In this document: positions 1-64,000 of the stretch, in pieces | How positions within the stretch are numbered: the stretch's first letter is position 1 | Layout: each line of letters opens with the position of its first letter | Source: Thiomicrorhabdus indica | GTDB lineage: Bacteria; Pseudomonadota; Gammaproteobacteria; Thiomicrospirales; Thiomicrospiraceae | DNA: 64,000 nucleotides | Assembly: GCF_004293625.1 (NCBI RefSeq) | Contig: NZ_CP033040.1 | Span: 1,178,001-1,242,000, forward strand | Direction of reading: 5' to 3' | Program-made: the position numbers and the translations under genes | Notes under the pieces: model-generated | What the model was told of the DNA's origin: nothing | Databases searched by the model: none | The model's input: only the letters and a program-made list of their open reading frames with translations

Positions 1-470
1 CCACGCATGGCAGAAGGCTCTTTTGGATTACCGCCAAAGCCGATGGCAATGGTTCCACCGTCCATGGATTGCAATTTTTCTCGAATTTTTTCACCGGCGG
101 CAATCCCTTCACAAGGCGTGATGATGTGCTCAATACCTGGTAATTTTTTAATAAAACGGCCTCCACTGGCAATGATTAAGGCATCATTTTCAACCATACC
201 GGAGGAGGTTTGAACTTTACGACCTCCATCGCTGACGCCTTCAACTTGTCCAGCAATGAAATTGACTTTCATTTTTTTAAAGAAATTCTTCAGGTCGACG
301 CGTAAATCATCTGCTTTACGGAGACCCGAAGGGAGCCAAATCAAACTCGGTAGATAGACAAGCTCATCTTTGGGCGCAATCACAGTGATTTCAACACTAT
401 GCGATTCTTTACGAAGGTTTTTTATGGCGGTCAACGCTGCAAACCCAGCGCCTAGAACAGTGACTTTCAT
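1..470 (-). CDS. Sulfide:quinone oxidoreductase-like FAD flavoprotein (partial, N-terminal part)
   Basis: The gene runs off the left edge; only about 156 N-terminal residues are present. The start ATG at 468-470 is preceded by AAGGAT on the minus strand. The protein opens with a Rossmann FAD-binding motif (VLGAGFAALTA), continues with a segment typical of the FCSD/SQR superfamily (LVYLPSLIWLPSGLRK), and has a Cys in EHIITPCEG, near where sulfide:quinone oxidoreductases carry a redox Cys. Members oxidise sulfide, or sometimes NADH, and pass electrons to quinone or cytochrome at the membrane. The diagnostic C-terminal cysteines and quinone site lie outside the window, so a type II NADH dehydrogenase or an unrelated FAD reductase remains possible. 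It is divergent from the cobalamin operon. Confidence 0.75.
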   Translation of the reverse strand, partial: MKVTVLGAGFAALTAIKNLRKESHSVEITVIAPKDELVYLPSLIWLPSGLRKADDLRVDLKNFFKKMKVNFIAGQVEGVSDGGRKVQTSSGMVENDALIIASGGRFIKKLPGIEHIITPCEGIAAGEKIREKLQSMDGGTIAIGFGGNPKEPSAMR

Positions 471-593
471 GATGAATCCTTTTATAAAAGTTAGTGATGC
501 AAGTATAAGTGTTATCTATTTAAAAGCCAGCTTAGCACCCACAAACTTGCAATGAAGTTTTTTATTGCGGCAGATAAAATTGTCTTTAGTTTA

Positions 594-621
594 GGGAACC
601 TATTATTGAATCAGAGGTTTC
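594..621. repeat. Remnant of the 50010-50272 inverted-repeat element
   Basis: The sequence starts GGGAACCT and ends TTGAATCAGAGGTTTC. This matches the two ends of the element at 50010-50272 (16 of 19 positions at the right end) but lacks any interior. It looks like the two tips left after a large internal deletion, or a solo scar. Confidence 0.45.
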
Positions 622-833
622 TTACAGAGGTTTTTTAGGTTTTGAATGACCTTGAAGCTTTGGACTCTCAAAATTCATGCGTGACATTGTCAGCAATTTT
701 TCGGATGCATGTCTTAACTGTAATTAACTTCCTAGGCCTTTTTATTGAGCTTTCAATTGTTTATTGGTTTTTTAGTGGCATTGCTGCAAATTGCCTATGA
801 AGCCGTCTAGAATAATGCAGATTCTGCTTTTCT

Positions 834-852
834 AGTTATTCAGAATCGACTA
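834..852. repeat. Solo terminal repeat of the 32539-32661 element family
   Basis: AGTTATTCAGAATCGACTA is the exact reverse complement of the left end of the TA-flanked element at 32.5 kb (TAGTCGATTCTGAATAACT). No partner end was found nearby, so this is probably a decayed copy. It lies just upstream of cobU. Confidence 0.5.
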
Positions 853-951
853 GTTAGGCGATGAAGAGTAATTTTGCCAAAAAGTTATGATTAAGAGGGC
901 GCGTTGGTCAAAGTGGTTACACAAATAAGAGATATTCAATTGCAGGCTGAG

Positions 952-1524
952 ATGAAACACTTAGTTCTAGGCGGTGCTCGTTCTGGAAAAAGTGCATTTG
1001 CAGAGTCAATGTTGTTAGATTGGCAAAAAATTTCAGGTGGTCGTGTTGTTTATATTGCGACCTCCAATCATAGAAATGATGCTGAGATGTTAAAGCGTGT
1101 CGAGCATCATAAATCTTACCGGCCGGTGGATTGGGAAACGATTGAAGAGCCTATTTATTTGGCGGAAGCGTTAAAAAGTGTCTGCGTAGACCTCTCGCAA
1201 GAACAAATGATACATAACGAATCTATTTTGGATGCTCCTGTTGCGGTCATTGTCGATTGTTTAACCTTATGGATGCTCAATATCATTGAAGCCGATTGTC
1301 GAAAACAGCAAACAGAGCAGTTGTTGCAAACATTAAAACACTTGAGATGCCCTGTGGTTTTGGTGAGTAATGAAGTGGGATTGGGCGTTGTGCCAATGGG
1401 AAAACTCAGTCGTGAATTTGTCGATGAGATTGGACGGCTTCATCAAGCGATTGCAGCGCAAGTGGAGGCTGTAACTTTCGTGACAGCGGGTTTACCGATG
1501 TCTTTAAAATCCCCTTTGAAGTAA
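952..1524 (+). CDS. cobU: Adenosylcobinamide kinase / adenosylcobinamide-phosphate guanylyltransferase
   Basis: CobU/CobP phosphorylates adenosylcobinamide and transfers GMP from GTP to give adenosylcobinamide-GDP, the substrate of CobS. The P-loop LGGARSGKS stands right at the N-terminus, as in the family, and a later VDCLTLW segment and a VSNEVG motif fit the family too. I chose the ATG at 952 because it leaves three residues before the P-loop motif, as in known CobU. A TTG at 904 with GAGGG upstream would add 16 residues and cannot be excluded. It is the first gene of cobU-cobT-cobC-cobS, with 14 bp to cobT. The palindrome ACCGGCCGGT lies at 1118-1127, read as RPV. Confidence 0.92.
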   Translation: MKHLVLGGARSGKSAFAESMLLDWQKISGGRVVYIATSNHRNDAEMLKRVEHHKSYRPVDWETIEEPIYLAEALKSVCVDLSQEQMIHNESILDAPVAVIVDCLTLWMLNIIEADCRKQQTEQLLQTLKHLRCPVVLVSNEVGLGVVPMGKLSREFVDEIGRLHQAIAAQVEAVTFVTAGLPMSLKSPLK

Positions 1525-1538
1525 AAAAAGGAATTTGA

Positions 1539-2702
1539 GTGAATAGTTCATTGAAGATAGAAGCATTATTTTGCGCGAATCAGGCGTTAGATGAAGAGGC
1601 GTTAAGCGCGGCCTATTTGCATCAACAGCAACTGACGAAACCAGAAAGGGCATTAGGTCGGCTGGAAGAGATGGCATTGCGACTGGCGAGTTGCCAAAAA
1701 ACTGCGCACCCAGACATAAAAAAACCTTGGGTCTCGGTGTTTGCCGCTGATCATGGCATTGCTGTTGAAGGCGTGTCAGCGTATCCACAAGTTGTGACTC
1801 AGGAAATGGTGAAAAATTTCAGTCGAGGTGGTGCGGCGGTGAGTGTGTTAGCGAATTTTTCTCATGCAAAATTCGAAGTGATTGATGTAGGGGTGCTCGA
1901 AGATTTAGCGCCACTTGAGCATATGGTGTCTGCTCGAGTTGCTTCAGGTACGCAAAACTTTTTACACCATCCTGCTATGACATCTGAGCAATGTTTGGAG
2001 GCGATTCAGGTTGGAATGCAAACCGCCCAAAGGGCTTTTGATGCCAAAGCAGATTTGTTTATAGCCGGTGAAATGGGGATTGGTAACACGACTTCTGCTG
2101 CTGCTTTAACAGCAGTTTTGAGTGGTAAGCCTGTTCATGAAGTGGTTGGTGAAGGTACGGGCATCAGTTTTCGTCAGAAGAAGCAAAAAACGGAAATTAT
2201 TGAACAGGCAATTGCTTTGCATGAACCAAATTTAACGTCACCTCTGAAAGCTTTGCAATATCTTGGAGGGCTTGAAATCGCTTCGATGACGGGCGCTTAT
2301 ATTCGTTGTGCGCAACTTGGATTGCCTATGGTGATTGACGGTGTTATCTCCTCAGTTGCGGCTTGGATTGGGGACTTTGTGAGTCGTAATGATCAGTTGT
2401 TCAATTGTATGTCTGTTGAAAAGCTTTGGGATTTAGGAAAATATTCTATGCCGGAGACATTGTTCTGTACCTGTGGGTCTTGCCCTCGTTTGGTCGATTG
2501 GTGTTTTTTCTCGCATAAATCAGTTGAACCGGCGCATGAAGTTATACTAGAAGCCTTAGGGGTTGAGCCGATGCTTAACTTTGAGATGCGTTTGGGCGAG
2601 GCATCGGGTGCTGCGTTGACGATTCCTCTATTGCAACAAGCCTGTGCTTTGCATAATCAAATGGCAACATTTGAACAAGCTGGCGTTTCTCAAATTTCGT
2701 AA
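1539..2702 (+). CDS. cobT: Nicotinate-nucleotide--dimethylbenzimidazole phosphoribosyltransferase
   Basis: CobT transfers phosphoribose from nicotinate mononucleotide to the lower-ligand base, giving alpha-ribazole phosphate in the cytoplasm. Family signatures are visible: VFAADHGIAVEGVSAYP near residue 70, FSRGGAAVSVLA, GEMGIGNTTSAAA, and a C-terminal EASGAALTIPLL. The protein is 387 aa, slightly longer than the usual ~350 because of an insert with several Cys around residues 295-325 (CTCGSCPRLVDWC). The start is GTG with AAGGAA 7 bases upstream; no better ATG precedes the conserved core. It is cotranscribed with cobU and with the phosphatase gene 75 bp downstream. Confidence 0.93.
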   Translation: MNSSLKIEALFCANQALDEEALSAAYLHQQQLTKPERALGRLEEMALRLASCQKTAHPDIKKPWVSVFAADHGIAVEGVSAYPQVVTQEMVKNFSRGGAAVSVLANFSHAKFEVIDVGVLEDLAPLEHMVSARVASGTQNFLHHPAMTSEQCLEAIQVGMQTAQRAFDAKADLFIAGEMGIGNTTSAAALTAVLSGKPVHEVVGEGTGISFRQKKQKTEIIEQAIALHEPNLTSPLKALQYLGGLEIASMTGAYIRCAQLGLPMVIDGVISSVAAWIGDFVSRNDQLFNCMSVEKLWDLGKYSMPETLFCTCGSCPRLVDWCFFSHKSVEPAHEVILEALGVEPMLNFEMRLGEASGAALTIPLLQQACALHNQMATFEQAGVSQIS

Positions 2703-2777
2703 CTCGTCTTTGATGCAAATTTGTTTTTGAGAAGACAACGACTTTGCTGACAAGTTTTTATTTATAGGGACTTAATT

Positions 2778-3512
2778 ATGATGGTTCGACTTCATTTTTT
2801 TCGGCATGGTCAGTGTGAAGATAACGCATTTCTCAGAGGGCGCTGCAATTCTGATTTGAGCGAAAGAGGCTTGCAAGGAGGGTTACATAACGCTTTGAAG
2901 GTTATGTCGAATGGCGATAATTTTCAGGAGGCAAGCTACATTTTAAGTTCTCCTGCTAACCGTTGTCAGCAGCTTAAAAATGCGTTGCAATCCCTTTACC
3001 CACATTTGAAATCATTACCCGATGCAAAAAAAATTGCATCTTATTGGCAGGAAAGAGATTTCGGTGTGCTCGATGGTTTGAGTTATCCGCTTGCACAAGC
3101 TGAGTTTCCTTCAGATTTGGAAGCTTATTTGGAATCCCCATTTGAATATACACCTTTACAAGCAGAGAGCTTTGCTCAATTTAAAGAGCGAATGTTTAAA
3201 GCTTGGAACTTGTTGCTACAACAAGTGTTAAAGGAGGGAATTGAGCATTCCAATCGGTTTATTGAAGTGGTTGTGGTGACTCATGGTGGTCCGATACGTT
3301 GGATATTTTCAAAAGTGACCGGAGCGCCAATTGAACAAACTTTTCATCTTCAATTAGGGTACAACTCGATTATGACTCTGGAGGTTATGGCAGATCAGAA
3401 ACTAGATGATTATGGTGAACCTATTGGTGTGATAGAACCGTTTGTTAGGCTGGTTTCTTTAACTCCTGGACAGATAGAAAATGACGATACCAATTTGTCA
3501 GGTGAGTTGTAA
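2778..3512 (+). CDS. cobC: Histidine phosphatase family protein, probable alpha-ribazole phosphatase
   Basis: The N-terminus carries the phosphoglycerate-mutase-type catalytic motif FFRHGQCEDN with the phospho-accepting His, a YWQERDFGVLDG stretch, and the second catalytic His in VVTHGGPIRW. Placed between cobT and cobS, the natural role is removal of phosphate from alpha-ribazole 5'-phosphate or from cobalamin phosphate (CobC). The superfamily is broad, so the substrate assignment rests mainly on operon position. The 244-aa length is slightly above classical CobC (~200 aa). Two consecutive ATG codons are present; the first has AGGGA upstream. The gap to cobS is 9 bp. Confidence 0.8.
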   Translation: MMVRLHFFRHGQCEDNAFLRGRCNSDLSERGLQGGLHNALKVMSNGDNFQEASYILSSPANRCQQLKNALQSLYPHLKSLPDAKKIASYWQERDFGVLDGLSYPLAQAEFPSDLEAYLESPFEYTPLQAESFAQFKERMFKAWNLLLQQVLKEGIEHSNRFIEVVVVTHGGPIRWIFSKVTGAPIEQTFHLQLGYNSIMTLEVMADQKLDDYGEPIGVIEPFVRLVSLTPGQIENDDTNLSGEL

Positions 3513-3521
3513 GCGGATTGT

Positions 3522-4445
3522 ATGATTTTTAAGACATCCTCCAAAAAAACATTTTGGCTAAGCTTGCAATTTTTTAGCCAACTTCCTACGCCCAATTTTC
3601 AATCGGTTACAGTTCGTGAAATGGCAGCGTCTATGGTTTGGTCTCCAGTGATTGGATTAATTTTAGGCGGTGGTCTTGCTGTCAGTTTTTCCATTGCTTT
3701 ATGGCTCGCAATGCAAGGTGTACCGGCCGGTGTTCTAGCGGTCTTTATTTTAGTGATTTGGATCGCTTTTTCCAAAGGGCTTCATTTGGATGGTCTCGCT
3801 GATGTTGGAGACGCATGGATGGGCAGCTTGGGTTCAACAGAACGAGCGTTAAACATCATGAAGGATAGCCGTCTGGGCACGGGTGGTGTGACCACATTGG
3901 TTTTGATGATTCTGATTAAATGGCAATTAATTACCCATCTTTTGACTGAGTTTTCCAGAATTGACACTGGACTAACACCGACAGTTTTTGCGGGTGTTTT
4001 TATTTTAATTCTTCTTATTCCAGCATTTGCGCGTTTTACTGCATGGCGCTTGATGGCGTTGAGTCGATATGCCGGGCAAACAGCGTACCACCGAAAATTA
4101 TTTCATTATTGGTCGAGCGGTAATCTAAGTAAAACCAGTAATCGCATGTATCGATTGAGTGCGGCTTTACTTACCTTTGTAATGTTGATTGCTTTGTATG
4201 GCTTGGTAGCAGAATTATTTTGTCCGCAAATTTCACAAATGAACTGTTCCAGTTCAATAATTTTATTGGTGACGATTTTTCTGACAGTCGGAGCATTGTT
4301 GATTTTTGGTATGCAAATGCTTTGGTTAAGAAAACAGAGTGAAAATTTAATTGGTGGTATTAATGGCGATATGGTTGGTGCGCAAATTGAAGTGTCAGAA
4401 ACTGTTGGATTAATATTGCTACTTTTATTGTTAATTTTTATTTAA
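3522..4445 (+). CDS. cobS: Adenosylcobinamide-GDP ribazoletransferase (cobalamin synthase)
   Basis: CobS is the inner-membrane enzyme that joins adenosylcobinamide-GDP and alpha-ribazole to form adenosylcobalamin. The sequence shows the family start LSLQFFSQLPTP, the metal-binding region KGLHLDGLADVGDAWMG, then MKDSRLGTGG, followed by several hydrophobic spans and a late GGINGDMVGAQIEVSE motif. At 307 aa it is a little longer than the typical ~250, with an added segment around residues 200-245. The start ATG lies 9 bp after the preceding stop, with a weak ribosome site (AAGCGGA). It ends 40 bp from the stop of the convergent PLP enzyme gene. ACCGGCCGGT occurs at 3722-3731, read as PAG. Confidence 0.9.
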   Translation: MIFKTSSKKTFWLSLQFFSQLPTPNFQSVTVREMAASMVWSPVIGLILGGGLAVSFSIALWLAMQGVPAGVLAVFILVIWIAFSKGLHLDGLADVGDAWMGSLGSTERALNIMKDSRLGTGGVTTLVLMILIKWQLITHLLTEFSRIDTGLTPTVFAGVFILILLIPAFARFTAWRLMALSRYAGQTAYHRKLFHYWSSGNLSKTSNRMYRLSAALLTFVMLIALYGLVAELFCPQISQMNCSSSIILLVTIFLTVGALLIFGMQMLWLRKQSENLIGGINGDMVGAQIEVSETVGLILLLLLLIFI

Positions 4446-4485
4446 GATTTGTGTTTTAACTATTTGAATAATTTGATTTTTATTT

Positions 4486-5529
4486 TTATTTTTCATTTCC
4501 TTGCAGTCCACCTGTGTGTAAAACAAGCACTTTGCTACCGGCCGGTAACTTTTTTTGAACGATTTGTTTGTAGATCCCATGAAACAGTTTGGCGGTGTAG
4601 ATTGGGTCAAGTGGAAGGTTAAAAGTTTGTTCAAAACGTTTTTGAAAGCTTTTTAAATAGTTCGGGGTTTTGCCGTAACCGCCGCCTGCGGCATCGGTAA
4701 TAAGTTGCCAATCAATTTTTATTTTTTTGTTATTTTCAATTTTATTTTCTCTTTTGTTTTCAAATGTTTCTATCCATGATTGAATGTCTTTTCTAAGGTA
4801 GTCTGCTTCGTTTAAAACCGCAATTCCGATGATATTTTTGAGCACTGTTGGTAATCGTTTTTGACCGGCCGGTGAAATTTGTATGTTTTTCGGGTGTCGG
4901 CAGTTTGCGATTAAACCGGCTAGGGTTCCGCCAGTTCCAACGGGGCAATAAAGGTGTGTCCAGTCTGGCATTTGTTGAGTGATTTGCGCGCACATTTCGT
5001 CAAACCCTTTGATCGCTAAATCATTTGATCCTCCTTCAGGAATGACAAAACTTTTGGGGTGTTGTTTTAACCACTGGATGACTTGCGGTGCTTGCTTTTT
5101 TAAGCGGTAGTTTTTTCTGTTAATAAACAAAAACTGCATACCATTTTGTTGGGCATGTTTTAGTGTGTGACTCCATTTTTCAGGATGCTGTTCTAATTCT
5201 TGTCCTCGAATGACTCCCGTTACTGGTAAACCAATTTCATTGGCTGCGGCAGCGGTGGCAGCAATATGATTTGAGTAAGCACCACCAAAGGTGATTAATT
5301 GTTCAGCACCTCGCTCAACTGCATCTAAAAGGTTGTATTTCAATTTGTGGAGTTTGTTGCCTTGAATTTCTGGATGATTCAGATAATCGAGTTTGACCCA
5401 AACTTGTACCTTGTACTTGTCGAAGAGAGGGTGGGTCAATTGAACGCAGGGTGTTATTTTTGGCGTAAGCAAGTTGTCAGACGGATCAAGTGGAGTTGGT
5501 TGTTTTTTCATAAATAAAAATTTTGACAT
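4486..5529 (-). CDS. PLP-dependent 1-aminocyclopropane-1-carboxylate deaminase / D-cysteine desulfhydrase family protein
   Basis: A fold-type II PLP enzyme. The PLP lysine lies in the GNKLHKLKYNL segment; LITFGGAYSNHIAATAAAA is the phosphate/substrate loop, and VIPEGGSNDLAIKGF and CPVGTGGTLAGL follow. Relatives release ammonia and pyruvate or oxobutyrate from D-cysteine, other D-amino acids or ACC; substrate cannot be told from sequence. I chose the ATG at 5527-5529; a GTG at 5601 would add 24 residues and reach into the amt leader, and another ATG lies at 5511. None has a clear ribosome site. The gene is about 345 aa and holds two ACCGGCCGGT copies (4537 and 4864), both read as PAG. A Lys/Asn-rich insert lies near residues 255-270. 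Confidence 0.82.
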   Translation of the reverse strand: MSKFLFMKKQPTPLDPSDNLLTPKITPCVQLTHPLFDKYKVQVWVKLDYLNHPEIQGNKLHKLKYNLLDAVERGAEQLITFGGAYSNHIAATAAAANEIGLPVTGVIRGQELEQHPEKWSHTLKHAQQNGMQFLFINRKNYRLKKQAPQVIQWLKQHPKSFVIPEGGSNDLAIKGFDEMCAQITQQMPDWTHLYCPVGTGGTLAGLIANCRHPKNIQISPAGQKRLPTVLKNIIGIAVLNEADYLRKDIQSWIETFENKRENKIENNKKIKIDWQLITDAAGGGYGKTPNYLKSFQKRFEQTFNLPLDPIYTAKLFHGIYKQIVQKKLPAGSKVLVLHTGGLQGNEK

Positions 5530-5630
5530 TGCATAAAGCAATTTTGGGTCTTCAGCTCGGTTTCTAGCGGCCAGAATGGCGTATTTTGCTAAAATACCCA
5601 CGAAAATTACAATGATAAGGGAGTGTTCAA

Positions 5631-6854
5631 ATGGAACAACTAACCACTAGCTTAGATGTGCTCTTTATTCTGTTGGGAGCTATTCTAGTGCTATTTATGC
5701 ACGCTGGGTTTGCTTTTTTGGAAGTGGGAACGGTGCAACATAAAAACCAAGTCAATGCACTTGTCAAAATTATGAGCGATTTAGGGGTTTCAACCGTTGC
5801 TTATTTCTTTGTGGGATATGGTGTGGCTTATGGTGTTTTTCTTGGTTTTAATCTGGATGGCCAACTAACGCAGGCGATGACCGAAAAATCTGGTTATGAG
5901 CTGGTGAAATTCTTTTTCTTAATGACTTTTGCGGCAGCGATCCCAGCGATTGTTTCTGGTGGGATTGCTGAACGTGCTCGTTTTTACCCCATTCTGGCGG
6001 CAACATTTTTGACTGTCGCGTTTGTATACCCTTTGTTTGAAGGGATTGCTTGGAATGGTAACTTTGGTATTCAAGGTTGGTTGGAAGAGCGTTTTGGTGC
6101 CGGTTTTCATGATTTTGCCGGCTCAGTCGTTGTGCATGGGGTCGGTGGTTGGATTGCCTTGGCAGCGATTCTTGTTTTAGGCGCACGCCATAATCGTTAC
6201 GGAGCTGATGGTCGAATTCGTTCTATTTATCCTCCTTCAAGTATTCCATTTTTAGCGTTAGGTGCTTGGATTCTATCTGTCGGCTGGTTTGGGTTTAATG
6301 TGATGTCTGCGCAAGCGGTTGAAGGCATTCAAGGTCTTGTTGCTATGAACTCCCTAATGGCAATGGTCGGGGGCATTTTAGCAGCAACGTTTATTTCGGA
6401 TAAAGATCCCGGTTTTGTTCACAATGGACCTTTAGCTGGGTTGGTTGCAATTTGTGCCGGTTCGGATGTGGTGAGTCCATTGGGCGCATTGGTGATTGGA
6501 TTGGTCGCTGGAGCTTTGTTTGTTAAAGCTTTCACTTGGACGCAAGTCAAACTGAAACTGGATGATGTTTTGGGTGTTTGGCCGCTTCACGGACTGTGTG
6601 GTTTATGGGGAGCATTGGCTGTCGGTATTTTTGGTTCGACAGCATTAGGTGGATTGGGTGGCGTATCTATGATGCCACAAATTATTGGCACATTACTCGG
6701 AGTAATTGTCGCTTTCGTTGGTGGTTTCTTGGTGTATAAACTGGTAAATATCTTTGCCAAGATTCGCATGGATGATGAAGAGCAGTTTGAAGGGGCGGAT
6801 TTGGTATTTCATAAGACTCATGCCAATCCACCTCGAGAAGAGTTCAATCGTTAA
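5631..6854 (+). CDS. amt: Ammonium transporter
   Basis: An Amt/MEP/Rh channel of 407 aa with about 11 membrane spans that moves ammonium across the inner membrane. It opens directly with a span (LFILLGAILVLFMHAGFAFLE), without an obvious signal peptide. The two pore histidines are visible in VVVHGVGGWIAL and WPLHGLCGLWG. AAGGGAG lies a good distance upstream of the ATG. No glnK/glnB regulator is adjacent, which is unusual since amt is often paired with a PII gene, and I see no sigma-54 promoter in the short upstream region. It diverges from the PLP enzyme gene, which itself may release ammonia. Confidence 0.95.
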   Translation: MEQLTTSLDVLFILLGAILVLFMHAGFAFLEVGTVQHKNQVNALVKIMSDLGVSTVAYFFVGYGVAYGVFLGFNLDGQLTQAMTEKSGYELVKFFFLMTFAAAIPAIVSGGIAERARFYPILAATFLTVAFVYPLFEGIAWNGNFGIQGWLEERFGAGFHDFAGSVVVHGVGGWIALAAILVLGARHNRYGADGRIRSIYPPSSIPFLALGAWILSVGWFGFNVMSAQAVEGIQGLVAMNSLMAMVGGILAATFISDKDPGFVHNGPLAGLVAICAGSDVVSPLGALVIGLVAGALFVKAFTWTQVKLKLDDVLGVWPLHGLCGLWGALAVGIFGSTALGGLGGVSMMPQIIGTLLGVIVAFVGGFLVYKLVNIFAKIRMDDEEQFEGADLVFHKTHANPPREEFNR

Positions 6855-7156
6855 ATCAAAAAAGTATTGCGGGTTTTATGGCTTTGGCCTGAAATTTTGT
6901 GATAAATAGTGTTTAATTAGACGGCTTTTTATCTTGCAAGCGGGTTATTCCGGTTGAAAGGTGAAAAGCTGTTTTTTTATGAGAAACTTTTTTAGGTTTG
7001 TTAAGCTCTCTTAATTTGACACTATTGCCAACTAAAACTGAGCAATTACAGTATTCTTGGCGCTGTTTAGGCACAAACGCCTGATTATGAATTTCAACAG
7101 TCCCTAATCCTTCTCTTTGAGTTTATTAAAGGTCATATAAAGGTCATATACCTCCT
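6855..7156 (+). other. Leader region of the Lon-like protease gene
   Basis: No gene seen. At 7128-7150 a 12-bp unit AAAGGTCATATA is repeated with an 11-bp period just before the ATG; each copy contains an AAAGG that could serve as a ribosome site, but even the nearer one is about 13 bases from the ATG, and CCTCCT intervenes. This may be a slipped duplication or an operator half-site pair. Confidence 0.5.
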
Positions 7157-9535
7157 ATGCAAAAGCTATCCGCTGATCAACTTTATCGTTATACCCGTTT
7201 TTCCGATGCATCTTTTGATGCGCAATTGCAAAATCCCGAAGTCAGTGAAAAAGATGAGGCGGTTTTAGGGTTTATGCGGCATTTTCATCCGCGCGCTTAC
7301 CAGTCTCTGAATTTTGGTTTACATTTGAAGCGTAATCAAAACCATATTTTTATTATGGGAGAACCCGGTGTCGGTCGTATTGGCATGACCAAAGCGATGT
7401 TGCGACAAGCAGCAAAGCAAAAACCAATGGTTCAAGATGTGGTGTTGGTATCGGATTTTAAAGAGAGTAATAAAACGCAATACCTTTATTTCCCGGCCGG
7501 TGATGGTTATGAGTTTAAAAAAGCGATTGAGGAATTTGTTGCTCAGTTGAAAACCCAGTTGCCGGTGTTGTTTGATGGGCATGTGTATCAGCAGCAAACT
7601 CAGGCGTTGGAAAATGCATTGGCAGAGAAGCAGCAAGAAATTCTAAAGCCTGCTTTTGATCTGGCCGAGGCGAATAGCATTGACATTGCTCAAGCAGAAA
7701 ACAGTTTTGTTCTTTCTGCTTTGATTGAGGGAAAAACTTATCGTACGGCTGAGTTGAAAAGCTTTGATAAAGAGGTTCAAGATCATTTTACCAAGGCATT
7801 TGATGAAGTCGAAGAAGCACTGAATAAAGCCTTGAGTCATTTTCCATTTTTACAGCATGAATTTTTAGATGCGGGTAAAAAAATGAATACTGAAGTGGCC
7901 AATGAGTATTTGGAGCCATTGGTTAAAACGCTCAAAATGGAGTTTGGCAAAACGGATGCGGTTTGTGACTATTTGAATGAGTTGCAAGAAGCAGTGGTTA
8001 ATAAGTTACACCTTTTCTGGGATCAGACGGCTGAACAAGTGACTTCATCCGGTTCTCAACCGAGCTTAGAAGAGCTTCTTAATGAGCAGCAAGGATTGTC
8101 GATTTTTGAAGTTAATTTGTTGGTTGATCATCGTGGTTTACAACATGCACCGGTGATCTACGAGCAAAATGCGACCATGCCTAAATTGTTCGGTTATACG
8201 ATTAATTCAGCTACGGTTTCTGCAACCGATCAAACTGCGTTAGCGATGAATCATCAAGCAGGTTTGTTGCAAAAAGCCAACGGCGGTTTTTTGATTTTAA
8301 ATATTCAATCTGTACTCAAAGAGCCGGAGCTTTGGTCTCATTTAAAAGCGGCTTTGATGAGCAAGCGAATTAGTTTTGAGATTCCGTCATCCAGTTCAGT
8401 TGTGCCTTATCACTTACCTGATTTCCCGCTTAATTTGACATTGGTGTTGGTTGGACAGGCGACGCATTTTTATGCCTTGCAAGAAATTGATGCGCAATTC
8501 AGTCGTATTTTTAAAGTTCAGGTTGAGTTTGAGGTGGAATTGGCGAGAACAGCGGAACATGAATTAACCTTAGCAAAACAGTTGGCTGCGGAAGTCGCGG
8601 ATTGGGAAGATTTACCGGTTGCAGTCAGTGCTTATGAACGTTTGATTGAATATGCGTCGCGTATGGCAGAGGATGAGAATCGAATTTACACCAATAAAGC
8701 TATTTTGCGAGATGTTTTGGCCGAGGCAAATGCTTATGCAAGAGCGAAAGATGTCCATGAAGTGAATCGCGAAATTATTGAAGAGGCGATTATTCAGCGT
8801 GATTTCCATACAGGCTTAATGGAAGAGTATTACCATCGTGCAATTACCGAACAGCAAGTTCTGATTTCAACCGAAGGCGAGCATGTGGGAATGGTGAATG
8901 GTTTGACGGTTTTAACCGTTGGTCGTTTGTCATTTGGTCAGCCGGTTCGTATTACTGCCATCGCAAGCCCAGGTGACGAAGGAGTTGTGGATATTGAACG
9001 CGAAGTGGATATGGCTGGGCCAATCCATTCCAAAGGTATGCTGATTTTGTCGGGTTATATGCGTGGCCGTTACATGAAAGACAAAGCGATGGGCTTTAGT
9101 GGTTCCATTGTGATGGAGCAAAACTACAATGGTGTGGAGGGTGATTCGGCTTCGTCGGCTGAATTATTAGCGCTTTTATCATCGTTGGGGAATTTACCTA
9201 TCCGACAAGATTTGGCGATTACTGGCTCGATTAACCAGTTTGGTGAAATACAACCGATTGGTGGTGTAAACGAGAAAATTGAAGGGTTTTACAAAATTTG
9301 TCAAACACGAGGTTTAACTGGGCAACAAGGTGTGATTATTCCTCAAGCGAATGCGAGTCACTTAATGTTGAATACAGAAGTGCGCCAAGCGATTGCGGAT
9401 GAAAAGTTCCATATTTACACGATTAACCATATTGATGAAGCTCTAAGTTTAATGACTGGTGTGACCATTAAAAAAGCCAATAAAAAGATTATGCGTGAAA
9501 TTGAACGTATGAATCCAAAAGAGGAAAATACCTAA
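7157..9535 (+). CDS. Lon-family ATP-dependent protease (AAA_32 / LonB-like)
   Basis: A 792-aa cytoplasmic protein with an N-terminal helical part, an AAA ATPase region and a C-terminal Lon serine-lysine protease domain. The catalytic dyad is Ser664 in EGDSASSAE and Lys707 in GGVNEKIEGF; their 43-residue spacing equals that of E. coli Lon (679/722). The Walker A-like motif GEPGVGRIGM has Arg74 where a Lys is usual. A long charged coiled-coil-like insert (about residues 130-300) separates ATPase parts. It lacks the Lon N-terminal LAN domain, so it is not housekeeping Lon; YcbZ-like and AAA_32 relatives have been linked to stress responses. It is monocistronic, followed by a bidirectional terminator. 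The near-perfect CCGGCCGGT at 7493 is read as PAG. Confidence 0.88.
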   Translation: MQKLSADQLYRYTRFSDASFDAQLQNPEVSEKDEAVLGFMRHFHPRAYQSLNFGLHLKRNQNHIFIMGEPGVGRIGMTKAMLRQAAKQKPMVQDVVLVSDFKESNKTQYLYFPAGDGYEFKKAIEEFVAQLKTQLPVLFDGHVYQQQTQALENALAEKQQEILKPAFDLAEANSIDIAQAENSFVLSALIEGKTYRTAELKSFDKEVQDHFTKAFDEVEEALNKALSHFPFLQHEFLDAGKKMNTEVANEYLEPLVKTLKMEFGKTDAVCDYLNELQEAVVNKLHLFWDQTAEQVTSSGSQPSLEELLNEQQGLSIFEVNLLVDHRGLQHAPVIYEQNATMPKLFGYTINSATVSATDQTALAMNHQAGLLQKANGGFLILNIQSVLKEPELWSHLKAALMSKRISFEIPSSSSVVPYHLPDFPLNLTLVLVGQATHFYALQEIDAQFSRIFKVQVEFEVELARTAEHELTLAKQLAAEVADWEDLPVAVSAYERLIEYASRMAEDENRIYTNKAILRDVLAEANAYARAKDVHEVNREIIEEAIIQRDFHTGLMEEYYHRAITEQQVLISTEGEHVGMVNGLTVLTVGRLSFGQPVRITAIASPGDEGVVDIEREVDMAGPIHSKGMLILSGYMRGRYMKDKAMGFSGSIVMEQNYNGVEGDSASSAELLALLSSLGNLPIRQDLAITGSINQFGEIQPIGGVNEKIEGFYKICQTRGLTGQQGVIIPQANASHLMLNTEVRQAIADEKFHIYTINHIDEALSLMTGVTIKKANKKIMREIERMNPKEENT

Positions 9536-9591
9536 ACTCAGGTAATCTTTTATTGCAATAATAAAAACTAACAAATTGAAGTTAGGTTATC

Positions 9592-9629
9592 AAAAACCAC
9601 CGACTGGGAAACCGGCCGGTGGTTTTTTT
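9592..9629 (+). terminator. Bidirectional terminator containing ACCGGCCGGT
   Basis: AAAAACCACCG (9592-9602) pairs with CGGTGGTTTTT (9617-9627), leaving a 14-base loop, with a T run on the plus strand and an A run before the stem, so it can act in both directions between the convergent protease and DUF2062 genes. The right arm uses the second half of an ACCGGCCGGT copy at 9611-9620. Confidence 0.8.
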
Positions 9630-9776
9630 ATGCTTGGTGGATACTTGTTTGAAAGTAATTTTCGATTGATTAGGTTTAGGCTGATAACATAGAGTGATTG
9701 GATTAAGGTATTTTGTGCTATTGAAATGGTTTTTTTGAATGAAGAACTTGGCTTTTGAGTGGGATACTCACAATGT

Positions 9777-10304
9777 CTATTTGGGTTTTTTGCGAAGTAT
9801 TTTTCGCTTGTTCCAGCGGTCAATGACGTGGAGTCGCCAAACAAGATGGATCAACACATAACTTACCGCACCAAGAATTGTTCCGACAACGATACTGCCA
9901 AGATAAAGCGGCATCCATAAATCACCAAGGGTTGTGCTAATCCATTGCCAGCTTATTTCAAAATGAGGGATTTCTTCTGCTGGATGGCCAAGAATGAGTG
10001 TCCCTACTTTGTAGTTGAAATAGAAGATAGGGCCCATGGTGATGGGGTTGCTAATCCATACAAGCGCTACACTCAATGCTAGGTTGGCGCGTATGGCAAT
10101 CGCTGTAAACGCTGCGGCAACCATTTGAGATGGCATTGGGATGGACATCCAAAACAGGCCAATTAAGAAGGCTTTGGCAACGGAGTGGCGATGCAAATGC
10201 CAAATATTTGGGTCATGCAACCAAGCTCCCATCCATTGGATGCCTTTTGTCTGTTTTATTTTTTCGGCATTGGGTAAATAACGCTTTATGAGTTTTTTAG
10301 GCAT
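9777..10304 (-). CDS. DUF2062 domain-containing membrane protein
   Basis: A 175-aa protein matching the DUF2062 pattern: basic start MPKKLIKRYLPNAEKIK, WLHDPNIWHLHRHSVAKAF, then hydrophobic spans with FWMSIPMPSQMVAAA and WISNPITMGPIFYFNYKVG, and a basic C-terminus. The molecular role is unknown; the family is found near cell-envelope and comEC genes in many proteobacteria. The start fits the family closely. Its start codon lies only 5 bp from the divergent comEC start, so its ribosome site and promoter must overlap comEC coding sequence or be weak. Confidence 0.85.
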   Translation of the reverse strand: MPKKLIKRYLPNAEKIKQTKGIQWMGAWLHDPNIWHLHRHSVAKAFLIGLFWMSIPMPSQMVAAAFTAIAIRANLALSVALVWISNPITMGPIFYFNYKVGTLILGHPAEEIPHFEISWQWISTTLGDLWMPLYLGSIVVGTILGAVSYVLIHLVWRLHVIDRWNKRKILRKKPK

Positions 10305-10309
10305 AGCTT

Positions 10310-13102
10310 ATGTTATTTAGAGTTTTTGTTATTGCTTGGCTATTGGCAACCTGTGGGTTTTATGAACTTTCAGAATTGCCAGACAGTCGTCTCATGATTG
10401 CAATAAGTGCCATCATGATTTTTTTAATCGTTATTGCTTGGAAAACTTCCAGAAAATCTCAAACCGGTAGAGGGTCGATTTACTTATCCGGTTCTTTGAC
10501 AGGCATTATGATTAGTTTTTCCCTTGGGTTCATTATAGGCATCTGTTATCTCTATTGGCACGCTTTTTTTTCAATCAAATTACCCAATGACGTATTTGAC
10601 CGGCCGGTAATTATTCAAGCGCAAATTTCTGAACTGCCTATTTGGCAAGAAATGTCTTCATTGAAGCAGAAAAATACTCGCACATCTCGCCAAAAGCTTC
10701 GTTTACAAATGAAGCTAAAACAGATGGTGTTATTTGAAAATTCTACAGATGAAACCAAGTGGATTCATGTGGATCAAGGACTGAGAGTTCCAGAGATTCA
10801 AGTTAACTGGTATTTGAGTCAACACATGCAAGCTGAAGATTTTGGTTTGCAGCATTGGCCTAGATTAGGCGAGACAGTGTGGTTAAGCGTGAAGCTGAAA
10901 GCGCCGAGAGGACAATCGAATCCTGGTGCTTTTGATTATGATCGTTATCTTTTTGCCAAAGGCATTCAAGCAAAAGGTTATGTAAAAGGCTTAACTTTGA
11001 ATCATTGGCATCGCTTTCAAAGAGATGTGGCTGACAGAGGCGAGCTCATAGCTTTCAATCCTGTGAACATGAATTCGAGTAAGAACTCTGTTTTGGCGAT
11101 TGCCGATTCCAACCTTTTCACGGGATTTTACAACTCTAGAACACAGTTACAAACACATTTGCAAAATCTGTTTGCAGGTTCAATGTTTTTTCCAGTAATC
11201 GAAGCGTTGACTTTGGGTGAACGTGCAACGGTTTCACAAGAGGATTGGGAGTTATTTCGCAAAACAGGCACTATTCATTTGATGGCAATTTCAGGATTGC
11301 ACATTGGTCTAGCAGCATTATTTGGCTGGTTGTTTTTCTGGGTTTTTTGGAAGTTAATTTTCTACCGTTTTCGGGTTGTTGATCTTTGGTTGTTTGCAAA
11401 GATTGGTGCGCTTCTCAGCGCCACTCTGTACGCGTTTTTATCAGGTTTTTCAATTTCGACAGAGCGTGCTTGGATAATGGTCATTATTGGGCTGTTATTT
11501 CTGGTTTGGCAGCGGCCATTTTCGGTTTGGAACGCATTTTTTGTTGCCTTATGGTTCGTGATCTTTTTTCAGCCATCTGCGGTGTTAATGCAAGGTTTCT
11601 GGTTGTCTTTTTTAGCGGTTGCATGGATATTTATCTTTTTACCCGTGTTAGTCAATAAATCGAAATGGCAACAATTTCTTTGGATTCAGCTTGTATTAAG
11701 TTTGGCTCTAGTACCTGCATTAGCCCATTTTTTTGGTGCAATTCCAAGTTTTGGATTTGTTGCTAATCTGATAGCACTTCCGGTTATTTCTTTTATCGTG
11801 ATGCCTTTATTATTTATTGTTTTAATTGGCTTGCTTGTGTTTCCAGAACATTTGCATGAATCTTTTAGGCCTGTGGTGACTTTGTTGGATTGGGTGTTGA
11901 AGTGGCTTTGGCAATGGTTGGAGTGGGTCTCTGAGTGGCCAAATAGTCTGTTCGAAGTTCCTTCGATTGATGGCTTGTGGGTGTTACTTATTTATGGAGT
12001 GGCGTTTTATATTGTGCAGAATTGGGTTCAAAGTAAACAAACAATTGCGCAACGGTTTAGTCACTTATCGACCAAACAACGCAATAGTTGGCGACATTAT
12101 CTAACACGATTGAAACATATTGAGGATATTGAGCACATTAAAAAACGTTGTTTTGTACAGAACGCTGTTTTATGGCTAGTCGTATTTGTTGGATGTGTTG
12201 TTGTAATCATTCATTATTTCATGCCCAATGAAAAGCCAAAGAAGCAAGAAGCTTTGCTGACGGTATTGGATGTTGGCCAAGGGTTAAGTGTGGTGGTTGA
12301 AACTAACAACAAAGTACTTGTGTATGATTTAGGGGCTTATTGGGGCGAAAAAATGGACGGTGCTAAGCTTGCTGTGCTTCCCTATTTAAACTCTAGAAAC
12401 ATTGATTCAATTGATCAGCTTGTCATTAGTCATTCTGATAATGATCATGCAGGAGGTTTGCAAACCTTATTAACCCAAATTGCTATCGGTAATGCTTTAA
12501 GTGGTCAGCCTGAAAAGTTGGGTGTGAACCTTCCAAATACTGTTTTATCTCAATGCGTTGCAGGACAAAATTGGGTTTGGGAAAGTATTCAATTTGAAAT
12601 AGTAGCCCCTTTACCTGAATGGCTTAAACGGCCCAATTTAAGCGATAACGATTTTTCATGCGTATTAAAAATCTCGACCGGCCGGTCGCAAGTTTGGTTG
12701 ATGGGAGATTTAAGCACTCGTTATGAAAACCAGCTTTTGAAAGCATTGAGTGAAGAAGATACGGCTTTCCAAACAACCGAAATGCATTCAGAGATGAGAA
12801 GACAAGCATTGCTGGTTGCAGGGCATCATGGCAGTCGTTATTCAAGTGGCGAGGATTGGCTAAGTGCTGTAAAGCCAACCTTTGCAATCATTTCAGCCGG
12901 ATATAAAAATCGTTATGACTTTCCTCATGAAGACGTTCTACATAGATTTGAATCGCATTCAACGCGAGTTTTGAATACCGCACATAGTGGTGCAATACAG
13001 TTTGGTATAAAACCTGAAGGCATTGAGTTGTTGAATCGAAATCGAATCGAACAAACAAAATGGTATTATCACTCCAGTTTTTCTCACACAAAGATTGAAT
13101 AA
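10310..13102 (+). CDS. comEC: DNA internalisation competence protein ComEC/Rec2
   Basis: ComEC forms the inner-membrane channel for single-stranded DNA entry during natural transformation. The 930-aa protein shows N-terminal hydrophobic spans, a DUF4131-like soluble OB region (residues ~80-250), the Competence membrane domain beginning HLMAISGLHIGLAALFGW, and a C-terminal metallo-beta-lactamase-like domain with LTVLDVGQGLSVVVET, ISHSDNDHAGG and AGHHGSRYSS. All metal-ligand motifs appear intact. It overlaps nothing but is followed directly by lpxK (TAA then ATG). Two ACCGGCCGGT copies lie inside, at 10599 (RPV) and 12677 (TGR). Its presence makes DNA uptake plausible, although pilus genes are not in the window. 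Confidence 0.93.
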   Translation: MLFRVFVIAWLLATCGFYELSELPDSRLMIAISAIMIFLIVIAWKTSRKSQTGRGSIYLSGSLTGIMISFSLGFIIGICYLYWHAFFSIKLPNDVFDRPVIIQAQISELPIWQEMSSLKQKNTRTSRQKLRLQMKLKQMVLFENSTDETKWIHVDQGLRVPEIQVNWYLSQHMQAEDFGLQHWPRLGETVWLSVKLKAPRGQSNPGAFDYDRYLFAKGIQAKGYVKGLTLNHWHRFQRDVADRGELIAFNPVNMNSSKNSVLAIADSNLFTGFYNSRTQLQTHLQNLFAGSMFFPVIEALTLGERATVSQEDWELFRKTGTIHLMAISGLHIGLAALFGWLFFWVFWKLIFYRFRVVDLWLFAKIGALLSATLYAFLSGFSISTERAWIMVIIGLLFLVWQRPFSVWNAFFVALWFVIFFQPSAVLMQGFWLSFLAVAWIFIFLPVLVNKSKWQQFLWIQLVLSLALVPALAHFFGAIPSFGFVANLIALPVISFIVMPLLFIVLIGLLVFPEHLHESFRPVVTLLDWVLKWLWQWLEWVSEWPNSLFEVPSIDGLWVLLIYGVAFYIVQNWVQSKQTIAQRFSHLSTKQRNSWRHYLTRLKHIEDIEHIKKRCFVQNAVLWLVVFVGCVVVIIHYFMPNEKPKKQEALLTVLDVGQGLSVVVETNNKVLVYDLGAYWGEKMDGAKLAVLPYLNSRNIDSIDQLVISHSDNDHAGGLQTLLTQIAIGNALSGQPEKLGVNLPNTVLSQCVAGQNWVWESIQFEIVAPLPEWLKRPNLSDNDFSCVLKISTGRSQVWLMGDLSTRYENQLLKALSEEDTAFQTTEMHSEMRRQALLVAGHHGSRYSSGEDWLSAVKPTFAIISAGYKNRYDFPHEDVLHRFESHSTRVLNTAHSGAIQFGIKPEGIELLNRNRIEQTKWYYHSSFSHTKIE

Positions 13103-14203
13103 ATGAGTTGGCCGGATTTTTGGACACAAACCAATTGGAAAACGCTTTGTCTGCAACCACTCTCAAAGTTGGTCTGTCGAATTGCAAGCAGGCGGAGGTT
13201 AGCATTTCAGGAAGCTTCAGGGCTTAAGGTTGCAGAGGACTGTCTTCCGGTTTGTGTGATTGGCAATATTGTGGTCGGGGGCAGTGGAAAAACACCATTC
13301 ATTCTCGCGTTGGTTAAGGCGGCACAGATGCAAGGGTTGAAACTCGGTATTGTCAGTCGCGGCTACGGAGGGAAATCAAAACAGTGGCCGCAGCGAGTTT
13401 ACGCTGATAGTGATCCAAACCTTGTTGGCGATGAACCGGTGATGCTTGCCAGAGCGTTGCAGCAATTTCATATACCCATTGCGGTTGCTCCAAAGCGCCA
13501 ACAAGCGGTTGAGCTTTTAAGTCAACAAACAGATTGCGATTGGATCATCAGTGATGATGGGTTGCAGCATTATCAAATGTCTCGTGTTTGTGAGATTGTT
13601 TTGGTCGATGGCGCGAGAGGTTTTGGCAATGGTCATTGTTTACCGGCCGGTCCATTACGTGAACCGGTAGAAAAACTTAAGCAGGTTGATGCGTTGGTGG
13701 TAAATGGTGAGGATCAACAGAAGATTTTAACGAATTTAGAAACGAGTTCTGATGGACAAGCTTTGTTGCCAAAGTTGATAGGGACGATGCAACTGACTCC
13801 TATCCGTTTGGTGAATGTGGTGGATGAAACACAAACTTTACCCATTGATGAATTGGCAAATCACTCTGTAAATGCAATGGCAGGAATTGGCAACCCTGAA
13901 CGCTTTTTTGAAACCTTGGTTCAACTCGGTGCGCAGGTTTCACCACATCCCTTTGCAGATCATCATGCGTATTCGTTTTCGGATTTAAAACCCTTTGCAG
14001 GTTTAAGACAAGACAAAGAGAAGGTTACAAATTTAGATTCAATCAATAATGCGTTAATAATGACCGAGAAAGATGCGGTAAAATGCCGCTCAATTGCGCA
14101 ACAATTGTCAGTCAAGCACTGGTGGTATTTGCAGGTCGAGTCAGAGGTTGATTCGGCAATCTTGACGCATATTTTCAACAAAATGGCACAAGCACCTAGA
14201 TAG
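13103..14203 (+). CDS. lpxK: Tetraacyldisaccharide 4'-kinase
   Basis: LpxK phosphorylates the 4' position of the lipid A disaccharide at the inner membrane. The P-loop VGNIVVGGSGKTP (in this protein IGNIVVGGSGKTP), the RGYGGKS motif, GDEPVMLA and ISDDGLQHYQ are all recognisable. The ATG follows the comEC stop without a gap, so translation is probably coupled. At 366 aa the length is slightly long. The C-terminus NKMAQAPR is peculiar: the DNA coding for it is repeated 31 bp downstream in another frame, suggesting a recent tandem duplication near the stop. The order lpxK-Trm112-kdsB is widely conserved in gammaproteobacteria. The ACCGGCCGGT at 13642 is read as PAG. Confidence 0.94.
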   Translation: MSWPDFWTQTNWKTLCLQPLSKLVCRIASRRRLAFQEASGLKVAEDCLPVCVIGNIVVGGSGKTPFILALVKAAQMQGLKLGIVSRGYGGKSKQWPQRVYADSDPNLVGDEPVMLARALQQFHIPIAVAPKRQQAVELLSQQTDCDWIISDDGLQHYQMSRVCEIVLVDGARGFGNGHCLPAGPLREPVEKLKQVDALVVNGEDQQKILTNLETSSDGQALLPKLIGTMQLTPIRLVNVVDETQTLPIDELANHSVNAMAGIGNPERFFETLVQLGAQVSPHPFADHHAYSFSDLKPFAGLRQDKEKVTNLDSINNALIMTEKDAVKCRSIAQQLSVKHWWYLQVESEVDSAILTHIFNKMAQAPR

Positions 14204-14228
14204 CTTTAAAAAAATGGCACAAGCACCT
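14180..14228 (+). repeat. 18-bp direct repeat around the lpxK stop codon
   Basis: AAAATGGCACAAGCACCT occurs at 14180-14197 (inside lpxK) and at 14211-14228. The second copy opens a short frame, MAQAPRWQRREI, whose TAA abuts the ATG of the next gene. This looks like a small tandem duplication that shifted the original lpxK end. Confidence 0.7.
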
Positions 14229-14252
14229 CGGTGGCAACGGAGAGAAATATAA

Positions 14253-14462
14253 ATGGATGCAGATTTACTAGAAATTTTGGTTTGTCCAGTGAGTAAAACT
14301 AAATTGTATTTTGATAAAAATACGCAGGAGCTTATTTCTACAGCGGCAAACCTTGCTTATCCAGTGCGAGATGGCATTCCGATTTTATTGGAAGATGAAG
14401 CGCGTGAACTCAGTTCGGAAGAAGCAGAAGGTTATCGAGCGAAAAAAGGGCAGGGAGCATAA
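14253..14462 (+). CDS. Trm112 family protein (YcaR-like)
   Basis: A 69-aa protein beginning [15 protein letters not shown] with a [16 protein letters not shown] segment, the standard pattern of the bacterial Trm112/YcaR family. Family members are small, often zinc-binding, scaffolds; here only one of the usual Cys positions (LVCPV) is clear, so zinc binding is not certain. The bacterial function is not established. It sits between lpxK and kdsB as in many gammaproteobacteria, and its stop TAA is directly followed by the kdsB ATG. Confidence 0.88.
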
Positions 14463-15242
14463 ATGTCCTTTGCCGTCATTATTCCTGCACGTCTTGAATC
14501 AAGTCGATTGCCTGGCAAGCCTTTGGCAATTATTCATGGCAAACCTATGGTTTATTGGACTTGGCAGCAAGCCCGTAAATCGGGGGCGCATCGAGTGCTA
14601 ATTGCCACAGAATCGCAAAAAGTTGCGGATATCTGTCATGAGTTTGGTGCAGAAGTCTGCTTAACCGGAGATCATCATCAATCTGGTACGGAACGCATTG
14701 CTGAGGTAATTGAGAAAAGCGTATTTTCACCTGAAGAAATCATTGTAAATTTGCAAGGCGACGAACCCATGATGCCAGCAGAATTGATTCATCAAGTGGC
14801 GCAAGGCTTGGAAGAAAATCCAAACATTCCAATGGCAACATTGTGTGAGCCGATTGATTCTGTGAAAGATTTGTTTAATCCAAATGTGGTAAAAGTTAGC
14901 CGAGATGTGAATGATTGCGCGATCACATTTAGCCGTGCGCCGATGCCTTGGGCGCGAGATACGTTTATGGATTATCAAAGTGCATTGCCTGATACTTTAC
15001 CTGAATCCTTTTCCTATTATCGCCACATTGGACTGTATGCTTATCGTGCAGGGTTTGTACAACGATACATCGAGTGGCCAGAATGTCAGTTAGAGCAAGT
15101 TGAAAAGCTCGAACAACTTCGAGTTTTGTGGCACGACGAAAAAATCCTCGTTAAACAGGCGTTGATGGAAGCCGGTGTCGGTGTGGACACACATGCAGAT
15201 TTGGAAAAAGTTCGTGAGCTGTTTGCTGCAAAGACGCACTAG
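14463..15242 (+). CDS. kdsB: 3-deoxy-manno-octulosonate cytidylyltransferase
   Basis: KdsB activates Kdo with CTP to give CMP-Kdo for lipopolysaccharide inner-core synthesis in the cytoplasm. The N-terminal nucleotide-binding motif IIPARLESSRLPGKPL, VNLQGDEPMMP, and the later HIGLYAYR and LEQLEKLEQLR-type stretch (read here as EQVEKLEQLRVL) are characteristic. The 259-aa length is normal. The start abuts the previous stop, and GGGCAGGGAG lies upstream as ribosome site. Confidence 0.95.
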   Translation: MSFAVIIPARLESSRLPGKPLAIIHGKPMVYWTWQQARKSGAHRVLIATESQKVADICHEFGAEVCLTGDHHQSGTERIAEVIEKSVFSPEEIIVNLQGDEPMMPAELIHQVAQGLEENPNIPMATLCEPIDSVKDLFNPNVVKVSRDVNDCAITFSRAPMPWARDTFMDYQSALPDTLPESFSYYRHIGLYAYRAGFVQRYIEWPECQLEQVEKLEQLRVLWHDEKILVKQALMEAGVGVDTHADLEKVRELFAAKTH

Positions 15243-15273
15243 AAGCATTTATTAGATTTAAAAAGGCGATACA

Positions 15274-15474
15274 TTGCTTAAATACATCACTCTGCTGATT
15301 TTAATTTATTTCTTTTTTTGGCTTATTAAGAATAAATTTCGAGAAAGAAAACTTGAAGCGCAAGGTATTAAGGTCGAGCAAAAAGGGCTGCGGCCAATTA
15401 CGATTATGAGCATTGTCATGGTGGTGATGTATGGCGGCTATTTGGTGTATTACCTGATTTTTGAAGCAGCATAA
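15274..15474 (+). CDS. Small two-span membrane protein, unknown
   Basis: A 66-aa ORF with a hydrophobic span at residues ~2-18, a short charged loop (KNKFRERKLEAQ), and a second span at ~42-62. The start is TTG at 15274 with AAAAGG a few bases upstream; no ATG is available nearby. It lies 31 bp after kdsB on the same strand and is probably the last gene of that transcript. I do not recognise the family. It is immediately followed by a MITE-like element. Confidence 0.6.
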   Translation: MLKYITLLILIYFFFWLIKNKFRERKLEAQGIKVEQKGLRPITIMSIVMVVMYGGYLVYYLIFEAA

Positions 15475-15488
15475 TTTCTGTATAACTA

Positions 15489-15753
15489 GGGTCTGTTGAA
15501 AATTCATAATTAGGCTCTGCTCAAACCATTTTTCGTTCCAGCAAGGCAGAAAGAGCGTGGAATAGTTATTCTATTTGAGCGAATTTCTAACACTGCTGGG
15601 GCAAAAATGGCTTGAGTCCTACGGGTTGCGCTTAAAAATGTCGCACTCTTTGTTGCTCATCGCTTATTTGGAATAACCAAACTGCGCTCTGAGCGTCGTG
15701 ATTGCTGCATTTTTATGCAGCAACAGAGTCAAGTCTGAATTGTCAACAGACCC
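15489..15753. mobile_element. MITE-like non-coding element, TA-flanked
   Basis: 265 bp bounded by 18-bp inverted repeats, GGGTCTGTTGAAAATTCA at the left and its complement with one mismatch at the right (15736-15753), each flanked by TA (15487-15488, 15754-15755). No ORF is present. A TA target duplication is typical of IS630/Tc1-type elements, so this is probably a transposon derivative moved in trans. The parent element is not in the window. Confidence 0.75.
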
Positions 15754-15993
15754 TAAGCTGATTTGTTGTTTGAATACTTGTGGTAGTAGCGATTGCGCTT
15801 TTCTCAAAATATACCGGCCGGTCGCAGTGTTATAAAGAGTGAAAATCCTGTCTAAGCATTGTTGATCAAAATTATTAATGATTATTTAAGATAAATTTAT
15901 TATCTTCACTTTTTGTTAAGAATTAAATCTAGTCTTTTACCGGCCGGTAATTGATAATACTTCTCGTTTTTAATGAATAGTTGAGTATTACAA
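15754..15993 (+). other. Leader of the DUF3817 gene with two palindrome copies
   Basis: AT-rich spacer holding ACCGGCCGGT at 15813-15822 and 15939-15948, 126 bp apart. Neither is followed by a T run. They could be leader elements of the downstream gene or simply members of the dispersed palindrome family. Confidence 0.5.
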
Positions 15994-16269
15994 ATGAAAT
16001 TTGGTTTTTTACGTTTTATGGCAATGCTGGAAGGGACATCACTGCTGTTGCTGTTGTTTGTCGCAGTTCCAATGAAACGAATGATGGATATGCCGGAAGC
16101 GGTATCGATTATTGGCCCAATTCACGGTGCTTTATTTATCCTTTTTAATCTGATTTTGCTGTTCCATGTCATTAAGGGTAATTTGAGTGCGGTCCGCGGA
16201 TTTGTCGGCTTTGTTGCTTCATTGATTCCTTTCGGAACCTTTGTGTATAAAGCAAAAGTGCTCAAATAA
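15994..16269 (+). CDS. DUF3817 domain-containing membrane protein
   Basis: A 91-aa protein with three hydrophobic spans. It starts MKFGFLRFMAMLEGTSLL, and the sequence LEGTSLLLLLFVAVPMK followed by GPIHGALFILFNL is the recognisable DUF3817 (YdzA-like) pattern. The function is not known. It is monocistronic and followed by a strong terminator. The ATG lacks a clear ribosome site (the upstream sequence is GAGTATTACAA). Confidence 0.82.
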   Translation: MKFGFLRFMAMLEGTSLLLLLFVAVPMKRMMDMPEAVSIIGPIHGALFILFNLILLFHVIKGNLSAVRGFVGFVASLIPFGTFVYKAKVLK

Positions 16270-16287
16270 GATACATTCTAAACAACC

Positions 16288-16348
16288 AAGCCAAGTCGAA
16301 ACTCTCCTAATCACTCAAGCTTTCACTTGATCTCGACTTGGCTTTTTT
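16288..16348 (+). terminator. Intrinsic terminator after the DUF3817 gene
   Basis: AAGCCAAGTCGA (16288-16299) pairs with TCGACTTGGCTT (16333-16344), followed by T residues. The loop is long (about 33 bases) and holds a smaller inner hairpin (TCAAGCTTTCACTTGA). Confidence 0.8.
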
Positions 16349-16363
16349 CGTCTAAACATTCAA

Positions 16364-17014
16364 TTAGTAATCAATGCCTTTTTGTGCCTTGATGCCACTT
16401 TTATAAGCATGCTTTTCATCTTTAATTTCGGACACGGTATCCGCTAATTCTCTCAATTCAGCAATAGCTGAGCGGCCCGTCACTACGACATGTTGCATTT
16501 CTGGTTTTTCAGATAAGGTATTTAGAACGGTATCTTTATCTAAATAATCGTAGCTGAGTAGATAAGTGAGCTCATCTAAAATCACTAGATCATAACTTGG
16601 GTCGGTGAGCATTTTTGTCGCTACTTCCCAACCACGCTCTGAAGTGGCTATGTCACCGCTGCGATCTTGCGTATCCCAAGTAAATCCATCGCCGAGCACA
16701 TGCCATTCGCAATTTTCTTGCTGACCAAAAAACGCTTCTTCACCCGTATCGGTTCGGCTTTTGATGAATTGGCAGACACCGACTTTTTTCCCATGACCGA
16801 GTGCACGTCCGACCATACCAAATGCAGAGGTCGATTTTCCTTTTCCATTTCCGGTAATGACCAACAATAGTCCTTTCTCGGTATCAGCCCGTTCAATCGC
16901 CGCATCAATTTGCGCTTTTTTGCGTGTCATTCGAACCTTATGATAGTGTTCACGCTTTTGTTCAGCACTCATGTTTGCGGTATCAGGTTCATGTTCATGT
17001 TCCATTTTTGTCAT
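16364..17014 (-). CDS. cobO: Cob(I)yrinic acid a,c-diamide adenosyltransferase
   Basis: CobO/BtuR transfers the adenosyl group of ATP to reduced corrinoids, making the upper ligand of adenosylcobalamin. The P-loop VITGNGKGKST, GHGKKVGVCQFIKS, and VILDELTYLLSYDYL match the family well. Starts considered: ATG at 17014 with AAAGG about 8 bases upstream (chosen), and an upstream ATG at 17059 giving 15 more residues. A His/Glu-rich N-terminal extension (EHEHEPD) precedes the core. It complements the cobUTCS operon at the left of the window. Confidence 0.92.
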   Translation of the reverse strand: MTKMEHEHEPDTANMSAEQKREHYHKVRMTRKKAQIDAAIERADTEKGLLLVITGNGKGKSTSAFGMVGRALGHGKKVGVCQFIKSRTDTGEEAFFGQQENCEWHVLGDGFTWDTQDRSGDIATSERGWEVATKMLTDPSYDLVILDELTYLLSYDYLDKDTVLNTLSEKPEMQHVVVTGRSAIAELRELADTVSEIKDEKHAYKSGIKAQKGIDY

Positions 17015-17086
17015 TAGAAGGCCTTTAATCATCTTTTTGGGGGAATGGTCTGTAGCCATGAAGGTTTTCCAGATTCCAACAATTCA

Positions 17087-18241
17087 TTATTTTGCTACTG
17101 GAGGCTGCGGAGTGTTAATTCCGAGACCTGCAATCTTTGCGATTTCTTCAGGTGTTAGTTCTACGTTTTCAGGTAAAGACTTGATATAAACATCGTGTTG
17201 GCTGAATGGGATTTCAATATTTTCTTGTGCAAAGCGTTTGTATATTGCGAAGTTTAAACTATGCTTTACTCGGCCACGAATCTCTGGATCATTAATCCAA
17301 ATCAATAGTTCAAAATCTAAGCTGGATGCGCCAAATTGGCGGAATCGAGTACGAGGCTCAGGATCTTTACAGACTTCTGGTTCTTGTTGTGCAACTTCAA
17401 CCAGAACTTTTGATACCAAATCAATGTCTGAACCATAAGCGACTCCAACCGGTACACGGATTCGTGATTTAACATCCCGCCCACCGCTTTCATTCACAAT
17501 TTTACCGTTGGCAATAATCGCGTTAGGGATGTTTACTTCCAAGTCATCACGCGTCAGGATTCGAGTTGAGCGTAAACCAATATGAGTGACTTTTCCGCGT
17601 TCACCGGAATCAATCACAATGTAATCACCAATCTTATAAGGCGAGTCTGCAAGAATAAAGACGCCGGAAAGTAGGTTGGCGACTGTATCTTTGGCGGCAA
17701 AACCGACGGCAATACCAATAATTCCTGCTGATGCCAACCAAGCTGTCATATCGATTTCCCAAGTGATAAACAGTAAGTAGACAATGAATAGAATAATGAT
17801 GACGGCGGAGATATTTTCTAGCAAAGGCAGGGTTTGCGGTTTGATGATCGAGCCTTGGGCATTAATCTCACTTAAACGTTTTAGGTAGAAGCGTGAACTT
17901 CGGTAGAAAAACTGTCCCCATACCAAAATATCGATGCTTCGAAACACATCATGTGTCAGTAAAAGTTGACTGTCACTGAAGTTTGTTAGGGTAAAAATGT
18001 GCGCGAGCGTAAATAGAACAATAGAGACCGAAATCGGTAAGCGAATTTGTTCCACAATAAAGTGGCCACTAGGGGATTTATCTTGAGAAAATCGGTGGCT
18101 ACTTAAATAGCTGATGATAAGACGCGCGGTTAGAAGCGCAATAAACATAATCCCAATAATAATGCTGATCTCAACCCACAGAGAGTCACTATGAAAAAGC
18201 TCTTGTAGTTTTTGCCAAAGATGATTGGATGAAGATTGCAT
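17087..18241 (-). CDS. MscS-family mechanosensitive ion channel
   Basis: A 384-aa membrane protein with about five N-terminal hydrophobic spans, then the MscS pore helix and beta domain: WLASAGIIGIAVGFAAKDTVANLLSG, ILADSPYKIGDYIVI, and the IGLRSTRILTRDD loop ending in VNIPNAIIANG. It belongs to the medium-size MscS proteins that release solutes under hypo-osmotic stress at the inner membrane. The start ATG follows AAAGGGAACCC. It lies upstream of cobO on the same strand, with 72 bp or less between them, so the two may share a transcript. Confidence 0.92.
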   Translation of the reverse strand: MQSSSNHLWQKLQELFHSDSLWVEISIIIGIMFIALLTARLIISYLSSHRFSQDKSPSGHFIVEQIRLPISVSIVLFTLAHIFTLTNFSDSQLLLTHDVFRSIDILVWGQFFYRSSRFYLKRLSEINAQGSIIKPQTLPLLENISAVIIILFIVYLLFITWEIDMTAWLASAGIIGIAVGFAAKDTVANLLSGVFILADSPYKIGDYIVIDSGERGKVTHIGLRSTRILTRDDLEVNIPNAIIANGKIVNESGGRDVKSRIRVPVGVAYGSDIDLVSKVLVEVAQQEPEVCKDPEPRTRFRQFGASSLDFELLIWINDPEIRGRVKHSLNFAIYKRFAQENIEIPFSQHDVYIKSLPENVELTPEEIAKIAGLGINTPQPPVAK

Positions 18242-18985
18242 GGGTTCCCTTTATGTTATTTAACATTTAATGTCATTCAAGCAGAAGACGCTTATTGTAA
18301 CGATTGTCATCAATTCACTGAAAAATTCTTAATCAAGACCCAGAAAACTGCGGTTGAATTTTCTTGATTTTGACATGTCATAAAAGTTTCACAGAGCTTG
18401 TGGTATTTAATTGATTAATATTTTACATTTGTTACTTAACTCGTTGAATAAATATATTATTTTTTTAATTTTATGAAGAGATTGATTGAATGAATTCATT
18501 CACAAATGCTGTGGATAACTTAAGGATAATCCTGTGGTAAAAAAACCTAAGTGAATGATATTAAAAAATTTATTGTGTATCGAACCGATGGTGCTTAAAT
18601 TTTAAGCACATGAGGCCGTGGGATTTCTGACCGGCCGGTAAAATTCTTGAACGTCTCATTTCAAATGAATTTATCGGAAATGCGACTTAATGTTTTAAAT
18701 GTATGATTTTTAAAGTGTAAAAAAGTTCGTTTATGCCTCGTATAGAATTTTTCAATAGAACCTATTTTGTATGATAAATGTCTGTATTGATATTTATCTA
18801 TAGGTTCTGTAGAAAGCTTCAATAAGCTTGAAACATCCTGCATGGTTATAATGAAAAACACTTGATTTTTGAGTGATGGATTAAGTTCAAAGACAAAGAG
18901 CTCTGCCTTGGAGAGTTCAGTCAAATTAAATTAATGGCGTTCGCCTGCCATAACAATTCAAAGTTTCAAAGATAAGGTTTTATCA
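18242..18985. other. Long non-coding leader region upstream of dabB
   Basis: About 740 bp between the divergent MscS and dabB genes, very AT-rich, without a convincing ORF. It contains a perfect palindrome TGACATGTCA at 18371-18380 and ACCGGCCGGT at 18630-18639. In known sulfur oxidisers, dab operons respond to carbon limitation and often have a LysR-type regulator gene nearby; none is found here. The length suggests the promoter, and perhaps a regulated leader, lie here. Confidence 0.5.
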
Positions 18986-19039
18986 ATGCTTAAACCGAAA
19001 TCCGTTGAACACAATGAAAAGGAGAAGAAGGCGTTATGA
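18986..19039 (+). CDS. Possible 17-residue leader peptide overlapping the dabB start
   Basis: ATG at 18986, preceded by AAGG, reads MLKPKSVEHNEKEKKAL and stops at TGA within the ATGA that begins dabB. It is highly charged and soluble. The 4-base overlap would couple its translation to dabB. Size alone gives weak evidence; the dabB ribosome site (AAGGAG) lies inside this frame and explains part of the Lys/Glu-rich composition. Confidence 0.3.
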   Translation: MLKPKSVEHNEKEKKAL

Positions 19040-20592
19040 CTAGTGCATGGATTGGGTCGTTGTTGCTGTTAGCAATTCCGGCTATGTTTTTTATCAGTGC
19101 TTGGGCGCATGAGAGACGTGCGAATTGGCAACTGACAATGGGGGTTGCAGTTACCGCATTGGTTATTAGCATTTCATCGGGTGTTTTAGCCATTGCTGGA
19201 TGGGTGGAGTTTGGCCACGGTTTTGATTGGGTGACACATGAGCCTGTCAGTTTGGTGATGTTGAGTTTAATCAGCTTTATTTCCTATATTAACGTTCGCT
19301 ACTCGCGATCTTATATGGCTGGCAACGGAGAAGAGGAACGACGCTACATTCGTTGGCTATCCATTACACTTGGATTTGTGACGTTGGTGGTCGTTTCAAA
19401 TCACATGTTGATGATGGTAGTCGCTTGGATAGGTATTTCTGTCGCGTTGCATCAGTTATTGATTTTTTACCCAGAACGTCAACGAGCGGTTTTAGCCGCA
19501 CATAAGAAATATATTTTCGCGCGAATTGCAGAGGGCTTTTTATTGGCTGGCGTAGTGATTTTGTATTTCCAACATGATTCTTGGCTAATTTCTGACATCT
19601 ATGACAATTTAAGTCAAGCACAAGGGCTGTCTTATGCTGACCAGTTTGCAGCATTGTTTTTAGCGGTTGCGGCGCTGGTTAAGTGTGCCCAATTACCGCT
19701 TCATGGTTGGTTAATCCAAGTGGTGGAAGCGCCTACACCGGTTTCAGCTTTGTTACACGCAGGGATTATTAACCTAGGTGGATTCTTGATGATAGTGTTT
19801 GCACCATTGTTGATTCTTTCCAGCGCTGCTCAATGGTTGTTGTTAATCATTGGTGGACTCACCACTGTGTTAGCGGCTTTAGTCATGATGACCCGTGCTA
19901 CGGTGAAAGTGCGTTTAGCCTGGTCGACCATGTCGCAAATGGGGTTGATGTTGGTTGAGTGTGCTTTGGGACTTTTTGAACTCGCGTTACTGCATTTGAT
20001 TGCTCACTCGTGTTACAAAGCCTATGCGTTTTTGAATTCCGGTTCGGAAGTAGAAGCAACTATGAAAAAACGCCTAGCGAAGTCGACTCCTCCAAGTCGT
20101 TTTGACTGGTGGATGGCGGCAATTTTAGCGTCCGGTTTGGTGATAGCTTTGATTATGGCCTTTGCATTGCCGGCACCTTATAGCCCTTGGATTTTATTAG
20201 CGATTGCTTTGACTTTATTAATTGCTGAACGTCGTGGTCGTTTAACTTCCGCTTCGGTGTTATCAATGGTTGCGCTTGCAGCGGTATTGTTGGTGGCTTA
20301 TAGCTTACAAAAGATGGGCGTTCACTTTATTGTTGAGCCTCAAGCAACGTCAGTTGGTTTGGCAGGGGATGTGTGGATGGCATTTTTATTTGTGATGTTC
20401 TTTATTGGTTATATTTTATTGCGTTATCACAGAGATCATCCTGCTATGGCGGCAACTTGGCGTGCCTTCTATGCTGGTTTCTATTTGGATGAATATGTCA
20501 CGCGATTGAATTTACGTTTGTACCCAACAAGACTACCCGTTCGATTTAAACCGAAACATCTGAAAATTCCAAAAGAGGAGCTATTCAAGTGA
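19036..20592 (+). CDS. dabB: Inorganic carbon transporter subunit DabB
   Basis: A 518-aa polytopic protein of the proton-conducting NuoL/MrpA-like family. Conserved signs are ALVKCAQLPLHGWL with the membrane Lys, EAPTPVSALLHAGIINLGG, and RLAWSTMSQMGLM. In the DAB (DabAB accumulates bicarbonate) system DabB couples cation movement to DabA, which hydrates CO2 to bicarbonate at the cytoplasmic face. The protein lacks other Nuo partners in its neighbourhood and overlaps dabA, which separates it from complex I. The ATG is preceded by AAGGAGAAGAAGG. The stop TGA overlaps the dabA GTG. Confidence 0.93.
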   Translation: MTSAWIGSLLLLAIPAMFFISAWAHERRANWQLTMGVAVTALVISISSGVLAIAGWVEFGHGFDWVTHEPVSLVMLSLISFISYINVRYSRSYMAGNGEEERRYIRWLSITLGFVTLVVVSNHMLMMVVAWIGISVALHQLLIFYPERQRAVLAAHKKYIFARIAEGFLLAGVVILYFQHDSWLISDIYDNLSQAQGLSYADQFAALFLAVAALVKCAQLPLHGWLIQVVEAPTPVSALLHAGIINLGGFLMIVFAPLLILSSAAQWLLLIIGGLTTVLAALVMMTRATVKVRLAWSTMSQMGLMLVECALGLFELALLHLIAHSCYKAYAFLNSGSEVEATMKKRLAKSTPPSRFDWWMAAILASGLVIALIMAFALPAPYSPWILLAIALTLLIAERRGRLTSASVLSMVALAAVLLVAYSLQKMGVHFIVEPQATSVGLAGDVWMAFLFVMFFIGYILLRYHRDHPAMAATWRAFYAGFYLDEYVTRLNLRLYPTRLPVRFKPKHLKIPKEELFK

Positions 20593-23129
20593 TCAGTGCA
20601 AAAGAGAATTCGAAAAATGATTTGTCTCAATTGGCACAGCCATTGGCTCCGGTGTTAAATGAGGCGCATCTCGAAAAATTAACTGAAGCCAGTGAACGTA
20701 TTGCTCCGACTTGGCCATTAGATGAATTGATTGCGGTAAACCCTTGGTGGGAAATGCGTCAACAGTCTTTTGCTGACGTCTCAGCAAAATTGGAGGCGTT
20801 GAGTCAGGCGCATTGCCTGATGCCAAAAACCTATTTTCAAAATGTTTGGCTAGAGACCATTCAACCTCACCACTTGGAACAGGCAAAAGCAGAATTGGGC
20901 CATGATGAGCTTACGGTTGCTCAGTTAGAGCGTTATCTGATTGAAGATGATGATTACACGCACTGGCATAATGTCAGTGATTTTGTTGACTCAGGGCGTG
21001 ACCGAAAATACAAAATGGCTTGGCGTGATGAAATCACTCATCAAATCTCACAATTTTGTGCCGATTATTTTCGTGATCGACCTCAGAATGTCTGTTACGA
21101 CAAACATTATGAAGGTTTATATTCTGCTTGGTTAGATACTACCCGTCACGATATGGGGATTGAAATCCTTATGGCGGAAGATGGCCTAACCGAGCAATTT
21201 GAAGGTTTGCCGGAGTCCTCTGAAGATTTAATTGCACAGGCAATTACAGAATTGGGGATTCAGGAAAACCAACTGGCAGATTATGCACATGCACTTTTGT
21301 TAGATGTGAATGGTTGGGCCTCTTGGGTTGCGTATTTACGCTGGCAGGATCGATTAAATGACTGTGAAAACCATTTAATGATGGATTTCTTAGCGATGCG
21401 TTTTGCTTGGGAATTAGTGTTGTGGCGTCATCAAAAAGAAACCGGCCGGTCGGTGTTTAATGAGTTGAAAGTTATGTGGCGCTCCCAATTGGCAATGTTG
21501 CCGAAATTGATTGAAGCACACAAAGAGACTCAACAAAAAGCTTGGATTTGGCAACGTGCAGCGGAGATGGCCTATCAATCGCATTTGCATGAACGTCTTC
21601 GTTTTGCGAGCATTAATTTACACCCGGGCAGTGATGAAGTCGACGGAGAGATTCCAACGCAAAAATTCCCGTTGGAAAAACATGTGAAAAATCCACTGAC
21701 AGAAACCCCGTTAATTCAAGCGGCCTTCTGTATTGATGTGCGCTCGGAGGTTTATCGTCGTGCTTTAGAAGCTCAGCATCCTCGTATTCAAACGCTTGGT
21801 TTTGCCGGATTTTTTGGGTTACCCATTGAGTTTCAGCCAATGGGGTCGGATGTTTCTCGTCCTCAGTTGCCAGGGCTATTGCGTTCAGCCATTAAGGTGA
21901 CTCCATTAACGGGGAAGGAGAAACTGACCAAAACCAAAGATAAGTTGAATAAAAAAGCGCGTTGGTCTGAGTGGGGTTATGCGCCTCCTGCAACCTTTAG
22001 CATGGTGGAAGCAACGGGTGTATTGTATGCCTTTAAGTTGTTGAAAAACAGTATGTTTCCAGCAAGTCATAAGCATCCAGTTAATGATTTACCTTTGACG
22101 AATGACTTTGAAATTACTGAAAATGGCAAACCGTTAGGTTTAGAGAAAAAAGTCGAACTGGCTGGAAAAATCTTGCATGCGATGGGGTTGGATAAAAATC
22201 TTGCGCCGAAAGTTTTGCTTGTTGGGCATGGTTCGAGTTCTTGCAACAATCCACATGCAGCTGGTCTGGATTGCGGTGCCTGTGGAGGCCAAACTGGTGA
22301 AGTGAATGTTCGCGTTTTGGCGTTATTACTGAATGAGCTTGATGTTCGAGATGGTTTAGCGAAACAAGGTGTTGTGATTCCAAAAGAGACGCGTTTTATA
22401 GCTGCGATGCATAATACAACCACTGATGATGTCAGTTTTTACTCTGATGCGGTGGATGAGCAAATGAGCGTTTGGTTTGAACAGGCCTCTGATTTATGTC
22501 GTCAAGAGCGTTCAACACGTTTAGGTTTAACGCACTTAGACGGTCAGGCCTTGCATTCAGCGATTAAATATCGCGCACGAGATTGGTCACAAGTTCGTCC
22601 TGAATGGGGTTTGTCGGCAAATGCGGCTTTTATTGTGGCTCCGCGCTGGAGAACGCGAGGGGTTGATTTTGACGGTCGAGTTTTCTTGCATGATTACGAC
22701 CATTTTGAAGATGAAGATAGAAGCTTGTTAACTTTGATTATGACTGCTCCAATGGTCGTGGCAAATTGGATTAACCTGCAATATTATGCGTCTTCATGTG
22801 ATAACCATATTTACGGAAGCGGTAATAAGGTGCTGCACAATGTGGTCGAAGGTGGCATTGGTGTTTTTGAAGGAAATGGTGGAGATTTGCGAATTGGTTT
22901 AGCCATGCAATCACTTCACAATGGCGAAGACTGGATTCATGAGCCTCTGCGATTAAATGTGTATATTGATGCACCGCGTGATGCTATTGAATCGGTTATT
23001 GAACAGCATGATGCAGTTCGTGAGCTCATAGATAACGATTGGTTGTATCTGTACCGTTGGGGTCGTAAAGGTACGATTGAGCGCTGTTATCAAGGACAGT
23101 GGTTGCCTGCGAAAAAGCCTGTTCAATAA
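20589..23129 (+). CDS. dabA: Inorganic carbon transporter subunit DabA (DUF2309)
   Basis: A DUF2309 protein of 846 aa, the vectorial carbonic-anhydrase-like partner of DabB. Zinc ligands and catalytic residues match those known from Halothiobacillus: Cys381 and Asp383 in FCIDVRSE, His547 in VGHGSSSCNNP, and Cys562 in GLDCGACGG; the 15-residue spacing from His to Cys equals that of the studied protein. The N-terminus starts with a variable helical part, then IAPTWPLDELIAVNPWW. The start is GTG at 20589, overlapping the dabB stop, with GAGGAG upstream. ACCGGCCGGT at 21441-21450 is read as TGR. A double-palindrome terminator follows. Confidence 0.95.
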   Translation: MISAKENSKNDLSQLAQPLAPVLNEAHLEKLTEASERIAPTWPLDELIAVNPWWEMRQQSFADVSAKLEALSQAHCLMPKTYFQNVWLETIQPHHLEQAKAELGHDELTVAQLERYLIEDDDYTHWHNVSDFVDSGRDRKYKMAWRDEITHQISQFCADYFRDRPQNVCYDKHYEGLYSAWLDTTRHDMGIEILMAEDGLTEQFEGLPESSEDLIAQAITELGIQENQLADYAHALLLDVNGWASWVAYLRWQDRLNDCENHLMMDFLAMRFAWELVLWRHQKETGRSVFNELKVMWRSQLAMLPKLIEAHKETQQKAWIWQRAAEMAYQSHLHERLRFASINLHPGSDEVDGEIPTQKFPLEKHVKNPLTETPLIQAAFCIDVRSEVYRRALEAQHPRIQTLGFAGFFGLPIEFQPMGSDVSRPQLPGLLRSAIKVTPLTGKEKLTKTKDKLNKKARWSEWGYAPPATFSMVEATGVLYAFKLLKNSMFPASHKHPVNDLPLTNDFEITENGKPLGLEKKVELAGKILHAMGLDKNLAPKVLLVGHGSSSCNNPHAAGLDCGACGGQTGEVNVRVLALLLNELDVRDGLAKQGVVIPKETRFIAAMHNTTTDDVSFYSDAVDEQMSVWFEQASDLCRQERSTRLGLTHLDGQALHSAIKYRARDWSQVRPEWGLSANAAFIVAPRWRTRGVDFDGRVFLHDYDHFEDEDRSLLTLIMTAPMVVANWINLQYYASSCDNHIYGSGNKVLHNVVEGGIGVFEGNGGDLRIGLAMQSLHNGEDWIHEPLRLNVYIDAPRDAIESVIEQHDAVRELIDNDWLYLYRWGRKGTIERCYQGQWLPAKKPVQ

Positions 23130-23166
23130 GCAGCATTGAAATTCGATTTAAATGTTTGAATAAAGC

Positions 23167-23203
23167 TACCGGCCGGTAAAAGAATACCGGCCGGTATTTT
23201 TTT
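23167..23203 (+). terminator. dabBA terminator made of two ACCGGCCGGT copies
   Basis: TACCGGCCGGTA occurs at 23167-23178 and again at 23185-23196, separated by six bases, followed by seven T residues. Each copy is self-complementary and the pair forms a 12-bp GC-rich stem. It ends the dabBA transcript; it can hardly serve the convergent chemoreceptor gene as no A run precedes the stem. Confidence 0.85.
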
Positions 23204-23208
23204 GTTTT

Positions 23209-25953
23209 TTATTTATGATGATCGCAATCACATCCAAGTAATAAATGTGCTTCATCATGAGAGGTATTTGATTGCTTTGAATCAATCGCAATCACTTGGT
23301 TAATCGTCGCTTTTGTTTGTTCAGGTTTTTCTTCAAAATCGTGTTTAATGGGGCGCAGTTCAGTCTCTTGATGTGAGATCAACGCGTGTTCCAAGTTATC
23401 GATTAATCCCACTACTTGAGCACTCATTTTTTCTAAATTGAGCATTTCACGATTCGCTTCAGCGATTTTACCTTGATCTTTAAGTTTAATGACTTGGCCA
23501 ATAAATTGATGCATTTTGGCGTGCTCTACTTCTAGCTTTTGGTAAGCCGGTAAATGTTCAAATTCGCGGCCAATGCCATAAATCCATTTACCCAATGCAC
23601 ATACTTGACCATTGTCAGCAGAGTTTTTGTCAAAATTGACAGGGATATCATTGATGTAAGCACGAACATTGACACGCCATTGGCGATGCGCGCGTCTTGC
23701 AGCAGCAAAATCGACCTGATTTGAAACAGGCAGGTGAGTGGCTTTTAATATTTCAGGTGCGATTTTAAATTGGTTGACGGTATTACTCATTTGTACGGAC
23801 ATGTTGTTGAGCGAACTGGCAAGCTTGGTAGAGTTATCCAGACGAAGAGTGGTATTGTGCACTTCACGATCAATGCCTTGGATCACCTGCGTCATGGAAT
23901 GGATTTGTTGGCTTTGTTCAAAACTAAAATGCGACAATTCTTCAATGGTCACTTTCACTTGTTCGACGGATTCGGCAATTTCATTCAGAGCATCGCCTGA
24001 ACCTTTGACATTTTGAGTGCCTTCGCCGATTTTTTGCACCGTATCTTCTATTAAAACGCGAATTTGTTGCGAGGCTTCAGCAGATTTCTGAGCTAATGAT
24101 CGAACTTCACTCGCGACGACTGCAAACCCTTTTCCTTGCTCACCCGCACGAGCGGCTTCGACGGATGCATTTAGAGCCAAGAGATTTGTTTGGAAAGCGA
24201 TAGAGTCAATTAGACCAATAATGTCGTGTATTTTCTGGCTTGAATCATGGATTTGTTCCATTGACGAAATGGCATTTTGCATAATATTCATGCCGGATTT
24301 AGCAATGTTGGCTGTATTGGTTGTTAAGTCTGCGGCTTGAGAGGCCTTGTTTGCATTTTGTTCAATCTCTTGTGTCATGGAACGCATGTTTTCAGACGCA
24401 GAATTAAGTGCGTTAGACTGTTGCTGACTGGTTTTAACAAGGTCTTGATTGGTCTCGTAAATGGTTTGAGCTCCTTTTGCTATTTCATCCGAAGAGAGCT
24501 TGGTTTGTGAAAGCATGGAGCTGAGATTTTCAACGGCGACATTCAAGCTATCTTTCAGCAAGAGAAAGCGCCCCATAAAGTTTGATTGGATTTTGTCATC
24601 AAGCTTACCGGCCGATAGGCTGACGGCAATATCAATGGTTTCGTTGATTGGGCGTTCAATGTTGTCGAGTAGGTCATTAATTGTATGACCGAGTTGCATG
24701 GCAATTCCAGACGTTTTACTCAAATCAATACGGTTTTCTAATAAGCCTTCTCGTGCCAGTGTTACTGTGTGGTTGACGTTTTCTAGAAGTTGTCTTTCTG
24801 CAGTTAAGTCTTGCCATTCGACAACAAGATTTTGAACTTGATTGTTACGATTTTTGATTGGAATGATATTGATGCTTAGGGAAAGTGAACCTAATTGAAT
24901 CTCAGCGTGCGTGGGTTCGGTCATTTTTTCAATTCGAGCACGTGTTTGTTTGGGGTGCTGGTGGAAAATATCGATATTGGTTCCGATCAAAGAATCAAAT
25001 TTAAACTCAGGAAGTTCATGCTTAATATGCTCGATACGTTCATGTAAAAAGTTCTGCATTTGCTGGTTCAGATAGGTTATTTCCAGTTTTTCATTGGCGA
25101 TCATAATGTTTGAACTGACTTGATCTAAAGCACTTTGAGCTTGATTCGCTTGGTCTAGGCGGTATTCTGATTCTTCTTGACGGGCATCTAGAATCAATTG
25201 CGCCGATTTCATTGCTCCTTGGACTTGACCTTCAAGTGATTTAGGATGCGCCCAATCAAATTTAATAGGTTCATTGGATGCAATCTTTTTTAGATTCTGG
25301 CAGCGCTGAAGGATTCGTTTGGTTTGATAATGCCCAAACAGCCAAGCAGTACCTAGCGCGAACACCGAAGCTGAGAGCATCTCTGAAAGAGAATGTTGAT
25401 GGTAATAGGCAATGATTAAATATGGGAAAAGGTAGAAGAGTGCGACTAATAGGGTAATTTTATATTTGGGTTCCAGCCGGTTCATTGGATTGATATTCTG
25501 CCAATGTATTCCACTATGAATTTCTCCATGAGAAATTTGTACTTGTTGCGACTCAATCGATCGGTAAGCTTGCTCAGTTGTGGTTATTTCCTCATCAGTC
25601 ACAGCGGTTCGAACTGACATAAATCCTGAGATTTCCCCGTTTTTAAATAGAGGTGTGGCATTTGCTCTCACCCAATAATAACCGCCATCTGCTCGCCGGT
25701 TTTTAACGACTTGGCTCCAAGGTTGGCCTGATTGTAGGGTTTGCCACATATCTTTGAAGATGGCTTTCGGAACGTCGGCGTGACGAACAATATTATGTGC
25801 TGAACCGATAAGTTGTTCCCGAGTAAAACCACTCGCGAGTTCAAATGCATCATTGCAATCAATAATGGTTCCAAAAGTATCGGTTTTTGAAATTAAATTT
25901 ACACCTTGAGGAACTTTATACTCTTGCTGGTTAACAGTTTGCTTTGATGTCAT
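23209..25953 (-). CDS. Methyl-accepting chemotaxis protein with PAS and CZB domains
   Basis: About 914 aa. Order: N-terminal Aer-type PAS domain ([37 protein letters not shown]), two close membrane spans around residues 170-215, a second PAS-like region (~270-390), HAMP, the MCP signalling hairpin ([20 protein letters not shown]), then a C-terminal CZB zinc-binding domain with AHRQW, VCALGKW, and VEHAKMHQF. The tail ends [11 protein letters not shown], a further Cys/His cluster. The N-terminal PAS suggests redox or energy taxis, and CZB suggests zinc-linked sensing. I use the ATG at 25953; an in-frame TTG at 25965 would add four residues. The protein would act at the inner-membrane chemoreceptor array via CheA/CheW. 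Convergent with dabA. Confidence 0.9.
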
Positions 25954-26365
25954 GGATTCACCCAATGTAGTTTAGTTATTGCCGGTATTAATAGAGGTGT
26001 TTTTGTGCATAAGTAAATGTTATTGTTTATTAAAATACTTAATAACAAAAACTTTTTTATTCGGCTGATTGCTAGATTTAGTACTCTAAAACAAAGATAT
26101 TTGATAACTATTTGTTATAAAAGGGTTTATTGAATCAATTGAAAGTTTCTTAATCATAAATAAGAAAGAATTATTTAGCACTTAAAATATCTTGAAAAAT
26201 TGACCGTCAATGGTTACCAGAAATGTATTGTTGGCAATTATTTGTGAAAGAAATAAGGTGAATTACTAATCAACTGGTTCGTTTTAGTAGTTGTGTGTTA
26301 GGATTTACTGACTAATTGTGACTTAAGTTTTTGCGAGTCAGGTTTTATGATGGAGTTTTAAGTAC
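25954..26365. other. AT-rich spacer between chemoreceptor and orphan gene
   Basis: About 410 bp of very AT-rich sequence holding the divergent promoters; no ORF, repeat or palindrome family member found. Confidence 0.5.
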
Positions 26366-26743
26366 ATGCCAGATTTGCGTCAAGTTGAATCACAAATTGA
26401 GCACTTTCAAATATTGCTTGATAAGTCCGAGGATGATTATCAAGATATGCTTCGTAATTCTCATGAGTTTGAAGAGTCTTTCCTTTTGATTGCCAAAGAT
26501 CACTACATCAAACTCAATAATTTTTTAAGGCAAAAAATTACTGGTCTACATGATCGACTGGAAGCTATTCGTAATGCTCCCAATCCTGAATTTGTTGATT
26601 TACTCTGCTTTCATATTTTGTTTCGTATGGATTCGCCGGAAGTTTTTGAAGATACGATTTCTGCTTTAACTCAGCAGAAGGCGATTGACCTTCTTGAATA
26701 TCGGTATGGAAGTGTTGAAGTCGTTGATATTAAAGTTATCTGA
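26366..26743 (+). CDS. Hypothetical protein, 125 aa, soluble
   Basis: I do not recognise this family. The protein is acidic and appears helical: residues 1-70 look like a long amphipathic helix pair (HFQILLDKSEDDYQDML, FLRQKITGLHDRLEAIR), then a short C-terminal part with VDLLCFHILFRMDS. There is no signal peptide or membrane span. The ATG has GGAG about 10 bases upstream, and codon use resembles neighbours, so it is likely real. It is 170 bp upstream of folD on the same strand. Confidence 0.65.
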   Translation: MPDLRQVESQIEHFQILLDKSEDDYQDMLRNSHEFEESFLLIAKDHYIKLNNFLRQKITGLHDRLEAIRNAPNPEFVDLLCFHILFRMDSPEVFEDTISALTQQKAIDLLEYRYGSVEVVDIKVI

Positions 26744-26913
26744 CGGTAACAAGAGAAAGGTGACAAGAGTTTGCTAACTTTTATCCTGCAATTGTCTAAA
26801 ATCTGCGAACGAGCTTTTTCTTTTAAATGGTTTTTTAGGGTATTATATGTCCATGTTAGTAAACTTAATTTACTGTGAAGAACTTTTTTTAATTGTTATC
26901 GGGAGAATAGGTA

Positions 26914-27762
26914 ATGAGTGCTCAAATTTTAGATGGTAAAGCGATTGCAGCAGAACTGCGAGATTCGATCCGCCAAGAAGTGGATAATCAAGTCAGCCAA
27001 GGAAATGCTCGTCCAGGTTTAGCAGTGATTTTGGTTGGAGAGGATCCTGCTTCTCAGGTTTATGTACGCAACAAAAAAATTGCTTGTGAAAAAGCGGGCT
27101 TTAATGATGTTTCTGAAGTTTTACCGGCAGACACTTCAGAAGAAGATGTCTTAGCGTTGATTGATAAGCTGAATGCTGATGAGACAGTGCATGGCATTAT
27201 TGTCCAGCTGCCTGCACCTGATCATATTGATCCAGAAAAGATTATTGAACGCATTGACCCTAAAAAGGATGTGGATGGTTTTCATCCTTATAATGTCGGG
27301 CGTTTAGCTACACGGATGCCTACTATGGCGCCTTGTACTCCGCATGGAGTTATGACGATGTTGGCAAAAACAGGTATTCCCATTCGTGGTCTTGATGCAG
27401 TAGTTGTAGGGGCTTCTAATATTGTCGGAGTACCACAATTGTTGGAACTGTTAAATGAACGTGCGACCGTAACTGTTTGTCACAGCGCGACAAAAAATCT
27501 TGCAGAAAAAGTCGGGCAAGCAGACTTAGTGGTTGTCGGAGTTGGAATTCCTGAAATGGTGAAGGGTGATTGGATTAAGCCGGGTGCGATTGTGATTGAT
27601 GTGGGAATTAACCGTATGGATGACGGTCGATTGGTCGGTGACGTGGAATATGACGTAGCAAAAGAACGTGCAAGTTGGATTACACCTGTTCCAGGAGGCG
27701 TTGGTCCTATGACTATTGCAACACTTCTAGAGAATACGATGAAAGCGGCTTATAGAAAATAA
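26914..27762 (+). CDS. folD: Methylenetetrahydrofolate dehydrogenase / methenyltetrahydrofolate cyclohydrolase
   Basis: FolD interconverts methylene-, methenyl- and formyl-tetrahydrofolate with NADP in the cytoplasm. The catalytic Lys lies in [27 protein letters not shown] and TPHGVMTML follow, then VVGASNIVG and the C-terminal [19 protein letters not shown] signature. The 282-aa length is normal. CGGGAGAATAGG precedes the ATG. A strong hairpin terminator follows the stop. Confidence 0.97.
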
Positions 27763-27791
27763 TTTTCAACTTCACTTTCTTGAATAAATAT

Positions 27792-27826
27792 AAAAAACCA
27801 CTTCACTTGTGAAGTGGTTTTTTTTT
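27792..27826 (+). terminator. folD intrinsic terminator
   Basis: AAAACCACTTCAC pairs with GTGAAGTGGTTTT with only two loop bases, followed by a run of nine T. Confidence 0.9.
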
Positions 27827-27859
27827 ATGGATGTCATTTACATCGTTTATCTAAAATAG

Positions 27860-28020
27860 GAGAGCTTTGCACGAGATAATAAATAATCAAAATTGGCTAA
27901 AATTCTGCCTAGCTTTGTTAAAACCCTTGCGAATAGCTGGCTATTCACTGCACTTTTTGCCTAGCTAGACAGAGTTTTTTTCTCAATTTATGCTTTATCT
28001 CTTACTCGTGCAAAGCTCTC
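27860..28020. mobile_element. MITE-like element with perfect 16-bp ends
   Basis: 161 bp bounded by GAGAGCTTTGCACGAG (27860-27875) and its exact complement (28005-28020). AATAG is present on both flanks (27855-27859 and 28021-28025), a likely 5-bp target duplication. There is no ORF. The termini differ from those of the other elements in the window. Its right tip supplies the last two bases of the stop codon of the adjacent minus-strand gene. Confidence 0.75.
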
Positions 28021-28450
28021 AATAGATATGTTTAACGGAACGACTTTTTAAATAAAAAAGAACCAGAATTGTTGATAGAAGAACCATACCTTGAAGCCGA
28101 TGGTCTACTAGGTTTTCATGAGAGTTTAAGCCCACAAAGATTGTAACGATGATAAATATTGGGATTGCTAGACTATAACTCCAAGTCGCTAATGCCCAGC
28201 CCCAAGGTTTAATGCTAATTAAGCCAATGGCTGAAATAATCCAAGCCAACCCTAAAAATAACAGGCTTAAACCAATAAAAGACACAATCAACAGGTTAAT
28301 TGAACTGCTATAGATATGGGTCTGGATGTTAAAAACCTGGCCAATTATTTGCGATGAGGTGAAAATGCTGAAAGCAGCAATAAAAAAACTGATAAATACG
28401 GTTGCGAGAATCCCCTTGGGCACTTTTGAATCAAAGTAAAAATGACACAC
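28019..28450 (-). CDS. Four-span membrane protein, unknown, with stop codon supplied by a MITE
   Basis: A 143-aa protein with four hydrophobic spans (about residues 12-32, 47-75, 84-105, 118-132) and a basic tail KSRSVKHIY. No family recognised. The TGA stop is formed by T of the gene plus GA of the MITE tip. Removing the element and one AATAG copy would restore ATC TAT TTT AGA TAA, two codons longer, so the insertion changed the C-terminus only slightly. Two direct repeats lie upstream of the start (28485-28531). The start ATG has GGAG in TTTGGAGAAACTC upstream on the minus strand. Confidence 0.65.
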   Translation of the reverse strand: MCHFYFDSKVPKGILATVFISFFIAAFSIFTSSQIIGQVFNIQTHIYSSSINLLIVSFIGLSLLFLGLAWIISAIGLISIKPWGWALATWSYSLAIPIFIIVTIFVGLNSHENLVDHRLQGMVLLSTILVLFYLKSRSVKHIY

Positions 28451-28484
28451 AAGAGTTTCTCCAAAAATATATCTAATTACGAAT

Positions 28485-28531
28485 TATTACGTATAAAAAT
28501 AAGTTTGGCAATATTACGTATTGAAATAAGT
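28485..28531 (-). promoter_or_regulatory. Direct repeats upstream of the membrane protein gene
   Basis: TATTACGTATAAAAATAAGT (28485-28504) is repeated at 28512-28531 with two mismatches, 27 bp apart. A third weaker TTGCGTATT occurs further upstream. ACGT is centred in each. The position, 35-80 bp upstream of the minus-strand start, suits an operator. Confidence 0.4.
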
Positions 28532-28765
28532 GTTTTATTTTATGCGCTAGTGTGAAGATGTTGCGTATTAAATGCAGTTTTACCCGTTTAAAATGACTGT
28601 CTTTTGATAGGGAGTGAGTAGTATCGCGACAACTATTGTGTAGATTGGAAAAAAATTATTCAGTTAGAGATCTTTGTGAAGGGTAAATGAAAAGAAGCGC
28701 GCTGAGGCAATTTTTATAAGGTGGCCTCAACGCTAAGTTTTAAGAAAAGTTGTTTGGTTAGCTGT
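28532..28765. other. Spacer upstream of the membrane protein gene and downstream of the acetyltransferase
   Basis: AT-rich, no ORF. A hairpin-like stretch (GCGCTGAGGCAA ... GGTGGCCTCAACGC) at about 28699-28734 might end the acetyltransferase transcript, but there is no clean T run. Confidence 0.4.
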
Positions 28766-31456
28766 TTAGAGTGATTTTGAGACCAACATAATTTGAGGGT
28801 CTTCTTCGCATGTTTGGATAACAAAGCCGTGTAGCTTCGCCAAACTCAACATCCCTTTATTTTGTTTGAGTACTTCACCATTCATAGTTTTGAGTCCTTT
28901 TTGTCGAGCATGATCAATCAGGCTTTCTAAAAGATGGCTGCCAATCCCTTGATGCTGAAAGTCATCTCGAACAACTAACGCAAATTCACAGGAAACGCCA
29001 TCCGGGTTTGTGCTGTAACGGGTTACCCCAATTTCTACCGGCCGGTGATGATCACAACTATAGGCGATAAACGCCATTTCTTGGTCGTAATCAATCTGAG
29101 TAAACTTCACCAGCATTTCCTCGCTCAGTTTCTGGACGTTCTGCATAAAACGCAGGTATTTGGTTTGTTCAGATAAGCTGTTAACGAATTCGGTTTCCAT
29201 TTGAGCATCTTCGGCTTTAATCGGACGGATGTTTACATTCAACCCACTATTTGTCGTGATGGTTTTTTCTAAATAGGAAGGGAAGGGGTGAATTGCCATA
29301 TGAGAATAAGCTGGCGCACCCGGTGCGGTTTTTTGAATTCGAATTCTGGCATCAACTGCAATTGAAACTTTATCGTTTGCGAGCACTGGGTTTAAATCTA
29401 ATTCAATGATTTCTGGGATTTCGCACACCATTTCAGAGATACGAAGCAAAATATTGACGAGCTTATTTCGATCAACCGCTGTGCGCCCTCGGAAAGCCCC
29501 AAGTAATTTATTGATTTTGGTTTTTGAAATCATTCGTTCAGCAATAAACTGGTTAAGAGGTGGCAGTGCGGTACTGCTATCCTTCAAAACTTCTACGCTA
29601 GTTCCTCCGCTCCCAAATGAAATAGCAGGGCCAAATACTGGGTCGCGACTGACACCAATAATCAATTCTCTTGATTCCTCTAATGACATCATTTTTTCAA
29701 TGGTGACACTATGGACGTTTGCATCTGGCACAGCTTGATTGACGGACTCGACTAATTGTTCATAGGCTTCCATTAATCGGTTGGAGTCAGCGATATTTAA
29801 AATTACGCCACCACTGTCGCTTTTGTGAGTGATTTTGTCGGATAGCACTTTCATTGCCACAGGGAAGCCAACGCTTTCTGCTGCGACAATCGCTTCATTC
29901 ACATTATTCGCTTGGATAGCTTGGGTGACCGGAATCTCAAAGGCTCTTAATACTGCACGGGTTTCCAAAGTGTTCAGTAATTCACGTTTTTCTTTAAGCG
30001 CGTTGTGAATAATCAAACGAGCCCCGTGTGGGTCGATTGAATTCAGCTCGGATGGTTCAGGAAGCTGTTTTAAAAGTTTTTGATTACTGTGGTACTGCCC
30101 AATGAAATAAAAAGCCTCAACCGCTGCTTCGGGTGTTGAGAATGTGGGTATGTGGGCGCTTTTGAAAATTTCACGCGCTTCACTGACTAAACTGTGCCCA
30201 AGCCAAGTGGTTAGAATCGGTTTATGTTTTGGGTTATTTTTATCGTTCAGTTCTACAATACTTTTTGCAATTTCAGTTGGGTTAGTCATTGCTTGCGGCG
30301 TGAGTAGTACCAGAACGGCATCATATTCAGGGTCTTCCAAACAGACTTTAATGGCTTTTTGATACCGCTCAGGGTTAGCGTCACCCAAAATATCAATGGG
30401 GTTATGATGCGACCAATGTTTTGGAAGTGTTTCGTCTAAAGCGAGTTTGGTTTTATCACTGACATCAGGCATTGAGATGCCAAGTTCTGCAGCCAAATCG
30501 GTAGCCATTACGCCGGGTCCTCCGCCATTGGTGACAATAGCTAAACGTTTCTGGCGAATATTTAAATCATAAGAAAGGGTTTTTGCTGCCGAGAAAAGCT
30601 GGTTGATGGTCAGCGCGCGAACGACACCGGCGCGTTCAATCGCCGCATTGAAAATATCATCTTTACCGACCAAGGCACCGGTATGGGAAATAGCTGCTTG
30701 TGTTCCTTCAGGCATTCTTCCTGATTTAAGAAGTATGACCGGCTTCATTCGAGCGGCTTTTCGTAACCCACTTAAGAAGCGACGGGCATCTTTGATACCT
30801 TCAATATAAAGCAAAATACTGTGGGTTTTTGAATCGGTTGCTAAATAGTCTAGAATTTCACCGAAGTCTAGGTCTAGTGCATCACCACTTGATGCAACCA
30901 GCGAAAAACCAATGTCATGAGTTTCTGCCCAATCTAATATTCCAGTGCAAAGCGCACCACTTTGAGAAACCAAGGCGAGATGGCCAGCTCGTGCTTGGTT
31001 TTTACTGAAGGTAGCATTCATATTGATTGAAGGGCGGATAATACCCAAGCAATTAGGTCCTAAAATCCGAATTTTATGTTTGTGAGCAGTGTTTAATAGG
31101 CGTTGACGTAAGTTTGCCTGATCATCACTTTCAAATCCGGCAGAAAGAATAATGACATTTGGAATTTTTAACTGCCCGCATTCTTCGATTAATTTGAGTG
31201 CGGTTGTTGCTGGGGTTGCAATGACTACTAACTCGACTTTTGTGTTTTGTTGCTCGTAGAGTTCCGATAAGCTTGGAAAGCATGGCTTGCTCTGCACTTC
31301 AGAGTGTTTTGGATTGATAGCAAATAGATCACCTTGATAACCCGCTGTGAGTAAATTCGCAAAAGCTGTGGCTCCTACTGAGTCTTCTCGGTTACTGGCT
31401 CCAACGACCGCAATCGATTTCGGGTTAAAGAACTGGCTTAGATAATGGGGTCCCAT
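28766..31456 (-). CDS. PatZ-like protein lysine acetyltransferase (ADP-forming acyl-CoA synthetase/GNAT fusion)
   Basis: An 896-aa multidomain protein. Residues ~1-130 form a CoA-binding Rossmann fold (SIAVVGASNRED), then succinyl-CoA-ligase-like parts with SQSGALCTGILDWAE and AAISHTGALVGKD, an ATP-grasp-like domain (~490-700; AMKVLSDKITHKSDSGGV), and a C-terminal GNAT acetyltransferase (~720-896; GVSCEFALVVRDDFQHQGIGSHLLESL). PatZ/YfiQ/Pka proteins acetylate enzymes such as acetyl-CoA synthetase. The synthetase half is usually inactive; HTGALVGKD keeps the His that is phosphorylated in active enzymes, so activity remains open. I chose ATG 31456 because GGAG lies 7 bases upstream; a TTG at 31468 would add four residues. 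It is divergent from an HDAC-family gene. Confidence 0.9.
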   Translation of the reverse strand: MGPHYLSQFFNPKSIAVVGASNREDSVGATAFANLLTAGYQGDLFAINPKHSEVQSKPCFPSLSELYEQQNTKVELVVIATPATTALKLIEECGQLKIPNVIILSAGFESDDQANLRQRLLNTAHKHKIRILGPNCLGIIRPSINMNATFSKNQARAGHLALVSQSGALCTGILDWAETHDIGFSLVASSGDALDLDFGEILDYLATDSKTHSILLYIEGIKDARRFLSGLRKAARMKPVILLKSGRMPEGTQAAISHTGALVGKDDIFNAAIERAGVVRALTINQLFSAAKTLSYDLNIRQKRLAIVTNGGGPGVMATDLAAELGISMPDVSDKTKLALDETLPKHWSHHNPIDILGDANPERYQKAIKVCLEDPEYDAVLVLLTPQAMTNPTEIAKSIVELNDKNNPKHKPILTTWLGHSLVSEAREIFKSAHIPTFSTPEAAVEAFYFIGQYHSNQKLLKQLPEPSELNSIDPHGARLIIHNALKEKRELLNTLETRAVLRAFEIPVTQAIQANNVNEAIVAAESVGFPVAMKVLSDKITHKSDSGGVILNIADSNRLMEAYEQLVESVNQAVPDANVHSVTIEKMMSLEESRELIIGVSRDPVFGPAISFGSGGTSVEVLKDSSTALPPLNQFIAERMISKTKINKLLGAFRGRTAVDRNKLVNILLRISEMVCEIPEIIELDLNPVLANDKVSIAVDARIRIQKTAPGAPAYSHMAIHPFPSYLEKTITTNSGLNVNIRPIKAEDAQMETEFVNSLSEQTKYLRFMQNVQKLSEEMLVKFTQIDYDQEMAFIAYSCDHHRPVEIGVTRYSTNPDGVSCEFALVVRDDFQHQGIGSHLLESLIDHARQKGLKTMNGEVLKQNKGMLSLAKLHGFVIQTCEEDPQIMLVSKSL

Positions 31457-31611
31457 ACTGATCTCCAAAACATTTAGGGGCGAAAACTTTTCAGATTGAC
31501 TGCCGAATTACTGGCGAAATGCGCTTGAATTGAGGTGGCGCATTTACATCTGGCTATTATGCGTCTATCTTAAGTAAATACTCGTATTAATTAAACCTAA
31601 AATGGTATTTT

Positions 31612-32535
31612 ATGATTATGATCTATTTTAGCCATCCAATATGTCAAAAACATAACAATGGTGGCAACCATCCCGAGAGTGCTCAAAGAGTTGCTCGAAT
31701 TGAAGATGCACTGATTTTTAATCGTTTGTTAGATTTTGTTTTAATGCCTGAACCCAGAAAAGCAAACGATGAAGATGTATTGCGTGTTCACAGCTCGCAG
31801 TTATGGGAATCACTCAAAGCGGCGCAAAATCCTGATGAAATCGTCATGCTTGACTCAGAAACGGCTATTGCGCCTGATTCAATTGAGGCTGCATTAACGG
31901 CCAGTGGCGCAGTTCTGGACTCTGTTGATGCTTTAATGAACCAAAAAGCTACGACTGCATTTTGTAATATTCGTCCCCCAGGTCATCATGCAGAAGTTGA
32001 CCGTTCCATGGGGTTTTGCTTGATTAATCATGTGGCTATTGGTGCTGCTTATGCAATTGAAAAATACGATTTACAACGTGTAGCGATACTGGATTTTGAT
32101 GTGCATCATGGTAATGGTACAGAAACTTATGCTGAAATAGAGCCGAAAGTACTGTTTTGTTCTAGTTTTGAAAATGATATTTATCCTTTTTCAGAGCTTG
32201 GAAGCCCTTTTGAAAACATTATTAAAATGCCTCTAGCCAGAGGAGCGCATGATGAAGAATTCTTATCTTCTTGGCGCGAACACGTTTGGCCAAAGTTGCG
32301 AGATTATCAGCCAGAATTAATTTTTCTTTCTGCCGGTTTTGATGCTCATCGTTGGGACTTGATGGCAAATTTAGATGTTAGTACACAAGCGTTTGAACAA
32401 TGGACGCATGAGTTACGGGAAATTGCGGATGAGGTTTGCCAAGGGCGAGTTATCTCTGTTTTAGAAGGAGGGTACGATCTTCGGGCTTTAACCGATAGTG
32501 TGGTCGCGCACTTTAAAGCTTTAGCTAACTTATAA
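31612..32535 (+). CDS. Histone deacetylase family protein (class II-like, AcuC/acetylpolyamine type)
   Basis: A 307-aa zinc-dependent deacylase fold. Visible motifs: NHPESAQRVARIED at the start, RPPGHHAE with the tandem active-site His, MGFCLINHVAIGAAYA, the zinc motif ILDFDVHHGNGTE, SAGFDAHRWD, and VLEGGYDLRAL. Members remove acetyl groups from proteins, polyamines or small molecules. Its position, divergent from a PatZ-type acetyltransferase with 155 bp between start codons, suggests protein deacetylation. The start at 31612 lacks a good ribosome site; ATG 31618 is a second option. A MITE begins just after the stop. Confidence 0.9.
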   Translation: MIMIYFSHPICQKHNNGGNHPESAQRVARIEDALIFNRLLDFVLMPEPRKANDEDVLRVHSSQLWESLKAAQNPDEIVMLDSETAIAPDSIEAALTASGAVLDSVDALMNQKATTAFCNIRPPGHHAEVDRSMGFCLINHVAIGAAYAIEKYDLQRVAILDFDVHHGNGTETYAEIEPKVLFCSSFENDIYPFSELGSPFENIIKMPLARGAHDEEFLSSWREHVWPKLRDYQPELIFLSAGFDAHRWDLMANLDVSTQAFEQWTHELREIADEVCQGRVISVLEGGYDLRALTDSVVAHFKALANL

Positions 32536-32538
32536 GTA

Positions 32539-32661
32539 GTCGATTCTGAATAACTCGTTTAATTTATGGCAAAGCCAGTTTTTTACTCAACAAGGCAGAA
32601 TGCAGAAATGCTATCTACTTAAACATCCCACATAAATCTAAACCAGTTATTCAGAGTCGAC
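32539..32661. mobile_element. MITE-like element, TA-flanked
   Basis: 123 bp with inverted ends GTCGATTCTGAATAACT and AGTTATTCAGAGTCGAC (one mismatch), bounded by TA on each side (32537-32538, 32662-32663). There is no ORF. A matching solo end lies at 834-852, so the family has at least two members in 64 kb. The TA flanks point to IS630/Tc1-type mobilisation, as for the unrelated element at 15.5 kb. Confidence 0.7.
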
Positions 32662-32663
32662 TA

Positions 32664-32865
32664 AGTATGTCTGAAATAAAAGATACCGGCCGGTGAATAA
32701 TGTCTGTGCTTTAAAATCGATTTAGGTTAACTGAATGGTTAAGTGTTAAGATTATTACTGGTTATTTATACGTAGTCATTGCTAAATTGAAATTAGAGCG
32801 TATGGCTTTGTTGTTTCTCCATTTTTCAAGAAGAAAAAATTTATGCCTGACAAGTTGGACCGATT
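32664..32865 (+). other. Leader of the Cache/GGDEF-like sensor gene
   Basis: AT-rich spacer with ACCGGCCGGT at 32685-32694 just after the MITE. No hairpin with T run is evident. It presumably contains the promoter of the sensor gene. Confidence 0.4.
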
Positions 32866-34800
32866 ATGAGCATTTCATCTCAAACTATTTTTTCCTGCTT
32901 GAAAGCCCAGCAGATGCGTGAATTGCAAACAGCAATTGTCATAGGCGTTTTACTGGTTTTGTCGATTATGTTTATAAATATTGGTTTTTGGGCTTTTGAT
33001 AAAAATCAAAATTTAGCAGAAATTGAAATTAAATCAGCTAAAAAAATTGTTACTCACGAAGCTGAGCTTCTGAATCAACGTATTGAAGGGCTGGTGATTC
33101 TTGCTGAAACGCTAGCAAAATCCCCATTTTTAATTGAAAAAGTACAAGCAAGCAATCAAAAATACATTGGTCTCTCTTCTGAAAAAATCAACCAAAGTAT
33201 TCAAAAACTCGACATTCGGTGGCGTGAATCGAACGAGGCCACAGAATTTGTAAAATCTTATCTGCAAAATCACACATCAACTTTTTTGAAACAGATGCAG
33301 ACAGTTTTTTCAGAGGGTTATGGAGAGATTTTTGCAACGAACCTGCATGGTGAAATGATTGGGACAACAGGGAAGTTGACAACGCTTGCCCATAGATCGA
33401 AATATTGGTGGCAAGGCGCATTTAATCAAGGCTCACCGAGAGTTTTTATTGATGATAGAGGCTTTGATTTTAGTGTTAGAGACTTTGTCATAGGTGTGGT
33501 GGTTCCCATATGGAATGACGATAAGTTTCTGGGGATTTTAAAAGCTAATTTTCGTATGAATACGGTTCACTCTTCCAACTTAATCAAGCTCCCTGATTAC
33601 AAGCAGCAGCGTATACGTTTGGTTCGCGCTTCAGGTGAAGTGATGCCTGTCCAAAAACAAGGGCTGGAATTCAGTCAGCCTAATGAGCATTTATCAGAAA
33701 AAGAACGTCAGGCGCTGAGCTCTAAAAATTTCTATAGTAGTTATTATAAAAATAACGGTGTAACGCATTTAGCTGTAGCGGCGCCCGTTGAAATTTCTTG
33801 GCGTGACGATGAGAACTTGGTCTTTGGCGGCAAAAAATCAGGAATTGACCAATATAAAGGCAATGATTCGGAAGGGTGGTTTTTAGTTGTAGATTTGGTA
33901 CCGTCCCAAACATTTGGCAGCCTTTTGTTACAACCTCAAGTTGCTATGTTATTGGCGAGTTTCATTCTTGTTCTTTTAATGGGTGCTTGGCTGTTATTGA
34001 AATACCGTTCGAACCTTCTCGCGATTCGCCAACAAATTTCAACGGTTATGGCGTTGGATGATAGCGAGTTTTTGAAGTGGGCAAAAACTCAATCATTCCC
34101 TCAATCATCAAGATTGAAGAAGGATTATTCAAAAGGCTGTTTAGTAAAATCTTCAGAACTGGAAATCGTATTAGAGCAGTTTTTTGAACGACTTCACCGG
34201 TGTTTAACGCATGCAAAAGTTCAGAGTGAGAATTTGAATTATGTAGACGCACAGCTAAAAAATATGCGAGACAGCATGCAAAAAGATTTACTCACTGATT
34301 TAATGAATCGCTCTGAGTTTGAGTTGTGGGTAACACACAACATTGCGCATGTTGTTCGGCACGGTTATCCGTTGTCATTAATCCTGTTAGAAATGGATCA
34401 TTATGAGATTTTGAAGGCACAATATAGACAAGAGTTTGCTGATAAATGGCTACGAAAAGTTGCTGATCTTTTGAAAACACAGAGTCGACAAGATGATATT
34501 TTGGCTCGTGTAAATGAAGCACAGTTTGCTTTACTTTTACCTTCCGCTACCAAAGAGACTGCGTTGAGTCAGGCGAAACGAATTTTAGAGCAAATTCATG
34601 AGATTCAATTGGTTGATTGTTTGTCAGAAGATCACAGTGAAAAAGACTTTAAACACCTTAGAGAAATGGGAAATACTACCGCTTGTATTGGAATCACAGA
34701 GTTCATTAAAGAGGATTCTTTAGAGCAGTTCTTTGGTCGTGTTGAAAGTGCGCTTTATCGAGCAAAAGATAATGGAAGAGACCAAATCTCAGAATTCTAG
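32866..34800 (+). CDS. Cache-domain membrane sensor with degenerate GGDEF domain
   Basis: 644 aa: an N-terminal span (residues ~20-42), a large periplasmic region with dCache features (FIDDRGFDFSVRDFVIGVVV), a second span (~365-385), then a GGDEF-like domain (~475-644) starting LLTDLMNRSEFE. The signature GG(D/E)EF is replaced by VNEAQ within ARVNEAQFALLLP, so cyclase activity is not expected; the RxxD inhibitory site position reads RQDD. It may act as a c-di-GMP- or GTP-binding receptor or by dimerisation. The extracellular domain probably binds a small ligand such as an organic acid. The gene is monocistronic, with an IS inserted about 38 bp after its stop. Confidence 0.8.
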   Translation: MSISSQTIFSCLKAQQMRELQTAIVIGVLLVLSIMFINIGFWAFDKNQNLAEIEIKSAKKIVTHEAELLNQRIEGLVILAETLAKSPFLIEKVQASNQKYIGLSSEKINQSIQKLDIRWRESNEATEFVKSYLQNHTSTFLKQMQTVFSEGYGEIFATNLHGEMIGTTGKLTTLAHRSKYWWQGAFNQGSPRVFIDDRGFDFSVRDFVIGVVVPIWNDDKFLGILKANFRMNTVHSSNLIKLPDYKQQRIRLVRASGEVMPVQKQGLEFSQPNEHLSEKERQALSSKNFYSSYYKNNGVTHLAVAAPVEISWRDDENLVFGGKKSGIDQYKGNDSEGWFLVVDLVPSQTFGSLLLQPQVAMLLASFILVLLMGAWLLLKYRSNLLAIRQQISTVMALDDSEFLKWAKTQSFPQSSRLKKDYSKGCLVKSSELEIVLEQFFERLHRCLTHAKVQSENLNYVDAQLKNMRDSMQKDLLTDLMNRSEFELWVTHNIAHVVRHGYPLSLILLEMDHYEILKAQYRQEFADKWLRKVADLLKTQSRQDDILARVNEAQFALLLPSATKETALSQAKRILEQIHEIQLVDCLSEDHSEKDFKHLREMGNTTACIGITEFIKEDSLEQFFGRVESALYRAKDNGRDQISEF

Positions 34801-34838
34801 ATAGAAGATAGACTAGATAGAGTTAGATAATTAAATAA

Positions 34839-35546
34839 GGGGCTGTCCTAGATAACTAGTTCAGTTCCTTTTTAACCCATTGATTCAATTGCTTTAATTG
34901 TTTTTTTGGGTCACTGTTGTTAAATCGCCATTCACACTCTTTCAAAAACAAATGAAATGACTCTTTTGGAATGCCATTAAATTTACGCATATGCCGTTTT
35001 GCTTGGTTCCAAAAATTCTCAATACCATTGATGTGGTTTGCTTTATTAGCAAACAATTCACTGTGGTTAATTCTGTAATGCTTAAATTCCGATACATCTA
35101 GCGCGTTATAACTTCGCCAAGTATCTGTATAAACAATGCTGTCGGGTTTGACTTTTTCGCGAATTATTGGAATTAATGTGTCTGTTTTGGCATCAGGTAT
35201 AACAACCGTATAAACCTTGTCATTTCGCTTTAAAAGGCCAAATACAGGGACTTTTCCTGCCGCACCCCGACCACGTTTACCTTTACGCCTTCCACCAAAG
35301 TAACTTTCATCCGCTTCAACTTCACCTTCAAGTAACTCATGGTGTTCACTATTGTCATAAATCAACTGACGTAGACGTTGAAAATAATAACTTGCAGTCG
35401 TTTTATTTACACCGACAAGCGATGCAGCAGTTCGAGCAGTTGTCCCTGCGACAAACAGTTCTATCAACTTACTTTGTTTGTACCAACTGATTCTACTTTT
35501 TCTCATAGTGCCATCTTAGATAATTTTGGTTATCTAGGACAGCCCC
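34839..35546 (-). mobile_element. IS1595-family (IS1016-like) insertion sequence
   Basis: 708 bp with perfect 18-bp inverted repeats, GGGGCTGTCCTAGATAAC at 34839-34856 and its complement at 35529-35546. Both flanks carry the 8-bp duplication TTAAATAA (34831-34838 and 35547-35554), the size expected for IS1595 elements. It contains one intact transposase gene. Perfect ends, duplication and ORF imply a recent insertion, in an intergenic region after the sensor gene. Confidence 0.92.
34856..35506 (-). CDS. IS1595-family transposase
   Basis: 216 aa. An N-terminal helix-turn-helix (AASLVGVNKTTASYYFQRL) is followed by an ISXO2-like DDE/N domain with Asp66 in EADESYFGGRRKG, Asp128 in IVYTDTWRSYN, and Glu163-Asn164 in HINGIENFWNQAK. 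It cuts and pastes its own IS and possibly related short elements. No frameshift is present. Its stop lies only in the terminal repeat (34856), which is normal for compact IS1016-type elements. Confidence 0.93.
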   Translation of the reverse strand: MRKSRISWYKQSKLIELFVAGTTARTAASLVGVNKTTASYYFQRLRQLIYDNSEHHELLEGEVEADESYFGGRRKGKRGRGAAGKVPVFGLLKRNDKVYTVVIPDAKTDTLIPIIREKVKPDSIVYTDTWRSYNALDVSEFKHYRINHSELFANKANHINGIENFWNQAKRHMRKFNGIPKESFHLFLKECEWRFNNSDPKKQLKQLNQWVKKELN

Positions 35547-35633
35547 TTAAATAAAATCATTCTTATAAAGATTTGGAGATTGGACTAAGTTGGAAGTTTG
35601 CCGGCCGGTAGAGCATTACGGGCCGGTAAAGTT

Positions 35634-35888
35634 TCATTTTTCACTTAAACGCTTGTCAAGTTCTTTTGCTGTTTTGGCAATGAACGGGTCAATATTTAAT
35701 GCATAGGCAATCATTTCAGGCCAGACTTTATTTAATTTTTCAATATTGCTTGATTTCATTGAGCTAGTGCCATTTAAAAATCGAAAAAAAGCACTCGGTG
35801 TAATACCCGCCACTTCTGCGACTCGGTGTTTAATAATTCCTTCATTTTCAATAAAACGTTTCACTCTCTCGTTGAACGTATCGCTCAT
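35634..35888 (-). CDS. Small XRE/Cro-type helix-turn-helix protein
   Basis: 84 aa with a recognisable helix-turn-helix: IKHRVAEVAGITPSAFFRFLNG, then a helix with EKLNKVWPEMIAYAL. It resembles phage-repressor-like DNA-binding proteins or orphan regulators. GGAG lies 8 bases before the ATG, supporting expression. It stands alone, between an IS and a 570-bp gene-free region, and two GC-rich palindrome variants lie downstream of its stop (35601-35609, core CCGGCCGGT, and 35620-35627). Its target is unknown. Confidence 0.72.
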   Translation of the reverse strand: MSDTFNERVKRFIENEGIIKHRVAEVAGITPSAFFRFLNGTSSMKSSNIEKLNKVWPEMIAYALNIDPFIAKTAKELDKRLSEK

Positions 35889-36457
35889 TGTCTTGCTCCA
35901 GTGTTTTAATAATCAATTTTTATTTGTTATAGACAATTGCCTAAGTGGGCTCTCATCGAATCAATTTAAAGTTCTGCGAGGCTTACTATCCGCTTTATAG
36001 CAGAGTTATCTTCGTTTTTACGTTGCCAACGTTTGCGAAGTCTAGATACTGCAACTTAACAACTTAACAACTTAATCTGAAAAAATTATTGTTATTTAGA
36101 ATCCATATGGATTCCGCTTTAGGCTCCTTAGCTGATTTGTTCCGTTATTAAAGTTACTTTAAATACCAATTGAAAGTTACGTAAACAATAGTCAATATTG
36201 TTTCTATGTTGCACAAAAATTATGCAAAGTGCAATGGTTTAAAATAGTTTTTCTTTTTTAAATGAATGATTTAACGCTTTCATCCGTTTATAAAATTTTG
36301 TGTCGGTTGTTTCAGTTTTGTGCAAATAAGGATTTGATTGGATATGAATATTTTGTGTTGTGGGAAATGGGTAAGTCAGCAAATTTCAATTCGTTTTTGA
36401 AACGATCAGTTGTGTGAGGAGAGGTCTGACCAGACCTTCCTCATTCCTATACTGTGA
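35889..36457. other. Gene-free AT-rich region near HTH gene and PFK
   Basis: About 570 bp with no supported ORF. It contains tandem 9-bp units of AACTTAACA at about 36053-36076, a perfect 16-bp palindrome GAATCCATATGGATTC at 36099-36114, and a hairpin GGTCTGACCAGACC within GAGGA...TCCTC at about 36417-36444, just after the PFK stop, which may be the PFK terminator although no T run follows on the minus strand. Confidence 0.5.
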
Positions 36458-37756
36458 TTATTTAATCGCTTGAAAAGGTGTAAGCTTTGGTTCGACTGTT
36501 TCAAGATTTAAGGGGGAAATATTTGGCAAGCCATTAATAAATTTTGGAGAGCGTTCACCTTGAATCAGTGGGCGTAAGTAATCTAGCCCGTCAGATGTAA
36601 CGCTCATACCATCCTTTGTTAAAAACTCATCGGGCACTTTAAGTTCTAAGTTTGCCACTTTTTCTAGCTCAACGCTCTGGTAGCACCACTGGATAGAATG
36701 ACCGGTTTTTTCTGAGCATTGAATGACGGGTAAAGTTCCGTGTTCACCTCTTAAAGCAGCTTCAACAGCTGCTTTCCCTGCGCCATAGGCCATTTGCCAA
36801 TCAACTTCAGACACACAGTGGCTGGCCGAGCGCTGTAAATAGTCAGGAATTGCACAGTGGGTTTTACATCCAAGGTGGCTAGCAACCAACTGAGCAATGG
36901 TTTTGCCTACACCACCTAGTTGTGTGTAATCCCGTTCGTGAGTATGCTCAATTCCGGCAATACTTAGGTATTCGCCTGTTTCGTTTTTTAGGCCTTCTGA
37001 CACCATGCAAACACAATACCCTTTTTGAGCGATGAGTTGGTCAATTTTTTCTAAAAAACGTTTTTTATCAAAACGACGTTCGGCGGGCAACACAATTAAA
37101 GGTAAGTCAGGAATAATATCTGTTACTAAAGCGGCTGATAGGCTTAGCCATCCAACATCGCGCCCCATCGCTTCCATAACAAAAAACTTTGTAGAAGTTT
37201 CATGCATAGAGTAAATATCCAAACAGGCTTCGGCAAAACTTGTGGCTAAGTACTTAGCTGCACTGCCAAATCCAGGGCTACAGTGTGATAAGTCCAAGTC
37301 ATTATCTATTGTTTTAGCAACTCCTATACATTGAACTTCGTGGCCCTTTGAACGACAGTAATCTGAGACTTTCTGGGCTGTGACCATAGAGCCATTTCCG
37401 CCATTGTAGAAAAAATAGCCAATTTCATAGGTTCGAAAAACTTCCAATACTCTCTCATATTGAGCAGGATTATGATCAAGAGGATCAAGATCGAATCGAC
37501 ACGCTTTAAAGACCGCGCCTGGCTGGTGTTTCATTTTTTCCAAGTCAACCCATTGAAGTTGAGAAAGGTCGACTAATTCCTCTTCCAAAACACCTTTAAT
37601 ACCGTTTATAGCTGCGTAACTTTTTCCAAAAATATCTGGGTGTTGGCGAACCGCTTCAATTACCGCAGCTGCACTTGCATTGATGACAGCAGTAACGCCA
37701 CCGGCTTGAGCATAAAGAACATTTCGATTTTTATTTGATTGAGTTGTAATGGACAT
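36458..37756 (-). CDS. 6-phosphofructokinase, probably pyrophosphate-dependent type
   Basis: A 432-aa phosphofructokinase of the long PPi-type group. Motifs: AQAGGVTAVINASAA at the N-terminus, GGNGSM (119-124), AKTIDNDL with the catalytic Asp151, SPGFGSAAKYLA and MEAMGRDVGWLSL. Lys148 in KTIDND is the residue typical of PPi-dependent enzymes (ATP enzymes have Gly there). However, position 122 is Gly, as in ATP enzymes, where PPi enzymes usually have Asp, and position 121 is Asn. So phosphoryl donor is not settled. A reversible PPi-PFK would fit an autotroph, where it can serve the fructose/sedoheptulose bisphosphate steps. It is monocistronic; the start is ATG at 37756. Confidence 0.9.
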   Translation of the reverse strand: MSITTQSNKNRNVLYAQAGGVTAVINASAAAVIEAVRQHPDIFGKSYAAINGIKGVLEEELVDLSQLQWVDLEKMKHQPGAVFKACRFDLDPLDHNPAQYERVLEVFRTYEIGYFFYNGGNGSMVTAQKVSDYCRSKGHEVQCIGVAKTIDNDLDLSHCSPGFGSAAKYLATSFAEACLDIYSMHETSTKFFVMEAMGRDVGWLSLSAALVTDIIPDLPLIVLPAERRFDKKRFLEKIDQLIAQKGYCVCMVSEGLKNETGEYLSIAGIEHTHERDYTQLGGVGKTIAQLVASHLGCKTHCAIPDYLQRSASHCVSEVDWQMAYGAGKAAVEAALRGEHGTLPVIQCSEKTGHSIQWCYQSVELEKVANLELKVPDEFLTKDGMSVTSDGLDYLRPLIQGERSPKFINGLPNISPLNLETVEPKLTPFQAIK

Positions 37757-37856
37757 GAAAAGGGCCTTTTTCCGGAAGCTTGAAATACAGACAATTTAAC
37801 TTTGAATATTGTACAAAACCTAATTCTGCTGAAAACGCATTTAATGTGACAAATTT

Positions 37857-39206
37857 TTAAATTCGAGTCAGTTTTAGAGAGTGTTTGTCACAGCTTAATG
37901 AAATCTCATTGTTTAGAAATTGTTCTGCTAAATCAAAGAATAAATACTTGCGCCAGCCACGATTAATCAATGCAAGCTTTGAATCTTTTTGTTCAGTCAA
38001 TGCTGGACTTTTTTCTCTTATAAAACTTAGTAGATGCGTTTTCTGTACCAAATTGGTTGGTGTGATATTGGCATCAATTGAAATTTGTTGTGCCATTGCC
38101 AACAAAACTTGTAGCAGAATTTCTTCTTGCGCTGTAGGGGATTTATCTTTGGGAGTTGGGTTAGGGTAGTTTTCTGGCGATGCTGTAAAAACCTCGTCAA
38201 TTAAGCTTACCCACTTTTCTCCAAATTCTTTGACGCTGGAAGCTTTGATGTTTGGCACTTTATATAAAGCTTGAGCTGTTTTAGGAGGCCGTTTAGCGAT
38301 GTGCAAAATTACTTCGTCGCTTATGGTCCATTTTTTGGGTTGATTGTGTTCGATCGCAAAGTGTTCGCGCCATTCGGCCAAAGTTCTTACAATTGCTAAC
38401 TGTTTGGGCTTCAGGTTTTTCCCACCCTTGATTTTTAGCCAGGCTTCATTAGGCTTAGTTTGGTAAAGTTTTGAATCGAGTAGTAATTCACAGTCTTCAT
38501 TTATGGCTTGTTTTTGTTGTGAACTTAATTTTGTTTGATAGCTTTTAAAGAGTTGGGCTAAATAATAAACATCATCCAGCGCATAGGAAATTTGATTTTC
38601 GGTCAATGGACGAGTATGCCAATTAGTACGGGTTTGACTTTTGGGTAAAGTAAGGCCGAGCTCTGATTGGATGACGCGAGCAAAGCCTACTAGGTCACCC
38701 TGACCAAAGAAAATTGCAGCCAGTTGCGTATCAAAAATATTCTGAGGCAAGATGCCTGCAATAAGATACAGCACTTCCAAATCTTGGCGTGCGCTATGGA
38801 AAACTTTGCAGATCGTTGGATTGACTAATATCTCTAGTAATGGATTTAACCCATGATGATTTTTATTCTGCTCCAAGTCAAAGTTCTTTTCAGAGAATGA
38901 GGGCAACTGTTTTTTTTGTAAAACATCTTGTTTAATAGCTAGTGGGTCTATTATCGCTAAGTTTAGATTCGAATCGGCGATTTGCACCAAACTAAGCTCT
39001 GGATAATAGGTATCGACTCGAACAAACTCTGTATCAATTGCGATCCATTCATTATTTTCTTGCAATGCTGAACAATAGGCATCAAGTGTTTGGGGGTCTT
39101 CTATATAGAGTGCATTTTGATAGGTTTGGGATTTTGATATGTCTGCCAATTCTATAAAATTAGGTAGTTGAGCAGTATCTTTGTGGTCGAGTGTTTTCTG
39201 TGTCAT
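37857..39206 (-). CDS. rnd: Ribonuclease D
   Basis: A DEDD 3'-5' exonuclease for tRNA and small RNA 3'-end maturation. Exonuclease motifs are WIAIDTEFVRVDTYYP (Asp and Glu), KVFHSARQDLEVLY, and SYALDDVYYLAQLF, followed by HRDC-like parts (LAIVRTLAEWREHFA, KPPKTAQALYKVP region). The 449-aa length exceeds E. coli RNase D (375 aa) because of an N-terminal extension and a Lys/Asn-rich insert around residues 100-115 (LEQNKNHHG). The start ATG has no strong ribosome site. It is 100 bp upstream of PFK on the same strand. Confidence 0.92.
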   Translation of the reverse strand: MTQKTLDHKDTAQLPNFIELADISKSQTYQNALYIEDPQTLDAYCSALQENNEWIAIDTEFVRVDTYYPELSLVQIADSNLNLAIIDPLAIKQDVLQKKQLPSFSEKNFDLEQNKNHHGLNPLLEILVNPTICKVFHSARQDLEVLYLIAGILPQNIFDTQLAAIFFGQGDLVGFARVIQSELGLTLPKSQTRTNWHTRPLTENQISYALDDVYYLAQLFKSYQTKLSSQQKQAINEDCELLLDSKLYQTKPNEAWLKIKGGKNLKPKQLAIVRTLAEWREHFAIEHNQPKKWTISDEVILHIAKRPPKTAQALYKVPNIKASSVKEFGEKWVSLIDEVFTASPENYPNPTPKDKSPTAQEEILLQVLLAMAQQISIDANITPTNLVQKTHLLSFIREKSPALTEQKDSKLALINRGWRKYLFFDLAEQFLNNEISLSCDKHSLKLTRI

Positions 39207-39414
39207 AGTGCAAGTTTAGCTTGAAGTGTGGCATAAGAAAAGATTTAAAGATGTTGTTCAGAGGTGTCAATAGATGACTTAAAAGCCATGAACTATCGCA
39301 GTGGCTATTTCTGTATTGGATAAAATATTATGAATATTCGTTTTTTGGGGTTGCGTGCTTGATGACCTTAACAGCATAATGAACTTTTTGGCATCTAGGA
39401 TTTAGAACAGATTC

Positions 39415-40869
39415 ATGACACAGGCGAATTCATCGACCTTAGGCATTCAGTCCAATACGACTAATGCGCAAACTCAAACACATTCCTCTTCTCAATCCAA
39501 CACTCTTCATATATTGGGAATTGCCGGCACCTTTATGGGGGGAATTGCTCAACTGGCCAAAGCGAAAGGTTTTCAAGTCACAGGATCTGATAAAGCAATT
39601 TATCCGCCAATGAGCACTCAACTTGAGCAGGCTGGCATTGATGTCAGTGATGAAGAAAACTGTGAGTTTGTAAACTCAGAACCGGACTGTGTCGTCATTG
39701 GTAATGCTAAGAGTCGTGGGCACCTCCAAGTGGAAGCAACCCTAAATGCTCATCAAGCCTATCAGTCGGGACCGCAATGGTTGGCTGAAAATATTCTGCA
39801 AGAGCGCTGGGTCATTGCAGTAGCAGGAACACATGGAAAAACTTCAACAAGTTCAATGATTGCCTGGATTTTAGACTATGCTGACTTGAATCCAGGCTTT
39901 TTGATTGGAGGCGTTCCTGAGAATTTTGGTGTATCTGCACGTCTGGGTGACTCCCCATTTTTTGTCGTTGAAGCAGATGAATATGACACGGCTTTTTTTG
40001 ATAAACGCTCCAAATTTGTTCATTACCACCCAAGAACTTGCGTATTAAATAATCTTGAATTTGATCATGCGGATATTTTTGATTCCATTGAAGATATAAA
40101 AAAACAGTTTCATCATTTAGTTCGAACGGTTCCTGGAAATGGCCTGATTATCTTTCCTAAAGATGATGATAATTTGCAGTCGGTTTTAGAAATGGGCTGC
40201 TGGACGCCAACTGAATGCCAAGGCGAGTCTGACTGTAATGATTGGAGTTATGAACTAATTGATGCGGATGGATCACAGTTTGAAGTAATTTATAAAGGCA
40301 GCTCGCTCGGTGTTGTTCAATGGCCTATGACAGGGTTACACAATATCCATAATGCCCTCAGTGCGATTGCAGCTTCAGTGCATTGCGGAGTACCAGCGTT
40401 TACCGCTGTTGAAGCTTTGTCAGGGTTTAAAGGTATTCGTCGGCGCATGACACTGGTTGGTGAACAGAAAGGTGTGAAGGTCTTTGATGATTTTGCACAC
40501 CATCCTACAGCGATTGCCACCACATTAGCTGGAGCAAAAGCTGCTCTTAGGCAGACCGACGAGGCACAGCAAGGCCGGTTAATTGCAGTGTTTGAACCTC
40601 GTTCAAATACCATGCGAATGGGAATTCATGCTAAAACTTTACCGGCCGCTTTTGAACAGGCTGATGCGGTATTTGCCTTTATTGATCCTGCTTGGCATTG
40701 GCTCCTCCCCGAAGATGAATTTTCGGCACCGGTTCAAGTTGCCAGTACTTATGAATCGTTATTGATTTTACTGACAGGTTTTTTGCAACCAAATGACCGC
40801 GTTGTAATAATGAGTAACGGAGGATTTGGAGGAATTCATCAGAAACTGTTAGTGGCACTTGCAGAATGA
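39415..40869 (+). CDS. mpl: UDP-N-acetylmuramate:L-alanyl-gamma-D-glutamyl-meso-diaminopimelate ligase
   Basis: Mpl recycles cell-wall tripeptide by ligating it to UDP-MurNAc in the cytoplasm. The Mur-ligase fold starts LHILGIAGTFMGGIAQLA, followed by the ATP loop VAGTHGKTSTSSMIAW, VEADEYDTAFFDKRSKFVHY, LEFDHADIF, and DDFAHHPTAIATTLAG. The protein carries a Ser/Thr/Gln-rich N-terminal extension of about 30 residues before the core, unusual for the family; no internal ATG is available before the core, so the long form seems real. A near-palindrome (ACCGGCCGCT) sits at about 40641. It is divergent from rnd with about 208 bp between start codons. Confidence 0.93.
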   Translation: MTQANSSTLGIQSNTTNAQTQTHSSSQSNTLHILGIAGTFMGGIAQLAKAKGFQVTGSDKAIYPPMSTQLEQAGIDVSDEENCEFVNSEPDCVVIGNAKSRGHLQVEATLNAHQAYQSGPQWLAENILQERWVIAVAGTHGKTSTSSMIAWILDYADLNPGFLIGGVPENFGVSARLGDSPFFVVEADEYDTAFFDKRSKFVHYHPRTCVLNNLEFDHADIFDSIEDIKKQFHHLVRTVPGNGLIIFPKDDDNLQSVLEMGCWTPTECQGESDCNDWSYELIDADGSQFEVIYKGSSLGVVQWPMTGLHNIHNALSAIAASVHCGVPAFTAVEALSGFKGIRRRMTLVGEQKGVKVFDDFAHHPTAIATTLAGAKAALRQTDEAQQGRLIAVFEPRSNTMRMGIHAKTLPAAFEQADAVFAFIDPAWHWLLPEDEFSAPVQVASTYESLLILLTGFLQPNDRVVIMSNGGFGGIHQKLLVALAE

Positions 40870-41160
40870 TAAGAAATCTAGCCTGAATCCCACATTTGTT
40901 GCCAAGAGAATCCCCTTATTTTGGTAGAAAATATTAGAAAGCAACCCTAACCTTTAGAAAAATGAATTTATTAGATTCATCTTATATAGATTCCAATCCC
41001 AACTCATAAAAAAAAACAGTGCTGTCTATAAATTTGGCCGACTATGTTTGTGCGAAAATGAAATTGTTCTTGTACGAATCTCATCTGCGGCCGGCAAGAG
41101 TTTGCATGCATGTTTTGACCGGCTCTCAGTAAAATAAAAATATGGGGGAGAGCTTGCGTC
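40870..41160 (+). other. Spacer between mpl and chemoreceptor
   Basis: Roughly 290 bp, no ORF, no clear terminator. A GC-rich patch near 41089-41122 (GCGGCCGGCAAG ... GACCGGCTC) lies upstream of the chemoreceptor ribosome site. Confidence 0.4.
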
Positions 41161-43308
41161 ATGAATTATTTCCTAAATTTAAAATTAAAAACAAAACTGC
41201 TTGCTGTGATGGCAACAGTACTTTCGTCTTATGTCTTAATAGGCGGGTTAAATCTCTATTCGCAATATCAGCAGATGTATGTTGACAGAGCTTTATTGGT
41301 TGAATCTGTAATCAGTGGTTTAACTAAGCAGATTGGTGCTTTAGAGCAGAAAGTCAGTCAAGGCGAAATTTCCAAAGAAATGGCTCAGATGATGGCTAAA
41401 TCACTAGTCAGTGCTTATCGTTATGATAATGGCAATTATGTCTGGATCAACGATCACGAGCCCAAAATGATCATGCATCCTATTAAATCTGAAATGGATG
41501 GTAAAAGCCTAAAAACATCGAAAGACCGGTTAGGTGTTTATCTGTTTAACGAAATGGTGAAAACTGTTCAACAGTCGGGTTCAGGGTATGTAACGTACCA
41601 TTGGAGTAAGCCGGGAAGTGAAAAACCGGTTCCCAAATTAAGTTACGTTCAAGGAGTAAAAGATTGGGGCTGGATTCTTGGAACTGGCATCTATATTGAT
41701 GATATCAAAGCCATATTGTTTCAAGAGTTTATGAAAATGCTTGGCATAATTGTTGTTGTGGTCTTGGTTATTACCATGCTTTTCTATGCATTGAACCGTT
41801 CGGTCGTTTCACCGGTATTGCAAATGTCTCAAGCGTTACGCAAAGTTCGTGATGAAGGTGATCTATCTGCACAAATTGAGTTGAAGCAGGATGATGAAAT
41901 CGGAGATATTGTCAGACAGTTTAACGAGCATGTGCTTTTCTTAAAAGATACCTTTTCAGATGTTTCCCATGTAGTTGGTTTCATTGCCAAAGGGGAGTTT
42001 CACGAACGTATTGAGTTGCCGATGGTCGGTGATTTTCAGACTCTAAAAGATGGCGTCAATCAATCTGCTGAGCAGATTGACAAAATTATGCAGGAAGTCG
42101 AAAGAGTCATGAGTGCCTTGTCCGAAGGTGATTTTTCTGTTGAGATTGAATCGAATGCTAAAGGTGGTTATCAAAAAATTCTCGATCAAATTCAGATGAC
42201 CACACATGTTTTGAACGCTTCGATTAATGGAATTATTGAGGTAATGAATGAAATGCAGGCCGGTCATTTTGAAAACAGAGTTGGCGTAGAGGTCAAAGGC
42301 GATTTGGTGAAACTCAAAGATGCCATTAACCGGTCTATGGAAAATTTGGATAATGCCGTTACAGATTTGACTTGCGTCATTGTCGCTCAATCCAAAGGGG
42401 ATTTAACCCAATCCATTACCAATCAGTATTCTGGAGAGCTGCAAACACTAAAAGATGCGGTTAACAAAAGTGTGCAGAGTCTGAATTATACCGTCACAGA
42501 TATTCTAGATGTGTCTTTGAAGGTATCTGAAACCTCAAATGAAGTTTCTGAAGGCTCGCAACGCTTAAATGATCGAACCCAGCAGATGGCGGCTTCTTTG
42601 GAGGAGACGGCTGCTTCTATGGAAGAAATCACAGCGACCATTAATAAAAATATGGAAACATCTGGTCAGGCTAGCCAGTATGCTGCAAAAGCTGCCGATG
42701 ATGCGAAGGCTAGCGGTGAAGTAGTGAAAAAAGCTGTTGAGTCAATGCAAATTATTACAGAGTCCTCAGAACGAATTGCTGAGATTATGACTTTGATTGA
42801 CAGTATTGCTTTTCAAACCAATCTGTTGGCGTTAAATGCCGCGGTGGAAGCCGCAAGAGCCGGTGAACACGGGCGTGGTTTTGCGGTGGTGGCCGGAGAA
42901 GTCCGTTCTCTGGCTCAAAAATCGGCAGAGGCTTCTAAGGAGATTAAAACACTGATTGAGGCATCGGTGGAAAATGTTGAAAATGGTTCGAAATATGTCT
43001 CACAAACAGGTGAGGCATTCGAAAGTATTAATCTAGGTATTCAGAAAGTTGCTGAAATGGTTTCGGAAATTACTGTTGCCTCCAAAGAACAAGCTCAGGG
43101 GATTTCTCAAATCAATCAGGCGGTTTCAAATTTGGATACAGTGACTCAGCAAAACGCTGCTTTGGTTGAAGAAACCTCGGCTTCTGCTGAGAATTTGAAT
43201 CATCAGGCAATTAGTTTGGAAAAACAGATGGAATTTTTTGAAATTTCAAGTGCAAGTGCTTCCGGAAATGTCGTGAGCCTTGAGCATAAGAAAACTAAAA
43301 GTTCATAG
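41161..43308 (+). CDS. Methyl-accepting chemotaxis protein with Cache domain and HAMP array
   Basis: 715 aa. Membrane span at ~12-30, a periplasmic single-Cache domain ([34 protein letters not shown]), second span at ~195-218, then a HAMP domain followed by further HAMP-like repeats ([31 protein letters not shown]), and the MCP hairpin with [20 protein letters not shown]. The C-terminus lacks the NWETF-type pentapeptide for CheR binding. sCache receptors of this kind often sense small organic acids. GGGGGAG precedes the ATG. No che genes are nearby. Confidence 0.92.
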
Positions 43309-43437
43309 TTTTGTAGAGTAGACAGGTGAATGTGAACTCTCTGGAGTTTCATTTACCTAATGGGTCGCCCACAGTTGAGAGTTGAGTGTGAAAACGTTAA
43401 TCTTGGAAAAAATTTTTTAAGTTTAGGAAGTCAGAAC

Positions 43438-43524
43438 GTGTGGGCATTACTGGAGATTGTGTTATTGGGATTACTTGTTGGTTGGATTGTCTGGATGGTG
43501 ATGCCGCCTAAAACGAAGAAATAA
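43438..43524 (+). CDS. 28-residue single-span membrane peptide
   Basis: A GTG start at 43438 preceded by AGGAAG at a good distance reads 28 codons to TAA: a tryptophan-rich hydrophobic span (WALLEIVLLGLLVGWIVW) followed by a basic tail (PPKTKK). The layout matches small inner-membrane proteins with cytoplasmic positive tail. I do not recognise a family. It lies 130 bp after the chemoreceptor and about 435 bp before cytochrome P460. Confidence 0.5.
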   Translation: MWALLEIVLLGLLVGWIVWMVMPPKTKK

Positions 43525-43959
43525 TCTGAATGGGTTACGTTAGCTTGAAATTTTCAAAATCACTCCAGAATGACCTTTAATGATTTGACAGTTTTTTAGG
43601 TTTTCTAACAGAACCTTTTATACTATTTTCTTTTTGCAACAACACTCAAAAATCCGAAACTATTCAAATGTTGGAGAAGAAACCAGATTGTTTTAGAATC
43701 CTGTTTATTAAACTCTTTTCTACCTTGGCCAAGTATTTTGACTCCCTTCTGCAAGTGATCGAAAATAAGCAAGTCCACCTTAAAAGTTACAGTTAGCCCA
43801 AAATCACACAAATTATTTAAACTCGTTCCTGCAAGTAGTTTTAAATTGGCAGATGTAAATTTGTTAAGTAAAGAATAACTTTTGTGAAGGTTTTGTGAGG
43901 ACTGGTACTCCTTAAGTGTCGATAATCTTAGTGAAACCAACACAAAGAGGTATCGACAA
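43525..43959 (+). other. Leader of the cytochrome P460 gene
   Basis: 435 bp without a supported gene. A minus-strand ORF covers it but continues into the cytochrome gene and looks like a chance frame. Just before the cytochrome start, CGATAATCTTAG and TATCGACA give a loose inverted pattern around GTGAAACC. Confidence 0.4.
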
Positions 43960-44496
43960 ATGTATAAGATAATCAGTAAATCTGCCTTAATTTCTTTAGG
44001 GTTAGTATCCGTATTGAGTTCTTCGGTTTTAGCCGAAGAAAACAAAGTGCCTGAGCCAACAGCAAATGGCATTGCTTTTCCAGTAAACTATCAAGATTGG
44101 GATATTGTTTCTGTTTCTCATCGAGAAGATCATAAGAGTGTTCGAGCGATTATTGGGAATAAGGTTGCTGTGGAAGCCGTTGAAAAAGGTCAGACAAACC
44201 CTTGGCCTGATGGTACGGCTTTAGGCAAACTGGTTTGGAAACAACGGAATGATGAACACTGGAAACCTGCAATTGTACCGGGTGAATTTATTCATGCTGA
44301 ATTCATGTTTAAAGATGCCGAGAAATGGAAGGACACTGCCGGTTGGGGGTGGGCTCGCTGGTTAGGAACTGAACAAAAGCCATTCGGAAAAGATGCAGTT
44401 TCTGCGAGTTCTTCCTGCGTAGCCTGCCACACTCCAGTGAAAAACCAGGATTGGGTCTTTACTAAACCAGCCATTTTACCTAAACGTATCCGTTAA
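43960..44496 (+). CDS. Cytochrome P460 family protein, periplasmic
   Basis: 178 aa with a signal peptide (residues 1-25, cleaved after SSSVLA), then the P460 fold with NYQDWDIVSVSHRED and RAIIGNKVAVEAVEKG, and a single c-type haem site Cys153-x-x-Cys156-His157 near the C-terminus (SSSCVACHTPVKNQDWVFTKP). P460 cytochromes oxidise hydroxylamine or bind NO; cytochrome c'-beta relatives detoxify NO. Whether the Lys crosslink to haem is present cannot be told. GAGG is about 11 bases before the ATG. A terminator and a two-component system follow. Confidence 0.88.
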   Translation: MYKIISKSALISLGLVSVLSSSVLAEENKVPEPTANGIAFPVNYQDWDIVSVSHREDHKSVRAIIGNKVAVEAVEKGQTNPWPDGTALGKLVWKQRNDEHWKPAIVPGEFIHAEFMFKDAEKWKDTAGWGWARWLGTEQKPFGKDAVSASSSCVACHTPVKNQDWVFTKPAILPKRIR

Positions 44497-44517
44497 GGGC
44501 GTGCTATTCGTTTTATC

Positions 44518-44540
44518 AGCCCTCTTTTTTGAGGGCTTTT
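44518..44540 (+). terminator. Terminator between cytochrome P460 and response regulator
   Basis: AGCCCTC pairs with GAGGGCT around a six-T loop, followed by TTTT. It is only 10 bp before the response-regulator ATG, so it may end the first transcript or attenuate read-through. Confidence 0.7.
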
Positions 44541-44550
44541 AGGCTTAGAA

Positions 44551-45243
44551 ATGAACGTTTTAATCGTTGAAGATGATATTGATATTGCTCGCTTAGTTGC
44601 TATTCAAGTAGAAGAGCTTCAAGGACATTCCTATAACGCCAACACCTTGAAAAAGGCGAGTCTGATCAGGCAACAGCATGATTTTGACCTGATTGTCTTG
44701 GACTTGTCGCTTCCAGACGGCGACGGCATTGATTTTTGTAGAGAGTTACGCAAAGAAGATGAAAACACGCCGGTTTTAATGTTGACCGCTCGCGGTAATG
44801 AATTAGATCGGGTGGTAGGCTTGGAGATTGGAGCAGACGACTATTTAAGTAAGCCCTTTGGGTTGGCAGAACTTAAAGCCAGAATGAAAGCACTTTTAAG
44901 ACGTGTTAAACGGTCACAAAAACCTGTTGAAAAGGATGTCGTTGAGATTGGCTCTTTAAAAATTGAACCGAATTCCCATCAGGCTTGGCTAAAGGGGGAA
45001 GCTCTGATCCTGACGGCAAAAGAGTTTGCTATTTTAGTGATCTTTGCTCAGCACCCAATGCAAGTTTTCAGTCGTTCGGATTTGTTGAATCAAGTTTGGG
45101 GGATTCAGCATGAAGGCTACGAACATACCGTCAATAGTCATCTTAATCGTTTACGCAAGAAAATCGAAGACAATCCTAATCAGCCGCAAATTATTGAAAC
45201 CGTTTGGGGCGTTGGCTACAAATTAAACCCAGATTCTTTGTAA
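44551..45243 (+). CDS. OmpR/PhoB-type response regulator
   Basis: 230 aa: receiver domain with acidic pocket (VEDDIDIARL), phospho-accepting Asp51 in IVLDLSLPDGDG, Thr in LMLTARGNELDRV, Lys in YLSKPFGLAEL, then a winged-helix DNA-binding domain with LTAKEFAIL, SRSDLLNQVWG and VNSHLNRLRKKIEDNP, ending ETVWGVGYKL. It acts with the histidine kinase encoded 26 bp downstream. The target is unknown; the adjacent cytochrome P460 gene is a candidate. No strong ribosome site is seen before the ATG, which lies in the tail of the preceding terminator. Confidence 0.92.
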   Translation: MNVLIVEDDIDIARLVAIQVEELQGHSYNANTLKKASLIRQQHDFDLIVLDLSLPDGDGIDFCRELRKEDENTPVLMLTARGNELDRVVGLEIGADDYLSKPFGLAELKARMKALLRRVKRSQKPVEKDVVEIGSLKIEPNSHQAWLKGEALILTAKEFAILVIFAQHPMQVFSRSDLLNQVWGIQHEGYEHTVNSHLNRLRKKIEDNPNQPQIIETVWGVGYKLNPDSL

Positions 45244-45269
45244 TCAACACGCAAACGAGACAGCAGAAT

Positions 45270-46697
45270 ATGACAACGGCTTTGCAATCAAAATTATTTC
45301 GCCAATATAGCTTGATGCTGGCAAGCGTTTTTTTTATTTCCAGTGTGATTTATTTGTTTGTCAGTTACGGCATGGCGCACTATTATTTGCAACAAGTACA
45401 AACCCGCGTCCATATAAATATGGCTGACACTCTGATTAAAGATCATCAACTCGTTGAGCATGGCAAACTTGATGAAAATGCCGTCTCCAACACTTTTGAA
45501 CGCTATATGTTACTCAATCCCAATTTGCAGATTTATTTATTAGATCAACAGGGCAATATTCTGCGTTATGCGGCAGATAAGAAGAAAGTTTTACTCACGC
45601 AAGTCAGTTTGCAACCGATTGAGGCGATGCTGAATCAGCCGGTTGTCGGCCAATGGCCTTTAGGGGATGATCCGCGCAGCCTGCATGAAAAAAAACCATT
45701 TTCCGTCGCGCATTTACCCAGCACAAATGGTGAAGAAAACTATTATCTCTATGTGATTATTCAGGATAGTATCGAATCGGATGTTAATCGTCAGCTCCAA
45801 GAGAGCCTTATGCTCAAGCTTGGTGTTTATGCTTTGGGCTTTAGCCTGTTAATTGGATTGCTTTTAGGAGTATTACTATTTTCTCGTTTGATTCGCAGAA
45901 TCGCTTTTTTATCTGACAAAATTCAGTGTTTTCGACAAGATCGAACTCAAAGCGTCCCCCCAGCGAAAGAAAATCAGAGTGAGTTGGATCAATTGCAAAA
46001 CGATATGAGCGCCTTGAGCCGGCAGATACAAACTCAAGTGCTTCAGCTGGAGCAGTCAGACGAACAGCGACGCTTTCTTCTTTCTAGGCTGTCGCATGAT
46101 CTTCGGACTCCCTTAACCAACTTACTGGGTTATATGGAGCAGGCAGAAAAGAAGGGGAGTGATCCTTATCTAAGCACGGCCTATCAAAATGGTTTGAAAC
46201 TTAAGCATTATCTTGATCAATTATTTGATTTTGCAAAAGTTGACCTCCAGAGTTTTATGCTCAAAAAAGAAGAGTTATCCCTAAGCGAGTTCTGCTTTGA
46301 TCTTTTTTCCGATTACTTAGCGCGTAACCCCAGTCCTGACTGGAGAATTGACGTCTCAGATAATTATCTTTATGAATTTGATCCTGTTTATATGGAAAGC
46401 GCTCTGATTAATCTGTTCGATAACGCCTTGAAATACGGACAAGGCGAAGTACACTTTACTCTGAAACCTGTAGATGAAGGCATTGTCTTAAGCGTTTGTA
46501 GCAAAGGTGAACCGCTTGAAACTTCCATAGAGAAGCAATTAACCTCACCTTCATTTCAAATAGATTCCGGTCTTGGGCTGTCGATTGTTCGCGTGATTAC
46601 CGAAAAACACGGCGGGCAATTTCGATATATTCGTGAAAAAGAACAGAACTGTTTCGAGATTAATCTTCCTAAAATAATCGTGAACGAGGATGTCTAG
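45270..46697 (+). CDS. Sensor histidine kinase
   Basis: About 475 aa. Two membrane spans (residues ~14-37 and ~180-205) enclose a periplasmic sensor of ~145 residues, followed by a HAMP-like linker, the phospho-accepting His276 in LSRLSHDLRTPLTN, the N box LINLFDNALKYGQG, and the GLGLSIVRVITEKHGGQF lid region. I chose ATG 45270, which is located after the regulator stop; the reading frame is open further upstream but overlaps the regulator. It forms a pair with the preceding regulator. The signal is not predictable from sequence. Confidence 0.9.
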   Translation: MTTALQSKLFRQYSLMLASVFFISSVIYLFVSYGMAHYYLQQVQTRVHINMADTLIKDHQLVEHGKLDENAVSNTFERYMLLNPNLQIYLLDQQGNILRYAADKKKVLLTQVSLQPIEAMLNQPVVGQWPLGDDPRSLHEKKPFSVAHLPSTNGEENYYLYVIIQDSIESDVNRQLQESLMLKLGVYALGFSLLIGLLLGVLLFSRLIRRIAFLSDKIQCFRQDRTQSVPPAKENQSELDQLQNDMSALSRQIQTQVLQLEQSDEQRRFLLSRLSHDLRTPLTNLLGYMEQAEKKGSDPYLSTAYQNGLKLKHYLDQLFDFAKVDLQSFMLKKEELSLSEFCFDLFSDYLARNPSPDWRIDVSDNYLYEFDPVYMESALINLFDNALKYGQGEVHFTLKPVDEGIVLSVCSKGEPLETSIEKQLTSPSFQIDSGLGLSIVRVITEKHGGQFRYIREKEQNCFEINLPKIIVNEDV

Positions 46698-46806
46698 TGC
46701 TTAGATAGTGAATGGACATTAAATCTCTGCTTGCTGTTTATTTTACAGAGTCACTAACTGCATTAAATGAGCATGAGATTGCGTTGTTGGAAATATCTAT
46801 GACGTA

Positions 46807-47361
46807 CTAAGTGATCATAAAGTCAGTTGGCTTGACTGGAATATTTGGTCGATATTTTTGAGTAAGTGCTTGTTTCCATATTTCTGCATCTTTTGGCAGG
46901 CCGTTATTCAGATAGGTGTGCACTTGAATTAGCACTTTTTCCATAAACTCTTTGGAGGGTTTCGCATCGCCTTCCAAATTGTCGGCGCTAAAGTGAAATT
47001 GATGGTTACTAGCAACAGAGAAAATCCATTCAAGTGCTTGAGGTTTTACTTCGACTCTTTCAAATTCAGCCTGACGGTCTTCAGAGCGGCCATCCGGTTC
47101 ATACCAATAACCGAAATCCTCTAGTTTTCTACGTTCCTTTCCAGCAACACACCAGTGGGCAATTTCATGCAATGCACTTGAAAAGAAGCCATGGGCAAAA
47201 ACAATACGGTTAAAAGAACACTCATTATCTACCGGCCGGTAAATAGGCTCAGGTTCACAGCAAACTAAACGTGTATTGTGTGTTTGCGAAAACGTTCGGT
47301 TAAACAGTTCGATGATGTCTGAGATTTCATGAGACTGGGTGTTTTGTATATTCTCAAGCAT
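46807..47361 (-). CDS. epmC: Elongation factor P hydroxylase (EpmC/YfcM family)
   Basis: 184 aa with the metal-binding motif His65-Glu66-x-x-His69 in SSALHEIAHWCVAG, and FGYWYEPDGR, ASNHQFHFSADNL and NGLPKDAEIWKQAL stretches typical of YfcM. EpmC hydroxylates the lysylated residue of elongation factor P in the cytoplasm. EpmA/EpmB genes are not in the window. ACCGGCCGGT at 47231 is read as RPV. The start ATG lies divergent from hrpB, with about 110 bp between starts. Confidence 0.92.
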   Translation of the reverse strand: MLENIQNTQSHEISDIIELFNRTFSQTHNTRLVCCEPEPIYRPVDNECSFNRIVFAHGFFSSALHEIAHWCVAGKERRKLEDFGYWYEPDGRSEDRQAEFERVEVKPQALEWIFSVASNHQFHFSADNLEGDAKPSKEFMEKVLIQVHTYLNNGLPKDAEIWKQALTQKYRPNIPVKPTDFMIT

Positions 47362-47472
47362 GGGAAAAATTGAATTTTAATCGAAGCAAGCAATCATAAA
47401 ACGGACATCGTTTTTGTGCAAGTCATGCTATATTCTGCTGGATTTTTAAAAAACGATACAAATTTATTGTCT

Positions 47473-49989
47473 ATGACTCTTCATGCGAAATTACCCATCT
47501 TTTCAGTTCTTCCTGAAATTGTCCAAGCTCTCAAAGAGCGAAACCAAATTATTTTACAGGCTGAACCCGGGGCTGGTAAGTCTACGCAAGTTCCCTTGGC
47601 GGTTTTGCCAATGTCGGAGTTTTCTCAGCAAAAAGTTTTGATGTTAGAGTCTAGACGTTTGGCAGCTAAACGTTTAGCTGAGTTTCTGGCAGGGCAGCTA
47701 GGTGAAAAGGTTGGGCAAACGGTTGGGTACCGTGTACGCAATGAAACCCAAGTGACAAAAAATACTCGGTTAGAGATTATCACTGAAGGAGTCTTAACGC
47801 GGATGATTCAATCTGATCCTGAATTAGATGGGGTTGGTTTGGTGATTTTTGATGAATTTCATGAGAGAAACTTGCAGGCCGACTTGAGTCTGACCTTGTT
47901 GTTAGAAATTCAAGAAAATTTGCGAGAGGATTTGAAATGTTTGGTAATGTCGGCAACATTAGATGAAATGTCGTTAAAAGATTTTTTACCGGCCGGTAAG
48001 TTTTTGTTTTGTGAAGGGAGAGGTTACCCAGTAGAGGTGTCTTATCATCCTGCACCTTCGCAAACACCCATTTGGAAATTCCCTCAGCTCCCAAAAATTC
48101 TGTTGCAAGCTATTAGTGAGACTTCAGGAGATGTTTTGTTATTTTTTGCAGGGCAGGGTGAGGTGATGCAGGCAATTCAGAACTGTAAGTCGGTGTGCGC
48201 GTCACAAGATGTGGTTGCTTTGCCTTTATATGGTGCTTTGAACGTAAACGATCAAAATAAGGTTTTTGAGAAAGGTCATCAGCGTAAAGTTATTTTTAGT
48301 ACCAATATTGCTGAAACATCAATTACATTGGAAGGTATCACCGCGGTGATCGATTCTGGTTTGGAAAAATTATTGGTATTTGATCCAAATGTGGGGATGT
48401 CCAAATTACAGTTGCAACGTATTGCTAAAGCTTCTGCAACGCAAAGAATGGGTCGAGCAGGGCGTTTACAAGCAGGTCGCTGTTATCGATTGTGGAGTGA
48501 AACTCAACAATTTAACTTGTTGTCTCATCAACCGCCAGAAATTGAGCGGGTCGATTTGACGGGTTTGCAGATGGAGCTCGCACTATGGGGGGTAAAACCG
48601 GAAGAATTAAAGTGGTTAACGCTTCCCCCAAAAACACATTTGCAACGTGCGCAAACAGTTTTGCAAGCATTGAAGTTCATGGATGAAAATGGTCGTTTCT
48701 TACCGGCCGGTGAAAAAGCAATGAAGCTTCATCCTGAGCCTAGGTTTGCAAAAATTTTACAAATAGCTCAACAAAATCAGGTGTTAGCTTTGGCATGCGA
48801 TTTGGTGGCTTTGCTGCAAGAAGGGGAAGTGATTGCTGATCGCAATGAGGTCAATTCAATTGATGTTGAACTGCGTTTGCATTGGGTTTGGCAGGCGCTC
48901 GACAACCAAGATAAAGCAGTAGTAAAACGTTTACACCGCAGTCGTTTGCAAAGTTTTAAACAGTCTCGAATGGCGTTGTATAAAAAATTCTCCTTACCAA
49001 TGAATCATGCTGCGCAACAGCAGCTAAAAGAGATTTCGTTAGGAGAATTATTAGCGCCAGCCTATGCGGATCGAATTGGCAAGCAAAGAGGTCAGGTAGG
49101 TCATTATAAATTGGCAAATGGTCGTGGGGTACAAGTGCCTGACAACACTTTTCAGTCTGAATATATGGTTGCGATTGAACTGAATGCTCAGGTGACTCAC
49201 TCTCAACAAAATGCTCGAGTTTATTTGGCTGCTGAACTGGACTTTGAAAAGGTTCAGGCGCAGCTGAATTTGCAAGAAAAACGGTCGGCCGGTTTTAATG
49301 TGCAAAAGCAAAAGGTTGAAGCGCAACAGCAAATCTTCTTACAAGAATTGATGATTTCAAGCCGGCCGGTGGAAATTGAAGACTTGCAAATGGCTCAGCA
49401 GTGCTTATTGCAAGTGGTACAAAAAGATTTCAGTTTGCTTCCTTGGACAAAGAAAGTACAACACTTCATTGAACGGGCGCGTTGGTTGTCACAATTTCGT
49501 GGTTTTGAAACATTTGGTCTTTTGAATGATGAGACTCTAGCTGCCAATATGGATTGGTTGGAGCCATATACATTAAACATGTCCAGTATCTCAGAGTTAA
49601 AAACAGTGAATCTCGTGCAGGTTTTTGAGGGTGTCTTGGGCTATCAAAATTTATCCATTCTAGAAAAAGAAGCGCCAAAACAGTATTTGTCACCGTCCGG
49701 TAGGCTTTTTTCGATTGATTATTCTGGGCAAAATGCCAAGGTATCGCTTCAACTTCAACAGGTATTTGGTGAACTAAGTTCGCCAAAATTGGCAGGTGGT
49801 CAGGTGAATTTAACCTTTGAGTTATTATCACCGGCACAAAGACCTATTCAAACGACTTCCGATTTAGCCAACTTTTGGCAAACCTCTTATTTTGACGTGG
49901 CAAAAGAAATGCGTGGACGTTATCCGAAACATCGATGGCCGGAAAAGCCACTGGAAGAGAAAGCTGGCAAATCCATTAAATATTCATAA
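47473..49989 (+). CDS. hrpB: ATP-dependent helicase HrpB
   Basis: A DEAH-type superfamily 2 helicase of about 838 aa; cellular role poorly defined. P-loop AEPGAGKSTQVP, DEFH box in IFDEFHERNLQADL, SATLDE, the helicase C-terminal part TNIAETSITLEG and QRMGRAGRLQAGRCYRLW, then the HrpB C-terminal domain (GRYPKHRWPE). I chose ATG 47473 as homologues begin right before LPIFSVLPEI; GTG 47416 and ATG 47425 give longer forms without good ribosome sites. It contains three ACCGGCCGGT-type copies (47988 and 48702 read as PAG, 49362 read as RPV) plus one partial, the highest gene density in the window. Confidence 0.93.
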   Translation: MTLHAKLPIFSVLPEIVQALKERNQIILQAEPGAGKSTQVPLAVLPMSEFSQQKVLMLESRRLAAKRLAEFLAGQLGEKVGQTVGYRVRNETQVTKNTRLEIITEGVLTRMIQSDPELDGVGLVIFDEFHERNLQADLSLTLLLEIQENLREDLKCLVMSATLDEMSLKDFLPAGKFLFCEGRGYPVEVSYHPAPSQTPIWKFPQLPKILLQAISETSGDVLLFFAGQGEVMQAIQNCKSVCASQDVVALPLYGALNVNDQNKVFEKGHQRKVIFSTNIAETSITLEGITAVIDSGLEKLLVFDPNVGMSKLQLQRIAKASATQRMGRAGRLQAGRCYRLWSETQQFNLLSHQPPEIERVDLTGLQMELALWGVKPEELKWLTLPPKTHLQRAQTVLQALKFMDENGRFLPAGEKAMKLHPEPRFAKILQIAQQNQVLALACDLVALLQEGEVIADRNEVNSIDVELRLHWVWQALDNQDKAVVKRLHRSRLQSFKQSRMALYKKFSLPMNHAAQQQLKEISLGELLAPAYADRIGKQRGQVGHYKLANGRGVQVPDNTFQSEYMVAIELNAQVTHSQQNARVYLAAELDFEKVQAQLNLQEKRSAGFNVQKQKVEAQQQIFLQELMISSRPVEIEDLQMAQQCLLQVVQKDFSLLPWTKKVQHFIERARWLSQFRGFETFGLLNDETLAANMDWLEPYTLNMSSISELKTVNLVQVFEGVLGYQNLSILEKEAPKQYLSPSGRLFSIDYSGQNAKVSLQLQQVFGELSSPKLAGGQVNLTFELLSPAQRPIQTTSDLANFWQTSYFDVAKEMRGRYPKHRWPEKPLEEKAGKSIKYS

Positions 49990-50009
49990 AGAGGTCATAA
50001 GCGCTATAG

Positions 50010-50272
50010 GGAACCTCTGATTGAATCAGATTAATTTCTGGCAACGCCAAATTTTTCAGGTCAAGGCGTGAAGTTGCAGGAATGTCCAGACCTTGCAAAA
50101 CTTCGCAACGCAGAGATGATAAATTTGGCTAAGCCCCTACAGGTGAGGCTTCTAGTCCGATTCTTTGTTGTTGTGACCCTTGACCTTAGTGTGACTAAGG
50201 CCTGCGTGCCACGCCTAAAATAATCGGACTAGAAGTCTCGCAGAATTTCAATTTGATTCAATCAGAGGTTCC
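50010..50272. mobile_element. MITE-like element with perfect 19-bp ends
   Basis: 263 bp bounded by GGAACCTCTGATTGAATCA and its exact complement (50254-50272). No ORF. Flanks read ATAG and TTAG, so a short duplication (TAG) is possible. Inside, ATCGGACTAGAAG and CTTCTAGTCCGAT form a long inner inverted repeat (about 50149-50161 and 50223-50235). A decayed relative lies at 594-621. It separates hrpB from the next gene. Confidence 0.72.
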
Positions 50273-50508
50273 TTAGAGAAGGAGCTGTTTTGTAAAAAGG
50301 TAACTCGAATTTTCAGTATTCAGCGAAAAATCGGTTTATAAGGTTTATAATTTTAGTAAAATTACGTAAATATAAACTCTTATGCTTGATTAAAATTGGA
50401 AAAAGCGAATGCAGACGCAGGCGTCGATTGTATTGATGAAAAGCTTTCCTCTGCAAAATTTGGGTAGAACAATTTGATACAGATTTATTATTTAGTCCTG
50501 GTGACCTC
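50273..50508 (+). other. Leader of the substrate-binding/GGDEF protein gene
   Basis: AT-rich spacer, no ORF or palindrome copy. A weak hairpin (GCAGACGCAGGCGTC region) lies at about 50410-50425. Confidence 0.35.
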
Positions 50509-52515
50509 ATGCATTTAGCATGGTTAATCATTGCAGGGTTGCTGCTGTTTCAGTCAAGTACGCAGGCCAGTGAATCGCTTGAAAATGTAACGATGCAACT
50601 TCGTTGGCAACATCAATTTCAGTTTGCTGGGTATTATGCTGCCCAGAAAAAGGGTTTTTATCACGATCAAGGGTTGGACGTTAAGATTTTAGAAGGTTCA
50701 CCTACTCGTAAGCCGGTTAATGAAGTTTTAGCAGGCAGAGCAAATTATGGTGAAGCCAACACTGAACTTTTGAACCATTTTTTAAATGGTGAACCCTTGG
50801 TTGCAATGGCGGCAATTTTACAACACTCTCCATCCGTCTTGCTCACTCGAAAAGACTCTGGTATTCGCACCCCACAAGATTTATCTGGCAAGCGAATTAT
50901 GATGATGGGTAGCACGGAAGATTTGGAGTTTTTATCGATGTTTGCTCATGAAGGAATTGATCTTCAAACTCTGGAGATTGTTTCGAGCAGCCATGATGTC
51001 AATGATTTAATTTTGGGAAATATTGATGCTTTTAATGCTTATAGTACCAATGAACCTTTTGCTTTGATGCAACAGGGTATTGAACCTTTTTTAATTGAAC
51101 CTTTGAATTACGGCATAGATTTTTACAGTGATATATTGTTCACCACCCAACAGGAGTTGCGAGAAAATCCTGAAAGGGTTAAAGCGTTTTATACCGCGAC
51201 GATTCAAGGTTGGGAATATGCTTTAGAGCATCCAGAAGAAGTGATTGATTGGTTGATTAATGATTACGGAGTTACTAAAAGTCGAGCGCATTTGCGTTTT
51301 GAAGCGGAAAAACTTACAGAATTAATTTTGCCAAAATTAATTCCGATTGGAAACATTAATTCAGGACGGTTTCAAAAAATGGCAGAGGCCTTAGAGCGTG
51401 CCAATTTCGTTGAGGGGCCGTTAGATTTAAATGGGTTTGTTTATGAACCCAACCCAAAAATTGACTCTAAATTGTTTTGGCAAACATTACTTTTGGCTAT
51501 GACTGGCCTTATTGCATTTATGTTGTTAGCACTTTGGTTTTGGCGAAACGCTCAGTCGCTTAAAAATGAAATTGCTTTGCGTGAAGCGACTGAAAAAACG
51601 CTCAAGCAGTCGCATGAGCATTTCAAAAGCATTATTGATAATTTGCAGGTAGTCTATTATCGGGCGGATTTAGAAGGTCTAATTGTTGAGGCATCGCCCT
51701 CGGTTGAAGAGTTTTTTCATAAACCTATGCAGGAGATTATAGGCAAAAAAATATCTGATTATTATGTTTATCCATTCAGTCGAGAGGGATTTTTATCGGC
51801 ATTAGATGAAGCTAATGGCAAAATCACTAACTACGAAATTCAAGTATATGATGCTTTAAGAAATCCTCATTGGATCTCAGTTAACAGCCAGTATGTGTAT
51901 GAACATGGACAGGTTATTGGGGTGGAAGGTACCTTTGAAGATATTACCGAACAAAAAAAATATGAACAGATGATGCAAAGTATTGCATTCCAAGATCCGC
52001 TTACAAGTCTAGGCAATCGACGTGCATTGATTGGAGATTTGCAAAAAGCGATTGCTACGGCAAAACGTCATGGCTTTCAAGGTGCTGTATTGTTTGTTGA
52101 TTTAGATAATTTCAAACCGGTCAATGATACTTATGGGCATCAAGTGGGAGATACTTTGCTGATTGAAGTGGCGAACACTTTGAAATCACACCTAAGGGCG
52201 GAAGATTCGGTTTATCGTATTGGTGGTGATGAGTTTATTTTATTGCTTCCCCACCTTGCTGAGATTGGTGACAATAAGAGTGAAAATCACGCATTGACCG
52301 TGGCAAATAAAATTATTGAAGCCTTATCGACGCCATTTGTTTTGAATGAGGTTGTTGTTCAGGTATCAAGTAGTATGGGAATTTGCTATTTTCCTTCAAA
52401 TAAGCAAGATGCTGATTATGTGATTCGTTGCGCCGATCTTGCGATGTACGAAGCCAAACGTCAGGGTAAAAATCAATGGCACCTTTATAAAGAAGGGAAT
52501 TTTAATCTTCAATAG
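50509..52515 (+). CDS. NMT1/THI5-like periplasmic sensor with PAS and GGDEF domains (diguanylate cyclase)
   Basis: 668 aa. Signal peptide or anchor at 1-20, a periplasmic binding domain of NMT1/THI5 type (VTMQLRWQHQFQFAGYYAA, residues ~25-310), a membrane span at ~323-345, a PAS domain (~365-480, KSIIDNLQVVYYRAD), and a C-terminal GGDEF domain with intact YRIGGDEF and an upstream RAED (RxxD) feedback site. The protein should bind a pyrimidine-like or aromatic/alkyl sulfonate-type small molecule outside and make c-di-GMP inside. Ligand is not predictable. It starts at ATG 50509 with GGTGACC nearby. Confidence 0.9.
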   Translation: MHLAWLIIAGLLLFQSSTQASESLENVTMQLRWQHQFQFAGYYAAQKKGFYHDQGLDVKILEGSPTRKPVNEVLAGRANYGEANTELLNHFLNGEPLVAMAAILQHSPSVLLTRKDSGIRTPQDLSGKRIMMMGSTEDLEFLSMFAHEGIDLQTLEIVSSSHDVNDLILGNIDAFNAYSTNEPFALMQQGIEPFLIEPLNYGIDFYSDILFTTQQELRENPERVKAFYTATIQGWEYALEHPEEVIDWLINDYGVTKSRAHLRFEAEKLTELILPKLIPIGNINSGRFQKMAEALERANFVEGPLDLNGFVYEPNPKIDSKLFWQTLLLAMTGLIAFMLLALWFWRNAQSLKNEIALREATEKTLKQSHEHFKSIIDNLQVVYYRADLEGLIVEASPSVEEFFHKPMQEIIGKKISDYYVYPFSREGFLSALDEANGKITNYEIQVYDALRNPHWISVNSQYVYEHGQVIGVEGTFEDITEQKKYEQMMQSIAFQDPLTSLGNRRALIGDLQKAIATAKRHGFQGAVLFVDLDNFKPVNDTYGHQVGDTLLIEVANTLKSHLRAEDSVYRIGGDEFILLLPHLAEIGDNKSENHALTVANKIIEALSTPFVLNEVVVQVSSSMGICYFPSNKQDADYVIRCADLAMYEAKRQGKNQWHLYKEGNFNLQ

Positions 52516-52589
52516 CGAGTGTAATGAACGGCAATGAGGTGGGAGCTTGGTGATGATTTTAAAGACAGGTGACATCTCTGATGTTTTTA

Positions 52590-53186
52590 TTATTTTTGAT
52601 GTGACAGATGATTTTCTAAGCGCTTACTTGCTTGCTGGATGTTGTTAAATCGTTCACTACAGCCACCTTTATCAGGGTGGTATTTTTGCAACAGTGTTCT
52701 TCGTTGTTGTTGTAAATTATGATGGTTGAAATCATCAATGCTGAGTTCCATTGTATTTAAATCCTCGACGATGTTTTCTGGTGAAAGCCATTGTTCAAAG
52801 GTATTCCAAAAGTTATCCAGTAATTGGTTCACGTCGTCTTGTGTTGTTTCTGTGAGATTATCAAGGTTTAAATAGTATTCACGTAGTGAATCCTTACCGG
52901 CCGGTAAAGTTTGCTCTGAGGTTTTTTGAAAAGAATTTAGTTTAATTTCTAGCGTATGTATTTCTAAAAAACCGCTTTTTTCATTTAGCCATTTTTGCTG
53001 GAGACGGTACAAAAAATGAAAAAGTAAAAAATGGGTTTGGAATAATTTCAGTGTATCAAGGCTGGGAGAGAATTGTTCAAACCCCGATTTGACCAGCTCC
53101 TGCATTAATTCATGTTCTTTGAATTTGTTTCCTTCTTTTAAAAGCTCTAATAGTATCTTTTCAAATTCAGGTGGGATGGTTTGCAT
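52590..53186 (-). CDS. DNA-J-related domain protein with C-terminal J domain
   Basis: 198 aa. The N-terminal ~115 residues match the DNAJ-related family (PPEFEKILLELLKEG, FKEHELMQELV), and the C-terminus is a short J domain with the HPD tripeptide (LLQKYHPDKGGCSERFNNIQ). It probably stimulates a DnaK-type chaperone in the cytoplasm. ACCGGCCGGT at 52896 is read as PAG. It lies downstream of the DUF6868-like gene on the same strand, with about 33 bp between. Confidence 0.85.
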   Translation of the reverse strand: MQTIPPEFEKILLELLKEGNKFKEHELMQELVKSGFEQFSPSLDTLKLFQTHFLLFHFLYRLQQKWLNEKSGFLEIHTLEIKLNSFQKTSEQTLPAGKDSLREYYLNLDNLTETTQDDVNQLLDNFWNTFEQWLSPENIVEDLNTMELSIDDFNHHNLQQQRRTLLQKYHPDKGGCSERFNNIQQASKRLENHLSHQK

Positions 53187-53219
53187 GACTTGTATCGCTA
53201 GAGTTGAACTGGAATAGAG

Positions 53220-53462
53220 TTAAATCATAAGTTTCAGGGCAAGATAAGGTGTCACGTTAAATACGATAATGAGAAGTTTATATTGCGCTAGAAAGCGAAA
53301 ATAGATTGGCATGAGTTCAGTGGCACTTAGTTTGAACAGTTTCGACTGGATTTGGGTAATAAAGTCTTTAAAGGCCAAAATCATAATTGCTGAAAAACTG
53401 AGAAGCACTATGTTGATAATACTTAACCAGCCAAAAAGTGTGGTGAGTTGTTCGATACTCAT
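53220..53462 (-). CDS. Small membrane protein, DUF6868-like
   Basis: 80 aa with spans at ~10-35 and ~58-78: LTTLFGWLSIINIVLLSFSA, SKLFKLSATELMPIYFRFL and LLIIVFNVTPYLALKLMI. This resembles the DUF6868 pattern of small two-span proteins of unknown role. I use the second of two adjacent ATG codons (53460-53462) because GGAG then has 7-base spacing; the first (53465) is equally possible. It begins just below the hemL terminator. Confidence 0.75.
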   Translation of the reverse strand: MSIEQLTTLFGWLSIINIVLLSFSAIMILAFKDFITQIQSKLFKLSATELMPIYFRFLAQYKLLIIVFNVTPYLALKLMI

Positions 53463-53504
53463 CATCGTTCTCCAGAATGTTGTGGATATTCCAAGCTTAC
53501 GCCT

Positions 53505-53531
53505 AAAAAAATACCGGAGCAAGTCCGGTAT
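53505..53531 (-). terminator. hemL terminator
   Basis: Read on the minus strand, ATACCGGA and TCCGGTAT form a stem with a five-base loop followed by a run of T. It ends the rpiA-tlpA-thiE-hemL strand before the DUF6868-like gene. Confidence 0.8.
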
Positions 53532-53595
53532 TAAAAATGGATTCAAATTTGGCTGAGGTTGAGCAAAAAGTCTTTTAGACAGCTTTAGTTGAATG

Positions 53596-54876
53596 CTACA
53601 AAGTTTTCATCACTCGTGCTGCGGCATCAATAGTCGCTTGGATATCCTTATCGGAGTGCATACAAGAAACAAAACCTGCTTCAAATGCGGAAGGTGCCAA
53701 GTAAATACCTTCGTCCAGCATGCCGTGATAGAACGCTTTAAAACGCTCCATATCACCTTGGCAAACTTGTGCAAAACGAGAAATCTCTTTTTGTTCAGTG
53801 AAGAAGTAGCCAAACATGCCGCCAACTTGGTTCGTGGTAAATGGAATACCAGCATCATCTGCTGCTTTTTGTAGGCCACTACACAATTTAGCTGTTTGTT
53901 CAGTCAGCTTTTCAAAGAAACCTTTTTCAGAAATTAACTCTAGAGTTTTCAGACCAGCCGCCATGGCCAGAGGGTTTCCAGAAAGTGTTCCAGCTTGGTA
54001 GACAGGGCCAAGTGGTGCAATGTATGACATGATTTCTTTTTTGCCGCCAAAAGCGCCAACAGGCATACCGCCGCCAATAACTTTACCGTAGGTCGTTAAG
54101 TCCGGTTGAACACCATAATAACCTTGCGCACCTTCTAGATGAACACGGAAACCACACATGACTTCATCAAAAATCAAAACGGTGCCGTTTTCATCACAGA
54201 CTTCGCGAAGGGTTTGCAAGAATCCTTCTTCCGGTGGAATGCAGTTCATATTCCCCGCTACAGGTTCAACGATAATACAGGCGATTTCTTTTCCAATTTC
54301 GGCGAATACTTTACGTACTTCGTCAGAATCATTATGAGTCAGAGTAATCGTCGATTCAGCTAGGGCTTCTGGAACACCGGGTGACGAAGGTACACCTAAC
54401 GTTAGAGCACCAGAACCTGCTTTAACCAATAATGAATCAGAGTGCCCATGGTAACATCCTTCAAATTTGACGATTTTATCTCGACCGGTATAACCGCGAG
54501 CTAAACGAATAGCAGTCATGGTCGCTTCGGTTCCAGAGCTGACCATTCGCACCATATCAATCGATGGAATCAGATTACAAACTTTGTCAGCCATGGTTGT
54601 TTCGATTTGCGTTGGCGCACCAAAGCTTAAACCATGAACCGCTTTTTCTTGAACGGTTTTAATCACTTCAGGATGCGCGTGACCTAAGATTGCAGGCCCC
54701 CAAGAACCGACATAATCAATATACTGTTTGTCGTCTTCATCAATGAGGTAGGCGCCTTTGGCTTCTTTGAAAAACACCGGTGTTCCACCCACACTTTTGA
54801 AAGCGCGAACCGGTGAGTTTACGCCACCAGGAATGTGTTTTTGGGCGGCTTCAAATAGCATTTGTGACTTGCTCAT
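53596..54876 (-). CDS. hemL: Glutamate-1-semialdehyde 2,1-aminomutase
   Basis: A PLP enzyme making 5-aminolevulinate for tetrapyrrole synthesis. Signatures: [48 protein letters not shown], the PLP Lys in [18 protein letters not shown], and [15 protein letters not shown]. The ATG at 54876 has AAGGAA 7 bases upstream, and fits the family start; the longer frame from 54906 is not needed. About 426 aa, normal length. It follows thiE with about 60 bp between. Confidence 0.97.
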
Positions 54877-54935
54877 TGGGTTTCCTTTTGAATTTATTTG
54901 GGTCAATTTTTACGCTAAGCATTATAACGATTTGA

Positions 54936-55574
54936 TTAGGATTTGTGCGAGGGAAACAAATTACTCAAAGCGTTTGCGGCTGCTTGAATATCATTTTGAG
55001 CAAAAACACCTTGGATGACTGCAATCGAGTTAGCTCCTGCTGAAATGAGTTCGGGAGCATTGTCCTGTGTAATTCCCCCAATCACAATCACGGGTATGTG
55101 CAAGGCTTGTTTTGCTGCGATCACCGTTTCAGTTTCGGCTTGGGGCGCCTTAGGTTTGGTTTTTGAGGCAAAGAATCGGCCAAAGGCGACGTAATTTGCA
55201 CCACGGCTTTGCATTTCAAAGGCGCGTTCTAATGAGTTGTAACATGAGATTCCAATAATGGCATTTCCCCCCAGTTCACTTCGTGCTTTTTCTAATGCAT
55301 CATCTTCTTTACCTAAATGAATACCATCGGCATGACATTGTTTCGCCAGTTCAATATCATCGTTAATAATAAAGATAGCGTTGTAATCGTGGCAAAGTTG
55401 ACGGAGTTGTTTTGCAAGTGAGAGTTGCGTGTTCCAATCTGTGGTTTTATCTCGAAACTGTAAAATGTTTGCGCCGCCTTTTAAGGCTAATTCGGCATCT
55501 TGTAACACTTTACCGGCCGGTGACAGTATTGGATCGGTAATGACGTAAAGTCCATAAATTGGTGATTTATTCAT
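54936..55574 (-). CDS. thiE: Thiamine phosphate synthase
   Basis: ThiE couples hydroxymethylpyrimidine-PP and thiazole phosphate to thiamine phosphate. Visible: GLYVITDPIL, ILQFRDKTTDW, FIINDDIELAKQCHADGIHLGKED, IIGISCYNS, YVAFGRFFASKTKP, and IPVIVIGGITQDNA. I chose ATG 55574; a GTG at 55607 would add 11 residues and enter the terminator. ACCGGCCGGT at 55512 is read as PAG. Same strand as hemL; thiE-hemL neighbourhoods are common in gammaproteobacteria. Confidence 0.95.
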   Translation of the reverse strand: MNKSPIYGLYVITDPILSPAGKVLQDAELALKGGANILQFRDKTTDWNTQLSLAKQLRQLCHDYNAIFIINDDIELAKQCHADGIHLGKEDDALEKARSELGGNAIIGISCYNSLERAFEMQSRGANYVAFGRFFASKTKPKAPQAETETVIAAKQALHIPVIVIGGITQDNAPELISAGANSIAVIQGVFAQNDIQAAANALSNLFPSHKS

Positions 55575-55596
55575 TGTAATTTCAAATTTCAGAGAT

Positions 55597-55635
55597 AAAA
55601 AAACCACCTGTCATTAACATGACGAGGTGGTTTTT
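55597..55635 (-). terminator. Terminator between tlpA-like gene and thiE
   Basis: AAAACCACCT and AGGTGGTTTT pair around a loop of about 16 bases that can extend the stem (GTCAT/ATGAC). On the minus strand a T run follows, ending the tlpA transcript; the plus strand also ends in T. Confidence 0.8.
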
Positions 55636-55655
55636 GGAGAGGTCAAGAATGACGA

Positions 55656-56159
55656 TTAAAGTTGCGGACTCAATTGTTTGATGCGCTCCGTAACCGGTTC
55701 AAAATCAATAATGCCAACTTTTTGGTAAACAATATTGCCGTTTGGTGCAATTAAAAAACTTGTAGGTGTGAGCAAGATATCACCAAATGCTTTGGCAATT
55801 GCACCGTCTGTATCCATGGTAAAAATAAATGGATAAGGGTTGGCAGCAATAAATTTCTCGACTTGTTCTTTTGGATCGTAGTTCATTGAAACCGCTACGA
55901 TTTCAAAACGGTCACCTAAAGTCTGCTTCATTTTGGCCATATCGGGCATTTCAGAAATACACCCAGGACAAGAAGTTGCCCAGAAATTCACCAAAATTGG
56001 CTTGAGAGGTTTTTCCAAATTAATGGTAGAACCATCAGGAGCGGTAATGGTGACGGCGGGTGCTTTACCTAATCCGTCTGAAAAGACGGTAAAGTACAAT
56101 AAAGAGCCTAAGAGAACGACAACTAGGCCGCCAAATAGTTTGCTTGACAGATTTTTCAT
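55656..56159 (-). CDS. TlpA/ResA-like thiol:disulfide protein, membrane-anchored
   Basis: 167 aa with an N-terminal span (residues 8-27) and a periplasmic thioredoxin fold. The active site is Cys64-Pro-Gly-Cys67 in NFWATSCPGCISEMP, and the cis-Pro is in LLTPTSFLIAPNG. Such proteins reduce Cys pairs, for instance in cytochrome c or Cu-oxidase assembly. GAGG precedes the start. Between rpiA (17 bp upstream) and thiE on the same strand. Confidence 0.88.
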   Translation of the reverse strand: MKNLSSKLFGGLVVVLLGSLLYFTVFSDGLGKAPAVTITAPDGSTINLEKPLKPILVNFWATSCPGCISEMPDMAKMKQTLGDRFEIVAVSMNYDPKEQVEKFIAANPYPFIFTMDTDGAIAKAFGDILLTPTSFLIAPNGNIVYQKVGIIDFEPVTERIKQLSPQL

Positions 56160-56176
56160 CTTAACCTCAGCAAAAA

Positions 56177-56842
56177 TTAGTCACAGGTAATGGTTTCAAC
56201 GCCGTTTGCTGTCCCACATAGAAAGACGTCTGCATTTCGAGCAGCGAATAAACCGTTTGTGACAACACCTACGATTGAGTTCAGTTCGCTTTCCATAGCG
56301 ACAGGATCGGTAATTTGTAGGCCGTGAATGTCCAAAATTACGTTACCGTTATCCGTTGTGAAGCCTTCACGAAGAACAGGTTCTCCACCTAGTCGTTTAA
56401 CGATTTCGCGTGCTACATAGCTGCGAGCCATTGGAATAACTTCAACAGGAAGAGGGAACTTACCAAGGACATCAACTTTCTTGGAATCGTCGGCGATACA
56501 AATAAATTTCTTTGCAACGGCTAGAACGATTTTTTCACGTGTTAGTGCACCGCCGCCGCCTTTAACAAGGTTTAGCCCCGGATCTGCTTCATCAGCACCA
56601 TCAATATAAACTGACATTTCATCAACACTGTTTAGGTCAAAAACTGGAATTCCGTGACCCTTCAAGCGCTCTGCAGTGGCTTCAGAAGAGGCGACCGTAC
56701 CTTTAATCTTACCTTTGATTTTTGCCAATTCATCAATGAAAAAATTCGCTGTAGAACCCGTACCCACGCCGATAATTGTACCGGCCTCAACATATTCAAT
56801 GGCTGCTTTGGCAACTTCTAGCTTTAATTCATCTTGCGTCAT
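56177..56842 (-). CDS. rpiA: Ribose-5-phosphate isomerase A
   Basis: RpiA interconverts ribose- and ribulose-5-phosphate, feeding the pentose and Calvin cycles. Motifs: [58 protein letters not shown], and DLEIHGL-like DIHGLQI. The 221-aa length is normal. AAAGGAG lies before the ATG. In several gammaproteobacteria rpiA is a divergent neighbour of ilvA; here a copper block lies between them. Confidence 0.96.
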
Positions 56843-57027
56843 GGGTGACTCCTTTATTGTTATTATTAGCGAATGTTCAACATAAAGAAAAAACGCTGTT
56901 TATTTTATGCGATAAAAAATTTTGTGGGGATTCTACTGAAAAACTCGTATTTTGTATAGTCGTACAATTGCTACTGGCCGGTATTTTGATCAGCCGGTTC
57001 CTCACTGTAGAGTATTGTTTTTCAATA

Positions 57028-57053
57028 TAAAAATACCAGCGTGTAGCTGGTAT
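57028..57053 (-). terminator. Terminator after the secreted Met/His-tailed protein gene
   Basis: ATACCAGC and GCTGGTAT form a stem with a five-base loop, with A run on its left side that reads as T on the minus strand, ending the copper-block transcript. Confidence 0.8.
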
Positions 57054-57072
57054 TTTAGACGTTTTTATCACA

Positions 57073-57543
57073 TTAATGATGCAGCACTGGCGGAGGCATA
57101 ATATCTGGTTTTTCGGCTGCAAGAGAAGGGGGCATTTCGCCTTCCTTACGCTCATGGACAGCCATAACCATTCCAGACTGGGTCACAATGTAATTATCTT
57201 CATAAACATGGACGGTTTTAAATGTCATTGGACGAATTTGACGAGTTTGTGCTGCTTTAGGAGAGCCTTTCGCCATGTACATTCCGCATTTCGTCATGCC
57301 ATTGACAACGTGTTTGTTATCGACATGCTCAAGGTCAAGATCTGCCAATAAGTTACGAAGTTGCAATTGCTTGATGATTTCTTGCTTTTCATCCGCCTCG
57401 GTTTTTTTGGCGTAATCAACGCACATTTGCAAAATGTCGTTTAACGTCAAATTACTTTTTAGAACTTCGTCCGCATTTGCAGAAGCGTTTGTCGATAAAA
57501 GCCCAGAAATCAAAACTGTAGCAAAAAGTGTTTTTATTTTCAT
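57073..57543 (-). CDS. Secreted protein of unknown function in the copper block
   Basis: 156 aa with a signal peptide (residues 1-23, ending ASANA). The mature part has two Cys (QMCVDYAKK, MTKCGMYMAKG) that may form a disulfide, and many Met, including CGMYMAKG and SGMVMAVHE. The tail DIMPPPVLHH adds Met and His, which suggests metal, maybe copper, binding. I do not recognise a family. It follows the PCuAC gene at 80 bp and shares its strand; its terminator closes the block. Confidence 0.75.
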   Translation of the reverse strand: MKIKTLFATVLISGLLSTNASANADEVLKSNLTLNDILQMCVDYAKKTEADEKQEIIKQLQLRNLLADLDLEHVDNKHVVNGMTKCGMYMAKGSPKAAQTRQIRPMTFKTVHVYEDNYIVTQSGMVMAVHERKEGEMPPSLAAEKPDIMPPPVLHH

Positions 57544-57623
57544 TGTGTTAGCCCGCTCTTGTGAATTCAGTCACAGCATTATACTGAAATATCAGTAAAT
57601 GCTGAAATGTTTAGGAACGATTG

Positions 57624-58115
57624 TCAGTGCATACCATGGCCGTGTTGCATGCCTTGATGATTCATCATCATTTTTTTGAAAGATTTTACGGGCATATCTA
57701 CTGTTTTGCGACTGCCATCTTTGAATTCAAGTTCAACTGTCACAGTTTGTCCAACCTTGATAGGGTTGTGTGGCCCAATCAACATAATGTGCAAGCCACC
57801 CGGTTTTAATTCGGTGGTGCCATTTGCAGGGATTTCGATTTGTGGAATTTTACGCATACGCATGACACCATTGTCGTTGGTGTGTGTGTGAAGTTCTATC
57901 ACTTTTGCAACATCAGAATGCGCCGCAACAATGTCAATTTGTTCATCCGAATTATTTTTCAAGGTCATAAAACTTGCTGAGGCTGGCGCACCTGGCGGTA
58001 CTTCACGCGCAAAAGGGTTTTCGATATTAATGTGGTCAGCTTGAGCAGCCATAAGGTTCATACTTGCTAGAGTGCTGGTTGCTGCGAGAGAAAGTGCGAT
58101 AAGTGTTTTTTTCAT
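57624..58115 (-). CDS. Periplasmic copper chaperone PCu(A)C
   Basis: 163 aa with a signal peptide (1-23). The copper motif H(M)x10Mx21HxM is exact: His76, Met87, His109 and Met111. A Met/His-rich tail (MMMNHQGMQHGHGMH) could bind more copper. PCuAC delivers Cu(I) to the CuA or CuB site of haem-copper oxidases with Sco. It is located between the Sco gene and the secreted unknown gene on one strand. Confidence 0.93.
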   Translation of the reverse strand: MKKTLIALSLAATSTLASMNLMAAQADHINIENPFAREVPPGAPASASFMTLKNNSDEQIDIVAAHSDVAKVIELHTHTNDNGVMRMRKIPQIEIPANGTTELKPGGLHIMLIGPHNPIKVGQTVTVELEFKDGSRKTVDMPVKSFKKMMMNHQGMQHGHGMH

Positions 58116-58186
58116 GAGTATTCCTGTTTAATTTCAGTAATTTTTAAGTTGATTGACAGGTCGTAATCTAAAGCTAATATAAAAGT

Positions 58187-58795
58187 CTAACCTTTATTTT
58201 GATAGCGCTTAATGACCTCAATAAAGTTTTCAGGCGATGTGGCATGGGGTAGTTGCTCTTGCAGTACGCCGTTTTGATCTACTACATAGGTAAAAGCACT
58301 ATGATCCACTGCATAATTGGTGCCATTATTTGGATCATCTACTCTGGCATAGACTACTCCATAGCGTTGTGAAATCTCTGAAATGGTTTGCGGATTTCCT
58401 GTTAGTCCAATAATTCCTGCTTCAAAATAATCAGCGTATTGTTTCAATCGTTCAGGCGTGTCGCGTTCAGGGTCCACAGATACAAATAAAATCTGTAAAT
58501 TATCCTTTTGTGATTGCGATAGACCTCGGTAAGCAACTGAGAGGTTACCAAGATTGGTCGGACAAATGTCTGGACAATAAGTGTAACCGAAATACACCAA
58601 AGTCAACTTTCCCTTGTAGTCACTTAAATTCACCGGCCCATCCACACTATTGAGTGTAAAGTTACCTCCGGTTGGCTTTTCATTACTAATTAAAGTTGCT
58701 TCAGATTGAGGTTGAGTTGAGGAATTCAACAGATAATAGCCTCCGACAGCGATACCAGTTAAAACGGTTGCAAGAAGAGTCTGTTTGAAATTCAT
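58187..58795 (-). CDS. SCO1/SenC family copper metallochaperone
   Basis: 202 aa with an N-terminal anchor span (5-22). Thioredoxin-like fold with copper ligands Cys74 and Cys78 in YFGYTYCPDICPT and a distal His in YAVDHSAFTY. SVDPERDTPERLKQY is characteristic. Sco proteins help assemble cytochrome oxidase CuA or act as thiol reductases. It lies about 70 bp upstream of the PCuAC gene and downstream of the TonB receptor, with a terminator between. Confidence 0.93.
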   Translation of the reverse strand: MNFKQTLLATVLTGIAVGGYYLLNSSTQPQSEATLISNEKPTGGNFTLNSVDGPVNLSDYKGKLTLVYFGYTYCPDICPTNLGNLSVAYRGLSQSQKDNLQILFVSVDPERDTPERLKQYADYFEAGIIGLTGNPQTISEISQRYGVVYARVDDPNNGTNYAVDHSAFTYVVDQNGVLQEQLPHATSPENFIEVIKRYQNKG

Positions 58796-58835
58796 AGTAT
58801 TCCCTCTCTATGAGGTAGATAAATGTGGGGCATAT

Positions 58836-58870
58836 AAAAAAACCAGCGAATTGGATTATAGACGCTGGTT
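58836..58870 (-). terminator. Terminator between TonB receptor and Sco genes
   Basis: AACCAGCG and CGCTGGTT pair; the stem is followed by a T run on the minus strand. It ends the receptor transcript or allows partial read-through to the Sco gene. Confidence 0.8.
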
Positions 58871-58892
58871 AAACCGAGAGTTTTAAGAAAGA

Positions 58893-60884
58893 TTAGAAAT
58901 TTGCATTCACACGTGCCCAGATAATACGACCTGGTTCGTAGAGGTTATAAAGGTTACCGTTTTGACTATCTATACGGTTGAAGCTGTTTTGGTAAGCTTT
59001 ATCAAACACGTTATCAACACCTGCAAGTATCGCAATGGTTTTATTGATTTGGTAGCTACCATACAGATCGACTGTGCTCCAACCAGCAGTTGGTTTTTCA
59101 CCAATGTTAGTATTAACATCATCTTGTTTTTGAGCAAAGTTCATTCGAGCGCCAGCGGTTAAGTCAGTCGTTTGATATTGCGCAAATACTTTACCTGAAA
59201 ATGGTGACATATTAGCAAGGTCAGTATTGGTATCTTCGTTACTTCCTTTGGTGATGGTGCTATCAAAACCGACGATGACTGATGGTGAAACCTGAGCGGA
59301 TGCGGCCAACTCTAGACCATAGATTTTCGCATCAATATTTCCATAGCGCAGCCCACCTTGTTTGTAACTCAAGATATAGTTGTCAACTTTGTCATAAAAC
59401 GCATTGGCAGACCAATTAAGGCTGTTAAAGCTTTGAGAGAGACCTAAATCAATCTGGTTGTGTTCTTCTGGGTTTAGATTTGGATTTCCAACCCAGTCAG
59501 TTCCCTTAACAATATACAGTTCGGTTGCATTTGGGTAGCGGAAGGTGCGAGACACACCCGCAAACATTTCAGTGTTTGCATTCAGTTGCTTTTCGTATCG
59601 CGCTAAAACATTCAAGTCATTTGAATCATTATCGGTATCGGTAACACCATAAACACTTTGATAGACGTTAGAGGCAATGTTGCCCATGTCAGTTGCTTTA
59701 TTTACGCCGTCAGCTTGTGCATCAAACATGTCATAACGAAGACCTAGAATCACTTTTTGATTGTCTTTAAAGAAAGATGTGGATTCTGCAAATACGCTAT
59801 TGGTTGTTGATTGCGTTTCTGGCCACATAAACCAAGCACTTTTACCCATCGCATTTTTCAAAGTTGAAATTTTTTCCAGTTTTTCAGTTTGAACACCGTA
59901 ATCTAGTTGAGTGTGACCAATCATTGATGTTAACTTCAGTTTAGCGCCATCTGTTGTTACATTCGTTTGGTTAACCATTTTCATGTCACCGGCCGGACGT
60001 AATGTGTAGTTGTCCATAATGTGATCAACTTCAGATTGATAAACATCAATTTCAACGTAGTCAATAAAACCGGTAGCACCACGTAGGTCATTACCCTTGT
60101 ATTGAAGTCTTAAAGTCGTACCGTCCGATTCAGGCGCGTCCATTCCTGCGCCTTGAAACAGGGCATCGTCAACCACAGTATTTTCATAAGAAAGTTTCAC
60201 TTCATGGTGTTTGTTTGGTGTCCAACCTAAATCTATATGACCTTGGCGACTTTCATAGCTTGAGCGGACTTCGTTGCCATTGCCATCTTCATAATTGTCT
60301 GCCGACTTGGTATTGCCTTGAACCACGAGATAACCTTTTTCACCAACCGCTTCAACTTCAGCGGTGATGTCGTGCTTAACACTATTGGTTGAGGAGGCTG
60401 CAGAAACAGAACCTGAAACCATTTTGTTTGGATCGTAGGTTGGGGTTTCGCGAACAAATTCAACTGTTCCGCCCGTTCCGCCAGAGCCTTTTGTGACGGT
60501 CGCAACGCCTTTGGTCACAATAATCTCATCATAACTGTTTAATTCAGCATAGGCGGTTGGTGGGTCCATCCGGTTCGGGCAGCCACCTTCTATTTTGGCA
60601 CCATCAAGGAGGATATTTAGCTGAGATTGGCCTTGTCCACGAATAAACAAGTCAACACCATGTCCACCCAGTCGTGAACCTTCCACACCACTAATATTGC
60701 GAAGAGCTGACCCCGTTTCTGAATTACCGTTGGCAACGAGTTCTGACGTTTCCGTGGTTGAAACTTGAGAAGCTGGCGCAGGTGCTTCAACATCAACAGT
60801 CGGCAGTTCAACAGCTTGTGCCATAGTCGGTGCTGTGACTAAAGCGGAAAGAATGGCAAGACTAAGTCTTTTACGAGTGAACAT
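58893..60884 (-). CDS. TonB-dependent copper receptor (OprC/NosA type)
   Basis: 663 aa outer-membrane receptor: signal peptide (1-24, AQA), a plug domain from residue ~50, and a 22-strand-type barrel ending in Phe (RVNANF). The plug carries LLDGAKIEGGCPNRMDPPT, the hallmark of the OprC/NosA copper receptors, including a Cys and Met pair likely to bind copper. It is the first gene of a block with Sco and PCuAC. The near-palindrome ACCGGCCGGA is at about 59988. The start has AAGGAATC upstream. Confidence 0.9.
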   Translation of the reverse strand: MFTRKRLSLAILSALVTAPTMAQAVELPTVDVEAPAPASQVSTTETSELVANGNSETGSALRNISGVEGSRLGGHGVDLFIRGQGQSQLNILLDGAKIEGGCPNRMDPPTAYAELNSYDEIIVTKGVATVTKGSGGTGGTVEFVRETPTYDPNKMVSGSVSAASSTNSVKHDITAEVEAVGEKGYLVVQGNTKSADNYEDGNGNEVRSSYESRQGHIDLGWTPNKHHEVKLSYENTVVDDALFQGAGMDAPESDGTTLRLQYKGNDLRGATGFIDYVEIDVYQSEVDHIMDNYTLRPAGDMKMVNQTNVTTDGAKLKLTSMIGHTQLDYGVQTEKLEKISTLKNAMGKSAWFMWPETQSTTNSVFAESTSFFKDNQKVILGLRYDMFDAQADGVNKATDMGNIASNVYQSVYGVTDTDNDSNDLNVLARYEKQLNANTEMFAGVSRTFRYPNATELYIVKGTDWVGNPNLNPEEHNQIDLGLSQSFNSLNWSANAFYDKVDNYILSYKQGGLRYGNIDAKIYGLELAASAQVSPSVIVGFDSTITKGSNEDTNTDLANMSPFSGKVFAQYQTTDLTAGARMNFAQKQDDVNTNIGEKPTAGWSTVDLYGSYQINKTIAILAGVDNVFDKAYQNSFNRIDSQNGNLYNLYEPGRIIWARVNANF

Positions 60885-61145
60885 TGGTTATGATTCCTTG
60901 TATTTAATAAACTTATTGTGTTTTGTAACTGCGCATATTGTACGTAATAGAATGTGCAAGAAATTTGAGTAATCTCTAAGGTTTCCTACAAAAACAAGGG
61001 AAGTTTTTCGATAGGTTTGCATAATAGTGTCAATAGTGTGGAGCTATTAAAAAAAGTGTTAAATAAATTAAGATTTTCTCCTTGGGATATTCTCTTAGGC
61101 TCTGAGTGTTATACTAAGCGGCTTAATTTTAAGTGAGAAAACACT
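60885..61145. other. Divergent promoter region of TonB copper receptor and ilvA
   Basis: About 260 bp. TAATAGTGTCAATAGTGT near 61022 holds two TAGTGT units; a metal-responsive operator may be sought here. No ORF. Confidence 0.4.
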
Positions 61146-62687
61146 ATGCCTGCTGAAATCTTAAAACGCGTTTTACGAGCCCCTGTTTATGATGTTGCAG
61201 TTGAAACACCATTAGAACGTGCCCCCCAGCTTTCAACGAGATTTCAAAACCATATTTGGCTAAAACGTGAAGATTTGCAACCGGTGTTCTCGTTCAAATT
61301 ACGCGGCGCTTATAATCGTATGGCGCAACTTACGGATGACGAAAAACAGGCAGGAGTAATCGCTGCATCGGCCGGTAATCATGCACAGGGGGTTGCGCTT
61401 GCTGCACAGCAGATGGGGATTGCTGCCACGATTGTTATGCCTAAGACGACACCACCTATCAAATATCGTGCTGTGGAGCGAATGGGGGGTAAAGTCGTTT
61501 TGCATGGCGATGCATTTGATGAAGCGAAATTGCATGCAGAAATCTTGCGTAAAGAAAAAAATCTTACGTTTATTCACCCCTATGACGATTTGGATGTGAT
61601 TGCCGGACAGGGCACAATAGCTTTGGAGATGCTTCGTCAGCATTCTAAACCGCTAGATGTGGTTTTTGTTTGTGTCGGAGGCGGTGGATTAATCTCTGGA
61701 ATTGCTGCGGTGTTTAAACAGGTCTCGCCTAAAACACGTATTATCGGCATTGAACCTGAAGAAGCGGCTTGCTTGACGAAGGCTTTAGAAGCTGGAGAAC
61801 GCGTGGTTTTAGAGCAAGTAGGGTTGTTTGCAGATGGTGTTGCGGTTGCTCAAGTAGGTGAAATTCCTTTTCGAATTGCACAAACGTGTGTGGATGAAAT
61901 GTTGACGGTGTCAACCGATGAAATCTGTGCCGCGATTAAAGATGTTTTTGAAGATACGCGAGCTATTTCTGAACCGGCCGGTGCTTTAGCCGTAGCTGGA
62001 ATGAAGAAATTTGTCGAAAAATACCAAGTTTCTGGCTTAAATATGGCGTGTATTGTTAGTGGGGCGAATATTAATTTTGATCGACTTCGTCACATTTCAG
62101 AAAGAACAGAGCTTGGTGAAAAGCGGGAAGCGATTTTTGCCGTGACGATTCCTGAGCGGCCGGGAAGTTTCAAACAATTCTGTGAGATTTTAGGTGGGCA
62201 TCGGGCGATTACAGAGTTCAATTATCGATTTGCGAATCCAAAAAATGCAGTTGTGTTTGTTGGTGTGCGAACTGAAAGTGGGACTGCGGAGCGTCAAGCA
62301 ATTCTAACGAGCTTGCAACAGCAAGGTTATGATGTTGTAGATATGACTGATAATGAAATGGCAAAGTTGCATTTACGCCATATGGTCGGAGGTCATGCGA
62401 ATGTTTCTGATTGTGAGCCAGAAACATTTACCGAGCAGTTGTATCGTTTTGAATTTCCTGAACGACCGGGTGCATTACTGAAGTTTTTGTCTCATATGAG
62501 TGAGGAATGGAATATTAGTTTATTCCATTACCGAAATCATGGTGCCGCCTATGGCAGAGTTTTGGTGGGGGTTCAGGTTCCCGATAATCAGCAAAATGAT
62601 TTTGAGCATTATTTGCAAACTTTGGGTTATCCGTATTTCAATGAGAGTGATAATCTAGGGTATCAGTTGTTTTTGCAGTCACGTTAA
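61146..62687 (+). CDS. ilvA: Threonine ammonia-lyase, biosynthetic
   Basis: IlvA turns threonine into 2-oxobutyrate for isoleucine. The PLP Lys51 lies in FSFKLRGAYN, followed by SAGNHAQGVALAA, VGGGGLISGIA and SEPAGALA, then two ACT-like regulatory domains (IPERPGSFKQFCEIL and FPERPGALLKFLSHM). The 513-aa length with both regulatory repeats is that of the feedback-inhibited enzyme. ACCGGCCGGT at 61973 encodes the conserved PAG of EPAGA, so here it coincides with a conserved protein motif. Confidence 0.97.
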   Translation: MPAEILKRVLRAPVYDVAVETPLERAPQLSTRFQNHIWLKREDLQPVFSFKLRGAYNRMAQLTDDEKQAGVIAASAGNHAQGVALAAQQMGIAATIVMPKTTPPIKYRAVERMGGKVVLHGDAFDEAKLHAEILRKEKNLTFIHPYDDLDVIAGQGTIALEMLRQHSKPLDVVFVCVGGGGLISGIAAVFKQVSPKTRIIGIEPEEAACLTKALEAGERVVLEQVGLFADGVAVAQVGEIPFRIAQTCVDEMLTVSTDEICAAIKDVFEDTRAISEPAGALAVAGMKKFVEKYQVSGLNMACIVSGANINFDRLRHISERTELGEKREAIFAVTIPERPGSFKQFCEILGGHRAITEFNYRFANPKNAVVFVGVRTESGTAERQAILTSLQQQGYDVVDMTDNEMAKLHLRHMVGGHANVSDCEPETFTEQLYRFEFPERPGALLKFLSHMSEEWNISLFHYRNHGAAYGRVLVGVQVPDNQQNDFEHYLQTLGYPYFNESDNLGYQLFLQSR

Positions 62688-62692
62688 ATTTA

Positions 62693-62731
62693 TTACCGGC
62701 CGGTATCTTTTGAATTTTCACCGGCCGGTAA
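62693..62731. terminator. Palindrome pair between ilvA and the ATP-grasp gene
   Basis: TTACCGGCCGGT at 62693-62704 and ACCGGCCGGTAA at 62720-62731 can pair as a 12-bp stem with a 15-base loop between convergent genes. There is no long T run (TTTTATTTG follows after a few bases), so termination is likely but not typical. Confidence 0.6.
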
Positions 62732-62806
62732 GGAATTTTATTTGTTCCGCCTTACATTTAAAGATTGTTGTTTTAATTCCCAGATTATTCGCTAGTTTGA
62801 CTATTT

Positions 62807-63850
62807 TTAATAGTCATCACTTCTTAGATCGTTTAGGCGTTTCAGCAAAAATTCTAGCTCAGCGCGCTTTTCGTGTTTTTCATTGACTTTTTCTTCTATA
62901 AAATCAACCACATTTAAATGAAGTTTGACCTTGTCGAGTTTGTTGATATTGCTAATTCCGCCCGGGTTTAAGACATTCACTTCCAAGATTTTGTCACCAA
63001 TCATATCGACGCCCACAAAATACAAACCATCAGCGGCCAAACGGGGACCAATTTTTCGACAGACTGCCATTTGTGAATCGGTCATTTTATATTTGTGTGC
63101 GGTGCCGCCAATTTGGATGTTGGCGCGAATATCACCTTCAGGTGGTTTACGGTTGTAAGCGCCCAGAAACTTCCCATTCAGCATGAGTACACGAACATCT
63201 CCTTGCTCAGCACCTTCGATGTATTCTTGAATGATGACATAGTTCTCGTTGCCAGTTCCGCTAATGTAGAAATCCAAAATAGAGCTAATATTCGACTGTG
63301 CATTTTTTTCGAGAACGATGACTCCATGGCCACCTGAGCCAACCAAAGGTTTGAGAATAACTTTATCGCCAGGCATCTCTTTAATGGCTTTTCGAATAAA
63401 CTCTTTGTCTTTTGAAACGTGGGTAATCGGTAAGTAACTATTGCTTGGATCGTTGAAAGTCGAAGTGAATAGTTTGTTGTTCGCTTTTCGTATGCCATCA
63501 ACATCATTCATAATCACGCATTCGTTTTTAATGGAATCCAAGAAGTTAAAAATCACTGGATCAATCGGCGGATCTTTTCGAATCATTAAGCTGTCGAGTG
63601 AGTGCAGAGGTGTTAGCACGGGTTTAAAAGTGACTTTTTTATGGAACTGAACAATGTTTTCAGGAATTTTTTCCATCTCTTCAATTCGCATTAAACCTCC
63701 ATAAGCAACATTGTTGCGTACTGTCAGATTTTCTGGATAGAGAATTGAGACCTTATGGCCGCGTTTTAGGCATTCACGGATAACAAGAATCGTAGAATTT
63801 TTGGTAGGAGTTAGAGACTCCCATGGCGCAATCATAAAACCAATATGCAT
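62807..63850 (-). CDS. Glutathione synthetase-like ATP-grasp ligase
   Basis: 347 aa. The order fits prokaryotic glutathione synthetase: N-terminal domain MHIGFMIAPWESLTPTKN, VIMNDVDGIRKANNKL, ATP-grasp loop VILKPLVGSGGHGVI, IIQEYIEGAEQGDVRVLML, and metal site LEVNVLNPGGISNIN. GshB joins gamma-glutamylcysteine to glycine; here several positions differ, and the C-terminus has a charged helical tail (EEKVNEKHEKRAELEFLLK), so a related ligase, such as RimK-type, is possible. It is convergent with ilvA. The ATG at 63850 lies near the right edge of the window. Confidence 0.8.
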   Translation of the reverse strand: MHIGFMIAPWESLTPTKNSTILVIRECLKRGHKVSILYPENLTVRNNVAYGGLMRIEEMEKIPENIVQFHKKVTFKPVLTPLHSLDSLMIRKDPPIDPVIFNFLDSIKNECVIMNDVDGIRKANNKLFTSTFNDPSNSYLPITHVSKDKEFIRKAIKEMPGDKVILKPLVGSGGHGVIVLEKNAQSNISSILDFYISGTGNENYVIIQEYIEGAEQGDVRVLMLNGKFLGAYNRKPPEGDIRANIQIGGTAHKYKMTDSQMAVCRKIGPRLAADGLYFVGVDMIGDKILEVNVLNPGGISNINKLDKVKLHLNVVDFIEEKVNEKHEKRAELEFLLKRLNDLRSDDY

Positions 63851-64000
63851 ATCACAAACCTTTACACAGTGTTGCTAAGTGAGGGGAATCATCGCTTTCC
63901 AGCATCTTAAATTTGTTGCGAGATTAAAACGATAATTTGTTCGCAATTATCAGTAATTTTTAAAGGAGTGTAAACAAAAAAAGCTGTAATTCATGATGAA

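Follow-up and report, generated by a model that had tools for sequence, protein, structure and literature searches.

Paired copies of an abundant palindrome as the probable stem of the dabA terminator in Thiomicrorhabdus indica

The dabA gene of Thiomicrorhabdus indica, a sulfur oxidiser, is followed by a hairpin whose two arms are copies of one palindromic word, and this site (23167–23203 of the window, i.e. the whole 64,000-nucleotide stretch of DNA analysed) is quite probably a Rho-independent terminator, and most likely one instance of the genome-wide co-option of an uptake-like word. Side-by-side copies just past a gene very probably fold into a hairpin that ends the transcript. In the explanation proposed, the RNA past dabA would consist of UACCGGCCGGUA, a loop and UACCGGCCGGUA again, and the 12-bp stem ahead of a U run would stop the transcript. 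Close copies would be kept almost only past gene ends because a strong hairpin there is useful or harmless; some pairs would also have acquired a U-tail and act as intrinsic terminators, and others probably just cap mRNA 3′ ends or shield them. The abundance of the copies would have a separate cause, most likely self-DNA recognition in natural transformation with species-specific dialects, and their use in termination would be secondary.

If this is right, a free-living chemolithoautotroph is a further case in which a link between an uptake-like word and terminators has arisen, and its word is palindromic and comes in dialects. A general question also becomes testable, that of whether terminators are made from abundant self-complementary words or such words accumulate in terminators that already exist. 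From a practical perspective, the word would predict gene ends in the genus and is a candidate tag for the transformation of these CO2-fixing bacteria.

The hairpin that follows dabA

Two exact copies of ACCGGCCGGT, at 23168–23177 in the ascending arm and at 23186–23195 in the descending arm, are the arms of one stem (exact match in the window), the whole reading TACCGGCCGGTA, a 6-nt loop, TACCGGCCGGTA and then TTTTTTT (+ strand; stem 23167–23196, T-tail 23197–23203). The stem has 12 bp when the flanking T and A are included, and the stability of its fold (−23.8 kcal/mol, z −5.17) was matched by none of 200 shuffles. It begins 38 nt past the stop codon of dabA (20589–23129, +; PF10070, E 1e-245), upstream of which, in the same gene run, is the gene for a dabB-like antiporter subunit (19036–20592, +; PF00361), and a converging chemoreceptor-like gene (23209–25953, −; PF00015) has its stop 13 nt beyond the end of the stem. 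When the interval 23000–23400 was scanned for consensus terminators, two sites were returned, both being this hairpin, one on each strand (mean in shuffles 0.4). The tails are TTTTTTTGTT in the + reading and GCTTTATTCA in the − reading, the strong tail being on the + strand only. The pair thus has the anatomy of an intrinsic terminator, i.e. a stable GC-rich hairpin with an adjoining T run shortly past a stop codon.

The initial annotation, made from sequence alone, had described the dabBA terminator as two copies six bases apart plus a T run. The copies and the T run are as described; the six bases are the gap between the 12-mers, that between the 10-mers being 8 nt. Its gene names are borne out by domain matches, PF00361 for the dabB-like antiporter, PF10070 for DabA, and PF00291 together with PF00585 for the threonine dehydratase gene ilvA, considered below.

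Pairs at gene ends and the tails behind them

There are 1025 exact copies of ACCGGCCGGT in the 2,829,883-bp genome, which has the reversed word once, and 24 of the copies are in the 64-kb window; for CCGGCCGG the window count is 28 and the count in shuffles 0.23. About 10 bp of the word are conserved, with A/T-rich flanks about this core. Placement was assessed in a 730-kb sample made up of the window and 34 stretches picked to include every pair, with genes called by a purpose-made finder (612 genes, 86% coding), so that the placements of pairs and copies given here rest on gene ends of its own calling. The single copies of the sample (n = 208) are distributed over genes (122), tandem gaps (48), convergent gaps (24) and divergent gaps (13), with one at the edge of a stretch, the corresponding densities per kb being 0.19, 0.87, 1.78 and 0.47. 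Their occurrence both within genes (122/208) and between them (85/208), at a higher density in the latter, is as for the uptake sequences of other bacteria (USS/DUS).

Genome-wide, 44 pairs have 0–30 nt between the two copies and 4 have 31–61. Uniform placement would give 11.5 in each of these gap ranges, and class-specific densities, which take account of denser intergenic packing, 21.6 at gap 0–30; with these Poisson baselines the excess of pairs is not rested on the larger ratio. Five pairs go back to a single duplicated segment, and when they are collapsed the 40 pairs left are still far above 11.5. (These five, at 477752, 486540, 540636, 762300 and 1964917 of the chromosome, G000:C1, have a common loop and flanks, and a large repeated-domain gene adjoins.) The gap is 7–11 nt in 18 pairs and 13–16 in 16, i.e. 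34 of the 44 are within 7–16, and none is below 7.

The placement of the 44 pairs is one-sided. The gene calls put 23 of them into tandem gaps and 19 into convergent ones and leave the divergent gaps empty; the other 2 fall inside called genes. By length, the 42 that are intergenic would be expected to divide 24.1, 5.9 and 12.1 over tandem, convergent and divergent gaps, respectively. The intergenic proportion itself, 42/44, compares with 85/207 for single copies (p = 3e-12). The median distance from stop codon to pair is 31 nt (n = 61), and it is 60 nt or less in 53 of the 61. Enrichment of pairs at gene ends, on which the reading of them as terminators had been staked, is thereby confirmed.

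Repeats of another class might be placed in this way too. REPs are extragenic, and REP/BIME-like elements mobilised by a transposase of the Y1 type (RAYT) would, as here in T. indica, give many palindromic copies that are paired at gene 3′ ends and absent from divergent gaps. With PF01797 unmatched in the genome, 122 of the 208 single copies of the sample inside genes, and a conserved stretch of only ~10 bp, such an origin is most improbable.

The sequence behind the stems bears on how many pairs are terminators in the classical sense. Read in the transcribed direction, the 8 nt that follow the stem contain at least 5 T in 18 of the 42 intergenic pairs and at least 6 in 15, the dabA pair included. 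The latter threshold is reached by 7/23 tandem pairs against 3/48 tandem single copies (p = 0.010), and by 11/38 sides of convergent pairs against 4/48 single-copy sides (p = 0.020). In tandem gaps of T. indica alone the T count is 4.13 in gene direction versus 3.30 in the opposite direction, a difference that is not significant (one-sided p = 0.13); with four species pooled (n = 59) the values are 3.90 and 3.20 (p = 0.009). The features usual in intrinsic terminators, GC stem, short loop and T-tail, are present at dabA and in about 40% of pairs; what differs is that the stem is set by a genome-wide word and that many pairs are without a T-tail. The designation 'classical terminator' holds for about 40% of pairs, the remainder being gene-end hairpins, since a T-tail (at least 5 of 8) is found in 18/42 only. 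The initial proposal that terminators are assembled from the iterated palindrome is upheld for the dabA site and as a genome-wide tendency, and is less secure for the pairs beyond those 18.

The shortage of T behind the stem in 24 of the 42 intergenic pairs (fewer than 5 in 8) would be natural if pairs served mainly to stabilise mRNA 3′ ends or to mark the edge of the transcript, with termination occurring elsewhere or by Rho and the T-tails a by-product in a minority. Also in keeping with this is a gene end in the relative G010, that of the upstream gene of pair 1034236, which is without a predicted intrinsic terminator, a hairpin being visible there by eye. Nevertheless, the dabA pair and 14 others (15/42) do have at least 6 T in 8 in the transcribed direction, and pairs are followed by richer T-tails than single copies are, making this a rather unlikely account of the pairs as a whole. 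With termination by the tailed pairs preferred, the tail-less pairs are strong post-gene hairpins, acting perhaps in tail-poor termination or in 3′-end protection.

A crude predictor applied to the 430 gene ends of the sample gave 138 terminators, 21 of them with at least two exact copies and 12 with one; the fraction 21/138 overstates the genome-wide share because the sample was picked to hold every pair.

Bases outside the word are informative as to what is selected. The outer flanks of T. indica pairs co-vary, with 143 paired against 123.0 (p = 0.010); for the inner flanks the effect is not significant (p = 0.09). In the relative G004, whose word is different, 177 outer positions are paired versus 138.1 in partner shuffles (p = 1e-4) and 65 inner ones versus 46.1 (p = 2e-4); 20/24 are paired at the first inner base, versus 8.2. 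No covariation was found for the pairs of G001 and G006, in which the flanks hardly vary and there is little power. Flank covariation points to selection on the hairpin, not on two independent sites. The two preferred gap classes, 7–11 and 13–16 nt, might be thought to reflect paired operator-like sites bound by a dimeric protein, the RNA hairpin then being incidental; with divergent gaps, those from promoter to promoter, devoid of pairs, and with the G004 covariation and the T-tails indicating a hairpin, this is very unlikely.

A lone copy could in principle fold on itself (ACC-GGCC-GGT plus complementary flanks). A perfect flank run of at least 5 is present in 4 intergenic single copies and in no genic one, and the mean run exceeds that of shuffles in two classes, the tandem gaps (p = 0.0045) and the divergent gaps (p = 0.038), not in convergent gaps or genes; flank pairing of single copies over 8 positions is above shuffles in no class. 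Self-hairpins of single copies are a minor possibility.

Dialects in relatives and the origin of the word

Among 62 genomes of the family, ACCGGCCGGT is abundant in T. indica (G000) only, the next highest counts being 15, 15 and 14. A different word, CAGGCCTG, is abundant in 15 of the 31 relatives in the genus, at 236–1173 copies each, and has 12 copies in T. indica. In a survey of over-represented words in 20–60 kb from each of 21 relatives, other words were found with the GGCC centre in common. These GGCC-centred dialects are those of G007, G011, G012, G001, G006, G029, G028, G002, G021, G026, G027, G004 and G003 (L069–L102). Flanks included, most of these genomes have ACCAGGCCTGGT and G021 has AGCAGGCCTGCT; the word of G026 and G027 is AACAGGCCTGTT-like, that of G003 AACAGGCCGGGT-like. 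GGCC-centred words in quantity were found neither in T. marina and G010 nor in several others of those surveyed.

Three minor observations belong here. The G003 word, AACAGGCCGGGT, resembles a CAGG-type half-site joined to a CCGG-type one (10 places listed in 40 kb). The whole genomes of T. marina (G008) and G010 have 15 copies of ACCGGCCGGT each, versus 3 and 2 of the reversed word, possibly a remnant or the start of the T. indica dialect in near relatives. The top words in G031 (L085/L086), TATAAGAGGT and its overlaps, have 15 occurrences each and seem to belong to a repeat array of local extent, not to an iterated genome-wide word.

Close pairing is replicated with the other word. Over the 15 CAGGCCTG genomes, 261 close pairs are observed versus 124.9 expected; the number is above expectation in 14 of the 15, with p < 0.05 in 8, and below it in G014, the excess not being significant in 7/15. 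Tandem or convergent gaps hold 33/34 of the pairs in G004, 20/22 in G001 and 11/12 in G006 (where placement covers 12 of its 19 pairs), in sum 64/68 after gene ends. Relative to gap length, this placement is significant in G004 and G001, not in G006 (p = 0.26). The preference for gene ends is therefore shared by relatives that use a different word.

As to the order of events, 63 query ends were compared with stretches of G010 and T. marina, from which 11 orthologous ends were obtained that represent 9 pair sites; the G010 stretches had been placed by mirrored gene order, with most off target. The word is at none of these 11 ends. The predictor gave a terminator at 8 of them, 2 being doubtful on account of long irregular stems (pairs 265992 and 2022015). 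In both relatives, an ordinary terminator with an unrelated stem stands at a similar distance behind dabA. From these unrelated stems, the terminator slot at dabA looks older than the word that occupies it, an age that we infer, since the motif-free state of T. marina and G010 could also reflect loss. To the general question raised above, the dabA end contributes an instance favouring the slot as older than the word there.

That terminators can be made from uptake-type words is already known; what appears to be new here, as far as a search of open-licence literature goes, is a palindromic word with dialects in this lineage. In Pasteurellaceae and Neisseria, pairs of USS or DUS act as terminators, and the uptake word is reported in 17–29% of Pasteurellaceae terminators and in about 55% of those of Neisseria (Kingsford et al. 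2007, PMC1852404). T. indica has in common with those systems (PMC1852404) short copies numbering ~1000, gene-end hairpin pairs and tail-to-tail enrichment. Preferred spacings there are ~8 and 19–22 nt, those in T. indica being 8–9 and 14–16 between 10-mers, and T-tails there track gene direction, which here is so only in the four-species pool (PMC1852404). Against the percentages just given, the word is in 33/138 predicted hairpin terminators of T. indica, a fraction from a crude predictor and a pair-enriched sample. The T. indica word is, unlike USS and DUS, a palindrome, and any two neighbours can consequently pair, with no orientation rule.

Dialects have a counterpart in Neisseriaceae, where one DUS variant is abundant in each of several related species and where inverted DUS pairs are tied to terminators in all dialects (Frye et al. 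2013, PMC3630211). Thiomicrorhabdus is of another phylum class and its word is another one. Its dialects differ symmetrically about the GGCC centre, and ~9 of the relatives examined are without any dialect word. The features shared with USS/DUS are, then, the 1025 copies, the A/T-rich flank extension, close inverted pairs at gene ends, dialects and the competence gene comEC. ComEC is not discriminating, since of the 28 of 32 genus genomes that have it, T. indica included, some are without either word. The analogy to Haemophilus and Neisseria that had been drawn at the outset is a close one of anatomy, in the enrichment at gene ends and in tail-to-tail regions, in preferred spacings and in dialects, with uptake a putative role. 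By this analogy, the chance that uptake-like recognition maintains the word is put at about one half. A search of open-licence literature gave no report of uptake sequences in Thiomicrospira or Thiomicrorhabdus, and, among the matches listed, none of the letters of the word.

Iterated GC-rich palindromes of cyanobacteria, HIP1 and the alternate HIPs, are the other pertinent precedent, with alternate words and deviations at the outer bases; the model for them is methylation-based and expects a matching methylase (Elhai 2015, PMC4390886). A HIP1-like word made or kept by DNA methylation and repair, its gene-end pairs being a passive result of looser intergenic constraint, would suit the palindromy and sharpness of the T. 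indica word (296 exact versus 78 one-mismatch copies in the 730-kb sample, 48 of the 78 being mismatched at the outermost base) as well as the alternate words in relatives, which parallel those described for cyanobacterial HIPs (PMC4390886). However, no match to PF00145 or PF01555, the two methylase families searched, was found in T. indica, which weakens the case. In the 15 CAGGCCTG genomes the families are patchy, with PF00145 over cut-off in 7 and PF01555 matched in 4. Looser constraint also leaves unexplained both the 11-fold rarity of gaps of 31–61 relative to 0–30 and the absence of pairs from divergent gaps, and pairing at gene ends is a T. indica feature that does not appear in the portion of the HIP1 account referred to (PMC4390886). 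We regard this origin as doubtful.

If recognition in uptake is instead what maintains the word, Thiomicrorhabdus might be a third, independently evolved lineage with uptake sequences, and the first with palindromic ones, whose copies double as terminator stems; this is advanced tentatively, at slightly under even expectation. Since any two neighbours are complementary, copies would be ready-made stems, and a change of dialect would force genome-wide rewriting of terminators. With similar reserve, and again falling a little short of probable, the words may be viewed as half-sites about GGCC, namely A-CCGG with CCGG-T in T. indica, CAGG with CCTG and GT, CT or TT outside in other dialects, and a mixture of the two in G003.

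Other sites in the window

The terminator at 9592–9629 (+), after a gene for a LonB-like protease (7157–9535), is a good one. The claim that it uses half a copy has to be replaced, in that its descending arm holds one complete copy (9611–9620), and its ascending arm is an imperfect complement and not a copy. Half-copy terminators were considered as a class and rejected. A second copy with up to 2 mismatches is at gap 0–30 from 5 of 208 single copies (convergent gaps 3, tandem 1, genes 1, divergent 0), compared to 6 at gap 31–61; with no excess at the closer range, most pairs are exact-exact or absent.

The pair after ilvA consists of 62695–62704 and 62720–62729 (62695–62729 overall), and lies between ilvA (61146–62687, +) and a converging glutathione-synthetase-like gene (62807–63850, −). 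The distance of 25 bases given originally for these copies is from start to start, the gap being 15 nt. The fold is of −21.7 kcal/mol and the T-tails are weak, with 2/8 and 3/8 T on its two sides, on account of which the pair is a gene-end hairpin and no textbook terminator.

Outside the two pairs the window has 20 exact copies of ACCGGCCGGT. Besides that at 9611–9620, single copies are at 1118–1127, 3722–3731, 4537–4546, 4864–4873, 13642–13651, 15813–15822, 15939–15948, 18630–18639, 29037–29046, 32685–32694, 47231–47240, 47988–47997, 48702–48711, 52896–52905 and 55512–55521, with one within dabA (21441–21450) and one within ilvA (61973–61982). The gene for the DNA-uptake channel, comEC (10310–13102, +; PF03772), which bears on the idea of uptake and is outside the terminator, contains two more (10599–10608 and 12677–12686).

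A degenerate pair at 35600–35627, with one mismatch in each copy and the 8-nt gap of the dabA pair, folds with −27.8 kcal/mol on the + strand and −14.9 on the −. It is within the 14.5 kb from 32685 to 47231 in which there is no exact copy, the chance of this being ~0.005 (uniform placement, for the given interval). The same 14.5 kb includes an IS1595-type transposase ORF (34856–35506, −) and otherwise ordinary genes, e.g. that for phosphofructokinase.
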